A stretch of DNA of 64,000 nt from Burkholderia pyrrocinia (GTDB taxonomy: Bacteria; Pseudomonadota; Gammaproteobacteria; Burkholderiales; Burkholderiaceae): contig NZ_CP011503.1 of the NCBI RefSeq assembly GCF_001028665.1, positions 2,046,001 to 2,110,000 of the forward strand. Direction: 5' to 3'. Under the pieces are notes generated by a model. It was not told the origin of the DNA. It made no database searches and saw only the letters and a program-made list of their open reading frames with translations. The position numbers were made by a program, and so were the translations under genes. Below, one piece after another: positions 1-64,000 of this stretch. Numbering within the stretch: the first letter of the stretch is position 1; each line of letters begins with the position of its first letter.

Positions 1-456
1 TAGTGCCGTATGGATTCGCTTACGATGAGTGCTGTCGACGCCGGGGCGGCTATATTCCGCGTGTGTCAGCGGAATCAGATCATGGACCATGAATATCGCG
101 CGCCCGTTTCTTCTTTGCATTGCCTTGTAGTAGCGCGGAAACTCCATACCGGTATGGCTCGTATGCAATAGTGTCGAATCGACGTGGGGTGCACGACGCG
201 TTCCATTGAGCCAAGCGCGCGCTAGCAGGCTGACGATTGAATGCCGTTCTGGACGCTGTGATAGCAACATCGCAAACGTTTTCTGTGAGTCGCGCTCTGT
301 CAGAATTACAGAGAAGCCCTGGTTACTCAGGACGCAGCGAGCCTCATCGCCATACCGTCGAATATAGGCAAGGCCGACGCGGTCGACACCCGTCGGGAGC
401 AGGCCTTCATAGCATCTGCGTGTCAGCCGTGTGACGTCTAGGAGAATTTGTGTCAC
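1..456 (-). CDS. Glycosyltransferase (GT4-like), 3' part beyond the window
   Basis: An open reading frame on the minus strand runs without a stop from a GTG at 456 off the left edge (152 codons visible). The start reads as a LLDVTRL segment followed by LPTGVDRVGLAY, and later come LLHTSHTG and VHDLIPLTHAEYSRPG. These features are typical of the N-terminal half of a subgroup of family 4 glycosyltransferases found in capsule and O-antigen loci. It would act in the cytosol, adding a sugar to the repeat unit or primer. It is divergent from the export lipoprotein gene. The GTG start has no clear ribosome binding site, so it is uncertain. Donor and linkage cannot be read from the sequence. Confidence 0.7.
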   Translation of the reverse strand, partial: MTQILLDVTRLTRRCYEGLLPTGVDRVGLAYIRRYGDEARCVLSNQGFSVILTERDSQKTFAMLLSQRPERHSIVSLLARAWLNGTRRAPHVDSTLLHTSHTGMEFPRYYKAMQRRNGRAIFMVHDLIPLTHAEYSRPGVDSTHRKRIHTAL

Positions 457-567
457 GAAGAATCGATCTGTCAATGAATGAGGGCGCGAACCGAATCCAG
501 ACGCGGAAGCGCGGAAAGCTGGATTGTCGATCAAGTTGTGCGTACGGCCCGTTTCATTTCAGAGTGA

Positions 568-596
568 TTGGCGGGCAAATAATACCGAAATATTCT
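568..596 (+). promoter_or_regulatory. Candidate sigma-70 promoter for the export lipoprotein gene
   Basis: TTGGCG at 568-573 and TATTCT at 591-596 are separated by 17 bases, each matching the consensus at four of six positions. They sit in an A/T-richer patch about 60 bases before the preferred ATG at 656, between two divergent genes. This is a by-eye match only. Confidence 0.35.
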
Positions 597-655
597 ATTG
601 CATCTTCGAACGTGCGACAATTTCCGCCTTCGCCAAATTCTGGGCCCGACGATAC

Positions 656-1837
656 ATGTTACGTTTGACTCGCAGCGTTTCTTTTGCAGCACTTTCGATC
701 TGTACGGTTTTGCTTGTTGGCTGCTCCAGCATTCCCACGTCGGGTCCTAGCCGCTCCCAGATCGTTGCGGCTCCCGATCAAGTCCCTAATCCGGCGAATC
801 CTCCCCGTATCCAGGTCGTTGACGTGACTGACAATGTTGCGCGTCAACTGTTCGCAGAACGCAAGCGCGGAGATTTTTCCTCGCTGCTCGGAAATGACTT
901 GCGTTTTCGGCAGCAACTCGGGGTTGGCGACACGATCGAGGTATCGATATGGGAGGCGCCGCCAGCGACGCTGTTCGGCGTTGCGCAAACGGGGGATTCG
1001 AAAGCCGGGTCGACCAACGCAAGGGTGACAGTTCTGCCGGATCAGGTCATTGACGGGGACGGTACGATCAATATTCCGTTTGCCGGTCAAATCAAAGCTG
1101 TCGGGCGAACACCGGCGGAGTTGCAGCGTGCCATTGCTGTGCGCCTGAAAAATATGGCCCACGATCCGCAGGTGCTTGTGAAGCTTTCGCACAACGCCAC
1201 TTCCTATGTGACGGTCGTCGGCGATGTCGTCAAGAACGATCGAATGCCGTTGTCAGCCCGAGGTGAGCGACTACTTGATGCGCTGGCAGCGGCGGGCGGT
1301 GTCCGGCAGCCTGTTGACAAGATTACTGTCCAAGTGACGCGTGGCGACCTCGTTGCTTCGCTGCCGCTCGAGTCGGTAATTCGCGATCCGCGGCAGAATG
1401 TGCCGCTGCGCGCGGGGGATGTTGTGACTGCGTTGTTCCAGCCATACAGTTTCACAGCGTTGGGTGCGACCGGCAAGAACGAGGAAATCAACTTCGAGGC
1501 GCAAGGTATTACGCTGGCGCAGGCGTTGGCGCGAGCGGGTGGCCTGCAGGATGCGCGTTCGGATGCGCAGGGCGTGTTCATCTTCCGCTTCGAGGATGCG
1601 AAGGCATTGCCGTGGCCCAACTCGCCAGCGCAGACGACGATCGACGGTAAGGTGCCGGTTGTCTATCGGATGAACTTACGAGATCCGAACGCATTCTTCG
1701 TTGCACAGAACTTTATGATGGACAACAAAGATCTGCTGTACGTGTCGAATTCGGCAGTTACCGAGTTGCAAAAATTCCTGAATTTGGTGTTTTCTGTTGC
1801 GTATCCGGTCACAACGAGCATTCAAACCTATAGATAA
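656..1837 (+). CDS. wcbC: Polysaccharide export outer-membrane lipoprotein (Wza/KpsD/BexD family)
   Basis: Outer-membrane polysaccharide export (OPX) protein that would form the exit channel for capsule delivered by the KpsMTE system encoded at 11.8-14.5 kb. From ATG 656 the 393-residue product begins with a short basic segment, a hydrophobic stretch and the lipobox LVGC, so it should be a lipoprotein. The longer frame from 524 would bury this signal, which is why 656 is preferred. The Poly_export (PES) domain is visible around residues 90-180 (RFRQQLGVGDTIEVSIWE, then IPFAGQIKAVGRTPAELQ). SLBB-like segments follow (VTVVGDVV, and LDALAAAGGV). Length and domain order fit the CtrA/BexD/KpsD group. 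The symbol is by analogy with B. pseudomallei. Confidence 0.88.
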   Translation: MLRLTRSVSFAALSICTVLLVGCSSIPTSGPSRSQIVAAPDQVPNPANPPRIQVVDVTDNVARQLFAERKRGDFSSLLGNDLRFRQQLGVGDTIEVSIWEAPPATLFGVAQTGDSKAGSTNARVTVLPDQVIDGDGTINIPFAGQIKAVGRTPAELQRAIAVRLKNMAHDPQVLVKLSHNATSYVTVVGDVVKNDRMPLSARGERLLDALAAAGGVRQPVDKITVQVTRGDLVASLPLESVIRDPRQNVPLRAGDVVTALFQPYSFTALGATGKNEEINFEAQGITLAQALARAGGLQDARSDAQGVFIFRFEDAKALPWPNSPAQTTIDGKVPVVYRMNLRDPNAFFVAQNFMMDNKDLLYVSNSAVTELQKFLNLVFSVAYPVTTSIQTYR

Positions 1838-1884
1838 GGCAGGGGAAGCTCGGGCGATATTTGCCGTCCGGGCTTTGCTCTGCC
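1838..1884 (+). terminator. Imperfect hairpin after the export lipoprotein gene
   Basis: Directly after the stop codon, GGCAG at 1838 pairs with CTGCC ending at 1884. Inside, AAGCTCGGGCG faces GTCCGGGCTT with a few mismatches around an ATATTT-containing loop. There is no strong T-run, so this may be a weak terminator or a processing hairpin separating wcbC from the next gene. Confidence 0.35.
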
Positions 1885-2038
1885 GTTTGATCTGGAGCGG
1901 ATGAACAGGCTGCGATGTGGTGGTTTGCGCGCAGCCATTCAGGTGAATGCACAAAGTATACGGCGGTGCGGCGATATCCTTATCGCCCACATCATCCACC
2001 CAGAGCGGAAAGCACGTTGGCTTCGAATTCATGGTCAG

Positions 2039-4387
2039 ATGATTACTTCTTACGCACAAAATTTCGAAGACGTGATGTTGTGGCGCGCGCTGAAGCATAT
2101 CGAGCGTGGCTTCTATATTGATATCGGTGCGCAAGATCCGCGTATTGATTCCGTCAGCCTGCTTTTCTATGAACAGGGCTGGCGCGGCATACATGTCGAG
2201 CCGACGCCATACTACGCTGAAGCGTTGAGGCGGGAGCGGCCGGACGAAACGGTGCTTCAGTCAGCCGTCGGCGGGGAATCCACTGCGTTGCGATTCTACG
2301 AGATTCCAGGGACGGGCATCTCGACTGCGGACGAGAAGATCGTTGAGCAACATAGGGTGCGCGGTTTTCAGGATCGGGAAATAGTTGTGCCGTGCGTGAC
2401 GCTCGCATCGGTGTTCGAAGCCGTGGGCGATAAAGACATCCATTGGCTCAAAGTCGACGTCGAAGGGTTTGAGCGTCAGGTGCTTGATAGCTGGGGAGAG
2501 AACGCGGCACGTCCATGGATCGTGGTGGTCGAGAGCACGTTGCCACTCTCGCAGATCGATTGTCACGACGTTTGGGAGTCTGCGCTGGACCGGCGCGGAT
2601 ATAGTTTCGTTTATTTCGACGGACTGAATAGATACTACGTCGCCGAAGAGCGTCGCGAGCTCAAGCACGCATTCGAAGTGCCGCCTAACGTATTTGACGA
2701 TTTCGCGCTCGGCGGCGAAGCGAGCGCACCGTTTCATCGTCAAATTGTCGAGCGCGACAACGCGGCGCTCGAGGCGACCAGAAAAGAATTGCGTCAGCAT
2801 GATGAAGACAGTCAAGCTCGCATTCGAGCATTGCTTCGCGAAATCGAATCCCTCAATCAGCGTGATGCGGAAGGGCAGCTGGCGGCGCGGGACGAACTGC
2901 TGACGCTAGAGCGGAAACTGCGCGAACAGGAATGCCTGTGGGGTGAGCGTGACCGGGAACAGGCTGACGAACTTGCCAAAATCCGGACGGAGTTTGCGGC
3001 TACGCTCAAGCAATTGGCCGCCGTCGAGGAGGCGGCGCGCGGACAAATGCTCGAATTGTTGATGCGAGTGGATGCCACGCACGAATCCCAGTTGCGGGCG
3101 CATACTGAACAGGAGCAGGCGTGGCAGCGGATGTTCGATGAGCGCGAACGCTATTGGGCCGGTATGTTGCAGGAATCCCGAGATGAAGTGCGTGCGTTAT
3201 CGGAGGCGGCTCGGCAGCAAGTGGAACAGGCGAAGGATGTCCTCGAGCATTCGGCTGCGGTCGAGCAGGAGGCGCGGCGCCAAGTAATCGAGGTGTCGGA
3301 GCGAGTTGAAACGATCCTGACGTCGCAGTCGAAAGCACATGCCGAGCATGAGCGCGCGTGGCAGCACACGCTCGATGAGCGGGAGCTCTACTGGACCGAA
3401 ACCTTGCAGAGCACCCTTGCCGAAGTCGGGGCATTGACCGAGGCGGGGCGACAGCAGGCAAGGCAGGCGGACCAGGCGCTCGAACGGCAGGCCCGCACAC
3501 TTCGGGAGGCGGCCGAGGTTGAGCGTGCTCGATTAAGCGATCATTTTGCGACGGAACTGGCCGGGTTGCGTCGGTCGCATCAAGATGAGCGGGACAGATG
3601 CCGCGCGCGAGAAGTCGAGTTGATTCGGCAATGTGAAGTGGTCGCGGCATCTGCATCGGAAGAGCGTGAAAAAATTCGGTCGGATTACTCGGCTGAAATA
3701 GACGTCTTCAAGGAGCGCGTGCTTTCGATGGCTGAAAGAAGTGCTGCGTATCTATGGGAAGGATATCGTGTCGGGCGAGCGGAGCGCGCGCGCGGTTGGT
3801 TTTCGAGGGCGTTCTCGCTAGGAGCACCCGACGCGGGAATTGACCTGAAGCATCTTTCTCAATCAGTGGATTCTATGAGGGCTACGGGGTCAGCGGAACA
3901 AGGTGTGAACCACATGAGAAAATTGAAAATCAACTTCCAGCCGGAGTTTGTCCTTCGTGGCGACGGGAAATACGGTCTAGAGGACTTCCTTTTGCTGCAT
4001 GACAGGAATTTCGTTCGAGCGGCTTATCTTGCACTATTGAAGCGGGAGCCGGACGAATACGGTGAGCGGCACTATCTGAGCCGGGTGCGCGCAGGGGTGA
4101 GCAAGGCTATTATTTTATCGGATATCCAGAATTCGAAAGAGGCTCGGCGACATAATGTCAGAATCGCGCATCTGAGGGGTGCGATTCTGGCGAACAAATT
4201 GTTTGGTGTTCCGGTGCTTGGTAGCCTCATTCAGGGCGTTTGCTTCTTCTTCAGCGTCAATCGCCATCTCAAGGATCTTCGCGCGCTCGAAAATCACTTG
4301 ATCAGGATGGGGGAAGAGATGCAGCAAAATTATCAAAGTCAGATGGAATTGTCTGCAAAATCTCATGCAACGAGTAACGGCAAATGA
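2039..4387 (+). CDS. FkbM-family methyltransferase with long coiled coil and C-terminal DUF4214
   Basis: Predicted SAM-dependent O-methyltransferase for a sugar or repeat-unit end. The preferred start, ATG 2039, gives the usual FkbM opening (MITSYAQNFEDVMLWRAL) and 782 residues; the in-frame ATG at 1901 adds 46 unrelated residues. The FkbM core covers about residues 1-210, with FYIDIGAQDPRIDSVSL and WLKVDVEGFERQVL. Residues about 250-610 are a charged Glu/Arg/Gln-rich coiled coil that contains a 79-residue tandem duplication (3023-3259 and 3260-3496). Near the C-terminus (about 640-710) is a DUF4214 module with FVRAAYLALLKREPDEYG. The methyltransferase-coil-DUF4214 order suggests a scaffold or chain-length role, as in WbdD-type terminators, but this is inference. 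It overlaps the next gene by four bases (ATGA). Confidence 0.75.
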   Translation: MITSYAQNFEDVMLWRALKHIERGFYIDIGAQDPRIDSVSLLFYEQGWRGIHVEPTPYYAEALRRERPDETVLQSAVGGESTALRFYEIPGTGISTADEKIVEQHRVRGFQDREIVVPCVTLASVFEAVGDKDIHWLKVDVEGFERQVLDSWGENAARPWIVVVESTLPLSQIDCHDVWESALDRRGYSFVYFDGLNRYYVAEERRELKHAFEVPPNVFDDFALGGEASAPFHRQIVERDNAALEATRKELRQHDEDSQARIRALLREIESLNQRDAEGQLAARDELLTLERKLREQECLWGERDREQADELAKIRTEFAATLKQLAAVEEAARGQMLELLMRVDATHESQLRAHTEQEQAWQRMFDERERYWAGMLQESRDEVRALSEAARQQVEQAKDVLEHSAAVEQEARRQVIEVSERVETILTSQSKAHAEHERAWQHTLDERELYWTETLQSTLAEVGALTEAGRQQARQADQALERQARTLREAAEVERARLSDHFATELAGLRRSHQDERDRCRAREVELIRQCEVVAASASEEREKIRSDYSAEIDVFKERVLSMAERSAAYLWEGYRVGRAERARGWFSRAFSLGAPDAGIDLKHLSQSVDSMRATGSAEQGVNHMRKLKINFQPEFVLRGDGKYGLEDFLLLHDRNFVRAAYLALLKREPDEYGERHYLSRVRAGVSKAIILSDIQNSKEARRHNVRIAHLRGAILANKLFGVPVLGSLIQGVCFFFSVNRHLKDLRALENHLIRMGEEMQQNYQSQMELSAKSHATSNGK

Positions 4388-5622
4388 AGATATTGACGCT
4401 AAGCACGTATCCGATCGGAACGCCAGCACACGGCGGCCAACATCGGGTGGCGAACATCGTGCGGGTGCTGCGCGCTGCTGGACATCAGGTGCAATCCGCA
4501 GGTGTACTGGGAAGCGATCAATACGCGCCGGAAGAGTATTTTTGCGAGTACCCAGGGCATGAACCGCTACGGCGATACATCTCGAATCCGCTGTTGATGG
4601 AGGATTGGGCAATCGGCCGTCTCTATGCTGAGGACGATGAGGCCTATCGATCGCTCGCCAGCAAGATCGACTCGGCCCCGGATTTGATTCTGATCGAGAA
4701 CCCCTGGCTGTTTGATTTCGCGAAGCGATTCGTAACCGAAAGAAAACTGAATAGAACAGTGCTGATCTACGGTTCCGAAAATATCGAAAGCCAGTTGCGC
4801 TATGACATCGTTGCTCAGTATCTGACGGTTGAAGACGCGGAACGAGCTCGCGACCTGATCCGCGAAACTGAACTCAAGGCGTTGCGCAATGCGCATGGCG
4901 TATGTGCGGTATCGCAGGAGGATCTCGAGTGGATGCAGTCACGCACGGGGGCCAAGTGCATTCTTGCGCAGAACGGCGTCGCGCGTCGGACCGTGACAGT
5001 TGATGGTCTCGAGCAGGCGAACCGAGTTGCCCAGCACCGGAAAATCGCATTGCTCTGTGGCTCGGCGCATCCGCCCAACATCACCGGATTTTTCGATATG
5101 TTCGGCAGTGGCGTCGGGTGCATTGCACCCGACGAGGCGATCGTTCTGGTCGGTGGCGTTGGCCCATCGATCGCAGGGGATGCTCGTTTTCATCGAGCGG
5201 CCGGCTTGAGCCGGGCGACCATTTCCGCAGGAGTCGTTTCGGAAGAGTGTCTCCAGGGACTGCTGACGATCGCACATACGATCATCCTGCCGATCACGCA
5301 CGGTGGCGGCACCAATCTCAAGACGGCTGAAGCACTTTGGGCGGGCAAGCACATTGTCGCGACATCAGTTGCGATGCGCGGGTTCGATAAATTTGCCAAC
5401 GCGGAAGGCGTATCGATCGCAGACGACAGCCGCTCATTCGTGGTCGCACTGAGAGAGTCCATGGCGGCTGCACCCTTGCGGCTTACGCAGCAGGAAATGG
5501 CCGGGCGAGAATCGGTGCTTTGGGACGAGACGCTGCGCGAGCTTGTTGACTATGCGACCGGCTTTGGCGTGAAGCGATCGTCTACCGCAGAATTCAAGCA
5601 GGGACTGCAACAGCAGGCCTGA
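4384..5622 (+). CDS. Glycosyltransferase family 4
   Basis: A 412-residue cytosolic glycosyltransferase with a GT-B fold. The N-terminal acceptor domain starts with KILTLSTYPIGTPAHGGQHR. The C-terminal donor domain carries the family signature around residues 300-335 (ILPITHGGGTNLKTAEALWAG). The ATG overlaps the preceding stop (ATGA), so it is translationally coupled to the FkbM gene and probably works on the same repeat unit. The B. pseudomallei locus has a comparable enzyme, but I cannot assign a one-to-one orthologue or a sugar. Confidence 0.82.
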   Translation: MKILTLSTYPIGTPAHGGQHRVANIVRVLRAAGHQVQSAGVLGSDQYAPEEYFCEYPGHEPLRRYISNPLLMEDWAIGRLYAEDDEAYRSLASKIDSAPDLILIENPWLFDFAKRFVTERKLNRTVLIYGSENIESQLRYDIVAQYLTVEDAERARDLIRETELKALRNAHGVCAVSQEDLEWMQSRTGAKCILAQNGVARRTVTVDGLEQANRVAQHRKIALLCGSAHPPNITGFFDMFGSGVGCIAPDEAIVLVGGVGPSIAGDARFHRAAGLSRATISAGVVSEECLQGLLTIAHTIILPITHGGGTNLKTAEALWAGKHIVATSVAMRGFDKFANAEGVSIADDSRSFVVALRESMAAAPLRLTQQEMAGRESVLWDETLRELVDYATGFGVKRSSTAEFKQGLQQQA

Positions 5623-5704
5623 ATGCAGGAAGAGTCAACACACACGCTGCCGTGGCGTCTCCTGGATGTCGAGGAGATGTCGAGTTGTGAAGAAAGGATG
5701 ATGC

Positions 5705-7384
5705 ATGCCGCAAAATAATGCACCGCTGATTTGGATGAACGTCACGACCAGTGCAAACTGGAACCGCCCCCCCGTTGGCATCGTTCGTGTCGAGCAGGCG
5801 CTCTGTAACGAACTCGAGGCGTTGTACGGAAAGCAACGCTTCCGGAAGTGCATCTGGCGAGAGGGGCAGTTCATCGAGTGGGCAGAGCCCGTCGGCGAGC
5901 GGTCGTCTGAAATTGACGACGCCATCGATATGATGCTCCCCAAGACTGAGTCGTTTGATCTGTCGCGACGTTTCATGTATCGGGCAATGGAGTTGTTCGG
6001 CAAGAAATCAGCTTCGCAAAGCGGGGCGCGCGGCGTGCAGTTCGAGGTGCCGACCGGCGATCCGCAATATCGTCTGTCACCTGTCGCGGGCGATATTGTC
6101 GTGTCGATCGGATTGGACTGGGACCAATCCTATTCCTCCGAGTTTTACAATCTACGGAAAAAGAAGGGCATTCACGTCATAACGTGCTGCTACGATCTGA
6201 TTCCGGTGTTGTTTCCGCAATATTGCGTCGGCGACGTATCGAGCCGATTCAAGGAGTACTTCAATTCCCTCGCGTGGGGCTCGACCGCTGTCCTGTGCAT
6301 TTCGGAGCAGACCAAGAAGGACTATCTCGATCTTTGCGACAAGATCGGGTCTCCGATCCGCCCGTCTCATGTCATTCCTCTCGGCGACAATGTTCCGACA
6401 GGTGAAGGCGAACTCGGATCGGAAGTGCAGGCAGTACTCCGGAAGCCGTTCATTCTCTTCGTGTCGACAATCGAGCGGCGCAAGAATCATGAAATCCTGT
6501 ACCGCGCATATCATCGTCTGTGTCGGGACGGGCACGGTGACGCGTTGCCGAAGCTTGTATTCGTCGGGATGCCGGGTTGGGGAGTCGGTGATTTGCTGAA
6601 GGACATCGAGCTTGATCCGCTGACGCAAGACAAGATTGGGCAACTAAATCACGTCACTGACTACGAGTTGATGCAGTTGTATAAACACGCGCTATTCTGC
6701 ACGTATCCGTCTCTGTATGAGGGCTGGGGATTGCCGGTCGGCGAAGCACTGGCCATGGGCAAGGCGGTCCTGAGTTCGGATCAAGGTTCGCTGCCGGAAG
6801 TCGGTCGGGATCTGGTCAGGTATCTGCCGGCCTGGGATGTTCATGCATGGGCACATGCGATTCTTGAGTGGTGCACGACACCGGCTAAGGTGGCAGAAAT
6901 CGAGCGCCGTGTGAAGAAGGAATACCGGGTGCGCACGTGGTCGGACACAGCGAGCGTAGTAAAGGGCGTTATCGATGGCGTTCTGGCTGACGGCTCGAAT
7001 GCGGGTATGTCAATTTATCCTGGGCACGATTGCAGTACGCAAATCGGCATTCATGTCGGGTCAGGGTTGCAGGGCACCGGAAACGACGGATTTTTGATGT
7101 ATGGTCCGCACCGTTCGATTGAAGTGGGGAACTACACAGTGAAGGTATTTGGCGTCGCGGATGTCGAAAAGGACGCCAATCTGTTGTTCGACTTCGTCGC
7201 GGATGAAGGGCGGCAGTGCCTGTGGCGGGGCGACGTGCGATTCCCCCGGGCAGCGTCGGCGAATGAATCTCTTGTCGTGGAGTTCAATATCGATGTCGAG
7301 CGAACGCTCGATGATTTCGAGGTGCGCTGCATCGATCGAGGCGCGCGTGCGCAGCTTACGCGACTGGAAATCTCGAAGCGGTAA
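5705..7384 (+). CDS. Glycosyltransferase family 4 with C-terminal sugar-binding-like domain
   Basis: A 559-residue protein. Residues about 10-430 are a GT4 enzyme: VGIVRVEQALCNELE near the start, FILFVSTIERRKNHEIL at the domain boundary, and SLYEGWGLPVGEALAMGKAVL as the donor-site EX7E region. Residues about 440-559 form an extra beta-rich domain with FLMYGPHRSIEVGNYTVKV. It is clearly related to the C-terminus of the sulfotransferase at 31-33 kb, which carries YLLFGPYASLSQGRYVV. The start at 5705 is supported by AAAGGA at 5693-5698; other ATGs at 5698 and 5701 are out of frame. The tail probably binds growing glycan (inference). Confidence 0.82.
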   Translation: MPQNNAPLIWMNVTTSANWNRPPVGIVRVEQALCNELEALYGKQRFRKCIWREGQFIEWAEPVGERSSEIDDAIDMMLPKTESFDLSRRFMYRAMELFGKKSASQSGARGVQFEVPTGDPQYRLSPVAGDIVVSIGLDWDQSYSSEFYNLRKKKGIHVITCCYDLIPVLFPQYCVGDVSSRFKEYFNSLAWGSTAVLCISEQTKKDYLDLCDKIGSPIRPSHVIPLGDNVPTGEGELGSEVQAVLRKPFILFVSTIERRKNHEILYRAYHRLCRDGHGDALPKLVFVGMPGWGVGDLLKDIELDPLTQDKIGQLNHVTDYELMQLYKHALFCTYPSLYEGWGLPVGEALAMGKAVLSSDQGSLPEVGRDLVRYLPAWDVHAWAHAILEWCTTPAKVAEIERRVKKEYRVRTWSDTASVVKGVIDGVLADGSNAGMSIYPGHDCSTQIGIHVGSGLQGTGNDGFLMYGPHRSIEVGNYTVKVFGVADVEKDANLLFDFVADEGRQCLWRGDVRFPRAASANESLVVEFNIDVERTLDDFEVRCIDRGARAQLTRLEISKR

Positions 7385-7455
7385 GGTGAATCGAACGAAT
7401 CGAAAGCTAAAGGAATCGGTTCTGAGGATCAAGTTCAATAGAAGCGAGTGAGTAA

Positions 7456-8496
<1,041 letters not shown>

Positions 8497-8499
8497 TTC

Positions 8500-9396
8500 A
8501 TGGCGAAAGTACTAATTACCGGGATCGGCGGCTTTACAGGCCGCTACCTCGCGCGCCAGTTGGCGGCGAGCGGCCATGATGTATGTGGGCTTGCCCATCG
8601 GGCGGGCCCGAGCTGGGAGTGGCCTACTCACGTTGTAGACCTGCTCGACCGTCGGCGGCTGTCGGAGATCGTCGAGCTCGAAAGGCCGGACATGGTTGCG
8701 CACCTTGCTGCGATCGCGTTCGTTGCACATGATGATATTAGCTCGATTTACCAGACCAACGTGGTCGGCACGCGGAACCTGCTCGCAGCGTTATCGTCGT
8801 CTTCGCATCAACCGGATGCAGTGCTTATTGCGAGCAGCGCGAATATCTACGGTAACGCTGATTGCGAAGTGATCGACGAATCGGTGCCCCCGGCGCCGGC
8901 CAATGACTACGCGGTCAGCAAGCTGTCGATGGAATATGCCGCCCGACTCTGGAGCGAGCAGTTGCCGATTGTATTCGTGCGGCCATTCAACTATACGGGC
9001 GTCGGTCAGGCTGAGAATTTTCTTCTGCCGAAGATAGTCTCATGCTTCCGTTCGCATACCCCGGTTCTAGAGCTCGGAAATCTCGATGTGATACGGGATT
9101 TCTCCGACGTACGGGCGGTCGTCGCGATCTATGAACGGTTGTTGACCGGCGCGTTTGCAGGTGAGACGTTTAACGTCTGCTCGGGTACTGGCTACTCGCT
9201 TCAGGAAGTGCTATCCATCATGGAGAAACTGGCGGGCTATCGACCTGAAGTTCGCGTCAATCCGAACTTCGTGCGTGCGAACGAAGTTCGCAAGCTGGTC
9301 GGTGACGACAGCAAATTGCGTCGGGCTATCGGCGAAGCGCCGCGGCCGATTCCGTTGGGCGACACGCTCAAGTGGATGCTGGAGAGTGTCGATTGA
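8500..9396 (+). CDS. rmd: GDP-4-keto-6-deoxy-D-mannose reductase-like SDR
   Basis: A 298-residue extended SDR immediately downstream of gmd. It has the nucleotide motif TGIGGFTGRYLA, the Tyr-Lys pair in NDYAVSKLSMEYAARLW, and VRPFNYTGVGQAENFLLPKI, which is typical of Rmd and other nucleotide-sugar 4-reductases or epimerases. Paired with Gmd it most simply yields GDP-D-rhamnose, a sugar found in several Burkholderia and Pseudomonas polysaccharides. A GDP-fucose synthase or talose-type reductase is less likely from the short C-terminus but cannot be excluded without activity data. The 3' end overlaps the next glycosyltransferase start. Confidence 0.78.
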   Translation: MAKVLITGIGGFTGRYLARQLAASGHDVCGLAHRAGPSWEWPTHVVDLLDRRRLSEIVELERPDMVAHLAAIAFVAHDDISSIYQTNVVGTRNLLAALSSSSHQPDAVLIASSANIYGNADCEVIDESVPPAPANDYAVSKLSMEYAARLWSEQLPIVFVRPFNYTGVGQAENFLLPKIVSCFRSHTPVLELGNLDVIRDFSDVRAVVAIYERLLTGAFAGETFNVCSGTGYSLQEVLSIMEKLAGYRPEVRVNPNFVRANEVRKLVGDDSKLRRAIGEAPRPIPLGDTLKWMLESVD

Positions 9397-10520
9397 AGTT
9401 GATTCTCGCAGTCGACGCGATCGTTCCGCCGCTGACCGGCATTGGGCGATATACATGGGAGTTGGCGAAGTACTATCGAGCGGCACCCGCTGGCGATCTT
9501 GATGCCGTCCTTTATTACTTCGCGGGGGAATGGGTTGGCGATCCCGGGCAACTACTAGATGGCCAACCGCGGCGGAGCGTTGCAGCGCGCCAAAATGGGG
9601 GATTCTGGTCGCGTGCTTCTGCCGCCATGAGGAGTTGGCGGCAACAGCGCGCGCTCCGAACACATATCTTTCATTCTCCGAACTATTTCCTGCCGGAGTA
9701 TGTGGAAGACGGAGTGATTACGGTTCATGACCTGTCCGTTTTCAAATACCCGGAGACTCACCCGATAGAACGCATTCGCCATTTCGAGCGAAGCTTTGCG
9801 TCGACACTGCGTCGCACCGCACATATCATCACCGATTCCGAGGCTATAAAACGAGAAGTGTCGGAGTATTTTGGCTGGTCGCTGGACAATATCACCTCGG
9901 TTCCCCTTGGGGTCCCGCCGGAATTCAGGCCTTACGATCGCGAAGATCTCGTCGTTGCGCTGAACCAGTATCGTCTATCTCCTGGCGCCTATACGCTTTG
10001 CGTATCAACGCTGGAGCCGAGAAAGCGAGTCGACGCATTGCTTGCAGCGTATTCGGCGTTGCCTGTTGATTTGCGGGGCCGTTACCCGCTCGTGCTTGCC
10101 GGGAGTTCGGGTTGGCTGAACGACGAGTTGCGCGGAAGGATCGCGAAGGGTGAGGCAGAAGGGTGGTTACGGTATTTGGGTTTTGTTCCGGAGCCTCTGT
10201 TGCCGCTGCTCTACGCAGGAGCGCACGCGTTTTTTTTCCCGTCGCTCTACGAAGGCTTTGGCCTACCGGTGCTGGAGGCGTTCGCAAGCGGCGTGCCGAC
10301 GCTTACGTCCCGTTCCTCGTCGTTGCCCGAGGTGGCCGACGGCGCTGCATGGCTTGTTGAGCCAGGAGATGACGCATCGTTGCGTGACGGAATTGAGCGT
10401 GTAATTTGTGATGGGGAGTGGCGCACAGCTGCGGTCGCTCGCGGGCTGCAAGTTGCGAGTGTGGCGACCTGGACGAGATGTGCGGAGCGTACGCTGGACG
10501 TGTGTCGAAGATTAGCCTGA
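9393..10520 (+). CDS. Glycosyltransferase family 4 (D-rhamnosyl/mannosyltransferase-like)
   Basis: GT4 enzyme of about 375 residues. The TTG at 9393 is preferred because GGAGAG at 9381-9386 is well spaced and the protein then opens directly with the first beta strand (LILAVDAIVPPLTGIGRYT). An ATG at 9372 inside the upstream gene is the alternative and adds seven residues. The inter-domain segment has TLCVSTLEPRKRVDALLAAY, and the donor site shows FFPSLYEGFGLPVLEAFASG. Its position right after gmd-rmd suggests it uses the GDP-6-deoxy sugar they make (inference). It ends two bases from the convergent gene that follows. Confidence 0.83.
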   Translation: MKLILAVDAIVPPLTGIGRYTWELAKYYRAAPAGDLDAVLYYFAGEWVGDPGQLLDGQPRRSVAARQNGGFWSRASAAMRSWRQQRALRTHIFHSPNYFLPEYVEDGVITVHDLSVFKYPETHPIERIRHFERSFASTLRRTAHIITDSEAIKREVSEYFGWSLDNITSVPLGVPPEFRPYDREDLVVALNQYRLSPGAYTLCVSTLEPRKRVDALLAAYSALPVDLRGRYPLVLAGSSGWLNDELRGRIAKGEAEGWLRYLGFVPEPLLPLLYAGAHAFFFPSLYEGFGLPVLEAFASGVPTLTSRSSSLPEVADGAAWLVEPGDDASLRDGIERVICDGEWRTAAVARGLQVASVATWTRCAERTLDVCRRLA

Positions 10521-10521
10521 G

Positions 10522-11781
10522 TTATCTTGCAGCCAGCTCGATCACGAACGTTGCTAGTTGTTTGGCGCTCGCGGCCCAACTGATCGGCTCGATCGAGCCG
10601 CTGCGTGGCGCAGCACCTGTCGCAAGTTGTGTGAGCCAGTCGGACATTTGGCGTGCGAGCATGTGCCCGTCCGAGGCCGAGAAATAGGTCGCATGTTCGC
10701 CGGCAACTTCGCGAAATACGGGGAGATCACGCAGAAACAGCGGCTTGTCGTGACGTGCGGCCTCGATAATCGGAAGTCCGAAACCTTCGGCCTCGGATGC
10801 CAGGATGAGACCATCCGCCTGCGTGTAGAAGGTTTCCAGTTGCGCATCATCGACTTCGCTGAGCCAAAATAGCGACCTGCCATTTTGCGGATGCCGCGCT
10901 AGGCGTTCAACGAGCTCATCTACGTGCCATCCTTTCTTGCCGACGATCACTAACGTTGGTTGCTCGCCGTTGTCCCACAGCAAGTCGAGTGCGTCGAGTA
11001 CCTGTGCATGCGCTTTGCGGGGCTCGATCGTGCCAACCATCAACAACATTGGGCGAGCAAATCGCGCAGATACGGAGTGCGACGCAGCTTCGTCGACGCG
11101 TGCACGATCAAGTCTGTCAGCACCAAGCTCAAACCAACGTGCCGGAATCTCTGCTCGAGCAAGACCGAAGCGCTGCTGCATCAGGATATCCACGTTGCTC
11201 GCGACGGTGCGCGATATGCACCAGAATTCATCGGCGTGAATTGCAATTGTGGATAGCCAATGTCGGAACGAGCGATGCGCGCGCGGAGTGAACCAACGAT
11301 GGTGTTGTAGTGGAAGCAGATCGTAGACGACGAACGCACACCGCACGCCTTGCTTTCGCCACGCGAGCAGATCGTGCTGCCGTCTCGGCAGGATGCGACT
11401 GGTAAGGTCGAGACCTAGGAAAATATCACCGTTCGCAACATCGACGGGTGCACCTTTCGGCGTCGTGTCGTAAGGCGCGAGCCCGAGCAGATGATCTGCG
11501 TAGTGGAACGGGATTGTGCGAGTCGCCCAGACGGGGCGCACCTCGAATCCAGCGGGGGGTGAGAGCAGGAGCTGCGTTAACAACGAGCGGACAACCCGTT
11601 GAATGCCGGTACCGGCATCATGAACCGCGATGATGGATACGTCGACGAGCAGTTGGCGGCGCCTCGCTGGTACTCGGTGTGCCGGCACCAATGCGCGTGC
11701 GGCATTTCTGGCAGCGGGCGTGCGGCGCGCCGACAACCATATCGCAGTGAACTGAAGGGCGGCGGCTTTGAAGTGATTCAA
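10522..11781 (-). CDS. Glycosyltransferase family 4
   Basis: A 419-residue GT4 protein. After a basic N-terminal extension of about 40 residues comes LLVDVSIIAVHDAGTGIQRVVRSLL, a start shared with many capsule rhamnosyl- and mannosyltransferases. MLLMVGTIEPRKAHAQVLDAL marks the inter-domain strand and LILASEAEGFGLPIIEAARHDKPLFLRD the donor site. The gene faces the preceding GT head-on (one base between stop codons) and is upstream-most-but-last in the leftward kpsE-kpsM-kpsT-GT block, 26 bases after kpsT. Sugar specificity is not evident. Confidence 0.83.
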   Translation of the reverse strand: MNHFKAAALQFTAIWLSARRTPAARNAARALVPAHRVPARRRQLLVDVSIIAVHDAGTGIQRVVRSLLTQLLLSPPAGFEVRPVWATRTIPFHYADHLLGLAPYDTTPKGAPVDVANGDIFLGLDLTSRILPRRQHDLLAWRKQGVRCAFVVYDLLPLQHHRWFTPRAHRSFRHWLSTIAIHADEFWCISRTVASNVDILMQQRFGLARAEIPARWFELGADRLDRARVDEAASHSVSARFARPMLLMVGTIEPRKAHAQVLDALDLLWDNGEQPTLVIVGKKGWHVDELVERLARHPQNGRSLFWLSEVDDAQLETFYTQADGLILASEAEGFGLPIIEAARHDKPLFLRDLPVFREVAGEHATYFSASDGHMLARQMSDWLTQLATGAAPRSGSIEPISWAASAKQLATFVIELAAR

Positions 11782-11807
11782 ACGGCCAGCGTTGGCAGTG
11801 CGGGGTG

Positions 11808-12461
11808 TCAGGCGGCGTTCTCCTGATAGAACGCGTAGGCTTCCTCGACCACGTCGAATGCGTGCAACTTGCCCGCAATCAGCACTGCCGCGCGATCACA
11901 ATGTTCCCGTATGTAGCTTGCATCATGGCTCACAATGATCAGTGCGCGGTCCTTGCGTCGTTCGAACAGTTCGTGATGGCACTTCGCGTGGAACCGGCTA
12001 TCGCCGACTGCGACGATTTCGTCGATCAGGAAGCAATCGAATTCGATGGCCATTGAAATTGCGAACGCAAGGCGAGCGCGCATCCCGGCGGAATAACTCT
12101 TGACCGGCTCACGCAAATAGTAGCCGAGCTCTGAAAATTCCTGAACGAATGGTTCAGCTGCCTTCGCGTCTGCGCCATAGACTCGACAGATGAATCGCAA
12201 ATTGTCCATGCCGGTCAGGCTGCCTTGGAACGCGCCTCCGAATGCGAGCGGCCAAGACACCTGCATGCTCCGACGAATGCGGCCGGCAGTCGGCAGTTCG
12301 GCCCCGCTGATCATTCTGATCAACGTCGATTTTCCGGCCCCGTTGCGACCCAGAATGCCGACTTTTTCGCCTTGCCGAACCTGCAGATTGACCTTGTTCA
12401 GTACGCGTCGCGTGCCTTGCCGCGTGTGATAGTCCTTGCAGACGCCTTCGAGTTCGATCAT
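11808..12461 (-). CDS. wzt2: Capsule ABC transporter ATP-binding protein (KpsT family)
   Basis: A 217-residue ATPase of the capsule export ABC transporter. It has Walker A GRNGAGKS, a signature-like [13 protein letters not shown], Walker [18 protein letters not shown] and the switch His in IIVSHD. Its short length, without a C-terminal carbohydrate-binding extension, places it with KpsT/CtrD/BexA rather than the O-antigen Wzt type. The start at 12461 overlaps the kpsM stop by four bases; the longer open frame extending to 13136 only shadows kpsM in another frame. It works with the permease encoded just upstream. Confidence 0.93.
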
Positions 12462-13252
12462 TCGGGTTCCACTCTCATGCTTGCATCGCGCACGAAATAG
12501 AGACCGATCAGCAAAAGGATCATGTCGCTGAAGACCATATACGGGATGCTGTAATGCGGCTTGACGAGCGAGCCGAAGTAGCCGCCCCGGAGCATTTCCG
12601 TGCCGTGCACCATCGGCAGTAGCAAAATGACTTTCTGAAATTTCTCTGGCAGCCACGACACCATGAAAATCGAACCGGACAGCGGGAACATAAGATAGGC
12701 GACGGTGTGCCAGATGCGGTCCACCGCTTCGCTGCGCTCGGACAGTGCGCCGATGATGAGCGCGAGCCCGGTACCAAATACTGCCAAGTGAAGCCATGCG
12801 CCGATGATCATCGTCAGGTCCTCGGGCGGCTTCATCATGCCTGCGGCGATGAAGAGGACGGAGAGAAACGTAAACGACATCGTGGCGCCCGATATTTCCA
12901 GCAGGAGGCGGGCGAAGAAAAAATCGACGACGCGCACGTTGCGGTGATAGAGCAGCGCCTGATTCGGAAGGATCGCAAGTGCGCAGCGATTCGCGCAATT
13001 GCGCCACAGCAGAACGGGAGAGTAGCCGGTGATCGCGAATGCCGTTATCGGCAATGTCGAGCCGTGCGTTGCCTTCGTGAGCGTCCACAGCATGAGCACG
13101 CCCACCGTAAACATCATCGGCTCGAAAAAGATCCACAGAAAGCCGATGTTGTGCCGGCCGAATCGCGTCAGTATTTCTCGCATCAGCAGAGCGCTCACAA
13201 TGCGCGTCTGAATTGTGAGCGAGCGAGATAGCGGAGTATCGTGATGTGCCAT
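12458..13252 (-). CDS. wzm2: Capsule ABC transporter permease (KpsM family)
   Basis: A 264-residue inner-membrane permease of the ABC-2 capsule export family. The N-terminus [21 protein letters not shown] is the conserved KpsM/BexB/CtrC opening. About six hydrophobic segments follow, including [28 protein letters not shown] and [17 protein letters not shown], and the C-terminus has the amphipathic [15 protein letters not shown]. It lies between the KpsE homologue upstream (12 bases) and kpsT (ATGA overlap). Together they form the export channel feeding the WcbC-like outer-membrane protein. Confidence 0.93.
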
Positions 13253-13264
13253 TGCCGCTAGCTA

Positions 13265-14539
13265 TCAGTCGTGGTGCTCACGCACACCCGCGAGCAGCAG
13301 GCTCAGGATGCCCCAGGCGATCATGCCGAGCGCGAAAACCTCGAAGATCGACTTCAGCCGTTTCGGCTCGATCGCGACGTCCGGCGTATTCGGCTGAACG
13401 AGACGCTCCAGGTAGAGTTGCTGGCGTTGTGCCTCGGCGCGTGCAGTTTCCATGGCCGCCATTGCGGATGCGAGCTGCTTGTCTGCAAACTGAGCATCGA
13501 GTTGCAGGCGCGTATAGCTCGCTGTCTTGTTCGACAGTGAGTTCCTGCTCCCTGCTACGCCACCCGTCGCTTCCTTGATCTGTTGTTCGGTCTCGCTGAT
13601 GCTGTTTTTGAGGACGGCGACCTGCGGATTTTGCGGAGCGATCGACTGCAGTTGCCGCAATTGGGTCTGGGCGGCAAACAACTGGGTCTGCAGGCTCGTA
13701 ATCTGCTGCAACTGGAGCGCAGATTGCTTTTCGGGATCGAAGACCGAGTTCGAGTTTCTGTACGCGGCGAGCGCGACCGCGGCATCCTTCGCCTTGGCGA
13801 CGGCTGCGTCGACCTGACGCTGTGCAAATTGCACGGTATCCGTAGCTGCGCGTTCGTTCATCCGGTTGACAAGCCGTTCGCTTAGCGTCAGAAGCTGAGA
13901 ACTGATCCTGTGTGCGTCCTCGGCCGTGTAGGCGCGCACCTGCAGAGTCGTGATGGACGAAGCGGAGTCGAAATTGACTGACACGATGCGCTTGCCGTAA
14001 TACTTCCACAGCGATTCGAAGCTACCGTCGAGCGTCGCATTGAAGCGACTGAAAAAGTCACCCTGCTTCGAGTATGCGTCGAGGACGTAGTTTTGGCGGT
14101 TGAGCTCGGTGAGTGCATCCCGTGACTGGATGTAATCGATGACGGGATACGCGTCATCTTGTCCGCGCCCGAGACCAGTGCCCTCCAATAGGGCGCCAAC
14201 CATACCGGTTTGTGCGGCCCGCTGCGCGCTACGAACCACGAAGCGCGACTCGGACACGTAGACGTCTGAAGCGATGAGGCCGTAATAAAGGGTCGCGATG
14301 AGCGTAGGTGCGGCCACTGTCACGACAAAAAGGCGGTTGAGCCTTTTCAGGCGTCCAAACAGGTTCGCTTTCGGTGTTCCGGACGTAGAGATTGAGGCGC
14401 TGCCAGATACGTTTTCCAACTTCCATCCATCCAGGCTGATTAGCTCTGCACATACTGTCAAAAGGGATATTCTCTCCTTTCGACTAAAGAGCGGATTCAA
14501 TTTAATGACACGGTCACGAAGCGGTGGTAGCGGGGGCAT
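13265..14539 (-). CDS. wcbD: Capsule export inner-membrane polysaccharide co-polymerase (KpsE/CtrB/BexC)
   Basis: Periplasmic adaptor of the capsule exporter with the classic two-membrane-segment layout. A transmembrane helix ([21 protein letters not shown]) lies near residue 70. A long periplasmic coiled coil rich in Gln and Ala spans about 200-380, and a C-terminal helix ([18 protein letters not shown]) ends in a short cytoplasmic tail. [15 protein letters not shown] after the first helix is diagnostic of the family. The 424-residue reading from ATG 14539 has an unusual Pro-rich start. A shorter start within the next 50 codons is possible, since AGGAG lies about 75 bases further in. It should bridge KpsMT and the outer-membrane lipoprotein. 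Confidence 0.9.
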
Positions 14540-14882
14540 TGCTGGCCCTTTCGATCACCTGTCGCACCGTCTGGACGCAGGCGGACGACGTCCGGCCAGC
14601 TGTAGCATTTCTACCGGACGACGAAGCGCGGCGGCCAAGGAGCGGGGCGGCTGATTATAGCGAGCGAGGGGGGATTGTGCTATCTCTGGTCTCGTCGCGT
14701 TACATTTGCGCAAATACGGCGGCGCGGCTCGGCGGAACCAATTTTTCTTTTCGGGTGAGAGGTGTTATATTCACCGGCTCCTAGAAAGACGAGCGGTCAA
14801 GCCGCCAGCTGGAAAATTTAATAGCTAAAAGGGCCGATAGAGTCTTTCTTCGGTCGGGTCAATTCGCCGGTTGGTATTTTCG
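14540..14882. promoter_or_regulatory. Divergent intergenic region driving the kpsEMT and wcbO-T blocks
   Basis: 343 bases without a convincing gene between the leftward kpsE and rightward kpsS homologues. It is A/T-rich compared with its flanks from about 14690 onward. TATATT at 14766-14771 is a fair -10 hexamer for the rightward operon, but no good -35 lies 17 bases before it. GGTGA and TCACC flank it as a short inverted repeat. Both halves of the locus must be transcribed from here, so it is the likely control point. Confidence 0.4.
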
Positions 14883-16088
14883 ATGCCTCGCTCATTTCTT
14901 GTGCTGCAAGGCACGGCTTCGTCGTTTTTCAGTCGGCTCGCGGATGCCTTGATCGAGCGGGGGCACGTGGTACATCGCGTTAATTTCTGTGGCGGCGACT
15001 GGTTCTACGGCAGGACACGCAATCCGCTCAACTACGTCGGACGGGTTTCCGAGCTTCATGCTTGGTATGGCGACTTCGTTCGCCGGGAGGGTGTCACCGA
15101 TGTTCTGATGTTCGGTGACTGCCGCGAAGTTCACCGGCACATGCATTCTGTCGCCGAGCACTTCGGTCTGCGCGTACACGTGTTCGAAGAGGGCTACGTC
15201 CGCCCGCACTGGATTACGCTTGAAAGCTACGGCGTGAACGGCCGCTCGCGAATGCCGGTGGATCCGCTGGAATACATGAAGTTGCGCAAGGTCATCCCGG
15301 CCGCCGAACCCGGAATGCCAACCGGTTACAACCTGTACGAGCGGGTGTTTCACGACATCACGTATCGGGTCGCCAACGCGCTGCTCGCGTGGCGTTTTCC
15401 GTTCTATCGCAGTCACCGGCCGAAGAACGGCGTGTTCGAGTACACGGGGCTCGCGGTTCGAGCCTCGCTGCAAGGCAAGCACCGGCGGGAGGCAGAAGTA
15501 GTTACGCGCGAGCTGCTGGCGAGCGGCCGGCACTTTTACCTGTTTCCGCTTCAGCTCAACTCCGATGCGCAGATCGTCGTGCATTCGCCTTTCGGCGGTG
15601 TGCGGGAAGCGATTGATTACGTGGTGCGCTCGTTTGCCCGGCACGCGCCACAGGACGCGACGCTGCTGATCAAGAATCACCCACTCGACACCGGCATGAT
15701 TGAATATCATCGCTTCGCGATGTCGATCGCGCGCGAGGCTGGTATCGGTGATCGCGTCCGCTTCATCAACTCGGGCCACTTGCCTACGCTGCTCGAACAT
15801 GCGCGCGGCGTGGTTGTGGTGAACAGCACGGTCGGGTTGTCGGCGTTGCACCATGAGCGCCCGCTAGTTGCACTCGGGACCGCTATTTATAATATGCCCG
15901 GCTTGACCTGGCAGGGAAAACTCGACGATTTTTGGCACGGTGACGAGCTGCCGGACATGCACCTCTATCACGCCTTCCTGGACTACGTGATGCATCACAC
16001 GCAAATCAACGGCGATTTCTACACCCGAACCGGTATCGAGATGGCGGTCGCGGGTGCGGTCGAGCGCCTGGATCGCGCGGATGCCTGA
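14883..16088 (+). CDS. wcbO: KpsS-like capsule polysaccharide lipid-linker (Kdo) transferase
   Basis: A 401-residue member of the Capsule_synth (KpsS/LipB) family, retaining beta-Kdo transferases that build the poly-Kdo linker on phosphatidylglycerol in E. coli. Visible family marks are FEEGYVRPHWITLE (about 105-118), FPLQLNSDAQIVVHSPF (about 222-238), LLIKNHPLD (about 262) and VVVVNSTVGLSALHHERPL (about 315). ATG 14883 is preferred to an in-frame TTG at 14871. It overlaps the SDR gene by eight bases. Its presence says the capsule is attached to a lipid through a Kdo-like linker. Whether the acceptor lipid here is phosphatidylglycerol or the product of the downstream PKS module is open. Confidence 0.88.
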   Translation: MPRSFLVLQGTASSFFSRLADALIERGHVVHRVNFCGGDWFYGRTRNPLNYVGRVSELHAWYGDFVRREGVTDVLMFGDCREVHRHMHSVAEHFGLRVHVFEEGYVRPHWITLESYGVNGRSRMPVDPLEYMKLRKVIPAAEPGMPTGYNLYERVFHDITYRVANALLAWRFPFYRSHRPKNGVFEYTGLAVRASLQGKHRREAEVVTRELLASGRHFYLFPLQLNSDAQIVVHSPFGGVREAIDYVVRSFARHAPQDATLLIKNHPLDTGMIEYHRFAMSIAREAGIGDRVRFINSGHLPTLLEHARGVVVVNSTVGLSALHHERPLVALGTAIYNMPGLTWQGKLDDFWHGDELPDMHLYHAFLDYVMHHTQINGDFYTRTGIEMAVAGAVERLDRADA

Positions 16089-16872
16089 TCAACTGCCGCG
16101 GTGCATCGTCATTACCGGCGCCAGTGCCGGTCTCGGCCGCGCGCTCGCGCTCGGCTATGCCCGACCGGGCACGACGCTCGGCATTGTCGGTCGCAATACC
16201 GCCGAAGTTGATATAACGGCGGCGGCCTGCCGTGCGCGGGGCGCCATGGTCGACACGGGCACGATCGACGTGCGCGACGCCGAGTCGACTGCCGCATGGC
16301 TGGCCGATTTCGACACCCGTCACCCGATCGACCTGCTGATCGCGAACGCTGGCGTGGCCAGCACGATCGCCGACGCGAGCGACTGGGAAGACCTTGAGCG
16401 CACGGCTCGCGTCATCGACACGAATCTCTACGGTGCATTGCATACGGTCCTGCCGGTCGTCGACCGGATGCGTGAGCGCAGGCGCGGCCGAATCGCGATG
16501 GTCAGTTCGATCGCGGCGCTGCGGGGCATGGCGATTTCCCCGGCCTATTGCGCGAGCAAGGCCGCGATCAAGGCCTATGGTGATTCCGTGCGGCCGCTGC
16601 TGGCGCGCGACGGTGTAGGTGTGACCGTCATTCTGCCCGGCTTCGTGAAGACGGCGATGAGTGACGTGTTTCCCGGCGACAAGCCGTTCCTCTGGAGTGC
16701 CGAGCGCTCGGCCGCATACATTCGCCGGCGGCTCGATGCGGGACGAAACGAGATCGCATTTCCCGGATTGCTCGCGTTTGGCATGCGCCTCCTGCCGCTT
16801 CTGCCCGCCGCGGTTGCCGACGCGATCCTCGACCGTCTGTCTTATCTGCCGTCGAAGGATCGGGTCAATTGA
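16081..16872 (+). CDS. wcbP: Short-chain dehydrogenase/reductase
   Basis: Classical SDR of 263 residues with the cofactor motif TGASAGLGRALALGY, NAGVAS, the catalytic Ser in VSSIAALRG and the YCASK Tyr-Lys pair. It overlaps the kpsS homologue by eight bases and the next gene by four (TTGA), so it belongs to one translational unit with wcbQ. In sphingolipid and fumonisin-type pathways an SDR reduces the 3-keto group made by an alpha-oxoamine synthase. Since such a synthase lies downstream (27.0 kb), that role is a reasonable but untested proposal. Confidence 0.87.
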   Translation: MPDQLPRCIVITGASAGLGRALALGYARPGTTLGIVGRNTAEVDITAAACRARGAMVDTGTIDVRDAESTAAWLADFDTRHPIDLLIANAGVASTIADASDWEDLERTARVIDTNLYGALHTVLPVVDRMRERRRGRIAMVSSIAALRGMAISPAYCASKAAIKAYGDSVRPLLARDGVGVTVILPGFVKTAMSDVFPGDKPFLWSAERSAAYIRRRLDAGRNEIAFPGLLAFGMRLLPLLPAAVADAILDRLSYLPSKDRVN

Positions 16873-18401
16873 GTGCGCGTCTTGTCGTGACGCTGGCCGC
16901 CACCGTTGTGCTGTCGTTCGCGGTCGATGCGGTCGCTGTCCCGCGCGCGCCGCTGAGGCGGCCAATGCTGTCGTCAGTGCTTCACATTCTTTCCGTACTC
17001 TTCTTGTTCGACTTGATGTTCGCCGTCACGTCGCGGCCGCTATTTTCGGCCTGCGCGTCGCTCGCGCTCGTCGGCCTTGTCGCCGCCGTCAGCAATGCGA
17101 AGTACGAGTCGCTGCGCGAGCCGTTCGTATTTACCGATCTGAGCCTTTTCAGCCAGTTGTTTTCGCATCCTCGTCTATACCTGCCGTTCCTGAGCGTCGG
17201 CAAGGTTGTTGCGATCGGCGCGGGCATCGTGTTCGTGATCGCGGGTTTCATCGTCGAGCAGCTCGTGTTTCCAGGCTCCCGCGCGTTGGCTTGGCTCGTG
17301 GCGGCGCTGCCGTTCGCGCTTGCCTTTCCCGTCGCCGCGCGCTTGCCTCTCACGCTCGATCCGTACGTCGACCAGTGTCGCCACGGTTTTTTTGCCGTGT
17401 TCGTTGCTTATCTGCTCAACGGCCTGCGTCCTGCGACGTTCCGGCGGTTTCGCGAGGCTGTGGCGGCCGGGCCGTTCGCAACCGGTGAACCGACGCGGCA
17501 CCCTGACGTAATCCTGATCCAGAGCGAATCGTTCTTCGACGCGCGCCGGCTTGGCGAGGCAGTCGCGCCGGAACTCTTCAGGCGCTTCGACGACGCGCGT
17601 CGCGAGGCTGTCTGGCATGGTGAGATGACGGTGCCTGCCTGGGGCGCAAACACCATGCGCACGGAATTCGCGGTGTTGACCGGCACGGAATCCTTTTCGC
17701 TCGGGTATGCGCGTTTCTATCCCTATGCATTTGTAAGAAATAAAATCGCGTCACTCGCGTCCTGGCTCGGTCGTTGCGGCTACGACACAGTCGCGATTCA
17801 TCCCTATTACGCCGATTTCTTCGGACGCGACCGGGTATTTCCGTTGCTCGGCTTTACGCGCTTTCTCGATATCCGTCACTTTGCGTCGGCGCGCCGTGCG
17901 GGGCCTTACGTGGCGGATACCGCGGTCGCCGAGGCGATCATTGCAGAACTTGAGGCGGCGGGTGGCGACCGCCCGCGCTTCGTGTTTGCAATGACGATGG
18001 AAAACCACGGCCCGCTGCACCTCGAGCAGGTTTTGCCCGGCGAATCGTCTTCACGGCATACTCTTGGCGAGGACGCATCCTGGCGTGATCTGACTGCATA
18101 TCTGCGGCACATTGAAAATGCGGACGCAATGATCGGGCGCTTGCTCGATCATTTGCGCACCAGCGATCGTGAAACGGTCGTTTGTTTCTACGGCGACCAC
18201 GTTCCCGCTCTGTCTCATGTTTTTCATAAACTGGACGTTAATCCGCAACACAGCGACTACTTCATTTGGCGGAATTACGGCGCAGTTGCTCCCGAATGCC
18301 GGAACTTGGCCGCCGAGGAGTTAGGGTCGGCACTGCTGCATGTGGTACAAGATCACGGAAATCGCGCGGAAGAACCGCACGCATCCGAGAAAGCGACATA
18401 A
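16869..18401 (+). CDS. wcbQ: LtaS/MdoB-like membrane phosphoglycerol transferase (alkaline phosphatase superfamily)
   Basis: A 510-residue polytopic membrane enzyme starting at TTG 16869, overlapping the previous stop. Residues 1-190 contain about five hydrophobic helices. The rest is a periplasmic sulfatase-fold domain with the metal-site elements VILIQSESFFD (metal-binding Glu), GANTMRTEFAVLTG (Thr nucleophile), TMENHGP and YGDHVPA. These match lipoteichoic acid synthase and OpgB-type enzymes, which transfer phosphoglycerol from phosphatidylglycerol; a phosphoethanolamine transferase or sulfatase is the alternative. Inside a capsule-lipid operon it may decorate the lipid or glycan with a polar head group outside the inner membrane. 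Confidence 0.82.
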   Translation: MSARLVVTLAATVVLSFAVDAVAVPRAPLRRPMLSSVLHILSVLFLFDLMFAVTSRPLFSACASLALVGLVAAVSNAKYESLREPFVFTDLSLFSQLFSHPRLYLPFLSVGKVVAIGAGIVFVIAGFIVEQLVFPGSRALAWLVAALPFALAFPVAARLPLTLDPYVDQCRHGFFAVFVAYLLNGLRPATFRRFREAVAAGPFATGEPTRHPDVILIQSESFFDARRLGEAVAPELFRRFDDARREAVWHGEMTVPAWGANTMRTEFAVLTGTESFSLGYARFYPYAFVRNKIASLASWLGRCGYDTVAIHPYYADFFGRDRVFPLLGFTRFLDIRHFASARRAGPYVADTAVAEAIIAELEAAGGDRPRFVFAMTMENHGPLHLEQVLPGESSSRHTLGEDASWRDLTAYLRHIENADAMIGRLLDHLRTSDRETVVCFYGDHVPALSHVFHKLDVNPQHSDYFIWRNYGAVAPECRNLAAEELGSALLHVVQDHGNRAEEPHASEKAT

Positions 18402-18404
18402 AAG

Positions 18405-21400
18405 ATGAACAGTAAGATTGCAATAATTGGGATCGCTTGTCGGTTTCCCGGGAGCGCAAACAATCTGGGCGACTTCTGGCAACTGCTGCGCGACGAACGC
18501 GACGCAGTGACCGAAATCCCCGCCGACCGCTTCGGCACCGACTTCTACCAGCACCCGTCCAAACGCGAACCGGGCAAGAGCTACACGTTCTCGGCCGGCG
18601 TCGTCGACAACGTCGCCGGCTTCGACGCCGCGTTCTTCGGCATTTCCCCGCGCGAAGCGGCCCAGATGGACCCCCAGCAGCGCCTGCTGCTCGAACTCGC
18701 GTGGGAAGCGTTCGAGGATGCGGGCGTGCGCCCGGCCGACATGCGCGGCGGCAACTGCGGCGTCTTCGTCGGTGCCGCCAGCATGGACTACGGCAACCGC
18801 AACATGGACGATCTGAACGTGATCGATCCGTATTCGGCGACCGGCAACACGCTGAGCATCGCGTCGAACCGCGTGTCCTACCTGTTCGACCTGCACGGCC
18901 CGAGCATGTCCGTCGACACGGCCTGCTCGTCGTCGCTCGTCGCACTCCATCAGGCCGTCAAGGCACTGCAGTCCGGCGAAGCCGACATGGCGCTCGCCGG
19001 CGGCGTCAACCTGCTGCTGCACCCGTTCGGCTTCGTCAGCTTCTCCAAGGCGTCAATGCTGTCGCCGCGCGGCCGTTGCCGTGCGTTCGACGCGACCGGC
19101 GACGGTTACGTCCGCTCGGAAGGCGGCGCGTTCGTGCTGCTCAAGCCGCTCGAGCGCGCGCTTGCCGACGGCGACACGATCCATGCGGTCATCGCCGGCT
19201 CCGGCGTGAACTCGGTCGGCTACTCGCCGGGCGGCATCAGCGTGCCGGGCGCGGCCGCGCAAGCGTCGCTGCTGCGCAGCGTCTACGCGCGCGCGGGCAT
19301 CGATCCGCAGTCGCTGGCGTACCTCGAGGCGCACGGCACCGGCACGGCAGTCGGCGATCCGATCGAAGCGCGCGCGCTGATCGACGTGGTGTCGGGCGGG
19401 CGCCCGGCGGACCGTCCGCTGCTCATCGGTTCGGTGAAGACCAACATCGGCCATCTCGAGACGGCGTCCGGCATGGCCGGCCTGCTGAAGGCCGTGCTGT
19501 GCCTGAAGCATCGCGCGGTGCCGCGCTCGCTGCATTTCGTCACGCCGAATCCGGGCATCGATTTCGACGGTGGGCGTCTGCGCGTCGTCGATCGCTACAT
19601 GCCGCTCGACGCGGGCGACGCGCCGCTGACGGTCGGCGTCAACTCGTTCGGCTTCGGCGGAACGAACGCACACGTCGTGCTGACCGAAGCGCCGGTGTCG
19701 GTAGCGGTTGCGGAGGCAACGTCGACGACTGCGGTGGAATCGGCTGGCGTGCCGTCTCCGCTCGTGCTGACTGCGCGCAGCGCGAACGCGCTCGGCGCGC
19801 TCGCGAGCCGCTATCTCGCGGTGCTCGATAACGGCGGCGACTGGCAGGCGCTTGCCGCCGCGGCCGCACGTCGCCGCCAATGGCTCGAGCAACGCGCGGT
19901 CGTCGCGCCGGCCGATGCGGCGGAAGGTCGCGCGGCGCTCGCGGCGCTGGCGCAGCCGGCGCAGGAAGGGCTGCCGGCGTGCGTGGCGACTGGCCAGGCA
20001 CCCGCCGACGCGTTGCGCACCGCGCTCGTTTTCTCGGGCAACGGTTGCCAGTGGGTCGGGATGGGCAACGAGCTCTATGCCGAGAATGCGGTCTTCCGTG
20101 CGGCGCTCGACGAAGTCGATGCGCTGTGGTGCGCCGACGGCAGCCCGTCGCTCGTCGACGTGATGCGCGGCGGCCCGGGCGCGGAATGGCTGGCCGGCGC
20201 GGGCGCCGAATGGCTTGCCGCGACGGAAAACGCGCAGCCGCTGCTGTTCGCGATCCAGGTCGGCATGATCCGCGTGATCGACGCGCGCGGCATGCGCTAC
20301 GACGCGGCGATCGGCCATAGCGTCGGCGAGATCGCCGCGGCGTGGGTGACGGGCGCGTTGTCGCTCGCCGACGCGGTTCGCGTGATCAAGATTCGCAGCC
20401 GCGCGCAGGCGATGACGCGCGGCAGCGGCCGGATGGCGGCGGTCGGCATCGGCGAGGCGGCGGCACGCGAACTGATCGCGCGCCATGGGCTCGCGCGACG
20501 CGTCGAGATCGCCGGCATCAACAGCCCCGATGCGGTGACGCTCGCGGGCGAGCTGCAGGGATTGCAGGCGCTGGAAGCTGCGCTGCGCGGCAGCGGCAAG
20601 TTCTTCCAGATGCTGGATCTCGACTATGCGTTCCACAGCAGCCACATGGACCGCATCGAGCCGGTCGTGCTGGCCGAACTGGCCAGCCTGCGGCCGCAAC
20701 CGGGGAACGGCACTTTCGTGTCGACGGTGACTGGCGGCGCCTTCGCCGGCAGCGAGCTCGATGCGCGCTACTGGTGGCGCAATATCCGCGAGCCCGTGCG
20801 CTTCGGCGACGGCATCGCGCATCTGATCGAGCAGGGCGTCCGGCTGTTCGTCGAGGTTTCGCCGCATTCGATCCTGCGCACGTACGTGAAGCAGGCGTTC
20901 GCCGCGGCCGGCGCAACTGGCGTGGTGCTGCCGACGCTCAAGCGCGATCACGGCAGCGCGGCGACGCTGCGGCAGGCGATTCTCGCGGCGATCGCACATG
21001 GCGCGAACGTCGATCCCGACCGCTTCGCACCGGGCACGCCGCGAGCGGCATTGCCGTCCTATCCGTGGCAGCGCGACCGCTTTTGGCTGACGCCGACCGT
21101 CGAAGGCTACGGCCTCGTCAATCGCCGCCGCGAGCATCCGCTGCTCGGCTATCGCCTGCACGAACACGCATTCGCGTGGGAAAACCAGCTCGATCCGGCG
21201 AAGCTGCCGATGCTGGCCGATCACGTCGTCGATGGCGGCGTGGCGTTCCCGGGTGCCGGATACGTGGAAATGGCGCTCGCCGCGGCGCGCACCTTCTTCG
21301 ATACGCCGGATGCGGCGCTCGAAAACGTCGAGATTCGCACGCCGGTCGTCTTCCAGCCGCAGCAGGCGAAGCTGTTCCGGCTCGTGATCGAGCCGCGCAC

Positions 21401-24400
21401 CGCGACCTTCACGATCGAGACGCGCGACCGGATGTCCGAAGGCGCATGGACGCTGAACGTGACGGGCCGGATGCTGGAAAGCGGCACCGCGCTCGGCGCC
21501 GCGAGCGTCGTGCCGTCCGACACGCTCGATCGCCTGCTCGCGCTGCCGGCTGCCGACGGCGATACGCTGTACGCGAACACGGCGGCCATCGGCCTCGGCT
21601 ACGGGCCGGCGTTCCGCTGGGTCCGCACCGTGCGGGTCGCCGCGGACGACGACGCGGCGCTGGCTGACATCGCCGCGCCTGCCGCATGCGGGGACGCACG
21701 GGCGCTGTCCGCGTATCTGCTGCATCCGGCGCTGATGGACAGCGGGTTTCATCCGCTGTTCGCGTTGCTTGCCGCGCACGCACGGGACGGCGAGCATCCG
21801 GCTTACGTGCCGGTGCAGATCGGCCGGGTCGACTATCTGCGCGGCGACACGGTCGAACGCGTGCTCGCACGAGTCGACCGGCGCAGCCCGCATTCGATCG
21901 TCGCGCATTTCGAATTCCTCGATGCGCAGGGCGCGATCGTCGCACGGCTCGGCGCTTGCCGGTTCCGGCGCGTCGATCTCGTCGGCCGCCGGCAGAACCT
22001 GCCCGCGCGCTTCGTCTACCGCCTCGAAGAGGTACCGCTGCCGAACGAAGTCGACGCAGCCGGTTTGCCAGCGCCCGACGCGTTGCTCGCACAGGCGGTC
22101 GCGCGGCTCGATGGCGCCGAAGACGACGGCCGCCGTACGCAACATCTGACCGAAATTCTGCCGCTGCTCGACGTGCTGGCGAGCCTCTACGTGCTGCGGG
22201 CATTCGATGCGCTCGGCGCATTCGACGGCACCTGGCAGCCGCAGCCGGAGCGTGCGGCGCTGGCGGCACGTCTTGCCGACATGCTCGTCGAGGACGGTCT
22301 TGCCCATCGAGACGGCGCTGGTCTCGTACGCGACGATGCCGCGTGCGCGGCGTTGCCTCCGCTCGACGAGCTGTGGCGGGGGCTGCTGGCCGAATCGCCG
22401 GGGCACGTGGCCGAGCTGACGCTGCTCGCGCATTGCGGCGCGGCGTTGCCCGACGTGCTGAACGGTGCGAAGGAGGGCGCACGTTTGCTGTCGCCGACCG
22501 GGCACAGCCTGGTCGAGCAACTTCTTGCCGCATCGCCGACGTGGCAGCACGTGCACGCGCTGCAGACGGCGAGCGTCGAGCAGGCGGTCGATGCGTGGCG
22601 CCCGGCGCGCCGGTTGCGCGTGCTCGAACTGGGCGCGACGGACGGCGACGTGCTGCAAACGCTCGGCCTGCATCTCGCGGCCGCGCGCTGCGATCACACG
22701 ATCGCCGCGACGGCGGGGCAACTGGCCGGGTTCGACGCGGATGCGGAATCGGCCGTGCGCACGGTTGCGCTGCAGCCGGGCGAGCGGCTGTCGCTGTCGG
22801 CCGACGAAGCCGGGCCTTACGACCTGATCGTCGCGAATCGGGCCTTGAGCGGCCGTCGCGATGTGGCCGATGCGCTGAACGCGATCCGGTCGTGGCTGGC
22901 GCCGGGCGGATTGCTGCTGCTGGCCGAGTCGCGCCGCGGCCGTTTCTCCGACATCGTGTTCGGCCCGCAGGCGTCGTCGACGGAAGCCGACGCGCCCGTG
23001 CAGCTGGCGCCGGCGGATCTGGATGCGGCGCTCGACCGCGCCGGCTACGTCGACATCGTGCGGCATGTCGAGCAGTCGCTCGATCTGGACGGCACACCGA
23101 CGTTCGTGATTGCGCGCAACCCCGCGAGCGCCGTTGCCGCGCAACGCGGCGACGGCCAGAGCGATCTCGATACGCTTGCACGCACCGAACAATGGCTCGT
23201 GGTGCACGCGCCGGATGCCGCCGGCAGTTTCGGCGGGCGGCTGGCCGATGCGCTGGCGCAAGCGGGTTTTCCGGCCGATATCGTGGACATCGCGCACGCG
23301 GCCGATGCGATCGCGTCGTTGCCGGCCGGGCAGCCGGCCCATGTCGTGTTCTGCGCGCCGGAAACGCCGCTGGCCGAAACGGCGACGGGCGATAGCCTGA
23401 TGGCCGCGCAGCGCAACGGCGCGATCGCGCTGGCGGCACTGGTCCGCGAGCTCGGCGCGCAGCCGAACGCGGCCACGCGGCTGACCATCGTCACGCGTGG
23501 CGGCGCGCCATTCGCCGGGGCCGCGAATGCGCATCCGGAACAGGCGACGCTGTGGGGCCTCGGGCGCGTGCTGGCGAACGAGCATCCCGAACTCGCGTCC
23601 CGCCTGATCGACGTCGATCGAGCGGCGGACCGGATTCCCGACGCGCTGATTCGCGAGCTGACCGGCGCGGCGGTCGAGGAAGAAGTGATCCTGACCGCAC
23701 ACGGGCGGCTGGTGCCGCGCATGCTGACGGCCGCGCAGGCCGCGGCCCGCAACGATGGCGCGATCGCGCGTGCGGCCGTGCTCGCGTTCGACGCGCCGGG
23801 TTCGTTGCGCAATCTCGAATGGTTTGCGTTACCCGAACGCGCGCTGGGCGCGGACGAGGTGGAAATCGAGCCCGTTGCTACCGGCCTCAATTTCCGCGAC
23901 GTGATGTATGCGATGGGGCTGCTGTCCGATGAAGCGGTCGAGACCGGCTTCGCGGGCGCGACGATCGGCATGGAATTGTCCGGCCGCGTCACCCGGGTGG
24001 GCGCCAGCGTGACGGCATTCGCGCCGGGCGACGCCGTCCTCGGGTTCGCGCCGGCCTCGTTCGCGACACGTGTCCGGACGCGCGCGCAAGCCATCGCGCA
24101 GAAACCCGAGCGCCTGTCGTTCGAGGAAGCGGCGACGGTGCCGACCACGTTCTTCACCGCGTATTACGCGCTCGTCGAACTCGCGCGGCTGCGCCGCGGC
24201 GAGCGCGTGCTCGTGCACGGCGGCGCGGGCGGCGTCGGGATCGCGGCGATCCAGCTCGCGCGCCACTTCGGCGCGGAAGTGTTCGCGACGGCCGGCAGCG
24301 ACGAGAAGCGCGAGTTCGTGCGCCTGCTCGGCGCCGACCACGTGCTCGATTCGCGCAGCCTTGCGTTCGCGGACGAGATTCGCGCGATGACAGGTGGCCA

Positions 24401-26045
24401 GGGCATCGACATCGTGCTGAATTCGCTCGCCGGCGAGGCGATGGTGCGCAGCATCGATACGCTGCGTCCGTTCGGTCGTTTCCTCGAGCTCGGCAAGCGC
24501 GATTTCTACGAAAACAGCCATATCGGGCTCAGGCCGTTCCGCAACAACATCAGCTATTTCGGCATCGATGCCGACCAGTTGATGGGCGCGCTGCCGGAGC
24601 TGACGGCACGCCTGTTCGGCGAAGTGATGGCGTTGTTCGCGTCTGCGTCGCTGCATCCGCTGCCGTATCGCGCGTTCCCCGCCGAACGGGCCGAGGATGC
24701 GTTCCGCTACATGCAGCAGGCGCGCCAGATCGGCAAGGTGCTCGTGACCTATCCGTCCGGCACGCCGGCGCCGACGCGCGGCGTCACCGGCGCGGGTTCG
24801 CTCGCGCTCGATCCGCATGGCGCGTACCTGGTGGTCGGCGGCACGGGCGGGCTCGGTTTCGCGAGTGCGCGCTGGATGGTCGAGCGCGGCGCACGCCGGC
24901 TGACGCTGGCGAGCCGTTCCGGCGAACTCGCGGCCGCGGCGCGCGACGAAGTCGAGCGCTGGCATGCAACGCTTGGTGTGGCGGTCGACGTCGTCTCGTG
25001 CGATGTGACCGACGCCGTGGCGGTCGATGCGATGATCGCCGCGATCGTCCGGCGCGATGTTCCGCTGAAGGGCGTACTGCATTCGGCGATGTCGATCGAC
25101 GACGGCCTCGTGCGCAATCTCGACGACGCGCGCATGGCCGCGGTGCTCGCCCCGAAGGTGGCCGGCGCGTGGAACCTGCATCGCGCGACGCGGGCGCTGC
25201 CGCTCGATCTGTTCGTGGTCTATTCGTCGGCGACGACCTATCTCGGCAATCCGGGGCAGTCGAATTACGTCGCGGCCAACAGTTTCCTCGAGGCGCTCGT
25301 CGAACATCGCCGCGCGGCAGGCTTGCCCGGCACGTTCATGGCCTGGGGGCCGCTCGAGGACGTCGGCTTCCTCGCACGCCATGCGGATACGCGCGAAGCG
25401 TTGCAGTCGCGGATCGGCGGTGCGTCGATCACGTCCGACGAGGCGATGGTTGCGCTCGAGCGGGCGCTGGTCGCGGGCGCGGCCGGCGAAGCCGTGGTCC
25501 GGCTCGACTGGCACGCCGTGGCGCGCGGGATGCCGGCCGCGAAGGCGCGCCGGTATTCGCTGCTGCAATCGCATGCGGCGGGCGGCGATGCGCGCGACGG
25601 CGGCACGCAACTGCGGGAAGAGGTGCTCGCGTTGCCGCGCGACGAAGCTGTCGCGCTCGTTGCCGGGACGCTGCAGGCGCAGATCGCGCGCATCCTGCAC
25701 ATGACGCCCGATCGCATCGCGCTCGACAAGTCGGTGCTCGACATGGGCATGGATTCGCTGATGGGGATGGAGCTTGGCCTCGCGGTCGAGGAAGCGTTCG
25801 AGGTCAAGCTGTCGGTGATGGCGATCGCCGAGGGCGCGTCCGTGACGACGCTGGCCGGACGCATCGTCGATTCGATCGGCGCGTCGGCCGATGCCGATGC
25901 CGGCTCGGCAACCGATGCGGCACAAGAGGCGGTCGCGGCGCTCGCGGCGAAGCATGCGATCGAAGGCGAAGCGCGCGCGATGCTCGACAGCCGGCCGGCG
26001 CCCGTTGCGGGCGATGCAGCGTCGACGCTGGAAGTCGCCCGATGA
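18405..26045 (+). CDS. wcbR: Type I highly reducing polyketide synthase, KS-AT-DH-psiMT-ER-KR-ACP
   Basis: Single-module iterative-looking PKS of 2546 residues. KS (1-430): Cys174 in DTACSSS and His310 in EAHGTG. AT (about 540-860): GHSVGE, and YAFHSSHMD suggesting malonyl-CoA. DH (about 905-1190): HVVDGGVAFP with His940, and HPALMDSGFH. Residues about 1370-1570 resemble a C-methyltransferase, but motif I reads ELGATDGD, so it is probably inactive. ER (about 1790-2110): HGGAGGVGIAAIQLA. KR (about 2135-2330): GGTGGLG and QSNYVAAN. ACP: DMGMDSL with Ser2451. There is no thioesterase. All reductive steps are present, so the predicted product is a saturated long acyl chain on the ACP, released by a separate enzyme, plausibly the alpha-oxoamine synthase downstream. 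Confidence 0.93.
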   Translation: MNSKIAIIGIACRFPGSANNLGDFWQLLRDERDAVTEIPADRFGTDFYQHPSKREPGKSYTFSAGVVDNVAGFDAAFFGISPREAAQMDPQQRLLLELAWEAFEDAGVRPADMRGGNCGVFVGAASMDYGNRNMDDLNVIDPYSATGNTLSIASNRVSYLFDLHGPSMSVDTACSSSLVALHQAVKALQSGEADMALAGGVNLLLHPFGFVSFSKASMLSPRGRCRAFDATGDGYVRSEGGAFVLLKPLERALADGDTIHAVIAGSGVNSVGYSPGGISVPGAAAQASLLRSVYARAGIDPQSLAYLEAHGTGTAVGDPIEARALIDVVSGGRPADRPLLIGSVKTNIGHLETASGMAGLLKAVLCLKHRAVPRSLHFVTPNPGIDFDGGRLRVVDRYMPLDAGDAPLTVGVNSFGFGGTNAHVVLTEAPVSVAVAEATSTTAVESAGVPSPLVLTARSANALGALASRYLAVLDNGGDWQALAAAAARRRQWLEQRAVVAPADAAEGRAALAALAQPAQEGLPACVATGQAPADALRTALVFSGNGCQWVGMGNELYAENAVFRAALDEVDALWCADGSPSLVDVMRGGPGAEWLAGAGAEWLAATENAQPLLFAIQVGMIRVIDARGMRYDAAIGHSVGEIAAAWVTGALSLADAVRVIKIRSRAQAMTRGSGRMAAVGIGEAAARELIARHGLARRVEIAGINSPDAVTLAGELQGLQALEAALRGSGKFFQMLDLDYAFHSSHMDRIEPVVLAELASLRPQPGNGTFVSTVTGGAFAGSELDARYWWRNIREPVRFGDGIAHLIEQGVRLFVEVSPHSILRTYVKQAFAAAGATGVVLPTLKRDHGSAATLRQAILAAIAHGANVDPDRFAPGTPRAALPSYPWQRDRFWLTPTVEGYGLVNRRREHPLLGYRLHEHAFAWENQLDPAKLPMLADHVVDGGVAFPGAGYVEMALAAARTFFDTPDAALENVEIRTPVVFQPQQAKLFRLVIEPRTATFTIETRDRMSEGAWTLNVTGRMLESGTALGAASVVPSDTLDRLLALPAADGDTLYANTAAIGLGYGPAFRWVRTVRVAADDDAALADIAAPAACGDARALSAYLLHPALMDSGFHPLFALLAAHARDGEHPAYVPVQIGRVDYLRGDTVERVLARVDRRSPHSIVAHFEFLDAQGAIVARLGACRFRRVDLVGRRQNLPARFVYRLEEVPLPNEVDAAGLPAPDALLAQAVARLDGAEDDGRRTQHLTEILPLLDVLASLYVLRAFDALGAFDGTWQPQPERAALAARLADMLVEDGLAHRDGAGLVRDDAACAALPPLDELWRGLLAESPGHVAELTLLAHCGAALPDVLNGAKEGARLLSPTGHSLVEQLLAASPTWQHVHALQTASVEQAVDAWRPARRLRVLELGATDGDVLQTLGLHLAAARCDHTIAATAGQLAGFDADAESAVRTVALQPGERLSLSADEAGPYDLIVANRALSGRRDVADALNAIRSWLAPGGLLLLAESRRGRFSDIVFGPQASSTEADAPVQLAPADLDAALDRAGYVDIVRHVEQSLDLDGTPTFVIARNPASAVAAQRGDGQSDLDTLARTEQWLVVHAPDAAGSFGGRLADALAQAGFPADIVDIAHAADAIASLPAGQPAHVVFCAPETPLAETATGDSLMAAQRNGAIALAALVRELGAQPNAATRLTIVTRGGAPFAGAANAHPEQATLWGLGRVLANEHPELASRLIDVDRAADRIPDALIRELTGAAVEEEVILTAHGRLVPRMLTAAQAAARNDGAIARAAVLAFDAPGSLRNLEWFALPERALGADEVEIEPVATGLNFRDVMYAMGLLSDEAVETGFAGATIGMELSGRVTRVGASVTAFAPGDAVLGFAPASFATRVRTRAQAIAQKPERLSFEEAATVPTTFFTAYYALVELARLRRGERVLVHGGAGGVGIAAIQLARHFGAEVFATAGSDEKREFVRLLGADHVLDSRSLAFADEIRAMTGGQGIDIVLNSLAGEAMVRSIDTLRPFGRFLELGKRDFYENSHIGLRPFRNNISYFGIDADQLMGALPELTARLFGEVMALFASASLHPLPYRAFPAERAEDAFRYMQQARQIGKVLVTYPSGTPAPTRGVTGAGSLALDPHGAYLVVGGTGGLGFASARWMVERGARRLTLASRSGELAAAARDEVERWHATLGVAVDVVSCDVTDAVAVDAMIAAIVRRDVPLKGVLHSAMSIDDGLVRNLDDARMAAVLAPKVAGAWNLHRATRALPLDLFVVYSSATTYLGNPGQSNYVAANSFLEALVEHRRAAGLPGTFMAWGPLEDVGFLARHADTREALQSRIGGASITSDEAMVALERALVAGAAGEAVVRLDWHAVARGMPAAKARRYSLLQSHAAGGDARDGGTQLREEVLALPRDEAVALVAGTLQAQIARILHMTPDRIALDKSVLDMGMDSLMGMELGLAVEEAFEVKLSVMAIAEGASVTTLAGRIVDSIGASADADAGSATDAAQEAVAALAAKHAIEGEARAMLDSRPAPVAGDAASTLEVAR

Positions 26046-26959
26046 GCGCGCCGACCGGCTGGGCAACGCGCCAGGGTACGCTGGCACGCACGCTGACGAT
26101 CGACGGTCACGGGTTGCACACGGGGCGCCGGGTGGGCGTGCGGATCCTGCCTGCGCGTCCGGAAGACGGCGTGACGGGCATCGTGTTCCGTCGCGTCGAG
26201 CAAGGGCGCACGCTCGCGACGCTGCCGGTCGACCCCGCGCTGCGCCGCGCACAGCCGCTCTGCACGATGCTGCGCAATGCCGACGGCGTCGGCGTTCGCA
26301 CGATCGAACATCTGCTTGCCGCGCTGCTCGCGTGCGAGATCGATCACGCGATCGTCGAGCTCGATGCGGAGGAAGTGCCGATTCTCGACGGCAGCGCAAC
26401 GCCGTGGGTGGACGCGATCCGCGCATGCGGCCGCGTGGCGCTCGATGCGCCGAAGCGCTTCATCCGCGTGCTGCGGCCCGTCGTCGTCACGGACGGCGAC
26501 GGCGACCAGCGGCGCGAAATGCGGATCGAGCCGGCGCCGCGCTACGAGCTGAGCGTGCGCAACGACCTGCGCGGCTTCGGCGACATGCACTGGGACGGTG
26601 CGCTGACGCCAGCCGCATTCGCGACCGAAATCGCGCCGTCGCGCTCGTACGGGCGCGTGAAGTGGGCGGTGCCCGCGATCGTCGCCGGGTATCTGCGCGG
26701 CGTGCCGATCCTGCGCGGCGCGCGGCCGTCGTGCACCGCGTCCATCGTCGGCAATCGCGTGCTGGGCGGGATGCGGCTGCCGGAGGAGTTCGTCCGGCAT
26801 CGCGTGCTCGACCTGGTCGGCGATCTCGCGCTGGCCGGCGCGCCGCTGCTGGCGCGCGTGAGTGCGTTGCGGCCGAGCCACGAGATGAATTTCAGGCTGG
26901 TCGATGCGTTGCTGGCCGACACCGACGCCTGGCAGTGGGCCGAGTTTTCCGACGCGTGA
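26042..26959 (+). CDS. wcbS: LpxC-family N-acyl deacetylase paralogue
   Basis: A 305-residue homologue of UDP-3-O-acyl-GlcNAc deacetylase. The zinc ligands and active-site residues are visible: TIEHLLAAL (Glu89, His90), EFVRHRVLDLVGD (His253, Asp257) and PSHEMNF (His280). The Lys next to the second His in classic LpxC is Arg here. The family opening GVGVHSGK-like segment is replaced by DGHGLHTGRRVGV. ATG 26042 overlaps the PKS stop (ATGA), linking it to the polyketide pathway. Burkholderia normally keep the essential lpxC in the cell-division cluster, so this copy is probably specialised to deacylate an amino-sugar or amino-lipid intermediate. Confidence 0.87.
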   Translation: MSAPTGWATRQGTLARTLTIDGHGLHTGRRVGVRILPARPEDGVTGIVFRRVEQGRTLATLPVDPALRRAQPLCTMLRNADGVGVRTIEHLLAALLACEIDHAIVELDAEEVPILDGSATPWVDAIRACGRVALDAPKRFIRVLRPVVVTDGDGDQRREMRIEPAPRYELSVRNDLRGFGDMHWDGALTPAAFATEIAPSRSYGRVKWAVPAIVAGYLRGVPILRGARPSCTASIVGNRVLGGMRLPEEFVRHRVLDLVGDLALAGAPLLARVSALRPSHEMNFRLVDALLADTDAWQWAEFSDA

Positions 26960-27023
26960 CACCACGCCTTTTAAAAATTCGCGGCGTAACATAGCGCCTT
27001 TTCGAGATAAAGCGAAGGAAGCA

Positions 27024-28343
27024 ATGGCACTGGGAGAGCATCTTCGCCAGCAACTGGCGGCGAAAGCGCTGAAACGGCAACTGGAACGCGCGACCGATGC
27101 CGCCGCGGCGCCCGGCGTGCCCGGCACGCCGGCTGCGCAGACCGCATCGGCGCGCAGCCGCTTCGAATCGATGCCGCAGTATCAGCAGGTCCGGATCATG
27201 CGCGAGATGGGCGAGAAGCTGCGCGTCGACTCGCCGTTCTTCCGCGTGCATGACGGTGTGGCCGGCGCGACGACGCAGATCGGCGGTCGCGAGTACCTGA
27301 ACTTCGCGAACTACAACTACCTTGGGCTCGCCGGCGATCCGGCCGTGTCCGCGCGCGCGAAAGCCGCGATCGACCGCTACGGCACGTCGGCATCCGCGAG
27401 CCGGATGGTCGCGGGCGAGCGCCCGGTGCAGCGCGATCTCGAGCGCGCGCTGGCCGCGTTCTACGAAACCGACGACTGCGTCGCGTTCGTGAGCGGCCAT
27501 GCGACCAACGTGACCGTGATCGGCGCGTTGTTCGGCCCGGGCGATCTGATCGTCCACGACGCGCTCGCGCACAACAGCATCGTGCAGGGCGCGCAACTGA
27601 GCGGTGCGAAGCGGCTGAGCTTCGCGCACAACGACTGGCAGGCACTCGACGAACTGCTTTCGCGCGTGCGCCGCGAGTACCGGCACGTGCTGATCGCGAT
27701 CGAAGGGCTGTACAGCATGGACGGCGATTTCCCCGACCTGCAGCGCTTCGTCGACGTGAAGACGCGCCATGGCGCATTCCTGCTGGTCGACGAGGCGCAT
27801 TCGCTCGGCGTGCTCGGCGCGACCGGCAAGGGCATCCGCGAGCATTGCGGCGTCGCGCCCGACCAGGTCGACATGTGGATGGGCACGATGAGCAAGACGC
27901 TGGCCGGCTGCGGCGGCTTCATCGCCGGCTGCCAGCCGCTCGTCGACATGCTGCGCCATCTGGCGCCGGGCTTCCTGTACAGCGTCGGGCTCGCGCCGAC
28001 GCTCGCCGAAGCGTCGCTGGCCGCGCTCGAGCGCCTGCAGGCCGAGCCGGAGCGCGTCGCGCAGTTGCAGGCGCGCGGGCGGCAGTTCCTGACCGAGGCG
28101 CGGGCCGCCGGGCTGAATACGGGCACGAGTGCCGGGTATGCGGTCGTGCCGGTGATTACCGGCAGCTCGCTGAAGGCCGCGCAGTGGGCGAATGCGATGT
28201 TCGACGAAGGGATCAACGTGCAGCCGATCTTCTATCCGGCCGTCGAGGAAAAGGCCGCGCGCCTGCGCTTCTTCATCTGCTCGACGCACGAGCCGGAGCA
28301 GATCGAGCAAACGATCGCGACGCTCGCTCGTCTCGCACGTTGA
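27024..28343 (+). CDS. wcbT: Alpha-oxoamine synthase (PLP-dependent, KBL/BioF/SPT family)
   Basis: A 439-residue fold-type I PLP enzyme. It shows FANYNYLGLAGDP, YGTSASASRMVAGERPVQRDLE, the cofactor-binding DEAHSLGVLG and the Schiff-base Lys291 in GTMSKTLAGCGGF. Family members condense an amino acid with an acyl thioester, releasing CO2 and giving an aminoketone (serine palmitoyltransferase, 2-amino-3-ketobutyrate ligase, 7-keto-8-aminopelargonate synthase). About 60 extra N-terminal residues precede the core and may dock to a carrier protein. It follows the TE-less PKS, so off-loading of the polyketide chain to an aminoketone is the likely job. A GAAGGAAG-type ribosome site precedes ATG 27024; the upstream frame is not used. 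Confidence 0.9.
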   Translation: MALGEHLRQQLAAKALKRQLERATDAAAAPGVPGTPAAQTASARSRFESMPQYQQVRIMREMGEKLRVDSPFFRVHDGVAGATTQIGGREYLNFANYNYLGLAGDPAVSARAKAAIDRYGTSASASRMVAGERPVQRDLERALAAFYETDDCVAFVSGHATNVTVIGALFGPGDLIVHDALAHNSIVQGAQLSGAKRLSFAHNDWQALDELLSRVRREYRHVLIAIEGLYSMDGDFPDLQRFVDVKTRHGAFLLVDEAHSLGVLGATGKGIREHCGVAPDQVDMWMGTMSKTLAGCGGFIAGCQPLVDMLRHLAPGFLYSVGLAPTLAEASLAALERLQAEPERVAQLQARGRQFLTEARAAGLNTGTSAGYAVVPVITGSSLKAAQWANAMFDEGINVQPIFYPAVEEKAARLRFFICSTHEPEQIEQTIATLARLAR

Positions 28344-28351
28344 GTGCATCG

Positions 28352-29086
28352 ATGACGGATCGAGTGAGCGACAGACTTGGGCAGGTGAGAAAGGCAGTAG
28401 CATCTGGCGTGTTGCGCCGCCGCGCGGCTGATGCGGCGGATGCCCATACATGCGCGCCGCTCATACTCGCGTCGGGTACACGTGAGTTTGCGTTCTTCCT
28501 CGGTGTGTCGCCTGGTCAATGCATTGCGTTTCTTGCATTCGCATTTGCATCGAAGCATGGGCGTTTCTCTTGGAGACGCCATCGAGTGGCGGTGTCCGAG
28601 GACGGCATCGTGCGCGCGGTTCTTGCCGTGCACGACGGAAGGAGGACGATGTGGGACGATGTACACGTCGCCTGGATGTTGATCAACTTTTTCGGCTTCG
28701 TATGCGCCGTCCGGATGCTGTTGCGTGGACTGATTCTAGAAGGCGAACTGCCCGCCCCGACACGCGAGCAAACGCTGATTGCGCATTGCGCTGTTGACGA
28801 GGCGTGGCGTGGCCGGGGCGTCTTTAGCGCACTGTTTGACGATGCAATGCGAGCGGGTGGGTTACGCCAAGGGCCGGTGCGAGAAATCGTGCTCGACGTG
28901 CTGGCAAGCAATGTCCGCGCTCGCGCTCTGTACGAGCGTCTCGGTTTCACCGAGATGCCGAAGTCCCGGCGCCGATCGGCTCGCCTTCCTCAGGAACTGA
29001 TATCGACACGGATGCGATTCGATGCCACGGAGCGCGAGGTGTCCTTGGATAGTTCCCGCATTGAGCCGACACTCGACGGGCGGTGA
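28352..29086 (+). CDS. GNAT-family N-acyltransferase
   Basis: A 244-residue protein whose C-terminal half carries the acetyl-CoA fold: LIAHCAVDEAWRGRGVFSALFDD (motif A with the Q/RxxGxG/A-like loop) and LDVLASNVRARALYERLGF (motif B). The centre has a hydrophobic stretch (WMLINFFGFVCAVRMLLRGLIL) that could associate with the membrane. It starts eight bases after wcbT and is the last rightward gene of the block. Its G+C is a little lower than the PKS. It could acylate the amino group exposed by the oxoamine synthase or the LpxC-like enzyme; this is inference from context. Confidence 0.75.
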   Translation: MTDRVSDRLGQVRKAVASGVLRRRAADAADAHTCAPLILASGTREFAFFLGVSPGQCIAFLAFAFASKHGRFSWRRHRVAVSEDGIVRAVLAVHDGRRTMWDDVHVAWMLINFFGFVCAVRMLLRGLILEGELPAPTREQTLIAHCAVDEAWRGRGVFSALFDDAMRAGGLRQGPVREIVLDVLASNVRARALYERLGFTEMPKSRRRSARLPQELISTRMRFDATEREVSLDSSRIEPTLDGR

Positions 29087-29130
29087 CTAGGACGCAGTAC
29101 TACGGAGGAAGGCAATCGGTGGTACCACAG

Positions 29131-30744
29131 CTATTTCAGATTCCAGCAAGCGCCGTTGAAGTACGCATCCACCGGTACATTTGCTTGCATAGTGACTGTG
29201 TTGCAGAGGTTGCCGCCCGTCGCGAAGCTGGCAGGCCCATGAGACGGGATAAGCTTCAGTATGCGACCATTCCAGGTCGGCCGGATACTGCGGATGGTTG
29301 CTTGCCCCGTGAGCATCGCGATGGATGCGGCGTGTACATCGATCGTTGCGGCACTTTCGATCGTAGCAGGCGAGTTGTCGATGCCGAGATTCGATGCCAT
29401 GACGCTGTTCCCGGCCGGAGTGCCTGAGATGGGCACTTTCGAACCGCTAAAGTCATTGCCGCTGATGAGGGCACCCGTATTGTTCCCGGTAAGGAACAAA
29501 CCATATTCCGGTGCCGTAGCGAAGAGCCCACCGCACCTTCCGCCTAGCTCCGAATTTCGTACTGCGAAGGCGCCGACATTGGCGCCATACACAATATTGG
29601 CAGCGGGACCACCGCCCCGGCCGTTGCCGCAGAAGCGACTCGCGTCGAATGTCACAAAGGTGCCTGCATGGATGTTCGCGCCGTTCGACGCGCCGTTGTA
29701 GTTGCGCAGCCCGTTGAAATGAATCTCCGATACGATGCCTTTCGCCGAGTTGTCGACGACGATATTGTCCGATTGGGCGGATGCGGTCCAGCACGCGGTA
29801 CATTCGAGTCCCTCGACGCGTGCCGTTGGTGCAGTTGTATCGATCGCTAGCGCGTGGATCGCGTTGGTATCCCCGACGTATGTGTTGCTGAAACTTGCCC
29901 ACGCAACCCATTGTTGGGAACCTGGAATGATTTGCGTGCCGATTTTGGTGAACAGCATGTCGGATTCAGATACGAGCAGGCCGCCCGCATCAAGGACTTG
30001 CATCGCGATGTCACCCGGATCGGTGCGATCGGCAATGACTGTTGTATGTGTGATACGCGCGTCTACGGTGTTGCCATGAATGGTTCGTGCGCCGATTCGA
30101 ATGCCGATGCTGCCCGATCCCTTGATCCCGTTGATTATGGTCTGATCGATGAGTGCCTGGTTGCCGTTTAGGTCGATGCCAATGAATGGCCCCTGAATAT
30201 AGATGCCGGAGATTACCGGAGCGACGACGTTCTTGACCGCGATTGCAGCGCCTTTGAAATTTGGACCGGACGCAGTTGCATCGATGTAGAGATCGCGTAC
30301 GGCGGAGCCGTCGCCATCAAGTGAGATCAGTGGATTCAGGTTTGGCATGCCTGCCGACAGGCTAGCGCGCTGCCCGCGTGATCCCGCGAGAGTTACGTTA
30401 CCCGGGACGTTAATAGTGCCGGTGATCACGCAGCGTGAGCTCGATAGCGGTAGATTCACGACGGACGGCGCAACGGTTGCAGCATAGGAGAGCGCGCGGT
30501 TGAGGGCATTCGTGTCGTCGGCCGTCCCGTTGCACTGCATCCCGAAATCTGCGGCGTTGATGGTGTCAGCGAGCTTGACCGACAGCGCGCGCGGGATGCT
30601 TCCGCTGCCTTTTTGCTGGAACTGAAACGTTTCGCCAAGTTCGCGCTGCATCTGAGGAGCGGCGTTGGATCTAATGATCTGAGCTGTCGCGTTGGGGAGC
30701 GGCAGAGCAACAGACACCAAAATGGCAAGAATGGCTTGCCTCAT
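29131..30744 (-). CDS. Secreted right-handed parallel beta-helix protein (pectate lyase/tailspike-like)
   Basis: A 537-residue protein with a Sec signal (hydrophobic 4-14, cleavage near ATA-Q at 21-22). The motif AADFGMQCNGTADDTNALNRAL (residues about 64-84) is the hallmark start of Pectate_lyase_3/tailspike beta-helices, and repeated Asn/Gly/Ile-rich rungs follow to about residue 460. Such folds are found in polysaccharide lyases, hydrolases and epimerases. No catalytic residues can be assigned by eye. It is transcribed against the capsule operon, at lower G+C than the PKS genes. Its place beside capsule genes makes a capsule-trimming or modifying enzyme plausible. Confidence 0.75.
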   Translation of the reverse strand: MRQAILAILVSVALPLPNATAQIIRSNAAPQMQRELGETFQFQQKGSGSIPRALSVKLADTINAADFGMQCNGTADDTNALNRALSYAATVAPSVVNLPLSSSRCVITGTINVPGNVTLAGSRGQRASLSAGMPNLNPLISLDGDGSAVRDLYIDATASGPNFKGAAIAVKNVVAPVISGIYIQGPFIGIDLNGNQALIDQTIINGIKGSGSIGIRIGARTIHGNTVDARITHTTVIADRTDPGDIAMQVLDAGGLLVSESDMLFTKIGTQIIPGSQQWVAWASFSNTYVGDTNAIHALAIDTTAPTARVEGLECTACWTASAQSDNIVVDNSAKGIVSEIHFNGLRNYNGASNGANIHAGTFVTFDASRFCGNGRGGGPAANIVYGANVGAFAVRNSELGGRCGGLFATAPEYGLFLTGNNTGALISGNDFSGSKVPISGTPAGNSVMASNLGIDNSPATIESAATIDVHAASIAMLTGQATIRSIRPTWNGRILKLIPSHGPASFATGGNLCNTVTMQANVPVDAYFNGACWNLK

Positions 30745-31075
30745 GTGAATCTCCTATGGCACCGACGGTTTCCCATCTGTCGCAAGCTGATGGATTCGAG
30801 AATTCGCATGATAGGACAGTTACTTCAGCGCCCGGTCGTCGGGGTGACGAGGGCAATTCAATTGCTGGCGAGTGCCGATGTTGGAGTCCGATGGTTTGAT
30901 ACTTGTATACTGAAAATATGTGGCAGATCGCACGGCAATCCAATTTCTTATATCAGGACATTCACGGAGTATGCCATCACGTGAAAGCGCTGGACGTCGC
31001 GTCAAATTCTGTCAAAATTTCGGCTGATCGAGAGCGATACTCGCGGCGATATAGCAAGAAGTGGAGAGTTGCACA
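30745..31075. other. Divergent A/T-rich intergenic region, no gene seen
   Basis: 331 bases between two divergent genes. TATACT near 30905-30910 could be a -10 for the rightward sulfotransferase, with no convincing -35. No repeat, RNA or coding potential with the surrounding codon bias was found. Confidence 0.4.
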
Positions 31076-33085
31076 ATGCAGCATCAACGACAGGTTTTTT
31101 CCGGTCGCGTCATTTTTGATCATTTGCCCAAGACTGCCGGACAGGCGGTGAACATGTGGCTCACCGAGAATTTGGGTACTGGGTGCGTTACCCCGAACTT
31201 GATCGGGGGGCATCGCGATCTGATTAGGCGATACGGAGGCGAATATTCCGTCATCTCTGCACACGTCGATTTTCGGGGAAGCGATCTTGATCCGCGCTAC
31301 CACTACATGACCTGTCTGCGCGAACCGATCGATCGGGCTATTTCCTGGCTGTTCTTTCTCGTGAAGAATCACGATTCAGTTGAGTTGCCGGGGTTGTGGG
31401 AGCAAGCGGAGCGTTTTGTCGCGTTGGCGGACGTTCCTGGTGCCGATCTTTTGCGCCTTGTGGAAGAGACCTTCGATCAGGATTTTCTCAAGAATATTCG
31501 TAACCCATACGTGGAGCACTTTGCCGGTATATCGCCTGATTCAGGGCATTCTGACCGGCAGAAGATCGACGCGGCGCTCGATGGTATTGCGCGTTACGAT
31601 GTGTTGGGTTTGTACGAGGAGTTACCGGATTTCCTGTCGGATGTCGCGTCGTTGATTGAAATTCCTGTCCCGGCACATTTTCAGAGAGTGAATACTACGC
31701 GTGCGAGACCGCAAGTCGACGAGATTTCGCCATCGTTGCGCGCATGCCTCGAAGCATTGAACGAACTTGACATCGAGTTTTATCACGTGCTCCGCGAACG
31801 GTGGACACGTGAACGTGTCAAGCGCACGGCAGCTTCCATTTCGATGATTCCTCGCTGGCAACCGTACGAATCCATTGCGCATCGTACACATTCGATGCCC
31901 GAGTTTTCATTGATCTCTGCAGCGATTGAAGGTGGCGACAAGTGTAGCTACGGGCAGGTCCTGCGTTTCAATCTTGTCTTCTCGATCAACACCGACATTG
32001 ATCAATTGGGTATCGGTGTTCATTTGTCGGACGAGGACGGGCGTTGGGCGTTTGGCACGAGCAACACCTTGTTGAACCGCCCTCTTGTGGAAATAGCCCC
32101 GGGTACGTATAGCTTGCGCTATTACCTAGTGGCGAATTTGCCGGAAGGGCAATATACCGCCGGATTCGAATTTTCCTGCAGTCGGGACAACCGAATCGAG
32201 GAACTGGCCTGCTTCGAGCGACTCGTACCATTTCGTGTCGTGGTACCGCGTGCAACGCCAAGCGTGGGCTACATGAGCATTCCCGCAGATTTCGCGTGTG
32301 ATCGAATTGGCGATGCAGTGTCTGTCAATCTTGAAGACGCGCGCGGGCGCCTTGCGACCGACGCGATATTGGGCCGCTTGGTGGTCGGCGAGTCATTCGA
32401 GCTTCCGGTGACACTGGAGAACGCGTCGTCACAGACCTGGACAAGTACTACCTTCCATCCGATTGGTCTTTCGTATCGCTGGCTCGATTCGCAGGGGAAC
32501 GTGACCGCGACGAACAGCGAGCACGTTCCGTTACCTGGCAACTTCATTGCGCCGGGTCAAGCTTTGCCACTATCCATGCGTATTGTCGCGCCCAGCGTTA
32601 GCGGACGATTCAAACTGGTGCTCACGCTATCCCGAGATGGCGAATACTGGCCGCAGGAACAGGGATTCCAACCACTGACGCTCACGCTCGAAGTCGAGGA
32701 GGCTGACGCGCCAAGGTCGTATCGCGGCGCGGACATCCGTTTGTCCACGCACGTCGGTCAGCGTGAGCGCGGTGCGATGTCAAGTAACGGGCAGGAAGGG
32801 TATCTGCTATTTGGCCCGTACGCGTCGTTGTCCCAAGGGCGGTATGTAGTCAGTCTCGAAGGTTGTTGCGCAATGCTTGACAGCGGCTGGATGGACGTGA
32901 GCTGGGATCGTGGCGGATACGTACTAATGCGGTATGAAGTTGGCCCAGGCGAGAAGGATGGGGAGATCGCGGCATTCGGGTTTGAGCTTGCGACGCCAAT
33001 CAGCGATCTGGAGGTCCGCGTGTGGGTACCGTCGGGCGCCGACATGCGCGTCGACACCCTTCGAATTGTGCCACTCTGCACTTGA
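31076..33085 (+). CDS. Sulfotransferase fused to Wzt-C-like and beta-sandwich carbohydrate-binding domains
   Basis: A 669-residue multidomain protein. Residues 1-245 are a sulfotransferase: the 5'-phosphosulfate loop is FDHLPKTAGQ (14-23) and the 3'-phosphate site CLREPIDRAISWL (80-92). Residues about 270-390 match the C-terminal glycan-binding domain of Wzt O-antigen transporters (FSLISAAIEGGDKCSYGQVL, and DEDGRWAFGTSN). Residues about 430-540 form an Ig-like sandwich (GLSYRWLDSQGN). Residues 552-669 match the tail of the glycosyltransferase at 5.7-7.4 kb. ATG 31076 has GGAGAG seven bases upstream; the in-frame GTG at 31061 overlaps that site and is less likely. It would sulfate a capsule residue using PAPS. 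Confidence 0.8.
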   Translation: MQHQRQVFSGRVIFDHLPKTAGQAVNMWLTENLGTGCVTPNLIGGHRDLIRRYGGEYSVISAHVDFRGSDLDPRYHYMTCLREPIDRAISWLFFLVKNHDSVELPGLWEQAERFVALADVPGADLLRLVEETFDQDFLKNIRNPYVEHFAGISPDSGHSDRQKIDAALDGIARYDVLGLYEELPDFLSDVASLIEIPVPAHFQRVNTTRARPQVDEISPSLRACLEALNELDIEFYHVLRERWTRERVKRTAASISMIPRWQPYESIAHRTHSMPEFSLISAAIEGGDKCSYGQVLRFNLVFSINTDIDQLGIGVHLSDEDGRWAFGTSNTLLNRPLVEIAPGTYSLRYYLVANLPEGQYTAGFEFSCSRDNRIEELACFERLVPFRVVVPRATPSVGYMSIPADFACDRIGDAVSVNLEDARGRLATDAILGRLVVGESFELPVTLENASSQTWTSTTFHPIGLSYRWLDSQGNVTATNSEHVPLPGNFIAPGQALPLSMRIVAPSVSGRFKLVLTLSRDGEYWPQEQGFQPLTLTLEVEEADAPRSYRGADIRLSTHVGQRERGAMSSNGQEGYLLFGPYASLSQGRYVVSLEGCCAMLDSGWMDVSWDRGGYVLMRYEVGPGEKDGEIAAFGFELATPISDLEVRVWVPSGADMRVDTLRIVPLCT

Positions 33086-33469
33086 CAGTCAGGGCGGTAG
33101 TTGCGGCGAGCTTGCTGTCTGTTCATCGCCCGGTATGGCCTGCCGACGCGTATAAGGCGCACGAGCGAGCGGGTACACGGGCGCGATGTTCCTGAAGGTC
33201 GATGCGGCAGCTCTCAGCTTCCTGCCGGGGATGGTCGGCCCGATGCTGCCATCATGGGCATGATGGCAGTCGGTTTTGGGCATTGTTAGCTACTTTCGCG
33301 GCAAGAGGCAGGCAAATCTGGTGATCCCGACCGAAGACTGCGGCTGGCAGTAATCTTTTTTCTGACGGGATCATTGCCTAACATCCATCGAGATGAACGA
33401 AGAATCCGGCGATGATCCCATGCAAACTTGAGCTTCAGGTTACAACTTCAGCATCAATTCGATGCCCCA
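33086..33469. other. 384-base gap, no gene recognised
   Basis: Lies between the ends of two convergent genes. Short frames exist on both strands, but none has the codon bias of the region or a recognisable motif. ATCATGGGCATGATGG around 33252 is a small inverted repeat. It may hold decayed mobile DNA, since an IS remnant lies 1.2 kb further on, but I cannot demonstrate it. Confidence 0.35.
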
Positions 33470-34420
33470 TTATTGAAACCTGCTGTTTACCCAATATTGG
33501 CCACCGTCGATCGTTGTCATCCCAACAATTGAGGTTAGATCGGCTCGATAAGACATTGTGACCGGGCGTTCCCGTAGCAAATGCCAACCATGCTTGTGGT
33601 AGCACTCCATCAGGTCCCCTTCGATCTTGCGGCTATGCGTGCCGATGAACATGCGCTTAACTTTTTGACTGATTTGTGAAGCGCCATGAATCAAAACATC
33701 GCCTTCTGATCCCTGTATGTCGCAGTGGACAAAATCGACCGTTTCAAGTCCGTCGAGTATCTCATCAAGAGTTCTGACCGGCACTTCCTCGTGTGGCACT
33801 GATCGGCCGACATAGTCAACGTCTGGCGCAGCATTAGCGGCTTGTCCGCCATTTTCGAAAGCGCTCCTGACAATTGGGAAAAAGACAGTTCCTTTCCTGA
33901 TGCCTACTGCTCCATGGATAGCCATACTTTCGACTTTCGGAGTCGAGAGTTCGTCAGCGAGACCGTTCGCTAAGAAATTTTTTGAAATAAGGGCGTGAAA
34001 ATAAGCGCTTGCCTCGACTGCCCTGATGGCAACGTCTTTACCCTGGCGTTTGGCGAGCACTCCGGCTATCGCAGCCCACGGCGCATAGCTTGATCCAAGT
34101 TCAACCATCGAAAAGCTGTTGCCCTTGGTATTTTCAAGGCTGTCGAGTAGTGCGTAATACTCAATGGCCTCGGCTCTTACGCCGTCATTCGGAATGGGCG
34201 GGCTATCGAAGGTCTCACCATCGCGTGCCGCTGCCCAAGGAACACAATCCGTGGGTGTTTTCGTCCCGAAGTAATCGGTCACATATCCAGGCGTTCCTTG
34301 AGTAATTTTTCGGTATCTGGCAAATAGATCAAGATCGGACGACTCCCAGCCACCGAAAAAATCCGCACCAAGAGCCCTTCTTGCCGCAATAGCTTGTTGA
34401 ATCTGCTCAGAGAAATCCAT
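33470..34420 (-). CDS. FkbM-family methyltransferase
   Basis: A 316-residue predicted SAM-dependent methyltransferase. The SAM-binding strand is FSMVELGSSYAPWAAIAG (about 105-122) and the conserved acidic loop is VDFVHCDIQGSEGDVLIHGA (about 228-247). It lacks the coil and DUF4214 of the FkbM protein at 2-4.4 kb and is a different subgroup. Codon use is clearly more A/T-rich than the core genes to its right, suggesting acquisition as serotype-specific cargo. It lies between a sulfotransferase and an IS remnant. O-methylation of a capsule sugar is the likely role. Confidence 0.75.
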   Translation of the reverse strand: MDFSEQIQQAIAARRALGADFFGGWESSDLDLFARYRKITQGTPGYVTDYFGTKTPTDCVPWAAARDGETFDSPPIPNDGVRAEAIEYYALLDSLENTKGNSFSMVELGSSYAPWAAIAGVLAKRQGKDVAIRAVEASAYFHALISKNFLANGLADELSTPKVESMAIHGAVGIRKGTVFFPIVRSAFENGGQAANAAPDVDYVGRSVPHEEVPVRTLDEILDGLETVDFVHCDIQGSEGDVLIHGASQISQKVKRMFIGTHSRKIEGDLMECYHKHGWHLLRERPVTMSYRADLTSIVGMTTIDGGQYWVNSRFQ

Positions 34421-34626
34421 TCTTTTCCTCGAACAACGTTATCGATATTGTTGGACAGCAAAATAGGGCGCGTTGCAACTGCATTCCTCCGCGCGGGGCG
34501 CCACCTTGATCAATCCAGCATGTCTACTTGCCAGCGGCTGCGTTTCGCCCCTAGCGGCAGCTATTTTACGAGAGCAAGGGAGCCTATGTTCAAGAAATGT
34601 TGCCCCACGAATCAACAAGAACCGCG

Positions 34627-34899
34627 CTAACACAAGTCAACGACGAAGCGAGAACAGAGGACGGCATCAGCCAACGAAAGGACGGCAGGTTGAATGTCGA
34701 GCCGTTGTTCGAAGCGAATGCGCGGCTTGCCGAAGCGGGCCAACCTGGCGCGGGCTTGCTCAACGATCCATCGATGACGTCTCAGACGCTCCTTACGTTC
34801 GATACCTCTGCGAGCGATTCGAGCCGTTATGCCAAGTTGCCGCAGGTAACGCCGGCATCGACAGTAGTCGCGTCGTTTGTCTGCACTGACGGCACAAAT
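34627..34899 (-). pseudogene. Decayed IS5-family transposase, C-terminal fragment
   Basis: Translation of the minus strand from about 34899 to a TAG at 34627-34629 gives an intact 90-codon tail of an IS5/IS402-group DDE transposase. It contains SADKRRDY, TARIARRGIERKERL, then RRHRWIVEQARARL, then RIRFEQRLDI and a C-terminal SLADAVLCSRFVVDLC. The HRW(I/V)VE segment includes the third catalytic Glu. The frame is closed by a stop just upstream (34900-34902) and the rest of the transposase is missing. No terminal inverted repeats were identified. The flanking stretches 34421-34626 and 34900-35138 show no gene. It marks the junction between capsule cargo and core genome. Confidence 0.75.
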
Positions 34900-35138
34900 T
34901 CAGGAGGCAACGGCTCAAGAACCGGCCGTAGCAAGTTGGCCACTTTTCTTCTCGACCTGCCGCGAACCTTACGCTTGAAGCACCACAGGTCGAGTTATGT
35001 TAGCGACTCTAATCTGGATGCAAGACTTGTATTACCGCACTGGAATCGTCGCAACATCGGTTCGGCAACCGTCGTAGAGAGATACGCGCTGTGCCCGAAG
35101 GTGTTTGTCTTGTCCGAATGGTGCATCGACGTTCGTGG

Positions 35139-35972
35139 CTACTTGTGCCGCGGCCCGAACGGCCGCTGCTGCACATCGGCCCCATGCGCGACGATCGCCA
35201 TGCCCTCCGGCACTTCCTCCCACGCGCCGCGCAGGTCGACGAGCGGTTCGGACACGACCATGAACGCGTCGTCTCCCGCTTCGGCGATGCGCGGGTTATG
35301 CGGATACAGCTCGTGCAGGTGCTTGAACGACGTGCTGTGGAACAGCGAGCGCGATTGCCGTTCGCTCGAGTAGCGCACCGCGATGATCCGTTCGCCGTCG
35401 GTCGCGCAGATCGTCATGTTGAGCGGGTTGGCCACGCGATGGCGCGCGGCGGTTTCCTCGACCATGCCGACCATCCGCTCGAGCGCCGGCAGCGGCGTCT
35501 GCTCGAGGCCGTACGTCAGCGCGAGGCGGAACATCAGCTCGGAGTCGGTCGAGCCTTCGAGCGTCGGGAACAGCGCGGGATCGACCGTCATCGTCAGGTC
35601 GCGGCGCAGCTTGTGGAAATCGCGGATCAGCCCGTTGTGCGCGAACAGCCAGCGGCCGTGGCGAAACGGGTGGCAGTTGGTTTCCTGCACGGGCGTGTCG
35701 GTCGCCGCGCGGATATGCGCGATGAACATCCGCGAGCGGATCGCGCGCGCGGCTTCGCGCAGGTTGCGGTCGTTCCACGCGGGATGCACGGAGCGGTAGC
35801 GGAACGGCAGTTCGTCGGGGCGCCCGTACCAGCCGATGCCGAAGCCGTCGCCATTGGTGGTCGTGGCGCCGAGCTCCGAATGCAGGCTCTGGTCGATCAG
35901 CGAATGCTTCGCGCGGAACAGCACGGTCTCGAGATGGATCGGGTTACCCGTATAGGCGAGCCAGCGGCACAT
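35139..35972 (-). CDS. Class II glutamine amidotransferase (YafJ family)
   Basis: A 277-residue Ntn-type glutamine amidotransferase domain protein. The start at 35972 is set by MCRWLAY, which places the nucleophilic Cys at position 2 after Met removal; an upstream in-frame extension to 36140 is not used. Other marks are NGDGFGIGWYG, RMFIAHIRAAT, FAHNGLIRDF and GSTDSELMF. The family releases ammonia from glutamine (or glutathione-type) substrates; YafJ itself has no firmly known acceptor. It is a stand-alone gene with core-genome codon use and begins the chromosomal backbone to the right of the capsule locus. Confidence 0.88.
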   Translation of the reverse strand: MCRWLAYTGNPIHLETVLFRAKHSLIDQSLHSELGATTTNGDGFGIGWYGRPDELPFRYRSVHPAWNDRNLREAARAIRSRMFIAHIRAATDTPVQETNCHPFRHGRWLFAHNGLIRDFHKLRRDLTMTVDPALFPTLEGSTDSELMFRLALTYGLEQTPLPALERMVGMVEETAARHRVANPLNMTICATDGERIIAVRYSSERQSRSLFHSTSFKHLHELYPHNPRIAEAGDDAFMVVSEPLVDLRGAWEEVPEGMAIVAHGADVQQRPFGPRHK

Positions 35973-36115
35973 GGTGCGCTCCTTCACGATGGATCGTTCG
36001 CGCATGGTAGCCGACTTCGCAGGGCGGTCGCGCCTGCGCGTGCCGGGGCGGTCGCCCGGGCGGGCACGCGGCCCAATCCTCATACGTGCCGCATCCGTAC
36101 GTGCGACGCGCAACC

Positions 36116-36135
36116 GCCCGGCCAGGCGGCCGGGC
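36116..36135 (-). terminator. GC-rich hairpin downstream of the AhpD-like gene
   Basis: GCCCGGCC at 36116-36123 and GGCCGGGC at 36128-36135 form a perfect eight-pair stem with an AGGC loop. It lies 48 bases after the AhpD-like stop in the direction of transcription. No T-run follows, so intrinsic termination is uncertain. Confidence 0.35.
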
Positions 36136-36182
36136 GCCACGCAGCGGGGCGGCCCGCGACGGCGCCGCCGCGGCCGTCGAGT

Positions 36183-36512
36183 TCAGTCGCCGAGCGCGTC
36201 CATCACGCGCGCCGAATAGACGAGCGCCGCGCCCGCATTCAGCGCAATCGCGACGCCGAGCGCTTCCGCCACTTCCTCCCTGGTTGCGCCATGCTTCGTC
36301 GCTTCGGCCGTGTGAACGGCGATACAGCCGTCGCAACGCGTCGTGACAGCCACCGCGAGCGCGATCAGTTCGCGCGTCTTCGCGTCGAGATGGCCCGTCT
36401 TGGCGCCGGCGCCGGCCAGCGCCTGGTAGCCGGCAAGTGTATCGGGCGACAGCTTGGCGATATCGCCGATGCGCGTCGAGAGTTCCTTCCGGTATTCGTT
36501 CCAGTTCAGCAT
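36183..36512 (-). CDS. AhpD-like carboxymuconolactone decarboxylase family protein
   Basis: A 109-residue single-domain protein with the redox Cys pair in RCDGCIAVHT (about residues 60-69) followed by AEATKHGATREEVAEAL. This is the AhpD/CMD family signature for small alkylhydroperoxidase-type proteins that reduce peroxides through a CxxC dithiol. It is divergent from an AraC-type regulator with 130 bases between starts. That arrangement is common for oxidative-stress or xenobiotic-responsive pairs, so it is likely controlled by that regulator. Confidence 0.85.
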   Translation of the reverse strand: MLNWNEYRKELSTRIGDIAKLSPDTLAGYQALAGAGAKTGHLDAKTRELIALAVAVTTRCDGCIAVHTAEATKHGATREEVAEALGVAIALNAGAALVYSARVMDALGD

Positions 36513-36642
36513 GATGCGTCCTTTTCAAGAAGAGGTCAGGGGGGCGGCGGACGCCGCGATCTCGGGCGATGCAGGGCTATTCTGATCGCTCGCGCTGAGG
36601 GTTTCGATACGCTAGAGTGTCAATTTTTAGCGCGATCGTCTC

Positions 36643-37590
36643 ATGGATGCGTTGAGTCAACTGCTGTCGCTGGGCCGTAGCCATGTCGAACTCGACGTAC
36701 GCTGCCTGCTCGACGGGCCGTTCGCGATGCCGCACGACCCGTTGCCGCCCGGCGAGGCGGCGTTTCACCTGCTGCTGGCCGGAACGTGCCGGCTGCGTAC
36801 CGCCGACGGGCGCACGCTGCAGCTTGCCGACGGCGATTTCGTGCTGCTGCCCGCTGGCACTGCGCACGACCTGCTCGACGCGGGAGCCGGCCGGTCGCGG
36901 CCGGCCGCACCGCTGCGCGAATCGGGTGCCGCCGGCGGCGCGGTGCTGCCGGTCAAGTCGAATCTCGATCCGGCCGAACCGGGCAGCGCGAGCGTGGACC
37001 TGCTGTGCGGACGTTTCGTCTATGCGCGCGGCGCGGGCGAACTGCTGATGCGCACGCTGCCGCAGGTGCTGCACGTCGGGTTGCGCGAGGTGTCGGGGTT
37101 CGCGCCGCTGCAACTGCTGACGAGCGTGCTGCGCACCGAGGCGTCGAACGTGCAGCCGGGCGCCGGTGCGATCGTGAATGCGCTCGGCCAGGCGCTGCTC
37201 GCGTATGCGTTGCGTGCATACGGCCGCGACGCGCGCGTGCCGTCCGGCTGGCTCGCGCTCGCAGCCGATACGCGGCTCGGCCCGTCGGTCCAGGCCGTGC
37301 TGCAGGCGCCGGAGCAGCCGTGGACGGTCGAGTCGCTCGGCGACGCAGCGGCGATGTCGCGCGCGACCTATGCGCGGCATTTCCGCGAGAAGGCCGGGAT
37401 GAGCGTCGGCGCGTTCGTCGCGCAGATCCGGATGATGCACGCGTGTGCGTTGTTGCAGGACACGCAGCGCGGCCAGGCGGAGATCGGCCAGGCGGTCGGC
37501 TATCAGTCCGAGGCGGCCTTCGGCAAGGCGTTTCGCGCGGTGCTCGGCACGACGCCCGGGCGCTGGCGGCGCGCGCAGCGCGGCATGTAA
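36643..37590 (+). CDS. AraC-family transcriptional regulator with N-terminal cupin
   Basis: A 315-residue regulator. Residues about 1-180 form a cupin_6 sensor domain (FHLLLAGTCRLRT, LADGDFVLLPAGTAHDL). Residues about 215-312 contain two helix-turn-helix motifs, the second being IGQAVGYQSEAAFGKAFRAVLGTTPGRWR. It is divergent from the AhpD-like gene and probably regulates it; cupin_6 AraC proteins often control an adjacent small oxidoreductase. The effector is unknown. The start ATG 36643 follows a short A/T-rich patch. Confidence 0.87.
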   Translation: MDALSQLLSLGRSHVELDVRCLLDGPFAMPHDPLPPGEAAFHLLLAGTCRLRTADGRTLQLADGDFVLLPAGTAHDLLDAGAGRSRPAAPLRESGAAGGAVLPVKSNLDPAEPGSASVDLLCGRFVYARGAGELLMRTLPQVLHVGLREVSGFAPLQLLTSVLRTEASNVQPGAGAIVNALGQALLAYALRAYGRDARVPSGWLALAADTRLGPSVQAVLQAPEQPWTVESLGDAAAMSRATYARHFREKAGMSVGAFVAQIRMMHACALLQDTQRGQAEIGQAVGYQSEAAFGKAFRAVLGTTPGRWRRAQRGM

Positions 37591-37693
37591 GACTGCAAGC
37601 GCGGCCGTCTTGGCGCGCGCCAAAGCTGCTACCATGCGCGAAACGCAGTTCAACGAAAACGATTTCGAACAAGAAGAAAGAGAGGGCAAAGTT

Positions 37694-38137
37694 ATGAACC
37701 AGACCACCATCCAGCAGCCGTCGTTCGCATTCGTGGCCGCGTCGTGGGCCGCACTGATCGCAGGTTTCGCGGCATTCCTGATCGGTCTCTGGAACGCCGG
37801 CATGCAGCTCAACGAGAAGGGCTACTACTTCACCGTGCTGGTGTTCGGCCTCTATGCGGCGATCTCGCTGCAGAAAAGCGTCCGCGACCGCGCGGAAGGC
37901 ATTCCCGTCACCGGTATCTACTACGGCATCAGCTGGATCGCACTGCTGCTGTCGATCGCGCTGCTGGTCGTCGGCCTCTTCAACGCGACGCTGCAGTTGA
38001 GCGAGAAGGGCTTCTACGCGATGTCGTTCGTGCTCGCGCTGTTCGGCGCGGTGGCCGTGCAGAAGAACACGCGCGACCTGCAGAACGCGAAGCCGCGTTA
38101 CACCGACGCCGATTCCGCGACGTCCGTCCAGGAGTAA
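37694..38137 (+). CDS. YiaA/YiaB-type inner-membrane protein (tandem YiaAB domains)
   Basis: A 147-residue membrane protein with four predicted helices arranged as two related two-helix units. Each unit pairs a WAALIAGFAAFLIGLWNA-like helix with an LVFGLYAAISLQKSVRDR-like helix ending in a Q-K-x-x-R-D motif (QKSVRDR and QKNTRD). This is the YiaAB double-helix domain seen in Enterobacteria and Burkholderia; its function is unknown. GGGCAAAG precedes ATG 37694. It is separated by about 140 bases from the following GT2 cluster and is probably independent. Confidence 0.8.
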   Translation: MNQTTIQQPSFAFVAASWAALIAGFAAFLIGLWNAGMQLNEKGYYFTVLVFGLYAAISLQKSVRDRAEGIPVTGIYYGISWIALLLSIALLVVGLFNATLQLSEKGFYAMSFVLALFGAVAVQKNTRDLQNAKPRYTDADSATSVQE

Positions 38138-38276
38138 CGGCACGCGGAGCGGGCGCCCGCCGGGGCCGCCCGGTTCGCGACGACATCCGCGGCGCCCTGC
38201 ATTCGCCGGCGCGCCGCATGCTCCCCGTCCTTTCGTTTCATCCATGCCGCTGCGCATGACGATGGAGATATTCAGG

Positions 38277-39347
38277 ATGCCAGACATCATGGAAACTGCA
38301 CCGCGCGAGAGCACGGCCTTGGCCGCCCGTGCCGTGGCCGCGAAGGCCGCGCTCGTGCTGGAGACGAACAACCTGCGCGGCGGCGCCGGCCTCGCACAGG
38401 CCGTCGACAGCCTGAAGCGCCTCGTGTCGGCGCTGTCGAAGCAGACCGTGCCGCCCGCGGCACTCGCGCAATGGATCATCACGCACGACGGCCTGCCTGC
38501 CGATGCGTGCGCGCAGATCGCCGCGCTGGCAGGCCGCCCGATCGACTTCGTCGAGATCGGCGCGAGCACCGGCTACTACGATGCGAAGAACGACGGTTTC
38601 GATCGCGTCGACGCGGCGCGCTGCGACATCGTCGTGTTCGCCGATGCCGATTGCCGGCCGGCCGACGACTGGCTCGAGCATCTGCTCGCGCCGTTCGCTC
38701 GCGAGGCGGACGACGCGCCCGTCGCGGTGGCGGGGCGGACCAGCTATGCGCCGAACGTGCTCGGCATCGCGCTGACGTCGATCGATTTCATGTATTTCCC
38801 GAGCCCGCTGCGCGACGGCGCGACGCGCAACTTCTACGCGAACAACGTCGCGTTCCGGCGCGACGTGTTCGCACAATTCCGCTACGAGCCGCTCGACGGC
38901 GTCTATCGCGCGCATTGCCAGGTGATGGGGCTGCGGATGCAGGCGGCCGGCGTGGCCGTCGAGTTCGCACCGGCCGCGCACACCGAGCATCGGCTGCCGG
39001 ACACGCATCGCGAATCGCTGAAGCTGCGCTGGATGCGTGGCGAGGACAGCGTCGGGCTGACGCCGTATCTCGTGAACGCATACCTGCCGCGCCAATGGCA
39101 GTGGCTCGGCCGCAGCGGCCCGCTCGGCCCGTTCTGCGTGATGGCGATGCGGCTCGGCTACAGCCTGCGCGCGCTCGATCGCCAGCAACTGCCGCGGCTT
39201 GGCGCCGCTCGCTATCTCGCGGCTGTCGGCGTCACGATCGCCGCGTCCGCCGTCGATACGCTCGGCGCGCTCGCGCGCGGTTTCGGGCTCGCGGGACGTG
39301 CATCGGGCCGACGCGATCTCGACGCACTGTCCTATCACCGTCATTGA
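38277..39347 (+). CDS. Glycosyltransferase family 2-like protein
   Basis: A GT-A-type enzyme of about 356 residues. The nucleotide and metal site is DIVVFADADCRPADDWLEHL, with DAD as the metal-binding triplet. An acceptor-side motif AHTEHRLPDTHRESLKLRWMRGED follows, and the C-terminus is weakly hydrophobic (LAAVGVTIAASAVDTLGAL), suggesting membrane contact. Several in-frame ATGs occur (38244 to 38289). 38277 is chosen as a compromise because the family core begins soon after, but the ribosome site is poor. It heads a rightward cluster of lipid- and sugar-related genes. Confidence 0.75.
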   Translation: MPDIMETAPRESTALAARAVAAKAALVLETNNLRGGAGLAQAVDSLKRLVSALSKQTVPPAALAQWIITHDGLPADACAQIAALAGRPIDFVEIGASTGYYDAKNDGFDRVDAARCDIVVFADADCRPADDWLEHLLAPFAREADDAPVAVAGRTSYAPNVLGIALTSIDFMYFPSPLRDGATRNFYANNVAFRRDVFAQFRYEPLDGVYRAHCQVMGLRMQAAGVAVEFAPAAHTEHRLPDTHRESLKLRWMRGEDSVGLTPYLVNAYLPRQWQWLGRSGPLGPFCVMAMRLGYSLRALDRQQLPRLGAARYLAAVGVTIAASAVDTLGALARGFGLAGRASGRRDLDALSYHRH

Positions 39348-39413
39348 AACGGCGCCGCGCATCGCGGCGCCACCACGGCACTCCGACAACCCGCCTCCAT
39401 CCCGACGACGACC

Positions 39414-40430
39414 ATGCCCTCATTCGCCACCCGTGTTGCCTGCCTCGCCCTGTTTGCCGCCAGCGCCGGCGCCCATGCCGCGCCGGTCGATCACGCGGGG
39501 CGCGGGATCGTCCACTTCGCGTCGCAAAGCGGCTGCCCGTTCGCGAACGCGGCCGCGATGGACTGCAATCGCGTCGCGCTCGATGCGCCCGAGGTTCACG
39601 CGAGCATCGATACCGATGCGCACGCGATCGTCTTTTCGAGCGATGCGAATCGCCGCACGAAGGACGTGCTCGGCGACGTGCTGCTGCAGGGCACGGGTGT
39701 CGACGGTGATGGCCGGCGCGTGCCGTTGAGCGTGCACGTGCTGCTGCGTCGCGACGGTGCGAAATGGGATCGCGACGTGTACGTCCATGCGCCCGTGCAT
39801 GGCAAGTTCACCGACGTCCGGATCGATCCGTATCGCGTGCGCGTGAAGGAGGGCGACGGCGAGCGCGACATCCTCACGCCGGACGAAACGCTTGCGCTGT
39901 TCGCGCATCCGTCGCTGGCGTCTCGGCTCGCGCGGCATCTGGTGAAGGTGAGCGCGACCGATCCGAAGCAGCCGTCCGCCGACGACATCACGATCGCGCT
40001 CGGCGTCGGCGGCCTGACGAAGTCGGTCGCGCGCGCGAGCTTCACGTCGAACGCGCCGCACGATGCGGACGTCGATCGCGCACTCGCGGCCGGCACGTGG
40101 TCGATTCGTTTCGAGGCACTGAGCAACCACATTCCGGTGTGGGTCGCGCAGCGCGAGCTGTTCCTGTTCGGTCTCGACGGCAGCGCGCTTTTGAAGGAGG
40201 TGCGCGAGCGCGGCTTCAGGAAGAACGACCGGATCGAGTTCGGCGCGCGCGACGGCAACGGCTATCTGCGCGTGAACGGCCGCGAGGAGGCATTCGCGGG
40301 GGCGGCCGCGTCCGCGCATGCGTTCATGCAGGAAAGCTTCGTCGGCCTGATTCTCGGCTGGCGTCGCGATCCGGCTGCTGCGGCGGCAGCCGCGACGAAA
40401 TCGGCGTCCGCACGAGGCGTGCCGGCATGA
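39414..40430 (+). CDS. Secreted protein of unknown function
   Basis: A 338-residue protein with a clear Sec signal (VACLALFAASAGAHA, cleavage near residue 22). The mature part opens with a Cys-containing segment (HFASQSGCPFANAAAMDC) that could form a disulfide. I recognise no catalytic motif or repeat. The middle is Val/Asp-rich and beta-like, while residues about 225-310 contain TWSIRFEALSNHIPVW and a helix-rich stretch. It overlaps the ferritin-like gene by four bases (ATGA), so it belongs to the same operon and probably acts in the periplasm with the other products. Confidence 0.6.
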   Translation: MPSFATRVACLALFAASAGAHAAPVDHAGRGIVHFASQSGCPFANAAAMDCNRVALDAPEVHASIDTDAHAIVFSSDANRRTKDVLGDVLLQGTGVDGDGRRVPLSVHVLLRRDGAKWDRDVYVHAPVHGKFTDVRIDPYRVRVKEGDGERDILTPDETLALFAHPSLASRLARHLVKVSATDPKQPSADDITIALGVGGLTKSVARASFTSNAPHDADVDRALAAGTWSIRFEALSNHIPVWVAQRELFLFGLDGSALLKEVRERGFRKNDRIEFGARDGNGYLRVNGREEAFAGAAASAHAFMQESFVGLILGWRRDPAAAAAAATKSASARGVPA

Positions 40431-41173
40431 CCGCGGCAGGCGAACTGCCCGCGTCGCCGGCGACGCACGGCGAGCGCTTCGACTGTCTCGATGCGCCCGT
40501 GCCGTACGGCGCGGCGCGGGTACGTGCGTATCTCGTCGATCGCATCAAGCGGGCGGCGATCCGGCAGCTTCATCGCAGCACGCATGGCGAGCGCTGGATG
40601 CTGCGCATGTACCTGATCGGCGAAGAAGCGACCGAGTGCGCGCTGCACGACGACTGGACCGGACAGCCGCCGGACTGGCTCGCGCCGCGGATCGAGCAGC
40701 ATCTCGCGGACGAGCGACGCCACGCGGCCGCGTTTGCCGACGCGCTGCGCGTGCGCGGTGTCGCGGCTTCGGCGGAGCCGCACGCGCCCGACTGGCTGAG
40801 CCGGCGCAAGATCATGCGGTGGCGCCGGCTCGCGCAGCGCTACGCGCCGCATTTCGCGCAAGGCGTGCTCGTGCCGGCCTATGCGACGGGCCTGTGCGCG
40901 GAACAGATGGCGATGCGCGTGCTCGCGCGCCACTGCGCGACGATCGGCGACGCGCATCCGCTGTATCCGCTGCTCGCGCGCGTGCTCGCCGACGAAACGC
41001 GGCACGTCCGGCTCTGTTCGGACACGCTGCGCCGTCTCGTTGCGCCGTCCGAGGCGGCGCATCTCGCCGCGTTGCTGGACGAGATCCGCGCGATCGAAGC
41101 CGGCTTCGGCGTGACGGGTGCGCTGGCGATGTACGCGGCCGGATGGATCCAGTCGCTTCGTCCGCGCGCATGA
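40427..41173 (+). CDS. Ferritin-like diiron protein
   Basis: A 248-residue all-helical protein with two sets of carboxylate-His ligands expected of a ferritin-like diiron site. The first is IGEEATECALH, then ADERRHAAAF; the second is LCAEQMAMRVLARH, then ADETRHVRLCSDTL. These paired Glu and DExRH motifs resemble diiron oxygenases and rubrerythrin-like proteins more than iron-storage ferritins. It is translationally coupled at both ends (ATGA upstream, ATGATGA downstream). In this operon it could oxidise a lipid or sugar intermediate, possibly with the desaturase encoded 1.8 kb downstream. No substrate can be named. Confidence 0.72.
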   Translation: MTAAGELPASPATHGERFDCLDAPVPYGAARVRAYLVDRIKRAAIRQLHRSTHGERWMLRMYLIGEEATECALHDDWTGQPPDWLAPRIEQHLADERRHAAAFADALRVRGVAASAEPHAPDWLSRRKIMRWRRLAQRYAPHFAQGVLVPAYATGLCAEQMAMRVLARHCATIGDAHPLYPLLARVLADETRHVRLCSDTLRRLVAPSEAAHLAALLDEIRAIEAGFGVTGALAMYAAGWIQSLRPRA

Positions 41174-42327
41174 TGCCGCGGATCGTCTATCTCGCGACGG
41201 CCGACGCGCGCGGCCACCTGATGCGCGCGCAACTGCTCGTGCATGCGTTGCGCAAGGCCGGCGCGCAGGTCGATGTGCTGACGACGTCCGATGCGGGGCA
41301 GGCATTCCTGTCCGCGTTCGGCATCGACGCTCCCGTGCTGTCCCGTCACTACGCGGTGCAGTTCGACGCGCGGCAGAACATGCTGCGCGACGCGACCGAT
41401 CGCAATGTCGCGCACTACGTATTCCGGCCGACGCGCATGCTGCGCGACATCGCGCGGCTGCGTGCGATCGTTCGCGATGCCGAGCTCGTGATCAACGACT
41501 CGTTTCATCCGGCGCTGCTGTTCATGGGCGCGGTGCCGGGTTGGCGGCGCCGCATCGTTCATGTGTATGGCGGCAGCCTGCGCCGTGCGCTGACGGAGAA
41601 TTTCGACGCACGGTTGCCGCGCACGCTGGCGCGTGCGTTTGCGCGGATCGTCGACTGGCAGATCGATTCGGCGCTGTGCTGCATCGAACACGACTTTGCG
41701 TACGAGGTGGCCGGCGATGCGCCGCGATCGTGCAGGCATTGCCGGTTGCCGACGCCGGTGCCGGTCGTTGGCGAACTGCCGGCATCGGAGCCGGCTGCCG
41801 CCGCTGTTTATCTGAATCCGCATTTTCGTGATGTTGCGCTCGCCGATGCGCTGTCGGCCGGCATGCACGACGCGGGGCTCGCCGCGCACCGCGTGGGCGA
41901 GGGCTACGCCGGGCACGACGGCTGGACCGGCGTCGATACCGACTGGGCGATGCGTGCCGCATACGCGCCGCTGATCGTGTCTGCGCCGGGGATGGCCGCG
42001 CTGTCGATCGCGCGCGTGTATCGCCGCCCGATCCTGCTCGTGCTGACCGATCAGCCCGAGCAGGCGAGCAATGCCGCGCGTGCGGCACGTCTGCAACTCG
42101 TGCATCGCGTCGTCACGTGGCGCGGCGATGCGGCTGCGTTCCGGCAGGAGGTCGCGCACGCCGCAGCCGACCTGATGCGCAGTCCGGGCACGCCGGCAGG
42201 AACGATGGCCGGACGTGAGCATGCGCGTGCGCGCGTGGATGCATGGACGTCACGCATTCTCGCGCTGCGTCCGCATGCGCGGATGGCCGAAGCGGATCCC
42301 CGATGCGAGGCGCCGGTTCCGCGATGA
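41170..42327 (+). CDS. GT-B glycosyltransferase (GT28/MurG-like)
   Basis: A 385-residue protein with an N-terminal Rossmann strand and His/Gly loop (IVYLATADARGHLMRAQLLVHAL). Its overall two-domain layout is that of GT28 and related enzymes. The C-terminal donor-side segment is LIVSAPGMAALSIARVYRRPILLVLTDQPEQASNA, equivalent to the region where MurG-like enzymes recognise the UDP-sugar and select an exposed Glu. A possible metal-binding SCRHC sits near residue 195. It overlaps both neighbours by four bases. It likely glycosylates a lipid carrier or lipid product at the inner membrane (inference). Confidence 0.72.
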   Translation: MMPRIVYLATADARGHLMRAQLLVHALRKAGAQVDVLTTSDAGQAFLSAFGIDAPVLSRHYAVQFDARQNMLRDATDRNVAHYVFRPTRMLRDIARLRAIVRDAELVINDSFHPALLFMGAVPGWRRRIVHVYGGSLRRALTENFDARLPRTLARAFARIVDWQIDSALCCIEHDFAYEVAGDAPRSCRHCRLPTPVPVVGELPASEPAAAAVYLNPHFRDVALADALSAGMHDAGLAAHRVGEGYAGHDGWTGVDTDWAMRAAYAPLIVSAPGMAALSIARVYRRPILLVLTDQPEQASNAARAARLQLVHRVVTWRGDAAAFRQEVAHAAADLMRSPGTPAGTMAGREHARARVDAWTSRILALRPHARMAEADPRCEAPVPR

Positions 42328-42941
42328 ACACATTGTCGCTTCGTGACGATCGCCGGCCTGATATCCGGCAGATGCTGGCCGCGACGTTCGGCATGGCCGC
42401 GGGCCTTGCGATCTTCTTTCTGCTGGAGCGCAGCGTCACGCCGCGCTACGTGTTCGCCACGCCGATCGATGCGCGGGTTCCGTTCATCGCATGGTCGTGG
42501 TTCGTCTATGTCGGCTTCTTTCCGTTCGTGATTGCACTTGCCGCATATGCGCGGCCGCCCGCGTTCGCCGCGTTCAAGGAGGCCGTGCTGATCGCGTTCG
42601 TGCTCGGTGTCGTCTGCTTCCTGCTGTTTCCGGAAGCCGTGCCGCGGCCGGACGTCGCGGAGATCGGCAATACGTTCGTGCGCCACCGTCTCGCGCGCAT
42701 GTGGCAGCTCGATCTCGCGGCCAACGGTTTTCCGAGCCTGCATGTCGCGGTGACGTGCGTCGCTTGGCGGATGCTGACGGACCGGCGCCGGCTCGCGGCG
42801 GCAGCGATCGGCCTGCTGATCTGCGCGTCGACGCTGACGCTCAAGCAGCATACGGTCGCCGACGTATTGGGCGGTGTCGCGCTCGCGATGGTCAGCGCGT
42901 TGTGGGTCGAGCGGCGTTCGCTGCGCAGGAGGCTCGCGTGA
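42324..42941 (+). CDS. PAP2-superfamily membrane phosphatase/transferase
   Basis: A 205-residue polytopic membrane protein with about five helices. The PAP2 core is visible near the C-terminus: NGFPSLHVAV (SxxH motif) and KQHTVADVLGG (His and Asp of the last motif). It thus resembles lipid phosphate phosphatases and inositol-phosphoceramide-type transferases that act on phospholipid or polyprenyl-phosphate head groups. ATG 42324 overlaps the previous stop (ATGA). Upstream in-frame ATGs at 42243 and 42303 are considered unused. The desaturase gene follows with a GTGA overlap. Confidence 0.8.
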   Translation: MNTLSLRDDRRPDIRQMLAATFGMAAGLAIFFLLERSVTPRYVFATPIDARVPFIAWSWFVYVGFFPFVIALAAYARPPAFAAFKEAVLIAFVLGVVCFLLFPEAVPRPDVAEIGNTFVRHRLARMWQLDLAANGFPSLHVAVTCVAWRMLTDRRRLAAAAIGLLICASTLTLKQHTVADVLGGVALAMVSALWVERRSLRRRLA

Positions 42942-43885
42942 CGGATGTCCATGTTCATCATGCCGGCCAGAACGCCCGGCTCGCACAGTTCGTGCCCGAT
43001 CCCGCGCTGTTTCGCGTGAACGCGTCGCGTGTCGGTGCGGCGCTGGCCGGCGACTGGTTGATGATTGTCGCTGCGTTCGCGGTGGCGACCGCGTTCCCGC
43101 ATCCGCTCGTCTACGCGTTTGCCGCAATCGTGATCGCGCGCAGCCAGCTTGCGCTCGCGGTCATGATGCACGAAGGCGCGCACGGGTTGCTGGCACGGAA
43201 CCGGCGCGTCAACGACGTACTGGGCCAGTTGCTCGCGGCTGGCCCGCTGTGGCTGTCGCTGCGCACGTATCGTGCGGGCCATCTGAAGCACCATCGCGCG
43301 CCGATGCAGCCGGACGATCCCGTCGCGCTGCTGTTCGGCGTGCACGACTATCCGCTGACGCGCGGGCGGCTGATCGGCCGCCTGCTCGCGTACGCGTGCG
43401 GGATCGGCTACGTGACGAGCGTCGTGAAGCTCGCGCGCGGTGAATTTGCGCATGCGTTGCCGAAGGTCGGGAAATCGCGTGCCTATGCGGCATGGGAAGT
43501 CGCGTCGATGCTGTCCGGCAACGGCTTGCTGTTCGGCGCGCTCGCGCTGGCCGGGCATCCGCTGCTGTACGTCGGGCTGTGGGTCGTGCCGTCCGTCACG
43601 CTGTTGCCGCTCGCCGGGCAGGTGCGCGCGATTTTCGAACACGCGGGGCTGCCGGCTTGCGACGACCAGAGTCGCAACGCGCGCACGATCGGCCGGCGTT
43701 CGTGGCAGACGTTCCTGTTCGGCCCGCACGCGATTCATTTCCATATCGAACATCATCTGTTCACGCGGATGCCGTTCCACAACCTGCCGGTCGTACACCG
43801 GCAGCTTGCGCAGCTGCAGTTGCTGCCCGACGGCAACCTGTACGCCGGGTACGGTGCTGTGCTGCGGGACGTGAGCGTGCGCTGA
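42938..43885 (+). CDS. Membrane fatty-acid desaturase
   Basis: A 315-residue integral-membrane diiron enzyme with the three His boxes of the desaturase/hydroxylase superfamily: HEGAH, HLKHH and HIEHH. Hydrophobic helices lie between them (LMIVAAFAVATAF, LLYVGLWVVPSVTLLPL). It starts at GTG 42938, overlapping the PAP2 stop. Its length fits acyl-lipid desaturases or ceramide-type hydroxylases rather than soluble acyl-ACP desaturases. In context it would modify an acyl chain of the lipid handled by the neighbouring PAP2 and glycosyltransferase proteins. Confidence 0.83.
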   Translation: MTDVHVHHAGQNARLAQFVPDPALFRVNASRVGAALAGDWLMIVAAFAVATAFPHPLVYAFAAIVIARSQLALAVMMHEGAHGLLARNRRVNDVLGQLLAAGPLWLSLRTYRAGHLKHHRAPMQPDDPVALLFGVHDYPLTRGRLIGRLLAYACGIGYVTSVVKLARGEFAHALPKVGKSRAYAAWEVASMLSGNGLLFGALALAGHPLLYVGLWVVPSVTLLPLAGQVRAIFEHAGLPACDDQSRNARTIGRRSWQTFLFGPHAIHFHIEHHLFTRMPFHNLPVVHRQLAQLQLLPDGNLYAGYGAVLRDVSVR

Positions 43886-43928
43886 CGCATCGTTCGATGC
43901 CGCGTGACCATTTTCCGGGAGTAAAAGA

Positions 43929-45083
43929 GTGAGAGTCGATTTCAAGCCGCGGGTGCTGCACCGGGCCGTGCTTTCCGTGGCGCTTGCGATGCTGGCGGCC
44001 GGCGCGTGTGCGCAGACGGAGCCCGCCGCGACGACGGCCGCGACGCCTCCTGCGCCGGCCGTCATTGCGGTCGGTAACGGGCCGGCCGGCATGGCGTTCG
44101 GGCCGGACGGCAAGCGGCTGTACGTCACCAGTAACAGCGACAACACCGTCGCAGTGATCGATGTGGCGGTCGGGCAGCGCATGCGCGACCTCGGCGAGCG
44201 ACCGGCCAAGGCGGTGAAGGATGGTTGTCCCGACAATTTCTGCCGCGGGATGGGGGCGACGGGCATCGCGATCGCGGCCGACGAGCGCCATGCGTATGTC
44301 AGTTCGATGCGTCCCGATTCGCTCGCGAAGCTCGACCTCGACAGCGGGCATGTCGACGGCGTCGCGAAGGTGCAGCGCTTTCCGCAGGCGGTCGCGATAT
44401 CGCCGGATGGCACGCGCGCGTACGTGCTGAACGTGGTCGCCAACTCGGTATCCGTCGTCGATCTCGCGACGTTCCGCTCGCTCGGTAAGCCGATCGCGCT
44501 GAGCGGCGGGAACGCCGGCAACCAGCCGTTCGGACGGCCTGCCGCGCTCGCGCTGTCGGCAGACGGACGGCGCCTGTTCGTCACGAACGGCGTGGCGGGC
44601 GGCATCGACGCATTCGATACGCAGACGCGCGCGCAGGTCGGCACGATCGCCGATGCGGACGCGTTCGACGTGGCGGTCGAACCGGGCTCCGGCGACCTGG
44701 TCGCGCTGTTTCGCGACGGCATCGCGGCCTACGACGCGAACACGCTGAAGCCGCGCCAGGCCGCCCAGTATTGCCGCGCGCTGACGAGCTACCAATTCGC
44801 GTTCAGCCCGGACGGTCGCCTGGTCGCGCTCAGCCTGCCGCAGGAGAACACGGTGCTGGTCGCCGATCGTGCAACGGGCATGTTGCGCGCCGCCTACCGC
44901 ACCGGCGAATGGCCGCTTGCGCTGGCGTTCAATCCGGACGGCAGCCGGCTCGCGGTGCTCAATGCGAGCCAGGCCGGCAGCGTGTCGCTGTTCGATGTAC
45001 GCGATCCGGGGCGGCTGGCCGACTATGTGGCCGCCAGCGGCGAGCTGTTCTGTCGGCCGGCCGCGCAGGCCGCGGCGCAATGA
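43929..45083 (+). CDS. Periplasmic YncE-like beta-propeller protein
   Basis: A 384-residue protein starting at GTG 43929 with GGGAG eight bases upstream. It has a signal peptide (VLSVALAMLAAGACA, cleavage near residue 28). The mature protein consists of repeated YVTN-type blades: PAGMAFGPDGKRLYVTSNSD, HAYVSSMRPDSLAKLDLDSG, PDGTRAYVLNVVANSVSVVDL and others to the end. Such seven-bladed propellers are common as periplasmic binding or scaffold modules. It follows the desaturase by 43 bases and precedes another propeller protein, so a shared role is likely. Confidence 0.78.
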   Translation: MRVDFKPRVLHRAVLSVALAMLAAGACAQTEPAATTAATPPAPAVIAVGNGPAGMAFGPDGKRLYVTSNSDNTVAVIDVAVGQRMRDLGERPAKAVKDGCPDNFCRGMGATGIAIAADERHAYVSSMRPDSLAKLDLDSGHVDGVAKVQRFPQAVAISPDGTRAYVLNVVANSVSVVDLATFRSLGKPIALSGGNAGNQPFGRPAALALSADGRRLFVTNGVAGGIDAFDTQTRAQVGTIADADAFDVAVEPGSGDLVALFRDGIAAYDANTLKPRQAAQYCRALTSYQFAFSPDGRLVALSLPQENTVLVADRATGMLRAAYRTGEWPLALAFNPDGSRLAVLNASQAGSVSLFDVRDPGRLADYVAASGELFCRPAAQAAAQ

Positions 45084-45160
45084 ATGACAGGAACCGGCCG
45101 GCTTGCCCGCGCAATGCGCGGGCCAGCAGTCGGCGCGAACGGAATGGCAAGGAGAGGAAG

Positions 45161-47485
45161 ATGATCCGGAATGCAAACGGGTTCGGTGTGCGCATCGCGA
45201 CCTGCGCGGCCGTGGCCGTGCTGCTGGGCGCGTGCAGCAACTTTCCGCCGGCAGGCGGGCCGTCGCTCGAGTGGGTGGCCGGCACGCCCGGCTCGGAAGG
45301 CAATCTCGACGGTGCCGGTACGGCGGCCCGTTTCGCCGGCGACCTGCGGCTGCATGCCGACCGGGACGGCGGCGTGCTCGTGGTGGACCGGTACGCGTCG
45401 ACCGTGCGGCATATCGATGCGCAGGGCCATGTGACGACGCTGGCCGGCCGCAGCGGTGTGCGCGCGTATCTGGATGGCGCGTCTGCCGCCGCGCGGTTCG
45501 ACCAGCCGGGCGATGCCGTGCGCGCACCGGACGGCACCGTCTACGTGGCTGACGCCGGCAACGCGCTGGTGCGCGCGATCCGGCCGGACGGCACCGTTGC
45601 CACGATCGCCGGCGTGCCGGGCAAGCCGGGCGATGCCGACGGCCCGCGCGGGGTCGGCCAGCTCGATCACCCGGACGCCATCGCGCTGGACGGGCAGGGC
45701 CGGCTCTGGACGCGCGAACGCTATTCGGGCCATGTGCGTATCGTCGGCGCCGACGGATCGGTGGCGACGTGGAAGCAGCCCGACGGCGATTGCACACCGT
45801 CCGGGATCCGCGCGATTGCGGCTAGCCCGGACGGGGCGATCTGGGTCACCGACGGCAAGACGTTCGGCCGCGTGACGCCGAACGGCTACACGCCGTTGTC
45901 GTCGTGCAAGACGGCCGACGCGCCGGACGATGTTACGGCGGCGGCCGCGTCGGCACGTGTGCCGCCGGAGCCGGGGCCGGTCGCGGCACTGGCCGGAAGC
46001 GTGCCGTTCATCGGCATGGCACCGGTGAGCGAGAATGACAAGCCGGCCGAAGCAAGCGATGCGCGCGACGATCCCGACTACATCGCGCTTGCGTTCGATG
46101 GCGCGGGACAGATGATTGCGGCCACGGCGCGGTCGATCGCGGCGATCGGTGCCGACGGCAAGCCGGGCGCGACCGTGCGCATCGCACAGCCGGCGTTGCA
46201 GCGCGGGCGCTCGGACGATCGCGACCTGACGTCGCTGGCAATCGACGGATCGGGCCGCAGGCTGGTGGCGACGGGCAGCGGCCAGGTCGTGCTGCAGGCG
46301 GCGTCGGACGGCCGCCTGCTTGCCTACGCGGGCGTGAGCAACCGCAGCGATGCGCGGCTGGTGACCGATGCGGCCGACGTGAAGATCGCGCGGTTGCCGG
46401 GATCGGTCGACGACGATTTCGCGGTGGCCGCCGACGGCACGATCTACTACGTCGACCGGCTGGACGATGCGATCTACCGGATCGCGCCGGACGGCAAGAG
46501 CGAGCTGTGGGCCGGTGCGCCGGACGACGAGGGGCGCAACGACGGGCCGCGCTTGAAGGCGCGTTTCCGCTATCCGTCCGGGCTCGCGCTGGACGCGTCG
46601 GGCAACCTCTATGTCGCCGACAGCGGCAACGCGCGGATCCGTCGTATCGACCCGCAGGGCAACGTGCAGACAGTGAGCGGCAAGGCCAGCGACGAGACGC
46701 GGGTCGACGGCCCGTTTGCGCAGGCGACGTTCTGGCGGCCGCGCTATCTGCGTTTCGATCGCGATGGCCACCTGTACGTGCTGGACGACAGCCCGTACGT
46801 GGCGGGCCGCGGTGCGAGCATCCGCCGGCTCGATTTCTCGACGGGGACGGTCGCGACGGTCGCACGCGAGGCGCAGCAATACAAGATTCCGCGCGAGGAC
46901 GTCGAACGCTTCGTCACGAGCGGGCGGATGCCCGGCAGCTACGAGGATCTGGCGGTCGGCCCGCAAGGACAACTCTACGTGTTGAGTCGCGACGTGATCT
47001 GGCAGATCGACCCGGCGACCGGCGCGCACCGCATCCATTTCCTGCCCGGACCGTGGCCGGCCGCGGAGCACGCGTACTACGGCGCGCTGGCGAACGCGAA
47101 GTCGCGCGACGAGGAAGACCGGCTGACGAACAACCTGATCAGTTGCGACTGGACGTGGTGCATGCCCGACCGGATCGCGGCCGATGCGAGCGGCAACGTG
47201 TATGTGAGCGACCGCGGAAACCATACCGTCCTGCGGATCGATGCGAAGGGCGATGCGGCGGTGATCGCCGGGCAGCTCGGGTTACGCGGCAATCGGCCGG
47301 GTACGTTGCCGGGGGCGCTGAATCGTCCGGCGGGGATGGTCACCACGCCGAACGGCGATCTGTTCGTCGAGGTCGGTGACGAGGGGATCGTGCGATTGCG
47401 CGCACCGGGTGCGGCAGTGGCGCAGGTGCCGGTTGCGGCGGCGACGTCGGAGAAGGCCGTGGAGGCGAGCGCGCGACAGCCGTGA
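45161..47485 (+). CDS. NHL-repeat beta-propeller lipoprotein
   Basis: A 774-residue protein with lipobox LLGAC near residue 24, so probably anchored in the outer or inner membrane. It contains many NHL-type blades with alternating GTVYVADAGNALVRAIRPDG and GNLYVADSGNARIRRIDPQG patterns, arranged as at least two propellers separated by a Pro/Ala-rich linker near residues 255-300. AGGAGAGGAAG precedes ATG 45161. It is the last gene of the rightward cluster and is convergent with the tRNA. The function is unknown; NHL propellers usually bind proteins or carbohydrates. Confidence 0.77.
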   Translation: MIRNANGFGVRIATCAAVAVLLGACSNFPPAGGPSLEWVAGTPGSEGNLDGAGTAARFAGDLRLHADRDGGVLVVDRYASTVRHIDAQGHVTTLAGRSGVRAYLDGASAAARFDQPGDAVRAPDGTVYVADAGNALVRAIRPDGTVATIAGVPGKPGDADGPRGVGQLDHPDAIALDGQGRLWTRERYSGHVRIVGADGSVATWKQPDGDCTPSGIRAIAASPDGAIWVTDGKTFGRVTPNGYTPLSSCKTADAPDDVTAAAASARVPPEPGPVAALAGSVPFIGMAPVSENDKPAEASDARDDPDYIALAFDGAGQMIAATARSIAAIGADGKPGATVRIAQPALQRGRSDDRDLTSLAIDGSGRRLVATGSGQVVLQAASDGRLLAYAGVSNRSDARLVTDAADVKIARLPGSVDDDFAVAADGTIYYVDRLDDAIYRIAPDGKSELWAGAPDDEGRNDGPRLKARFRYPSGLALDASGNLYVADSGNARIRRIDPQGNVQTVSGKASDETRVDGPFAQATFWRPRYLRFDRDGHLYVLDDSPYVAGRGASIRRLDFSTGTVATVAREAQQYKIPREDVERFVTSGRMPGSYEDLAVGPQGQLYVLSRDVIWQIDPATGAHRIHFLPGPWPAAEHAYYGALANAKSRDEEDRLTNNLISCDWTWCMPDRIAADASGNVYVSDRGNHTVLRIDAKGDAAVIAGQLGLRGNRPGTLPGALNRPAGMVTTPNGDLFVEVGDEGIVRLRAPGAAVAQVPVAAATSEKAVEASARQP

Positions 47486-47647
47486 CGGACGGAGCAAGCG
47501 ACGCTTGCAGGTGCGGTTACGCTGCGCCGGCGAGCGTCGCTGCCCTGGCAGACCGGCGCATGACGTCGAACGGTGCGCGGTGCGCTTTCAACGGAGCGCC
47601 CATCGCATTGAGGGAAGGGACGTGTTGTTCGGCAAGGCGACAGACGC

Positions 47648-47672
47648 AAAAAAGCCTCCGCGAGGGAGGCTT
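47648..47672 (-). terminator. Intrinsic terminator of tRNA-Lys
   Basis: On the minus strand, AAGCCTCC and GGAGGCTT pair around a five-base loop and are followed by a T-run (A-run 47648-47653 on the plus strand). It lies 20 bases downstream of the tRNA 3' end, in the right orientation. Confidence 0.85.
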
Positions 47673-47692
47673 ATTGCACTATCGAAGATAGT

Positions 47693-47769
47693 TGGTAGGG
47701 TGGGAGGGACTCGAACCCTCGACTCTCTGATTAAAAGTCAGATACTCTAACCAACTGAGTTACCACCCC
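47693..47769 (-). tRNA. tRNA-Lys (anticodon UUU)
   Basis: A 77-base cloverleaf on the minus strand. D-arm ACTC/GAGT, anticodon stem TCTGA/TCAGA around CTTTTAA giving anticodon TTT, T-arm GAGGG/CCCTC with TTCGAGT loop, and a near-perfect acceptor ending in an encoded CCA (47693-47695). The first acceptor pair is G-U. No integrase or duplicated 3' end was seen nearby, so it does not look like an occupied attachment site. Confidence 0.95.
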
Positions 47770-47898
47770 ACGTTCTCAAAAACTGCTCGAGAACAAAAAA
47801 ACGGCTTCAGGTTGTAGCTGATGCGGCTTGGCTAGCGACCCAAAGAGCAAAAGATTATAGCGACGGATTTTCGGTGAGTCAACAATCCGCCACGATAA

Positions 47899-48648
47899 TT
47901 ATTTGATCGTTTCGAGCTTGCCCTGTGCCGTCTGCGCCGCGTTCGACCCGGCGTACTGCGAAACAACCTGTTCGAACGTCTTCTTCGCAGCCGCCTTCTG
48001 GCCTTGTTCGAGCTGGTTCGTACCGATCGCCACGAGTGCATCGGCCGCGCGCGGGTGCTGCGGGAACTTGCTCACGATCCCTTGCCACGTCGCCGTCGAA
48101 CCGCGGTAGTCGCGCAGCGCGTATTGCGCATTGCCGAGCCAGTACTGCGCGGTCGGCTGGTAGGGGCTCTGCGGATACTTCGCGATGAAGCTGCGGAACG
48201 AGGCCGCCGCCGCCTTGAAGTTGCCGTTGCGGAACTGCTGCTGCGCCGCGCTGAGCGCATCCGTTTCACCGGGCTGCACGGTGCCTTCGACGCCATCGAT
48301 CGTCGCTTGCTGCGGCTCGAACTTCTTGAGCCGCGTGTCGAGATCCTGGTAGTACTCCTTCTGCTGCCGTTCGAGCGTCGTCAGCCGGTTCGTCAGGTCC
48401 TCGTTCTCGCCGCGCAGCGTCGCGACCTGCTGGTTAAGCTGGTCGAGACGGCCGGATTGATCGAGGATCGTACGCTGGGCGGCGGACAACTGGCTCGCCA
48501 GGTTGTCGGTCTTGCTGCGCAGGTCGAGCACGGCGCGGCGCGCTTCGTTGTCGTCGAACACGCCGGCGTGCGCCGGCGCGGCCGACCACGCCGCGCCGAC
48601 GACGCAGAAAGCTGCGGCTGCGCGCAGCCAGGTTACACGGTGCGTCAT
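47899..48648 (-). CDS. cpoB: Tol-Pal associated periplasmic protein CpoB (YbgF)
   Basis: A 249-residue periplasmic protein that coordinates outer-membrane constriction with peptidoglycan synthesis (PBP1B) in E. coli. A signal peptide ends near APAHA. An N-terminal trimerising coiled coil follows (about 40-105, SKTDNLASQLSAAQRTILDQ). The C-terminus has three TPR units from residue about 130 (FRNGNFKAAAASFRSFIAKYP, WLGNAQYALRDYRGSTATWQ, AADALVAIGTNQLEQGQKAA). It is the last gene of the tol operon, 19 bases after pal. Confidence 0.92.
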   Translation of the reverse strand: MTHRVTWLRAAAAFCVVGAAWSAAPAHAGVFDDNEARRAVLDLRSKTDNLASQLSAAQRTILDQSGRLDQLNQQVATLRGENEDLTNRLTTLERQQKEYYQDLDTRLKKFEPQQATIDGVEGTVQPGETDALSAAQQQFRNGNFKAAAASFRSFIAKYPQSPYQPTAQYWLGNAQYALRDYRGSTATWQGIVSKFPQHPRAADALVAIGTNQLEQGQKAAAKKTFEQVVSQYAGSNAAQTAQGKLETIK

Positions 48649-48667
48649 ACGGCGATTCTTCCGTTAC

Positions 48668-49177
48668 TTACTGTTGGTAGACGAGGTCGGCGCGACGGTT
48701 CTGCGCCCACGATGCTTCGTCGTGACCCGCTGCTTGCGGCTTTTCCTTGCCGAGGCTCACGGCTTCCATCTGCGAATCGTTCACGCCGAGCAGCGCCATT
48801 GCGCGACGGACGGCTTCCGCACGCTTCTGGCCCAGCGCGAGGTTGTACTCGCTCGTGCCGCGTTCGTCGGTGTTGCCCTGGATCAGCACGTGGCGCTGCG
48901 GGTGGTTCTTCAGGTACTGCGCGTGCTGCTGCATCAGCGGCTGGTACTCGTCCTTCACCGAATAGCTGTCGAAGTCGAAGTAGATGCTGCGCTTCGCGAG
49001 CGGGCTGTTCGGGTCGTTCAGCGGATCGACGTTCACTTGCGCGACGTTGTCGGCGCTCGGCTGCGTGCTGACTGCACCCGCGTTTGCCTTGTCGTCGAGC
49101 TTCACACCCGACTTGCACGCTGCGAGCGCGCTGATCATCATCACGGCCAGGGCCAGACGAGCCTTATTCGACATCAT
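48668..49177 (-). CDS. pal: Peptidoglycan-associated lipoprotein Pal
   Basis: A 169-residue outer-membrane lipoprotein with lipobox LAAC, followed by an OmpA-like peptidoglycan-binding domain from residue about 65 (YFDFDSYSVKDEY, HVLIQGNTDERGTSEYNLALGQKRA). The start at 49177 is the first of two adjacent ATGs and has AAGGAG seven bases upstream; the frame extension to 49216 lies in the spacer after tolB. It anchors the outer membrane to the wall and binds TolB encoded 17 bases upstream. Confidence 0.96.
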   Translation of the reverse strand: MMSNKARLALAVMMISALAACKSGVKLDDKANAGAVSTQPSADNVAQVNVDPLNDPNSPLAKRSIYFDFDSYSVKDEYQPLMQQHAQYLKNHPQRHVLIQGNTDERGTSEYNLALGQKRAEAVRRAMALLGVNDSQMEAVSLGKEKPQAAGHDEASWAQNRRADLVYQQ

Positions 49178-49194
49178 GGTTACTCTCCTTGTGG

Positions 49195-50490
49195 TCATTG
49201 CATGAAGGGCCCCCACGACGGCTCACGAACGGAGCCGCCCTGGACGGACAGGATTTGCGGCGGCGCGCTGCCGTCGGAGGGCACTGCAGCCAGAACGTTG
49301 CGACCACCCGACTGGGTAGCGTACAGAAGGTACTGGCCGTTTGCCGCGAAGCTCGGCGATTCGTCGCGATTCGTATTCGTGATGGCGTTCGCCGCGCCGG
49401 ATTGCAGATCCTGAACGTACAGCTTGAAGCCCCCACCGGTGCGGGAGATGTAGGCGAGCAGCTTGCCGTCCGGGCTCACACGCGGGCTCGTGTTGTAGCT
49501 GCCGGTGAAGGTCACGCGCTGCGCGGCACCGGCGCTTTCGCCCTGTGCGGGCATCCGGTAGATTTGCGGCGCGCCGCCGCGATCGCTCGTGAAGTAGATC
49601 CAGCGGCCGTCCGGCGAGTAGAACGGCTCGGTGTCGATCGAGCTGCTCTGCGTGAGACGGCGCAGGCCGCCGCCGGTCGAGTTGACCGTATAGATTTGCG
49701 TATTGCCCGTGAGCGACAGTGCGACGGCAAGCGTGTTGCTGTCCGGCGACCACGCCGGCGCGCTGTTGTTGCCCTTCTGGTCGGAGACGATGTAGCGGCG
49801 GCCGGTCGGCAGGTCGTGGATGTAGACGATCGGCTTCTTGCGCTCGAACGACACATACGCGACCTTCGTGCCGTTCGGCGACCAGGCCGGCGAGATGATC
49901 GGCTCGGTGCTCGACAGCGCGATGCGCGGGTTCTGGCCGTCCGAATCCGAAATCTGCAGCTGGTAGCGGTTACCGGTCTTGATCACGTAAGACAGGCGCG
50001 TGGCGAATACGCCGCGCACGCCGAGCAGCTTCTGGTAGATGTAGTCGGCGATCTTGTGGCCGGCCGTGCGCAGCGTGGTGTCGGTGGCCGTCAGCGACAG
50101 GCCGCCGAGGCTTTGCTGCTTCACGGTGTCGTACAGGATGAAGTTGACCTTGTACTGGCCGTTCGCCTCGCGGTTCACGCTGCCGGCGACGAACGCATTC
50201 GCGCCCTTGGCCTTCCATGCGCCGAGATCGACCGATGCGGTCTCAGGCACGGGCGTGCTGCCCGCGTCGATGTTGGTGAATTTGCCGCTGCGGGCGAGGT
50301 CGGCGCGGACGATCGACGTGACCTGCTGCGGCAGGCCTGCCTCGTTCGCGAAATTCGCGGTGGCGATGGGGAACTGGGTCGAGCCGACACCGGTGATCAG
50401 CACGTTGACCTGGGCATTAGCGGCGCTGCCCGCCGCAATCAGACACGAGGCCACGAGTGCCCTGAAACCTAGCTTTGTCATCAAACTCAT
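49195..50490 (-). CDS. tolB: Tol-Pal system periplasmic protein TolB
   Basis: A 431-residue periplasmic protein with a signal peptide ([16 protein letters not shown]). An N-terminal alpha/beta domain ([18 protein letters not shown] onward) precedes a six-bladed beta-propeller with repeated PxWSPNG and SPDGRWIYF motifs ([54 protein letters not shown]). Length and order are standard for TolB. It switches between Pal and TolA. GGGAAG precedes ATG 50490. A long plus-strand reading frame across the same bases is only a shadow. Confidence 0.97.
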
Positions 50491-50601
50491 GCTTCTTGCT
50501 TCCCGTATGACTTGGATCGCTGCGCAACCGCAGAGAGACAGTAAAAATACCCGATTCGTTCCCGTCTGACAGTGACGCCCGGAGTGTAAGCGTATTTCCT
50601 T

Positions 50602-51648
50602 TCACTCCGCCGCCTTGAAGGTAATCGTAATGTCAGACGGGGTACGACCGTTAGAATCGGGCGGCAACGGGACCGATGCGTGGATCGCACTGACCACGGC
50701 TTGATCCCACCCCGAATTCCCGCTGGAGCGGGAGACCGATGCGCTCAATACGTCACCGGACGGCGTGCACCGAATCTTGACGACGGTGGTCAGGCCTGCT
50801 CGCTCGCCGCCCCAAACGATGTTCGGCTTGACGCGGCGGCGCACCTTGTCGGCATAGCCGGGCGTTGCGGCATTGCCGCCGGAGCCCGTGCCCGTGCCGC
50901 TTTTCGCGAGGCCTTCGCCGCCGCCTTCGCCGGCACCGGACAGGCCCTGCATCTGCGCGAGACGCGCGCTGCGTTCGCGGTCGAGCTTCGCGTTCGCCGC
51001 CGCCTCGGCCTTCGCGCGCGCCGTGGCTTCGGCCTTCGCCTTGGCCTGGGCTTCCGCCTTTGCCTTCGCGGCTGCCTCGGACTTCGCCTTCGCCGCCTGC
51101 TGCGCTTCGAGCTGCGCCTGCTTCTGCTGCTGGAGTTTCTGCTGTTCGAGCTTCTGCTGCTCGGCGAGCTGCTGTTGCTTGAGCTTGTCTGCCTGCTTCT
51201 GCCTGTCGCGTTCCGCGGCCTTTTGCGCGGCGAGCGCGGCAGCCTGTTGCGCCGCGAGCTGCGCGCGCCGCGCGTCCTCTTCCTGGGCCTTCAGTTGCTG
51301 CGCGCGGCGCTGCTGCTCGAGCAGCGCTTCGCGCGCGGCCGCTTCCTGCTGCCGCTTCTTCTGCTGCAGCGCGATGTCGGCTTGCTCGTCGCGCACCGGG
51401 GGAGGGGGCGGCGCGACCTTCGCGGGCGGCGTCACGACCGGCCGCGGCGCGGCGACGTCGGGCACTTCGGTCCACAGCTCGGCTTCGGCGCCGGCCGGCG
51501 TGCTGTTCTGCCACTGCACGCCGTGATAGAGAAACAGCGCGAGCAGCACGTGCATCAGCGCGGCGAGCGCGAATGCGCGCCAGGTGCCGCGCTCGCGGGG
51601 AGGCTGAGGCGGATAGCCGGTGCTGCGCGTGGATTGCTGCCGGTTCAT
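50602..51648 (-). CDS. tolA: Tol-Pal system protein TolA
   Basis: A 348-residue inner-membrane protein spanning the periplasm. A single membrane helix (AFALAALMHVLLALFLYHGV) lies near residue 35, and a Pro-rich segment follows. Residues about 85-235 form a long Ala/Lys/Gln/Glu coiled coil (domain II) built of repeats such as AKAEAQAKAKAEATAR. The C-terminal domain III (about 265-348) contains VKIRCTPSGDVLSASVSRSSG. The ATG overlaps the tolR stop (51645-51648). It transmits proton-motive energy from TolQR to TolB-Pal. Confidence 0.95.
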   Translation of the reverse strand: MNRQQSTRSTGYPPQPPRERGTWRAFALAALMHVLLALFLYHGVQWQNSTPAGAEAELWTEVPDVAAPRPVVTPPAKVAPPPPPVRDEQADIALQQKKRQQEAAAREALLEQQRRAQQLKAQEEDARRAQLAAQQAAALAAQKAAERDRQKQADKLKQQQLAEQQKLEQQKLQQQKQAQLEAQQAAKAKSEAAAKAKAEAQAKAKAEATARAKAEAAANAKLDRERSARLAQMQGLSGAGEGGGEGLAKSGTGTGSGGNAATPGYADKVRRRVKPNIVWGGERAGLTTVVKIRCTPSGDVLSASVSRSSGNSGWDQAVVSAIHASVPLPPDSNGRTPSDITITFKAAE

Positions 51649-52094
51649 TGCGATTTGACGAGGAGACCGACGCGCTTGACGCCGCGCGCCTTCAGATCCG
51701 ACATCACGGTCATGACCGCATCGTACTGCACGGTCTTGTCGGCCGCGATCACGACCGGCTGGTCGGGATGATCGGCCTGCCGCGCCGAGATGAAGCCGTC
51801 GAGCTCGGCCTTCGTCATCGTGTCTTCCTGGGTCGCGCCCGAGTCGCCCTTGTACTTGACGCTCATCGTGCGGTCGGCCTTGATGTTGACGACGACGGGC
51901 GGTGTCTGCTCCTGCGGCGCGGCATTGCCGACGGTCGGCAGGTTGATGATCGACGGGGCGACGAGCGGTGCGGTGACCATGAAGATCACGAGCAGCACCA
52001 GCATCACGTCGATGTACGGCACGACGTTGATGTCGGCCATTGCGCGGCGCGAGCGGCCGCCGCGCATGCTGGATCGGATGGGACTTCCTGCCAT
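51645..52094 (-). CDS. tolR: Tol-Pal system protein TolR (ExbD family)
   Basis: A 149-residue ExbD/TolR protein with one membrane helix (VPYIDVMLVLLVIFMVTAPL) containing the conserved proton-path Asp near residue 31. A short periplasmic domain ends in AVMTVMSDLKARGVKRVGLL. It is preceded by tolQ (10 bases) and overlaps tolA. With TolQ it forms the proton-driven motor complex. Confidence 0.96.
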   Translation of the reverse strand: MAGSPIRSSMRGGRSRRAMADINVVPYIDVMLVLLVIFMVTAPLVAPSIINLPTVGNAAPQEQTPPVVVNIKADRTMSVKYKGDSGATQEDTMTKAELDGFISARQADHPDQPVVIAADKTVQYDAVMTVMSDLKARGVKRVGLLVKSQ

Positions 52095-52104
52095 GGCGTG
52101 CTCC

Positions 52105-52782
52105 TTACTGGGCCTGACGCTGCAGGATGTTCGAGAACTCTTCGATGAAGGTCTCGAAGCGGATCGCGAGGCGGTCGATGTCGTGCGCGTAGCGGTTGTA
52201 CGCGACCACCGCCGGAATCGCGGCGAACAGGCCGATCGCGGTGGCGACGAGCGCCTCGGCGATGCCCGGCGCGACGTTCGCGAGCGTTGCCTGCTGCACG
52301 TTCGCGAGGCCGCGGAACGAGTTCATGATCCCCCAGACCGTGCCGAACAGGCCGATGTACGGGCTGACCGAACCGACCGATGCGAGGAATGCGAGGTTCG
52401 CTTCGAGCACGTCCATTTCACGCTGGAACGACGCGCGCATCGCGCGGCGCGCACCGTCGAGCACGAGGCCCGGGTCGCTGAGGCGCTTTTCCTTCGCCTT
52501 CAGGAATTCACGCATCCCCGATTCGAAGATGCGCTCGAGCGCGCCGATCGTGTGGCGGTTGTTGGCCGCGCTCTGGTACAGCGCCTGCAGGTCGCCGCCC
52601 GACCAGAAGTCCCTCTCGAAGCGTTCGGTCTGCGCGCGTGCGCGGCGGATCGCAAACCACTTGCGGAAGATGAAGGTCCACGACATCACGGACAGCAGCA
52701 GCAGCAGCCCCATCACGGCCTGGGCCAGCACGCTCGCGTTGAGGACGAGGGAAATGATCGACAGGTCTTGAGAAGTGTTCAT
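52105..52782 (-). CDS. tolQ: Tol-Pal system protein TolQ (MotA/ExbB family)
   Basis: A 225-residue MotA/TolQ/ExbB proton-channel protein with three membrane helices: LNASVLAQAVMGLLLLLSVMSW near the N-terminus and the pair ASVGSVSPYIGLFGTVWGIM and EALVATAIGLFAAIPAVVAYN. The conserved GLFGTVWGIMNSF and the Thr/Pro of the third helix are intact. It partners TolR. A 130-base spacer separates it from ybgC, so an additional promoter there is possible. Confidence 0.96.
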   Translation of the reverse strand: MNTSQDLSIISLVLNASVLAQAVMGLLLLLSVMSWTFIFRKWFAIRRARAQTERFERDFWSGGDLQALYQSAANNRHTIGALERIFESGMREFLKAKEKRLSDPGLVLDGARRAMRASFQREMDVLEANLAFLASVGSVSPYIGLFGTVWGIMNSFRGLANVQQATLANVAPGIAEALVATAIGLFAAIPAVVAYNRYAHDIDRLAIRFETFIEEFSNILQRQAQ

Positions 52783-52912
52783 AGAGGTTTGAGTAACGTC
52801 CCTTCGGGGCGCCCGGTATGCGTGCGGCGCGGCGCGCCGGCCATGCCTGGCGCCGAACCTTGCTTAGTATCGAATCAGGACGGCAAGTTCATAGGCTTTG
52901 TCTAAACGGCGC

Positions 52913-53389
52913 TCATGCGAGCTTCGTTGACAGTACAGTCTGCCCGGCGTCGATGACGGGCCCGCGGTGCAGCGCGTCGAGCACGGCCGGCGGGATGGCC
53001 GCGGGCCGGATACCGTTACGGTCGACGCAGCCGAGCCGGATATGTCCGGCCACCAGCAGCGTGTCGCCACACCAGGCTTCCTGCGTGAATTCCACCGATG
53101 CACGGCCGATGCGTCCGGGCCGGCTCGTGATCGCCAGCGTGTCGTCGAGTCGCGCCGGCGCGCGGTAGTCGAGCGACGTGCTGCGGACGATGAAGATCGC
53201 GCCGGTATCGTCGGCGAGCTGGCGCTGGTCGATGCCGCATGCGCGAAGCCACTCGGTGCGGGCGCGCTCGAAGAACTTCAGGTAGTTGGCATAGAAGACG
53301 ATGCCGCCTGCGTCGGTATCCTCGTAGTACACGCGCACCGGCCAGGTAAAGCCGGAACGCGCTTCCGGGGAGCGGGTAGGCTGAGTCAT
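52913..53389 (-). CDS. ybgC: Acyl-CoA thioesterase YbgC (4-hydroxybenzoyl-CoA thioesterase family)
   Basis: A hot-dog-fold thioesterase of about 158 residues, the usual first gene of tol operons. The active-site region is VRVYYEDTDAGGIVFYANYLKFFERARTEWL, with the catalytic Asp and the Tyr/His-like position intact, and YRAPARLDDTL follows. The start at 53389 is preferred; ATG 53398 adds three residues and the longer frame from 53464 has no family-like sequence. In E. coli it acts on short-chain acyl-CoA and interacts with phospholipid synthesis enzymes. GC-rich spacer DNA separates it from the upstream SDR gene. Confidence 0.92.
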   Translation of the reverse strand: MTQPTRSPEARSGFTWPVRVYYEDTDAGGIVFYANYLKFFERARTEWLRACGIDQRQLADDTGAIFIVRSTSLDYRAPARLDDTLAITSRPGRIGRASVEFTQEAWCGDTLLVAGHIRLGCVDRNGIRPAAIPPAVLDALHRGPVIDAGQTVLSTKLA

Positions 53390-53463
53390 GGCGCGCATTC
53401 TACCGGAACGCAGGAGCCTGATTCGTAACCGTTTCGTAACGGAATGTAGTACGAGGTAGCACA

Positions 53464-53493
53464 CCGCGGGCCGGCCCGACGGCCGGGCCGCGG
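53464..53493 (-). terminator. Strong GC hairpin after the SDR gene
   Basis: CCGCGG at 53464-53469 and CCGGCC at 53471-53476 pair with GGCCGG at 53481-53486 and CCGCGG at 53488-53493 around a CGAC loop, with one G-G mismatch. It lies 15 bases after the SDR stop in the transcribed direction. There is no T-run, so its efficiency as an intrinsic terminator is uncertain. Confidence 0.45.
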
Positions 53494-53507
53494 CTGTGCG
53501 CGATGTG

Positions 53508-54254
53508 TCAGCCGCGATGGATCGTGAGGCCGGCCGGTGCCTGGGCGACCGGCATCATCTCGATCGTGTTGATGTTCACGTGTGCCGGGCGCGTCGCGAT
53601 CCAGTAGATCGTGTCGGCGATGTCCTCGGACGTGAGCGGCTGGACGTTCTGGTAGACGTTTGCCGCCTTCGCGTCGTCGCCGCGGAAGCGGACGTTCGAG
53701 AATTCCGTGCCGCCGCACAGGCCCGGCTCGATGTCGGTCACGCGCAACGGCGTGCCGATCAGGTCGGCGCGCAGGTTCAGGCTGAATTGTCGGACAAAAG
53801 CCTTGGTTGCGCCGTATACGTTCCCGCCCGGATACGGATAGGTGCCGGCCACCGAACCGAGATTGAAGATATGGCCGCGGCCGCGCTCGATCATGCCGGG
53901 CAGCAGCGCGTGCGTGACGGTCACGAGGCCCGAGCAGTTCGTGTCGATCATGGTCTGCCATTCGTCGAGGCTGGCCTTGTGGGCCGGCTCGACGCCGAGC
54001 GCGAGGCCGGCGTTGTTGACGAGCACGTCGAGCGCCGCGAATTCGGCGGGAAGGGCGGCCGGCACGGCTTCGACGGCCGCGCGGTCGCGCACGTCGAGCT
54101 CGAGCGGCAGAAGGGCATCGCCGAGTTCGGCGGCGAGCGCATCGAGACGATCCTTGCGGCGCGCGGTCGCGACGACGCGGTGGCCTCCGTTGACGAAGGC
54201 ACGGGCGATGGCGGCGCCGAAGCCGGCGGACGCGCCTGTGACGAACACGATCAT
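53508..54254 (-). CDS. NADP-dependent 3-hydroxy acid dehydrogenase-like SDR (YdfG family)
   Basis: Classical SDR of 248 residues. Motifs: VTGASAGFGAAIARAFV for the cofactor, VNNAGLALG, the catalytic Ser in FNLGSVAGTYPYPGG, and the VYGATKAFVRQFSLNL Tyr-Lys pair. EPGLCGGTEFSNVRFRGD and the C-terminal NINTIEMMPV are close to E. coli YdfG, which oxidises serine, allo-threonine and 3-hydroxypropionate and reduces malonic semialdehyde. The start 54254 puts the first beta strand at residue 2. It is divergent from glyA, whose riboswitch leader begins about 180 bases away. Confidence 0.88.
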   Translation of the reverse strand: MIVFVTGASAGFGAAIARAFVNGGHRVVATARRKDRLDALAAELGDALLPLELDVRDRAAVEAVPAALPAEFAALDVLVNNAGLALGVEPAHKASLDEWQTMIDTNCSGLVTVTHALLPGMIERGRGHIFNLGSVAGTYPYPGGNVYGATKAFVRQFSLNLRADLIGTPLRVTDIEPGLCGGTEFSNVRFRGDDAKAANVYQNVQPLTSEDIADTIYWIATRPAHVNINTIEMMPVAQAPAGLTIHRG

Positions 54255-54439
54255 TGCTGCTCCTGGTCGGTGACAAATTAGCGGGTGGTATCCCGCAAGC
54301 CTACTGAGATTGCCGCACCGCGGCAAGGCGGCAAAGCGTTTCGGCACGGGCGCGTAGAGTCTGGCCCCAATTGCTTCCGGCGTACTGCCGTGCGGTTGCC
54401 TATTCATGACGCATCCAATACACTAACGCGCTCATCACC

Positions 54440-54532
54440 CCTGCGTGACTGGCGATAGAACCCTTCGGGTTCAAGGTGGAGCATCCCACCGTGAAGCGCG
54501 GGGCGCCGTTTTTGCCGTTCGCCTGGGCAGCC
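54440..54532 (+). promoter_or_regulatory. ZTP (pfl motif) riboswitch in the glyA leader
   Basis: The leader contains both conserved halves of the ZTP-sensing pfl RNA: GCGTGACTGGCG at 54443-54454 and CGCCTGGGCAGCCG at 54520-54533. Between them are a GAACCC-TTCG-GGGTTC-like hairpin (about 54458-54472) and a GTGG/CCAC hairpin (about 54476-54489). A pseudoknot between the halves is part of the known fold. ZTP/ZMP accumulates when 10-formyl-THF is short, and glyA (one-carbon supply) is an established class of target. The aptamer ends about 140 bases before the glyA start, leaving room for an expression platform. No ligand data are possible here. Confidence 0.87.
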
Positions 54533-54672
54533 GTTGTGTGCCGTCGCGTGCATCGCCGGTGGCTGTCCTGCTTCGCGTCATACGGATTCTTCCGCCACGT
54601 CGAGCTGGTCCCGCCAGCAGCGCACCGTACACGGCCACTCCGGTCAACCTGTACACACTTAACGGAAACCGT

Positions 54673-55920
54673 ATGTTTGACAGAGCCCAAAGCACCATCG
54701 CGAACGTCGATCCCGAAGTCTTTGCAGCGATCGAGCAGGAAAACCGCCGCCAGGAAGATCACATCGAGCTGATCGCGTCGGAAAACTACACGAGCCCGGC
54801 CGTGATGGCCGCACAAGGCTCGCAGCTCACGAACAAGTACGCGGAAGGTTATCCGGGCAAGCGCTATTACGGCGGCTGCGAGTACGTCGACGTCGTCGAG
54901 CAACTGGCGATCGACCGCGTGAAGCAGCTGTTCGGCGCGGAAGCGGCGAACGTGCAGCCGAACTCGGGTTCGCAGGCGAACCAGGGCGTGTTCTTCGCGA
55001 TGCTCAAGCCGGGCGACACGATCATGGGCATGAGCCTCGCGCACGGCGGTCACCTGACGCACGGCTCGCCGGTGAACATGTCGGGCAAGTGGTTCAACGT
55101 CGTGAGCTACGGCCTGAACGAGAACGAAGACATCGACTACGACGCGGCCGAAAAGCTCGCGCAGGAACACAAGCCGAAGCTGATCGTCGCGGGCGCATCG
55201 GCGTTCTCGCTGAAGATCGATTTCGAGCGTCTGGCGAAGATCGCGAAGTCGGTGGGCGCGTACCTGATGGTCGACATGGCGCACTACGCAGGCCTGATCG
55301 CGGCCGGCGTGTACCCGAACCCGGTGCCGCACGCGGATTTCGTGACGACGACGACGCACAAGAGCCTGCGCGGCCCGCGCGGCGGCGTGATCCTGATGAA
55401 GTCCGAGTACGAGAAGCCGATCAACTCGGCGATCTTCCCGGGCATCCAGGGTGGCCCGCTGATGCACGTGATCGCGGCGAAGGCAGTGGCGTTCAAGGAA
55501 GCGCTGTCGCCGGAGTTCAAGGCATACCAGGAAAAGGTGGTCGAGAACGCACGCGTGCTGGCTGAAACGCTGGTGAAGCGCGGGCTGCGCATCGTGTCGG
55601 GCCGCACCGAAAGCCACGTGATGCTGGTCGACCTGCGCGCGAAGAACATCACGGGCAAGGCAGCGGAAGCGGCGCTCGGCGCGGCGCACATCACGGTGAA
55701 CAAGAACGCGATCCCGAACGACCCGGAAAAGCCGTTCGTGACGAGCGGCGTGCGCCTGGGCTCGCCGGCGATGACGACGCGCGGCTTCGGGCCGGCGGAA
55801 GCGGAACAGGTGGGCAACCTGATCGCCGACGTGCTGGAGAACCCGGAAGATGCAGCGACGATCGAGCGCGTGCGCGTACAGGTCGCCGAGCTGACCAAGC
55901 GTTTCCCGGTCTATCGCTGA
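54673..55920 (+). CDS. glyA: Serine hydroxymethyltransferase
   Basis: PLP enzyme of 415 residues converting serine and THF to glycine and 5,10-methylene-THF, the main one-carbon source. It shows [19 protein letters not shown], the cofactor loop [13 protein letters not shown], the Schiff-base Lys in [15 protein letters not shown], and the C-terminal [19 protein letters not shown] 54673 fits the family start ([17 protein letters not shown]). It is preceded by a ZTP riboswitch and followed after six bases by nrdR, a glyA-nrdR order common in Betaproteobacteria. Confidence 0.98.
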
Positions 55921-55926
55921 GCGACG

Positions 55927-56406
55927 ATGCGCTGCCCGTTCTGCCGGCATGACGACACGCAGGTCGTTGACTCGCGCGTGTCCGAAGATGGCGCCGCGAT
56001 CCGGCGGCGCCGCCGCTGCTCGGCTTGCGACAAGCGCTTCACGACGTACGAGCGGGTCGAGCTGTCCCTGCCGTTCGTCGTGAAGAAGGATGGCAGCCGC
56101 ACGGAATTCGACCGTCGCAAGATCGTCGCCAGCATGCAACTCGCGCTGCGCAAGCGGCCGGTTGCTGCCGACGCGATCGACGCGGCGGTCGCCCGCATCG
56201 AATACCAACTGCTCGCGACAGGCGAGCGTGAAGTGCGTAGCGAGAAGCTCGGCGAACTCGTGATGAACGAGTTGCGCGGCCTCGATACGATTGCCTATGT
56301 CCGCTTTGCATCGGTGTATCGCCGGTTCGAGGACGTTTCCGAATTTGCCGACGTGATCGAAGAGTTCCGTCGCGCCTCTCCCGCCAAGACTCCGCGTAAG
56401 CGCTGA
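55927..56406 (+). CDS. nrdR: Transcriptional repressor NrdR
   Basis: A 159-residue repressor of ribonucleotide reductase genes. The N-terminal zinc ribbon has Cys pairs in CPFC and CSAC, with [20 protein letters not shown]. It is followed by an ATP-cone domain (about 49-139: [37 protein letters not shown]) that senses ATP/dATP. The gene starts six bases after glyA and so is likely co-transcribed with it under the ZTP riboswitch, linking folate state to deoxynucleotide control. Confidence 0.97.
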
Positions 56407-56559
56407 CGCGCTGCGTCCGTTCATCGTCTTCTCCGTTGGTCCAGTTCGCGCCGATTGTGTCGGTCGCGATCGCATGTCGCCAGTCGGCCGTTCGGCTAAT
56501 GGCGTGCTTCCGCACGCGTCGCTACAGTCGTCGCATTACCTTGGCGGAGGACGACTGCG

Positions 56560-57123
56560 ATGGGACTGCGCTATCCATCCTTGAAAAAAGTAGTGCGACG
56601 CTCGAGCGGGTTCACGCTCGTCGAGTTGATGGTCGCAATCGCGCTGGCGGCCGGGCTCGCGCTCTATGCGGCGCCCGCGTTCGACCAGTGGCGCATGCAC
56701 GAACGCGTGGATGCGCGCTCGCTTGCGTTGCTCGGGGCGCTGTCGTTCGCACGTACCGAGGCGACGCGTCTCGGCGTGCGCGTCACGCTGTGTCGGGCCG
56801 GGAACGACGGCACCTGTCTGCGTGCCGGTGAGCGGTGCGATCCGGCCGAATGGTCATGCGACTGGCTCGTCAGTGGGCAATTCGACGGGCAGTCGCGCGT
56901 GCTGCGACGTTATCCGCGCGATGCCGAAGTGGCCGTCGCGGGCGCTGCACACGATCTGGCTTTTGCGCCACCGGTCGGTCAGGCGATCGGCGGAATCCGG
57001 CGTTTCGAATTGCGTCCGCGACGCGGCCCGTCCGGAGCCGACGACGCACGTGCGTCGCGTTGCGTGCGGATTGCGGCGGGCGGCCGCGCGCGCGTTGTCG
57101 CCGGCCGTTGCGACGCGGCGTGA
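56560..57123 (+). CDS. fimT: Type IV pilus minor pseudopilin FimT/FimU (GspH family)
   Basis: A 187-residue prepilin with the class III signal GFTLVELMVAIALAAGLAL after 17 basic residues. The peptidase site Gly, +1 Phe and +5 Glu are all present. The GspH-type globular part contains LSFARTEATRLGVRVTLCRAG and two Cys pairs (CLRAGERC, CDPAEWSCDW). Minor pilins of this set prime pilus assembly at the inner membrane. GGAGG lies nine bases before ATG 56560. It opens a tightly packed operon whose genes all overlap. Confidence 0.88.
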   Translation: MGLRYPSLKKVVRRSSGFTLVELMVAIALAAGLALYAAPAFDQWRMHERVDARSLALLGALSFARTEATRLGVRVTLCRAGNDGTCLRAGERCDPAEWSCDWLVSGQFDGQSRVLRRYPRDAEVAVAGAAHDLAFAPPVGQAIGGIRRFELRPRRGPSGADDARASRCVRIAAGGRARVVAGRCDAA

Positions 57124-57530
57124 TGGCCATGCGCAACGCAATGCACGGCACGTCGCTGATCGAGGCGATGCTGGCCATCGCGCTGCTCGCCACCGTGATG
57201 CTGGCGGTGGCCGGCAGCCAGCTCGCGATGGCGCGCACGCAACGGGCGACGATCTGGCGTGAACGCGCGCTGTGGCTGGCCGATGCGCGTGTCGAGCGCT
57301 CGCGCGCCGGCGCGCGAGCCGACGACGGTCTAGCGGCGCTGGCGGCTGCAGCGTTGCCCGGCGGCGCGATGTCGCTCGACGACGGGCCGGGCGGCGTCCG
57401 GTACGCGATTGTCGGCTGGCGTGGCGGCAATGCAGCGGCGTCGCCGCGATGCGAAGCCGCAGGTGCGTCGGCGCAGCCGCCGTCGTGCGTCCGGATTCCG
57501 TTTCGGGAGGCTGGTGCAGATGAACGTTGA
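57123..57530 (+). CDS. pilV: Type IV pilus minor pilin PilV
   Basis: A 135-residue prepilin overlapping the fimT stop by one base. After nine residues comes GTSLIEAMLAIALLATVMLAVAGSQLAM, with the Gly-1 and Glu+5 of the prepilin peptidase site and a Thr instead of Phe at +1. ARTQRATIWRERALWLADARVE follows, as in PilV/PilI. The mature domain is short for PilV and ends in a Cys-containing loop. Its place between fimT and pilW matches standard minor-pilin operons. Confidence 0.83.
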   Translation: MAMRNAMHGTSLIEAMLAIALLATVMLAVAGSQLAMARTQRATIWRERALWLADARVERSRAGARADDGLAALAAAALPGGAMSLDDGPGGVRYAIVGWRGGNAAASPRCEAAGASAQPPSCVRIPFREAGADER

Positions 57531-58353
57531 TCGCCGCATGCGTGCACATACGCTGCTCGAAGTGCTGATCGCGATGACCGTCGGTCTCCTCGTGCTCGCG
57601 GCGGCCGGTGCGCTGTACCACGCGCAGCGTGTTGCGCAGCGGCGCGCGGAGGACGGGTTCCGGATGCGCGATGCGGCCGGCACCGCGCTGATGCTGATCG
57701 GCCAGCAGCTCCAGATGGCAGGATTCCGGCCGCTCGATGCCGAAGGCGCGTCATCGTTGCCGCCGGTGTTCGGCTGTTCGATGGCGCGCGTGCGAGGCGA
57801 CGGCGCGCAGGTGCGCTGCGAGCCCGTACGCGCTTCGTCGGACGCGTTGCTGATCCGGTACGTCGGCGATGCCGTGTCGACGTGGCCGACGGTGAGCGGC
57901 CAGGTGTCGGATTGTCTCGGGCAGGGTGTCGGCGTGTCGGGCGAACGAGTGCAGGTGGAGAACCGCTTCGATGCGCACGTCAGCCCGTCGACGGGCGAGC
58001 CCGAACTGTACTGCGAAGGAAACGGCCGTCCGGGCACGCCACAGCCGGTGGTGTCGGGAATCGATCAGTTGCGCGCGCGTTATCTTCGTCGCGGCGGCAT
58101 GCAGTTCGTCGATGCCGAAGCAATGCGTGTCGACGACTGGCGCGATGTGGTGGCCGTGCATGTCTGCGTGCGGGCGCGCGGCGAACCGATGCGCGAGCCG
58201 GCCCGTCAAGTCGACTGCGATGGTCGCGCTGCGGTTGCACAGGACGGCCGTGCACGTTTGACGCTGCATCGCGTCGTCGCGTTGAGGAATGCAGCGGTCG
58301 CATTCGGCGACATGTTGCGCGACGGAACGCACGCGCGCGAGGTGTTGCGATGA
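57520..58353 (+). CDS. pilW: Type IV pilus minor pilin PilW
   Basis: A 277-residue PilW family protein starting at ATG 57520 inside the end of pilV, with GGGAGG nine bases before. The hydrophobic prepilin segment is HTLLEVLIAMTVGLLVLAAAGALY. The usual Gly at -1 appears as Ala and the +1 Phe as His, so cleavage by prepilin peptidase may be inefficient. GIDQLRARYL and a C-terminal LTLHRVVALRNAA are family-like. It is followed by pilX with an ATGA overlap. Confidence 0.83.
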   Translation: MNVDRRMRAHTLLEVLIAMTVGLLVLAAAGALYHAQRVAQRRAEDGFRMRDAAGTALMLIGQQLQMAGFRPLDAEGASSLPPVFGCSMARVRGDGAQVRCEPVRASSDALLIRYVGDAVSTWPTVSGQVSDCLGQGVGVSGERVQVENRFDAHVSPSTGEPELYCEGNGRPGTPQPVVSGIDQLRARYLRRGGMQFVDAEAMRVDDWRDVVAVHVCVRARGEPMREPARQVDCDGRAAVAQDGRARLTLHRVVALRNAAVAFGDMLRDGTHAREVLR

Positions 58354-59018
58354 GCGAAGCAGGGCGGTACGCGCGGGAGATATCGCGATGCGTTGCGGCA
58401 GGCAACACGCATGGGCGCGTTGCGGCGAACGGCGACGAATCGCGTCAGGCCGCGCGCACGGGAGCCGTGGCGACGAGCCTGCGCGAGCCGTGCATACGTT
58501 TCCGGTCAGCCGGTCGCGACTGGCGTCGCGACGCGGGCCTTGCATTGCCCGCGGTGATCGCGGTCGGCGCCGCCGTTGCAGCCCTGACAGGCACGTGGTT
58601 CGAATCCGCGCTGACGGAGTCGCGCCGTACGCGTGCGTTGTCGGATCGGCTGATCGCATTCCACGCGGCCGATGCCGCGCTCGCTGCGTGCACCGCGCGA
58701 TTGCTCCGTGGCTCGGCGCCCTACGTGAACGAAGGCGAATCGCGCGCGGAGCCCGACGCGTGGCGGCGCATGCCGGCGATGGCAGCAGCCGAAGCATTCG
58801 CGCCGTTCGCGGGATGGCCGTTGGTCGCGCAGCCGCCGAGATGCCTGATCGAGGCGTGGCGCGGGGCGGGGCCGGCCGGCGGCCGCGCTTACCTCGTCAC
58901 CGCACGTGGTGTCGGTGCGCATGCGTCGAGTTCCGTCTGGCTGCAACAGCAGATCGCGATCCGCGATGGACGCGTCGTCGCGCTGCGCTGGCGTCGTGTC
59001 GCGGCGGTGCTTCGATGA
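58350..59018 (+). CDS. pilX: PilX-like type IV pilus assembly protein
   Basis: A 222-residue protein in the pilX position. The membrane segment GLALPAVIAVGAAVAALTGTWF, then TRALSDRLIAFHAADAALAACTARLL, matches the PilX N-terminal pattern in which an AAEAAL-like motif follows the helix. It lacks the +5 Glu and is preceded by about 60 extra Arg/Ser-rich residues not expected for PilX, so the true start may be further in. The gene overlaps pilW and pilE by four bases each. Confidence 0.7.
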   Translation: MSEAGRYAREISRCVAAGNTHGRVAANGDESRQAARTGAVATSLREPCIRFRSAGRDWRRDAGLALPAVIAVGAAVAALTGTWFESALTESRRTRALSDRLIAFHAADAALAACTARLLRGSAPYVNEGESRAEPDAWRRMPAMAAAEAFAPFAGWPLVAQPPRCLIEAWRGAGPAGGRAYLVTARGVGAHASSSVWLQQQIAIRDGRVVALRWRRVAAVLR

Positions 59019-59461
59019 ACGGGCGCGCGTCCGTGTATCGATCGGCGGGATTCACGCTGCTCGAGCTGATGATCGTGCTCGCGATCGTCGCGGCGCTGGC
59101 CGGATGGGGCATCCCGTCGTATCGCGAGCATGTCGTGCGCGTTCATCGCGCGTCGGCGGTGTCCGCGCTGTACCGGGCGGCCCAATATCTCGAAACGCTG
59201 GACGGTGCGCCGCCGCCGGCGCTGCCGGACGCGCTCGCGCAGGCGCCGCCGGACGGGCAGGCGGTCTATCGATTGACGCTCAGGCGGCCGGACGGCGGCG
59301 ACTCGCCGGTGAGCTACGAACTGGAAGCAAGCCCGCTCGACACGGGTCCGATGCACGACGATGCCTGCGGCGTCTTCACGCTGCGTTCGGACGGGACGAA
59401 GGGCAATGCGCGGCGGGATGGCGCCGACGAACAGGGTGCTGCTTGCTGGGGCGTGCGTTGA
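59015..59461 (+). CDS. pilE: Type IV minor pilin PilE
   Basis: A 148-residue prepilin with a canonical class III signal, GFTLLELMIVLAIVAALAGWGIPSY, after about 12 residues. EHVVRVHRASAVSALYRAAQYLE and a C-terminal Cys pair (DDACGVFTL and GAACWGVR) form the D-region typical of PilE minor pilins. The ATG overlaps the pilX stop. No pilY1 gene lies between them, which is the usual place for the adhesin. The gene ends 54 bases before a convergent gene. Confidence 0.88.
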   Translation: MNGRASVYRSAGFTLLELMIVLAIVAALAGWGIPSYREHVVRVHRASAVSALYRAAQYLETLDGAPPPALPDALAQAPPDGQAVYRLTLRRPDGGDSPVSYELEASPLDTGPMHDDACGVFTLRSDGTKGNARRDGADEQGAACWGVR

Positions 59462-59515
59462 CCGCGCACGAAAGGCGCGCAACGGCGCATGGCCGTGCGC
59501 GCGGGATGTCGATTG

Positions 59516-59959
59516 TCAGTCGTCGTGCGCGTCGAGTCCGCGCTCGTCTCGCGACTGCTTCCAGATCCGGTAGACCTCCCATGCGGCAAAGCCTAGCGTG
59601 CCCCACTTCAGCGCGGGGCCCGCGCTCGCGCGCAGCAGCGAGCGAACGGGTTTCGCCAGCACGAGCGACGCAAGCGAACTCAGCATCGGATACTGGTTGA
59701 CGAGGTGGCCGAGGCTCGCATTCAGGTTTTTTGCGGACTGGCTGAACTTGTTGCTGGAAAGGCCGGGGACGAACACCTTGAGCCAGCTGAAGCGGGTGAC
59801 GGCCTGGCGCATTTCGCCGGCGGCTTCCGCGAGTTCGAGCCGCTCGACTTCGGATCGCAGGATCAGCAATTCCTTGCGGAGTGCGCGATGCTGCGACGCG
59901 CTCCAGTTCGATCGCGACGAATGGGGGCGGTGTGCATTGCCCGTGACGTTCTGGCTCAT
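59516..59959 (-). CDS. DUF3318/YqjK-like membrane-associated protein
   Basis: A 147-residue protein of unknown function. An N-terminal helical, charged part (HRALRKELLILRSEVERLELAEAAGEM) is followed by a weakly hydrophobic middle (MLSSLASLVLAKPVRSLLRA) and a tail with TLGFAAWEVYRIWKQSRDE. It is the third gene of a leftward trio with the YqjE- and YqjD-like genes, an order conserved in Burkholderia. The start at 59959 follows the family pattern; the frame to 60076 is an overlap into yqjE. Confidence 0.65.
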   Translation of the reverse strand: MSQNVTGNAHRPHSSRSNWSASQHRALRKELLILRSEVERLELAEAAGEMRQAVTRFSWLKVFVPGLSSNKFSQSAKNLNASLGHLVNQYPMLSSLASLVLAKPVRSLLRASAGPALKWGTLGFAAWEVYRIWKQSRDERGLDAHDD

Positions 59960-60002
59960 GGCGCGTCGGCGAAGTAGGTGGGACGGGTGAACACGGCTGC
60001 GT

Positions 60003-60392
60003 TCACGGCTTGCCGCGGAACAGTTCGCGGTCTTTCTCGAGTTCGGCGAGCGTCGCTTCGAACACGGTCGGCGCATCGCGGAAGCCCGAGCGCGCCTTCA
60101 GCGCGCATACGATGCCGCCTGCGGCATACAGTGCGGTGATCGCTGCGAGCGATTGCCAGCGATAGGTATCCCAGAACGCGATCGTGACGAGCACGGTCAG
60201 GCTGATGAGCGCCATCGTCGCGAGCATCATTGCGGCGAGCCCGAGGAACAGCACGCCCATCAGGCGCTCCTTCTCCTCGGCAAGCTCGATGCCCACCAGT
60301 TCGAGGCGCGTTTGCAGAAGCCCGATCGCGGAGCCGACGAGGCGGCGCAGCGGTCCTTGGCCGGACGGCTGCGAGGTGGTGTCTGTCGTCAT
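60003..60392 (-). CDS. YqjE-like phage-holin-family membrane protein
   Basis: A 129-residue inner-membrane protein with LRRLVGSAIGLLQTRLELVGIELAEEKERL, the conserved start of the YqjE/Phage_holin_3-type family. Two helices follow: LFLGLAAMMLATMALISLTVLV and SLAAITALYAAGGIVCAL. The C-terminus is a charged helix (FEATLAELEKDRELF). It is encoded with YqjD- and YqjK-like genes. In E. coli, YqjD binds ribosomes at the membrane in stationary phase; the role of YqjE is unknown. Confidence 0.8.
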   Translation of the reverse strand: MTTDTTSQPSGQGPLRRLVGSAIGLLQTRLELVGIELAEEKERLMGVLFLGLAAMMLATMALISLTVLVTIAFWDTYRWQSLAAITALYAAGGIVCALKARSGFRDAPTVFEATLAELEKDRELFRGKP

Positions 60393-60515
60393 GGGTGAGG
60401 TGCTTGCGCGTGCAGTGAGCAGCTAGGACAAAGCCGGCCGGCGGCAACCGCCGGCCGGCTTCGACGCCCGTGGGCCGCGCGACGCGGCCCACGGGACGGA
60501 ACGGCGCAGCGCGCG

Positions 60516-60818
60516 TTACTTGCGGTTGATCAGCAGGCCGATCAGCACGCCGACGCCGGCTGCAACGCCGATCGACGTCCACGGATGCTCGTGCACGTAG
60601 TCGTCGGTCGCGCGAGCGGCCTTCTTGCCTTTCTCGACGACCACGACCTGGACGTCGGCTGCCTTGTCCTTGGCCTGCTTCAGGCGCGACATGGCTTTCT
60701 CGCGCAGCTCGGCCGCACGGTCGCCCGTGCTGCTGGCGGCTTGCTTGAGCAGGTCTTCGGCGTCTGCGAGAACGGTTTTGATATCCGACATCAGTTTCTC
60801 CTTGTTGATTTCCGACAT
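60516..60818 (-). CDS. YqjD/ElaB-family (DUF883) membrane-anchored protein
   Basis: A 100-residue protein. A long amphipathic helix rich in Lys/Ala/Glu (LMSDIKTVLADAEDLLKQAASS, then AELREKAMSRLKQAKDKAADV) leads to a C-terminal membrane anchor preceded by DDYVHEHPWTSIGVAAGVGVL and GLLINRK. This is the DUF883 (YqjD/ElaB) pattern. Homologues tether ribosomes to the inner membrane in stationary phase. The start at 60818 has AGGGAG upstream; the frame to 60911 is unsupported. The 318 bases up to the peroxiredoxin gene hold only divergent A/T-rich promoter DNA. Confidence 0.85.
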   Translation of the reverse strand: MSEINKEKLMSDIKTVLADAEDLLKQAASSTGDRAAELREKAMSRLKQAKDKAADVQVVVVEKGKKAARATDDYVHEHPWTSIGVAAGVGVLIGLLINRK

Positions 60819-61136
60819 TGCAACTCCCTTCGTGCTGTCATGCTGCAAGTTCACATCGTAGCGAAACGCCTGCCTGCTGGCGAGCCGGGAAGACGCACGG
60901 CGACAGTGCAAGACTGCATGGTAAACGACTTGTAATCATGAACAGAGCGGAAAATGAGGTGAAGAGTTTCCCTCAGGGGCGCCCGTCCTGCCCCGACACC
61001 ACGCAAAAATGATAAAAAAGTATGAATATCAAACGGAATAATCGTTCGCACGCCCCATTGCTTCCCGTAAGCTGATGGACTTTCCCGCGCTGTTCAGCGC
61101 GCGGTTTCAACCAGCACCGTTCGAGGAGGGAACATC

Positions 61137-61775
61137 ATGAGTCTGCGTCTTGGCGACATCGCACCGGATTTCGAGCAGGAATCGAGCCTGGGCCCCATCA
61201 AGTTTCACGAGTGGCTCGGCGACGGCTGGGGCGTCCTGTTCTCTCACCCGGCCGACTACACGCCGGTGTGCACGACCGAGCTCGGGCTGACCTCGAAGCT
61301 GAAGGGCGAATTCGAGAAACGCAACGTGAAGGTGATCGCGCTGTCGGTCGACGGCGTCGAATCGCACAAGGGCTGGATCAACGACATCAACGAAACGCAA
61401 TCGACGGTCGTCGGCTTCCCGATCATCGCCGATGCGGACCGCAAGGTTTCGCAGCTGTACGACATGATCCACCCGAACGCGAACGAAACGCTGACGGTGC
61501 GCTCGCTGTTCGTGATCGACCCGAACAAGAAGGTGCGGCTCACCATCACCTATCCGGCCAGCACGGGGCGCAACTTCGACGAAGTGCTGCGCGTGATCGA
61601 CTCGCTGCAGCTGACCGACAACTACAAGGTCGCGACACCCGGTAACTGGAAAGATGGCGACGACGTCGTGATCGTGCCGTCGCTGCAGGATCCGGAAGAG
61701 CTGAAGAAGCGTTTCCCGAAGGGCTTCAACGCGGTGCGTCCGTATCTGCGCCTGACGCCGCAGCCGAACAAGTAA
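61137..61775 (+). CDS. 1-Cys peroxiredoxin (AhpC/TSA family, Prx6 group)
   Basis: A 212-residue cytosolic peroxidase with the catalytic site SHPADYTPVCTTELG (peroxidatic Cys45). The C-terminal extension of Prx6-type enzymes is present (VATPGNWKDGDDVVIVPS, then KKRFPKGFN), and no resolving Cys is evident, so it is a 1-Cys enzyme. It reduces hydrogen and organic peroxides. GGAGG is well placed before ATG 61137. The A/T-rich upstream stretch (about 61005-61050) probably holds the promoter. Confidence 0.93.
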   Translation: MSLRLGDIAPDFEQESSLGPIKFHEWLGDGWGVLFSHPADYTPVCTTELGLTSKLKGEFEKRNVKVIALSVDGVESHKGWINDINETQSTVVGFPIIADADRKVSQLYDMIHPNANETLTVRSLFVIDPNKKVRLTITYPASTGRNFDEVLRVIDSLQLTDNYKVATPGNWKDGDDVVIVPSLQDPEELKKRFPKGFNAVRPYLRLTPQPNK

Positions 61776-61838
61776 GCATCGGCGGCGCGTGAACGCGGTA
61801 CCGGGCCGGCGGCCCGGATCGCGGATCCGATGAAAAAA

Positions 61839-61870
61839 CGGCCCGCCCGGCAGTCTTGCCGGGCGGGCCG
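61839..61870. terminator. Bidirectional terminator between peroxiredoxin and gcdH
   Basis: A perfect 14-pair inverted repeat, CGGCCCGCCCGGCA with its complement, around a GTCT loop. It is flanked by an A-run on the left (61833-61838) and TATCTTT on the right, so it can terminate transcripts from both convergent genes. Confidence 0.88.
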
Positions 61871-61922
61871 TATCTTTATGCGCGTACGCGGCAGCGCTGC
61901 CGGGCGCGTCGCATCCGGACGC

Positions 61923-63110
61923 TCAGAAGAATGCCTGGATGCCCGTCTGTGCGCGGCCGAGGATCAGCGCGTGGATGTCGTGCGTGCCTTCGTACGTGTT
62001 GACCACTTCGAGGTTCACGAGGTGGCGCGCGACGCCGAATTCGTCGGAGATGCCGTTGCCGCCGAGCATGTCGCGCGCGAGCCGTGCGATGTCGAGCGAC
62101 TTGCCGCACGAATTGCGCTTCATGATCGACGTGATCTCGACGGCCGCCGTGCCTTCATCCTTCATCCGGCCGAGGCGCAGCACGCCTTGCAGGCCGAGCG
62201 TGATTTCGGTCTGCATGTCGGCGAGCTTCTTCTGGATCAACTGGTTCGCAGCGAGCGGCCGGCCGAACTGCTGGCGGTCGAGCACATACTGGCGCGCGGT
62301 GTGCCAGCACGATTCGGCGGCGCCGAGCGCGCCCCACGCGATCCCGTAGCGCGCCGAGTTCAGGCACGTGAACGGGCCGCGCAGGCCGCTCACGTTCGGC
62401 ATCAGGTTCTCTTCGGGCACGAACACCTCGTCGAGGACGATCTCGCCGGTGATCGATGCGCGCAGCCCGACCTTGCCGTGGATCGTGGGCGCCGACAGTC
62501 CCTTCCAGCCCTTCTCGAGGATGAAGCCGCGGATCGCGTCCTTGCCGTTTTCTTCGAGCTTCGCCCACACGACGAACACGTCGGCGATCGGCGAATTCGT
62601 GATCCACATCTTCGCGCCGGACAGCGAGTAACCGCCAGGGACCTTCTTCGCGCGCGTGACCATGCTGCCCGGATCGGAGCCGTGGTTCGGTTCGGTCAGC
62701 CCGAAGCAGCCGATCCATTCGCCGGTCGCGAGCTTCGGCAGGTATTTCTGCTTCTGCGCGTCCGAGCCGAATTCGTGAATCGGCACCATCACGAGCGACG
62801 ACTGCACGGACATCATCGACCGGTAGCCCGAATCGACGCGCTCGACTTCGCGCGCGATCAGGCCGTAGCTCACGTAATTGAGGCCGGGGCCGCCGTATTC
62901 CTCCGGAATCGTCGGGCCGAGCAGGCCGACTTCGCCCATCTCGCGGAAGATGGCGGCGTCGGTGCGCTCGTGGCGGAACGCTTCGGTGACGCGCGGCGCG
63001 AGCTTGTCCTGCGCGTAAGCCTGCGCGGCATCGCGCACCATCCGCTCTTCCTCGGTCAGTTGCTGGTCGAGCAGCAGCGGATCGTCCCAATGAAAAGTTG
63101 CAGCACTCAT
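61923..63110 (-). CDS. gcdH: Glutaryl-CoA dehydrogenase
   Basis: A 395-residue FAD-dependent acyl-CoA dehydrogenase that converts glutaryl-CoA to crotonyl-CoA in lysine and tryptophan breakdown. It shows [31 protein letters not shown] and the C-terminal [22 protein letters not shown] with the catalytic Glu in TYEGTHD. The whole pattern ([27 protein letters not shown]) is diagnostic of GcdH rather than medium- or short-chain enzymes. It is divergent from an IclR regulator, a common arrangement for gcdH control. Tandem repeats lie in its leader. Confidence 0.95.
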
Positions 63111-63123
63111 CGTCTCATCTCCT

Positions 63124-63250
63124 GTCGGCCCCCGTTAGCGCTTCAGCGCTTACGGGGGCCCCATGCTTCGCGGTCGGCCCCCGTTAGCGCTTCAGCGCTT
63201 ACGCGGGTCCCATGCTTTGCGGTCGGTCCCTGATTTCACCGGGCCCATGC
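63124..63250. repeat. Tandem 49-bp palindrome-containing repeats (two copies plus a decayed third)
   Basis: Copy 1 (63124-63172) and copy 2 (63173-63221) are nearly identical. Each holds a long hairpin: GGCCCCCGTTAGCGCT, then TCAG, then AGCGCTTACGGGGGCC in copy 1 with small changes in copy 2. Each then ends with CCCATGCTT. A third, degenerate unit (63222 to about 63250) keeps the ends, GTCGGTCCC and GGGCCCATGCTT. They sit between the gcdH and IclR starts, so they could form RNA hairpins in the gcdH leader or serve as DNA sites. Confidence 0.85.
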
Positions 63251-63321
63251 TTGAAATTTGCTTGACTCAAGTTCCGCTGTGCGGAACAATGTTTTGCAAA
63301 TAGAGCCCAGTGTAGCACCAG

Positions 63322-64000
63322 ATGACACTTTCAACCATCGACGAAACCACGATCGACGAACGCAAGTTCGTGGTCGCGCTCGCGCGCGGGCTCGACCTGC
63401 TGCGCGCATTCCGGCCCGGCGAGACGATGCTCGGCAATCGCGACTTCGCAGAGCGCACGGGGCTGCCGAAGGCGACCGTGAACCGGCTCGCCTATACGCT
63501 GACCGTGCTCGGCTACCTGCGCTACGACGAGACGCTCGGAAAGTATGCGCTCGACGCCGGTGTGCTGTCGCTCGGCTACGCGCTGCTGTCGGGCTCGGGG
63601 ACGATCGATCTCGCGCGGCCGCACATGCAGGCGCTCGCGCGCGAGATCGGCGCGGCCGTGTCGCTCGGTTGCCGCGACGGGCTCGACATGATCTATCTGG
63701 AGACGATCCGCAGCGAAACCGCGCTGACGCTCGGGCTCGCGCCCGGTTCACGGCTGTCGATGCTGACGAGCTCGATGGGGCGCGCGTACCTGGCCGTGCA
63801 GCCGGAGGACGTGCGTCGCGCGCTCTATGCGGAACTGCATCGCGCGGCCGGCGGCGCGGCCGACGCCGATGCGCTCGTCGCCGCCGCGCAGCACGCGGTG
63901 GCCGAGTTCTCGGCGGGCGGTTGCTGCTATTCGTTCCGTGCGTGGCATATGGACGTGAACGCGGCGGCCGTGCCGTTTCGCGAGCCGCGCGAGGGGCGCT
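63322..64000 (+). CDS. IclR-family transcriptional regulator (3' end beyond the window)
   Basis: 226 codons are visible from ATG 63322, open at the right edge. The N-terminal winged helix-turn-helix shows RGLDLLRAFRPGETMLGNRDFAERTGLPKATVNRLAYTL, and the IclR effector domain starts near residue 90 (HMQALAREIGAAVSLGCRDG, DMIYLETIRSETAL, SRLSMLTSSMGRAYLA). It is divergent from gcdH, so it is probably the GcdR-type regulator of glutaryl-CoA metabolism. About 30-40 residues of the C-terminus are missing from the window. Confidence 0.9.
   Translation, partial: MTLSTIDETTIDERKFVVALARGLDLLRAFRPGETMLGNRDFAERTGLPKATVNRLAYTLTVLGYLRYDETLGKYALDAGVLSLGYALLSGSGTIDLARPHMQALAREIGAAVSLGCRDGLDMIYLETIRSETALTLGLAPGSRLSMLTSSMGRAYLAVQPEDVRRALYAELHRAAGGAADADALVAAAQHAVAEFSAGGCCYSFRAWHMDVNAAAVPFREPREGR

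What the first reader, a model, noticed from the sequence alone, without database searches (positions are those of the whole stretch)
16081..29086. A fungal-style lipid assembly line inside a bacterial capsule operon
SDR, LtaS-like enzyme, TE-less reducing PKS, LpxC paralogue, alpha-oxoamine synthase and GNAT acyltransferase lie in one compact rightward block with mostly overlapping or near-touching genes, next to a KpsS-type linker transferase. The trio PKS (no thioesterase) + alpha-oxoamine synthase + SDR mirrors the logic of fumonisin and sphingoid-base pathways (Fum1, Fum8, Fum13). There, a polyketide chain is released by decarboxylative condensation with an amino acid and the ketone is then reduced. 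The block may build a sphingoid-like amino-lipid that anchors or primes the capsule, with the LpxC-like and GNAT proteins exchanging its N-acyl group. The genes have wcb homologues in B. pseudomallei, but this joint function is, to my knowledge, not established.
Basis: partly seen in the sequence, partly recalled or inferred. Interest (0 to 1): 0.85.

Follow-up and report, generated by a model that had tools for sequence, protein, structure and literature searches.

The report
Sphingolipid anchor factory for bacterial capsules
A compact gene block in a Burkholderia capsule locus is predicted to build a sphingolipid that likely receives a phosphoglycerol head group and would then serve as the membrane anchor on which the sugar capsule is started.

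Summary
The block is real: KpsS-type transferase, SDR, LtaS-like enzyme, reducing PKS without thioesterase, LpxC paralogue, alpha-oxoamine synthase (AOS) and GNAT, mostly overlapping. The rhizobial rkp-1 region, credited with a 'specific lipid carrier', has the same five gene types. What I add: the overlooked LtaS-like gene is closest to phosphoglycerol transferases. In 398 Pseudomonadota genomes its type occurs in 14; all 14 also carry this AOS type or a serine palmitoyltransferase, and 13 a KpsS/KpsC-class gene within 1 kb. KpsS from AOS/SPT genomes falls in its own branch, 17 of 18, moderate support. Best reading: the block makes phosphoglycerol-sphinganine, a mimic of the lyso-PG on which E. 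coli KpsS starts the Kdo linker. The LpxC/GNAT 'N-acyl exchange' is a lineage-specific extra, unproven. No chemistry was done; some genomes carry the lipid genes without KpsS.

The parts
14871..16088 (+). KpsS-type beta-Kdo transferase (WcbO/RkpJ-like), predicted to start the Kdo linker on the lipid
   Evidence: PF05159 348 bits; NCBIfam KpsS 266 bits, below its cut-off of 600; KpsS trees. TTG start 14871, ATG at 14883
16081..16872 (+). SDR (WcbP/RkpH-like), predicted 3-keto-sphinganine reductase
   Evidence: PF00106 133 bits; YxxxK motif; 42% to the Pseudomonas plasmid and 32% to the S. meliloti counterpart
16869..18401 (+). LtaS-like membrane enzyme (WcbQ/RkpI-like), predicted to transfer phosphoglycerol to the sphingoid base
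18405..26045 (+). Reducing PKS without thioesterase (WcbR/RkpA/SgaA-like), predicted to make a saturated long chain iteratively
   Evidence: Pfam domains; motifs of KS, AT, DH, ER, KR, ACP present
26042..26959 (+). LpxC paralogue (WcbS), possible N-deacylase of the lipid; lineage-specific
   Evidence: PF03331 229.5 bits, NCBIfam PRK13187 629 bits; TIEHL, RHRVLD, SHEMN motifs; a second LpxC, 365 bits, elsewhere in the genome
27024..28343 (+). Alpha-oxoamine synthase (WcbT/RkpG/SgaB-like), predicted to condense the ACP-bound chain with serine and release it
   Evidence: PF00155 162 bits; lysine motif TMSK and DEAHSLG; 58% to the Pseudomonas plasmid and 49% to the S. meliloti counterpart
28352..29086 (+). 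GNAT acyltransferase, possible capping of the amine
   Evidence: PF00583 35 bits; model pLDDT 81.2; nearest folds are acetyltransferases, several of them for small amines
13265..14539 (-). KpsE-type inner-membrane export protein
   Evidence: TIGR01010 347 bits, cut-off 437.5
12458..13252 (-). KpsM-type ABC permease
   Evidence: PF01061 31.7 bits
11808..12464 (-). KpsT-type ABC ATPase
   Evidence: PF00005 67 bits
524..1837 (+). KpsD-type polysaccharide export protein
   Evidence: PF02563 and SLBB domains

Best explanation
The block holds, in one run, a KpsS-type transferase gene and genes for an SDR, an LtaS-type enzyme, a thioesterase-less reducing PKS, an LpxC paralogue, an alpha-oxoamine synthase and a GNAT, and it is predicted to make a phosphoglycerol-sphinganine that would replace lyso-phosphatidylglycerol as the lipid on which KpsS likely starts the capsule's Kdo linker. 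Proposed steps: (1) the PKS builds a saturated chain on its ACP (domains shown; product inferred from SgaA). (2) The AOS releases it by decarboxylative condensation with serine (activity shown for SgaB in P. fluorescens, inferred here). (3) The SDR reduces the ketone (inferred; also only proposed in P. fluorescens). (4) The LtaS-like enzyme moves a glycerol-phosphate group from phosphatidylglycerol to the sphinganine 1-OH (inferred from homology, fold, co-occurrence, and the phosphoglycerol sphingolipids reported in P. fluorescens). (5) KpsS adds the first Kdo to the glycerol, and KpsC and the export proteins do the rest (inferred from E. coli). (6) LpxC paralogue and GNAT tailor the amine in this lineage (weakest step). 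In some other lineages steps 1-2 appear to be replaced by an ordinary serine palmitoyltransferase or a different AOS, while LtaS-like and KpsS stay.
For: (a) Published pathway of the same gene types: SgaA/SgaB make C24-C28 sphinganines; SgaB prefers L-serine over alanine and glycine in vitro; phosphoglycerol sphingolipids are assigned by mass. (b) 11 of 39 non-Burkholderia named loci show LtaS-like, SDR and KpsS within the 10 kb flank of the AOS (8 Pseudomonas, Thiolinea, Thiothrix, Desulfobulbus). Plasmid pL21564-1 has PKS, AOS, PhyH, KpsC, GNAT, LTA synthase family, SDR, KpsS, KpsC, a phosphotransferase, KpsF, KdsB and KdsA in a run (Kps names are mine). PKS to SDR spans 30 locus-tag units there and in MYb115 (RS19805 to RS19775), so MYb115 is predicted to hold the same genes. 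(c) S. meliloti rkp-1: export gene, PKS, AOS (49%), SDR, LtaS-like (261 bits), KpsS-like (38%) in order. A S. fredii exoA rkpH double mutant makes no KPS (PMC8227245 passage). (d) Co-occurrence in 398 genomes: AOS with KpsS/C class 14 of 17 against 44 of 381 (p 2e-10); LtaS type with KpsS/C class 13 of 14, each within 1 kb by the coordinates; LtaS type with AOS-or-SPT 14 of 14 against 36 of 384 (p 4e-14). Among 58 KpsS/C genomes LtaS type is in 13 of 18 with AOS or SPT and in 0 of 40 others. Control: SPT alone is not linked to KpsS/C (6 of 35 against 52 of 363, p 0.40). (e) The two LtaS-type genomes without the AOS have an SPT above its curated cut-off. (f) KpsS tree of 30 genomes: 17 of 18 rows from AOS/SPT genomes in one branch free of the 12 others (support 89/88; 2 label changes against 9.7 shuffled). 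(g) Acidisoma and Novosphingobium plasmids pair KpsS and annotated LTA-synthase-family genes with SDR and fatty-acid hydroxylase, Acidisoma also with an AOS, without PKS in the stretch seen.
Against: No chemistry was done here. S. meliloti 1021 poly-Kdo is reported to carry a 'phospholipid anchor' (title of Fraysse 2005 in reference lists; a sentence in PMC7902896); a phosphoglycerol-sphinganine might be read as one, but I did not see the data. LtaS-type catalytic domains face the periplasm while KpsS works at the cytoplasmic side (recalled; for KpsS), so the lipid would have to flip back. 5 of 17 AOS genomes lack the LtaS type, also at E 1e-10. Lipid genes occur without any PF05159 match in G398, G399, G400 and on the plasmid of L175; G324 has only a weak match on another contig. 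G041 has PKS-AOS next to an LtaS-like gene but no PF05159 match at E 1e-15. G103 has an SPT and a KpsS outside the branch. In the larger tree G032 and a Cupriavidus row, not known as sphingoid makers, join the branch. The branch support is moderate, and two long rows in the tree are unsure. The P. fluorescens phosphoglycerol assignment rests on mass. Bit cut-offs for AOS (416) and LtaS (346) were set after seeing gaps. Genomes of one genus are not independent: the 17 AOS genomes fall in 11 genera.
Confidence: 0.62

Rival explanations
1. The LtaS-like enzyme decorates the capsule polymer with glycerol phosphate, as GacH is thought to do for a streptococcal polysaccharide, and the lipid anchor is a bare or differently headed sphingoid.
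For: GacH is the nearest solved relative (its polysaccharide substrate is recalled, not read). PMC11766843 states this role for WcbQ (passage). The active domain would face the periplasm.
Against: LtaS type tracks AOS/SPT genes (14 of 14) and lies within 1 kb of a KpsS/KpsC-class gene in 13 of 14 genomes. Phosphoglycerol sphingolipids are reported in P. fluorescens.
Confidence: 0.15
2. The block makes a free membrane or secreted sphingolipid (signal, envelope lipid) that only happens to sit beside capsule genes.
For: P. fluorescens sphingolipids act on a nematode host (abstract). Lipid genes occur without PF05159 genes in several genomes and in G041.
Against: 14 of 17 AOS genomes carry KpsS/C-class genes, against 44 of 381 others; KpsS has its own branch; rkp-1 is tied to K-antigen export and production (PMC4881576 passage; PMC8227245 passage).
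Confidence: 0.13
3. The AOS uses another amino acid (glycine or alanine) or the PKS chain ends as a plain fatty acyl group, so the anchor is a deoxy-amino lipid or an ordinary acyl-PG.
For: The AOS scores 290 bits on an SPT model with a cut-off of 500, and phmmer ranks a 2-amino-3-ketobutyrate ligase first. WcbR is annotated elsewhere as a fatty acid synthase (PMC10752968 passage).
Against: SgaB, of the same PKS-AOS pair type, prefers L-serine almost exclusively. The LtaS/KpsS pair also accompanies true SPTs.
Confidence: 0.1

Closest known systems
PfSgaA/SgaB/SgaC sphingolipid cluster of Pseudomonas fluorescens MYb115 (PMC12134224)
   Same: Iterative PKS + AOS + SDR; product sphinganines, with phosphoglycerol sphingolipids; the paper finds homologous clusters mostly in Burkholderia.
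   Different: Treated there as a secondary-metabolite cluster; capsul, Kdo, LTA and lipoteichoic occur 0 times in its text.
rkp-1 region (rkpA, G, H, I, J) of Sinorhizobium
   Same: Same five gene types PKS, AOS, SDR, LtaS-like, KpsS-like; credited with making a specific lipid carrier (PMC4881576).
   Different: No LpxC or GNAT annotated between these genes; gene order differs from the window; the lipid was not identified in the passages I read.
E. coli group 2 capsule glycolipid terminus (KpsS/KpsC on lyso-PG)
   Same: KpsS/KpsC and KpsM/T/E/D gene set; Kdo linker logic (PMC7694667 passages).
   Different: E. coli uses (lyso-)PG; an E. coli plasmid KpsS falls in a different branch.
GacH / LtaP / LtaS phosphoglycerol transferases
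   Same: Fold and aligned metal-site residues.
   Different: Gram-positive enzymes; the acceptor here is predicted to be a sphingoid base.
Fumonisin / sphingofungin pathways
   Same: PKS chain released by an AOS, ketone reduced by an SDR.
   Different: Fungal; not compared by sequence here (named from PMC12134224 and recall).

Membership tests
PKS/AOS sphinganine (Sga-type) cluster | Mono-modular reducing PKS without thioesterase directly beside an AOS (here with LpxC between) | tested here: met
   PKS upstream of the AOS in 66 of 79 named loci
PKS/AOS sphinganine (Sga-type) cluster | AOS orthologous to SgaB | tested here: inconclusive
   58% to a Pseudomonas AOS in a cluster with matching locus-tag spacing; MYb115 SgaB sequence not at hand
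PKS/AOS sphinganine (Sga-type) cluster | Serine-dependent 3-keto-sphinganine formation | not testable with these tools
   Needs enzyme assay
Curated serine palmitoyltransferase (NCBIfam) | Score above the curated cut-off of an SPT equivalog model | tested here: not met
   290 of 500, 283 of 640 and 229 of 670 bits: may work like an SPT, not a member of these families
rkp-1 lipid-carrier module | Gene set PKS, AOS, SDR, LtaS-like, KpsS-like | tested here: met
   PKS 40% over 1232 aa, AOS 49%, SDR 32%, LtaS-like profile 261 bits, KpsS 38%; in the window KpsS, SDR and LtaS precede the PKS
ABC-dependent Kdo-linked (group 2 type) capsule locus | KpsS, KpsC, KpsM, KpsT, KpsE, KpsD | tested here: met
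   (KpsC lies just outside the window; KpsS and KpsE models score below their curated cut-offs)
ABC-dependent Kdo-linked (group 2 type) capsule locus | lyso-PG terminus | not testable with these tools
   Needs mass spectrometry
LtaS/GacH-type phosphoglycerol transferase | Metal-site and nucleophile residues E, T, D, H and fold | tested here: met
LtaS/GacH-type phosphoglycerol transferase | Glycerol-phosphate transfer | not testable with these tools
   Needs assay
LpxC (lipid A deacetylase) | Zinc ligands and catalytic residues | tested here: met
   TIEHL, RHRVLD, SHEMN aligned with solved LpxC; residue roles recalled
LpxC (lipid A deacetylase) | Being the genome's lipid A enzyme | tested here: inconclusive
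   A better-scoring LpxC exists (365 against 229 bits); substrate unknown
Fumonisin-type fungal pathway | Sequence relationship to Fum1/Fum8/Fum13 | not tested
   Logic compared only

The most novel reading that the evidence does not exclude
A whole branch of Kdo-linked bacterial capsules, in Burkholderia, rhizobia, Pseudomonas, Methylobacterium and others, is anchored by phosphoglycerol-sphingoid instead of lyso-PG. The LtaS-like enzyme forges the lyso-PG mimic, a dedicated KpsS branch reads it, and the chain source is interchangeable (PKS-AOS or ordinary serine palmitoyltransferase).
Probability: 0.5. Interest if true: 0.9.

Novelty: new variant of a known kind. Interest (0 to 1): 0.78.

Why it matters
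The Kdo-linked capsules whose lipid end is described in the papers I saw end in (lyso-)PG or a diacylglycerol phosphate (E. coli, N. meningitidis, C. jejuni; passages, listing). If this reading holds, many capsules of plant symbionts and opportunistic pathogens sit on a sphingolipid, in part made by a fungal-style polyketide line. That would identify the old rkp-1 'lipid carrier', name the missing head-group enzyme of the 2025 P. fluorescens pathway, and predict that those 'secondary metabolites' are capsule anchors or their precursors. Each point is testable in laboratory strains.

Tried and rejected
Rejected: a KpsC-LtaS fusion in G028, first noted, is two genes in different frames. The 361-aa ORF after the AOS in L107 was dropped as probably antisense to PhyH (compare). 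EptA-type phosphoethanolamine transfer for the LtaS-like enzyme: no chain so named among the 8 PDB hits of the profile; EptA and MCR-1 rank below GacH, LtaP and LtaS in the fold search, but fold does not exclude it. Viral relatives of the AOS: none by tblastn. The Streptomyces plasmid PKS matches cover 1-2% of the query. GNATs of Burkholderia and Pseudomonas as one family: phmmer finds no match and BLAST only the GNAT motif, E 1e-4. LtaS-like hits in G397, G154 and G213 (259-296 bits), for which no PF05159 match and no AOS of this type were listed, lie below the cut I used. Literature: ten searches of an open-access library (lists capped at 8-40) listed no title that joins this capsule locus to a sphingoid anchor; subscription journals are mostly not held. 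Kiss 1997 was not held; Kiss 1997, Muller 2009 and Fraysse 2005 were seen in reference lists only.
Full report
Where it is. The window lies at C1:2046001-2110000 of a 7.96 Mb genome in 4 contigs. The AOS is 95-99% identical to those of 16 of the 79 named loci, all titled Burkholderia, and 90% to that of B. pseudomallei, so the genome is taken as Burkholderia (inferred).

The observation. Seven genes run rightward from 14871 to 29086 with overlaps or short gaps. The PKS has KS, AT, DH, a methyltransferase-like stretch, ER, KR and ACP, and no thioesterase was listed. Motifs for KS, AT, DH, ER, KR and ACP are present, and the AT carries an AFH-type motif, which I recall as malonyl-type. The methyltransferase-like motif looks atypical, so its activity is open. 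KpsE-, KpsM-, KpsT- and KpsD-type genes are nearby, and KpsC lies just outside the window.

What was already known. Peters et al. 2025 (PMC12134224; abstract, passages and sections 7, 8 and 15 read) show that SgaA (PKS) and SgaB (AOS) make C24-C28 sphinganines in P. fluorescens. SgaB condenses serine with acyl-CoA, an SDR is proposed as the reductase, and phosphoglycerol sphingolipids are assigned by mass. Homologous PKS-AOS clusters are said to lie dominantly in Burkholderia. The head-group enzyme is not named in the sections read, and capsule is not mentioned. In rhizobia the rkp-1 region is said to make and modify 'a specific lipid carrier' for the K antigen (PMC4881576 passage). PMC11766843 calls the wcb operon lipid-carrier biosynthesis, 'probably fatty acids', and has no word beginning with sphing (passages). 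E. coli KpsS adds Kdo to (lyso-)PG (PMC7694667 passages).

Same module elsewhere. Of 79 named loci with a related AOS, 66 have the PKS directly upstream or with LpxC between, 1 has a fusion, 1 is cut by the contig, and 11 have no such PKS. One of the 11, L123, has an AMP ligase-ACP-AOS fusion instead (the other ten were not domain-scanned). Flanks are 10 kb at most, so in Burkholderia loci KpsS and SDR usually lie out of range. Among the 39 non-Burkholderia loci, 15 show LtaS-like, 15 KpsS, and 11 LtaS-like, SDR and KpsS together. S. meliloti has export gene, PKS, AOS, SDR, LtaS-like and KpsS in order. A Pseudomonas plasmid carries the set together with kdsA, kdsB and a KpsF homologue, and its PKS-to-SDR locus-tag spacing equals that in MYb115. 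A Paraburkholderia plasmid holds the whole window set beside export genes.

Statistics. In 398 Pseudomonadota genomes, AOS of this type (416 bits or more, set at a gap) is in 17. KpsS/C-class genes (E 1e-40 or better) are in 58, LtaS type (346 bits or more, set at a gap) in 14, and SPT above the curated cut-off in 35. All: AOS with KpsS/C 14 of 17 against 44 of 381; LtaS type with KpsS/C 13 of 14 against 45 of 384; LtaS type with AOS or SPT 14 of 14 against 36 of 384; within the 58, LtaS type in 13 of 18 with AOS or SPT and 0 of 40 others; SPT with KpsS/C 6 of 35 against 52 of 363, p 0.40. With the looser PF05159 limit (E 1e-15, 63 genomes) the AOS overlap is 15 of 17, but the extra genome, G324, has only a weak match on another contig. 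In the 13 genomes the LtaS-type match begins 102-922 bases from a PF05159 match (coordinates). The two LtaS-type genomes without the AOS, G303 and G327, carry SPTs above the curated cut-off (608 bits, cut-off 500); so does G317, whose LtaS-like hit is 251 bits. The five genomes of the 18 without LtaS type are G103, G167, G262, G265 and G317.

KpsS tree. For the 30 genomes whose PF05159 loci the tool returned (the best-scoring of 63), 17 of 18 KpsS from AOS/SPT genomes form one branch without any of the 12 others (support 89/88, below the tree program's strict mark); the label needs 2 changes against 9.7 in shuffles, 0 of 500 as low. G103 is the exception, and two long rows outside the branch are unsure. 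A larger tree of 52 rows adds 22 named rows. Sixteen of these were labelled sphingoid-associated, mostly chosen through AOS or KpsS searches and hence biased; the Novosphingobium label is assumed from its SDR and hydroxylase, no AOS or SPT having been looked for. It gives 3 changes against 15.1, puts an E. coli plasmid KpsS in the other branch, and puts G032 and a Cupriavidus row, neither labelled sphingoid, with the sphingoid rows.

Interchangeable chain source. An Acidisoma plasmid has export genes, an LTA synthase family gene, two capsular biosynthesis genes of which one is the KpsS match, a fatty-acid hydroxylase, an AOS and an SDR, without PKS in the stretch seen. Novosphingobium pLA5 has hydroxylase, SDR, LTA synthase family gene and KpsS together. 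The LtaS profile was not run on these two.

LpxC and GNAT. The LpxC paralogue keeps the catalytic motifs and is found in 40 of 79 loci, all but one in Burkholderia/Paraburkholderia. GNATs are in 41 of 79, of two kinds that are not close relatives; formyltransferase-like genes are near the AOS in 8. The GNAT model's nearest folds are acetyltransferases, several acting on small amines. Amine tailoring is plausible; exchange of an N-acyl group is not shown.

Limits. Steps 1-5 of the pathway are inferred for this genome. Genomes with the lipid genes but no KpsS/C show that the lipid may also carry polymers by another route. Five of 17 AOS genomes have no LtaS type, and none of the five has a match at E 1e-10.

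Noticed in passing
L074, L077, L068, L175 and G324: Burkholderia/Paraburkholderia/Caballeronia carry PKS, LpxC, AOS and LtaS-like genes but no PF05159 match in the genome (or, for L175, plasmid) searched; G324 has one weak match on another contig. In L074-L080 and L100 export genes follow the AOS. Suggests a Kdo-free way to load the same lipid.
   Followed up: partly
L105:11323-12123, L106, L112, L120, L129, L130, L136: A formyltransferase-like gene (PF00551 in L105; the rest by phmmer) lies beside the AOS, as if the amine were N-formylated.
   Followed up: partly
L123:7853-11329: AMP ligase-ACP-AOS fusion of 1158 aa in a Thermoguttaceae MAG; similarly long AOS ORFs without PKS in other Planctomycetes and Verrucomicrobia loci.
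   Followed up: partly
L055:9835-17700, L125:1-4200, L058:2198-8011: PKS and AOS matches in a single ORF, a natural fusion of the two steps.
   Followed up: partly
L176:5052-9089: Streptomyces plasmid gene annotated as a bifunctional SDR/AOS protein, joining the condensing and reducing steps.
   Followed up: no
L174: A Pseudomonas plasmid typed as mobilizable carries the lipid and Kdo-linker gene set, so the pathway may travel.
   Followed up: partly
L174:15243-16286: PhyH dioxygenase next to the AOS in Pseudomonas, a possible hydroxylase of the sphingoid base.
   Followed up: partly
L057 (G041): PKS-AOS next to an LtaS-like gene in a genome without a PF05159 match at E 1e-15: a possible capsule-free phosphoglycerol sphingolipid.
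   Followed up: no
window 31061-33085: Large ORF with a weak sulfotransferase match and a Wzt_C domain near the capsule genes.
   Followed up: no
window 47693-47769: tRNA-Lys (ttt) on the minus strand.
   Followed up: no
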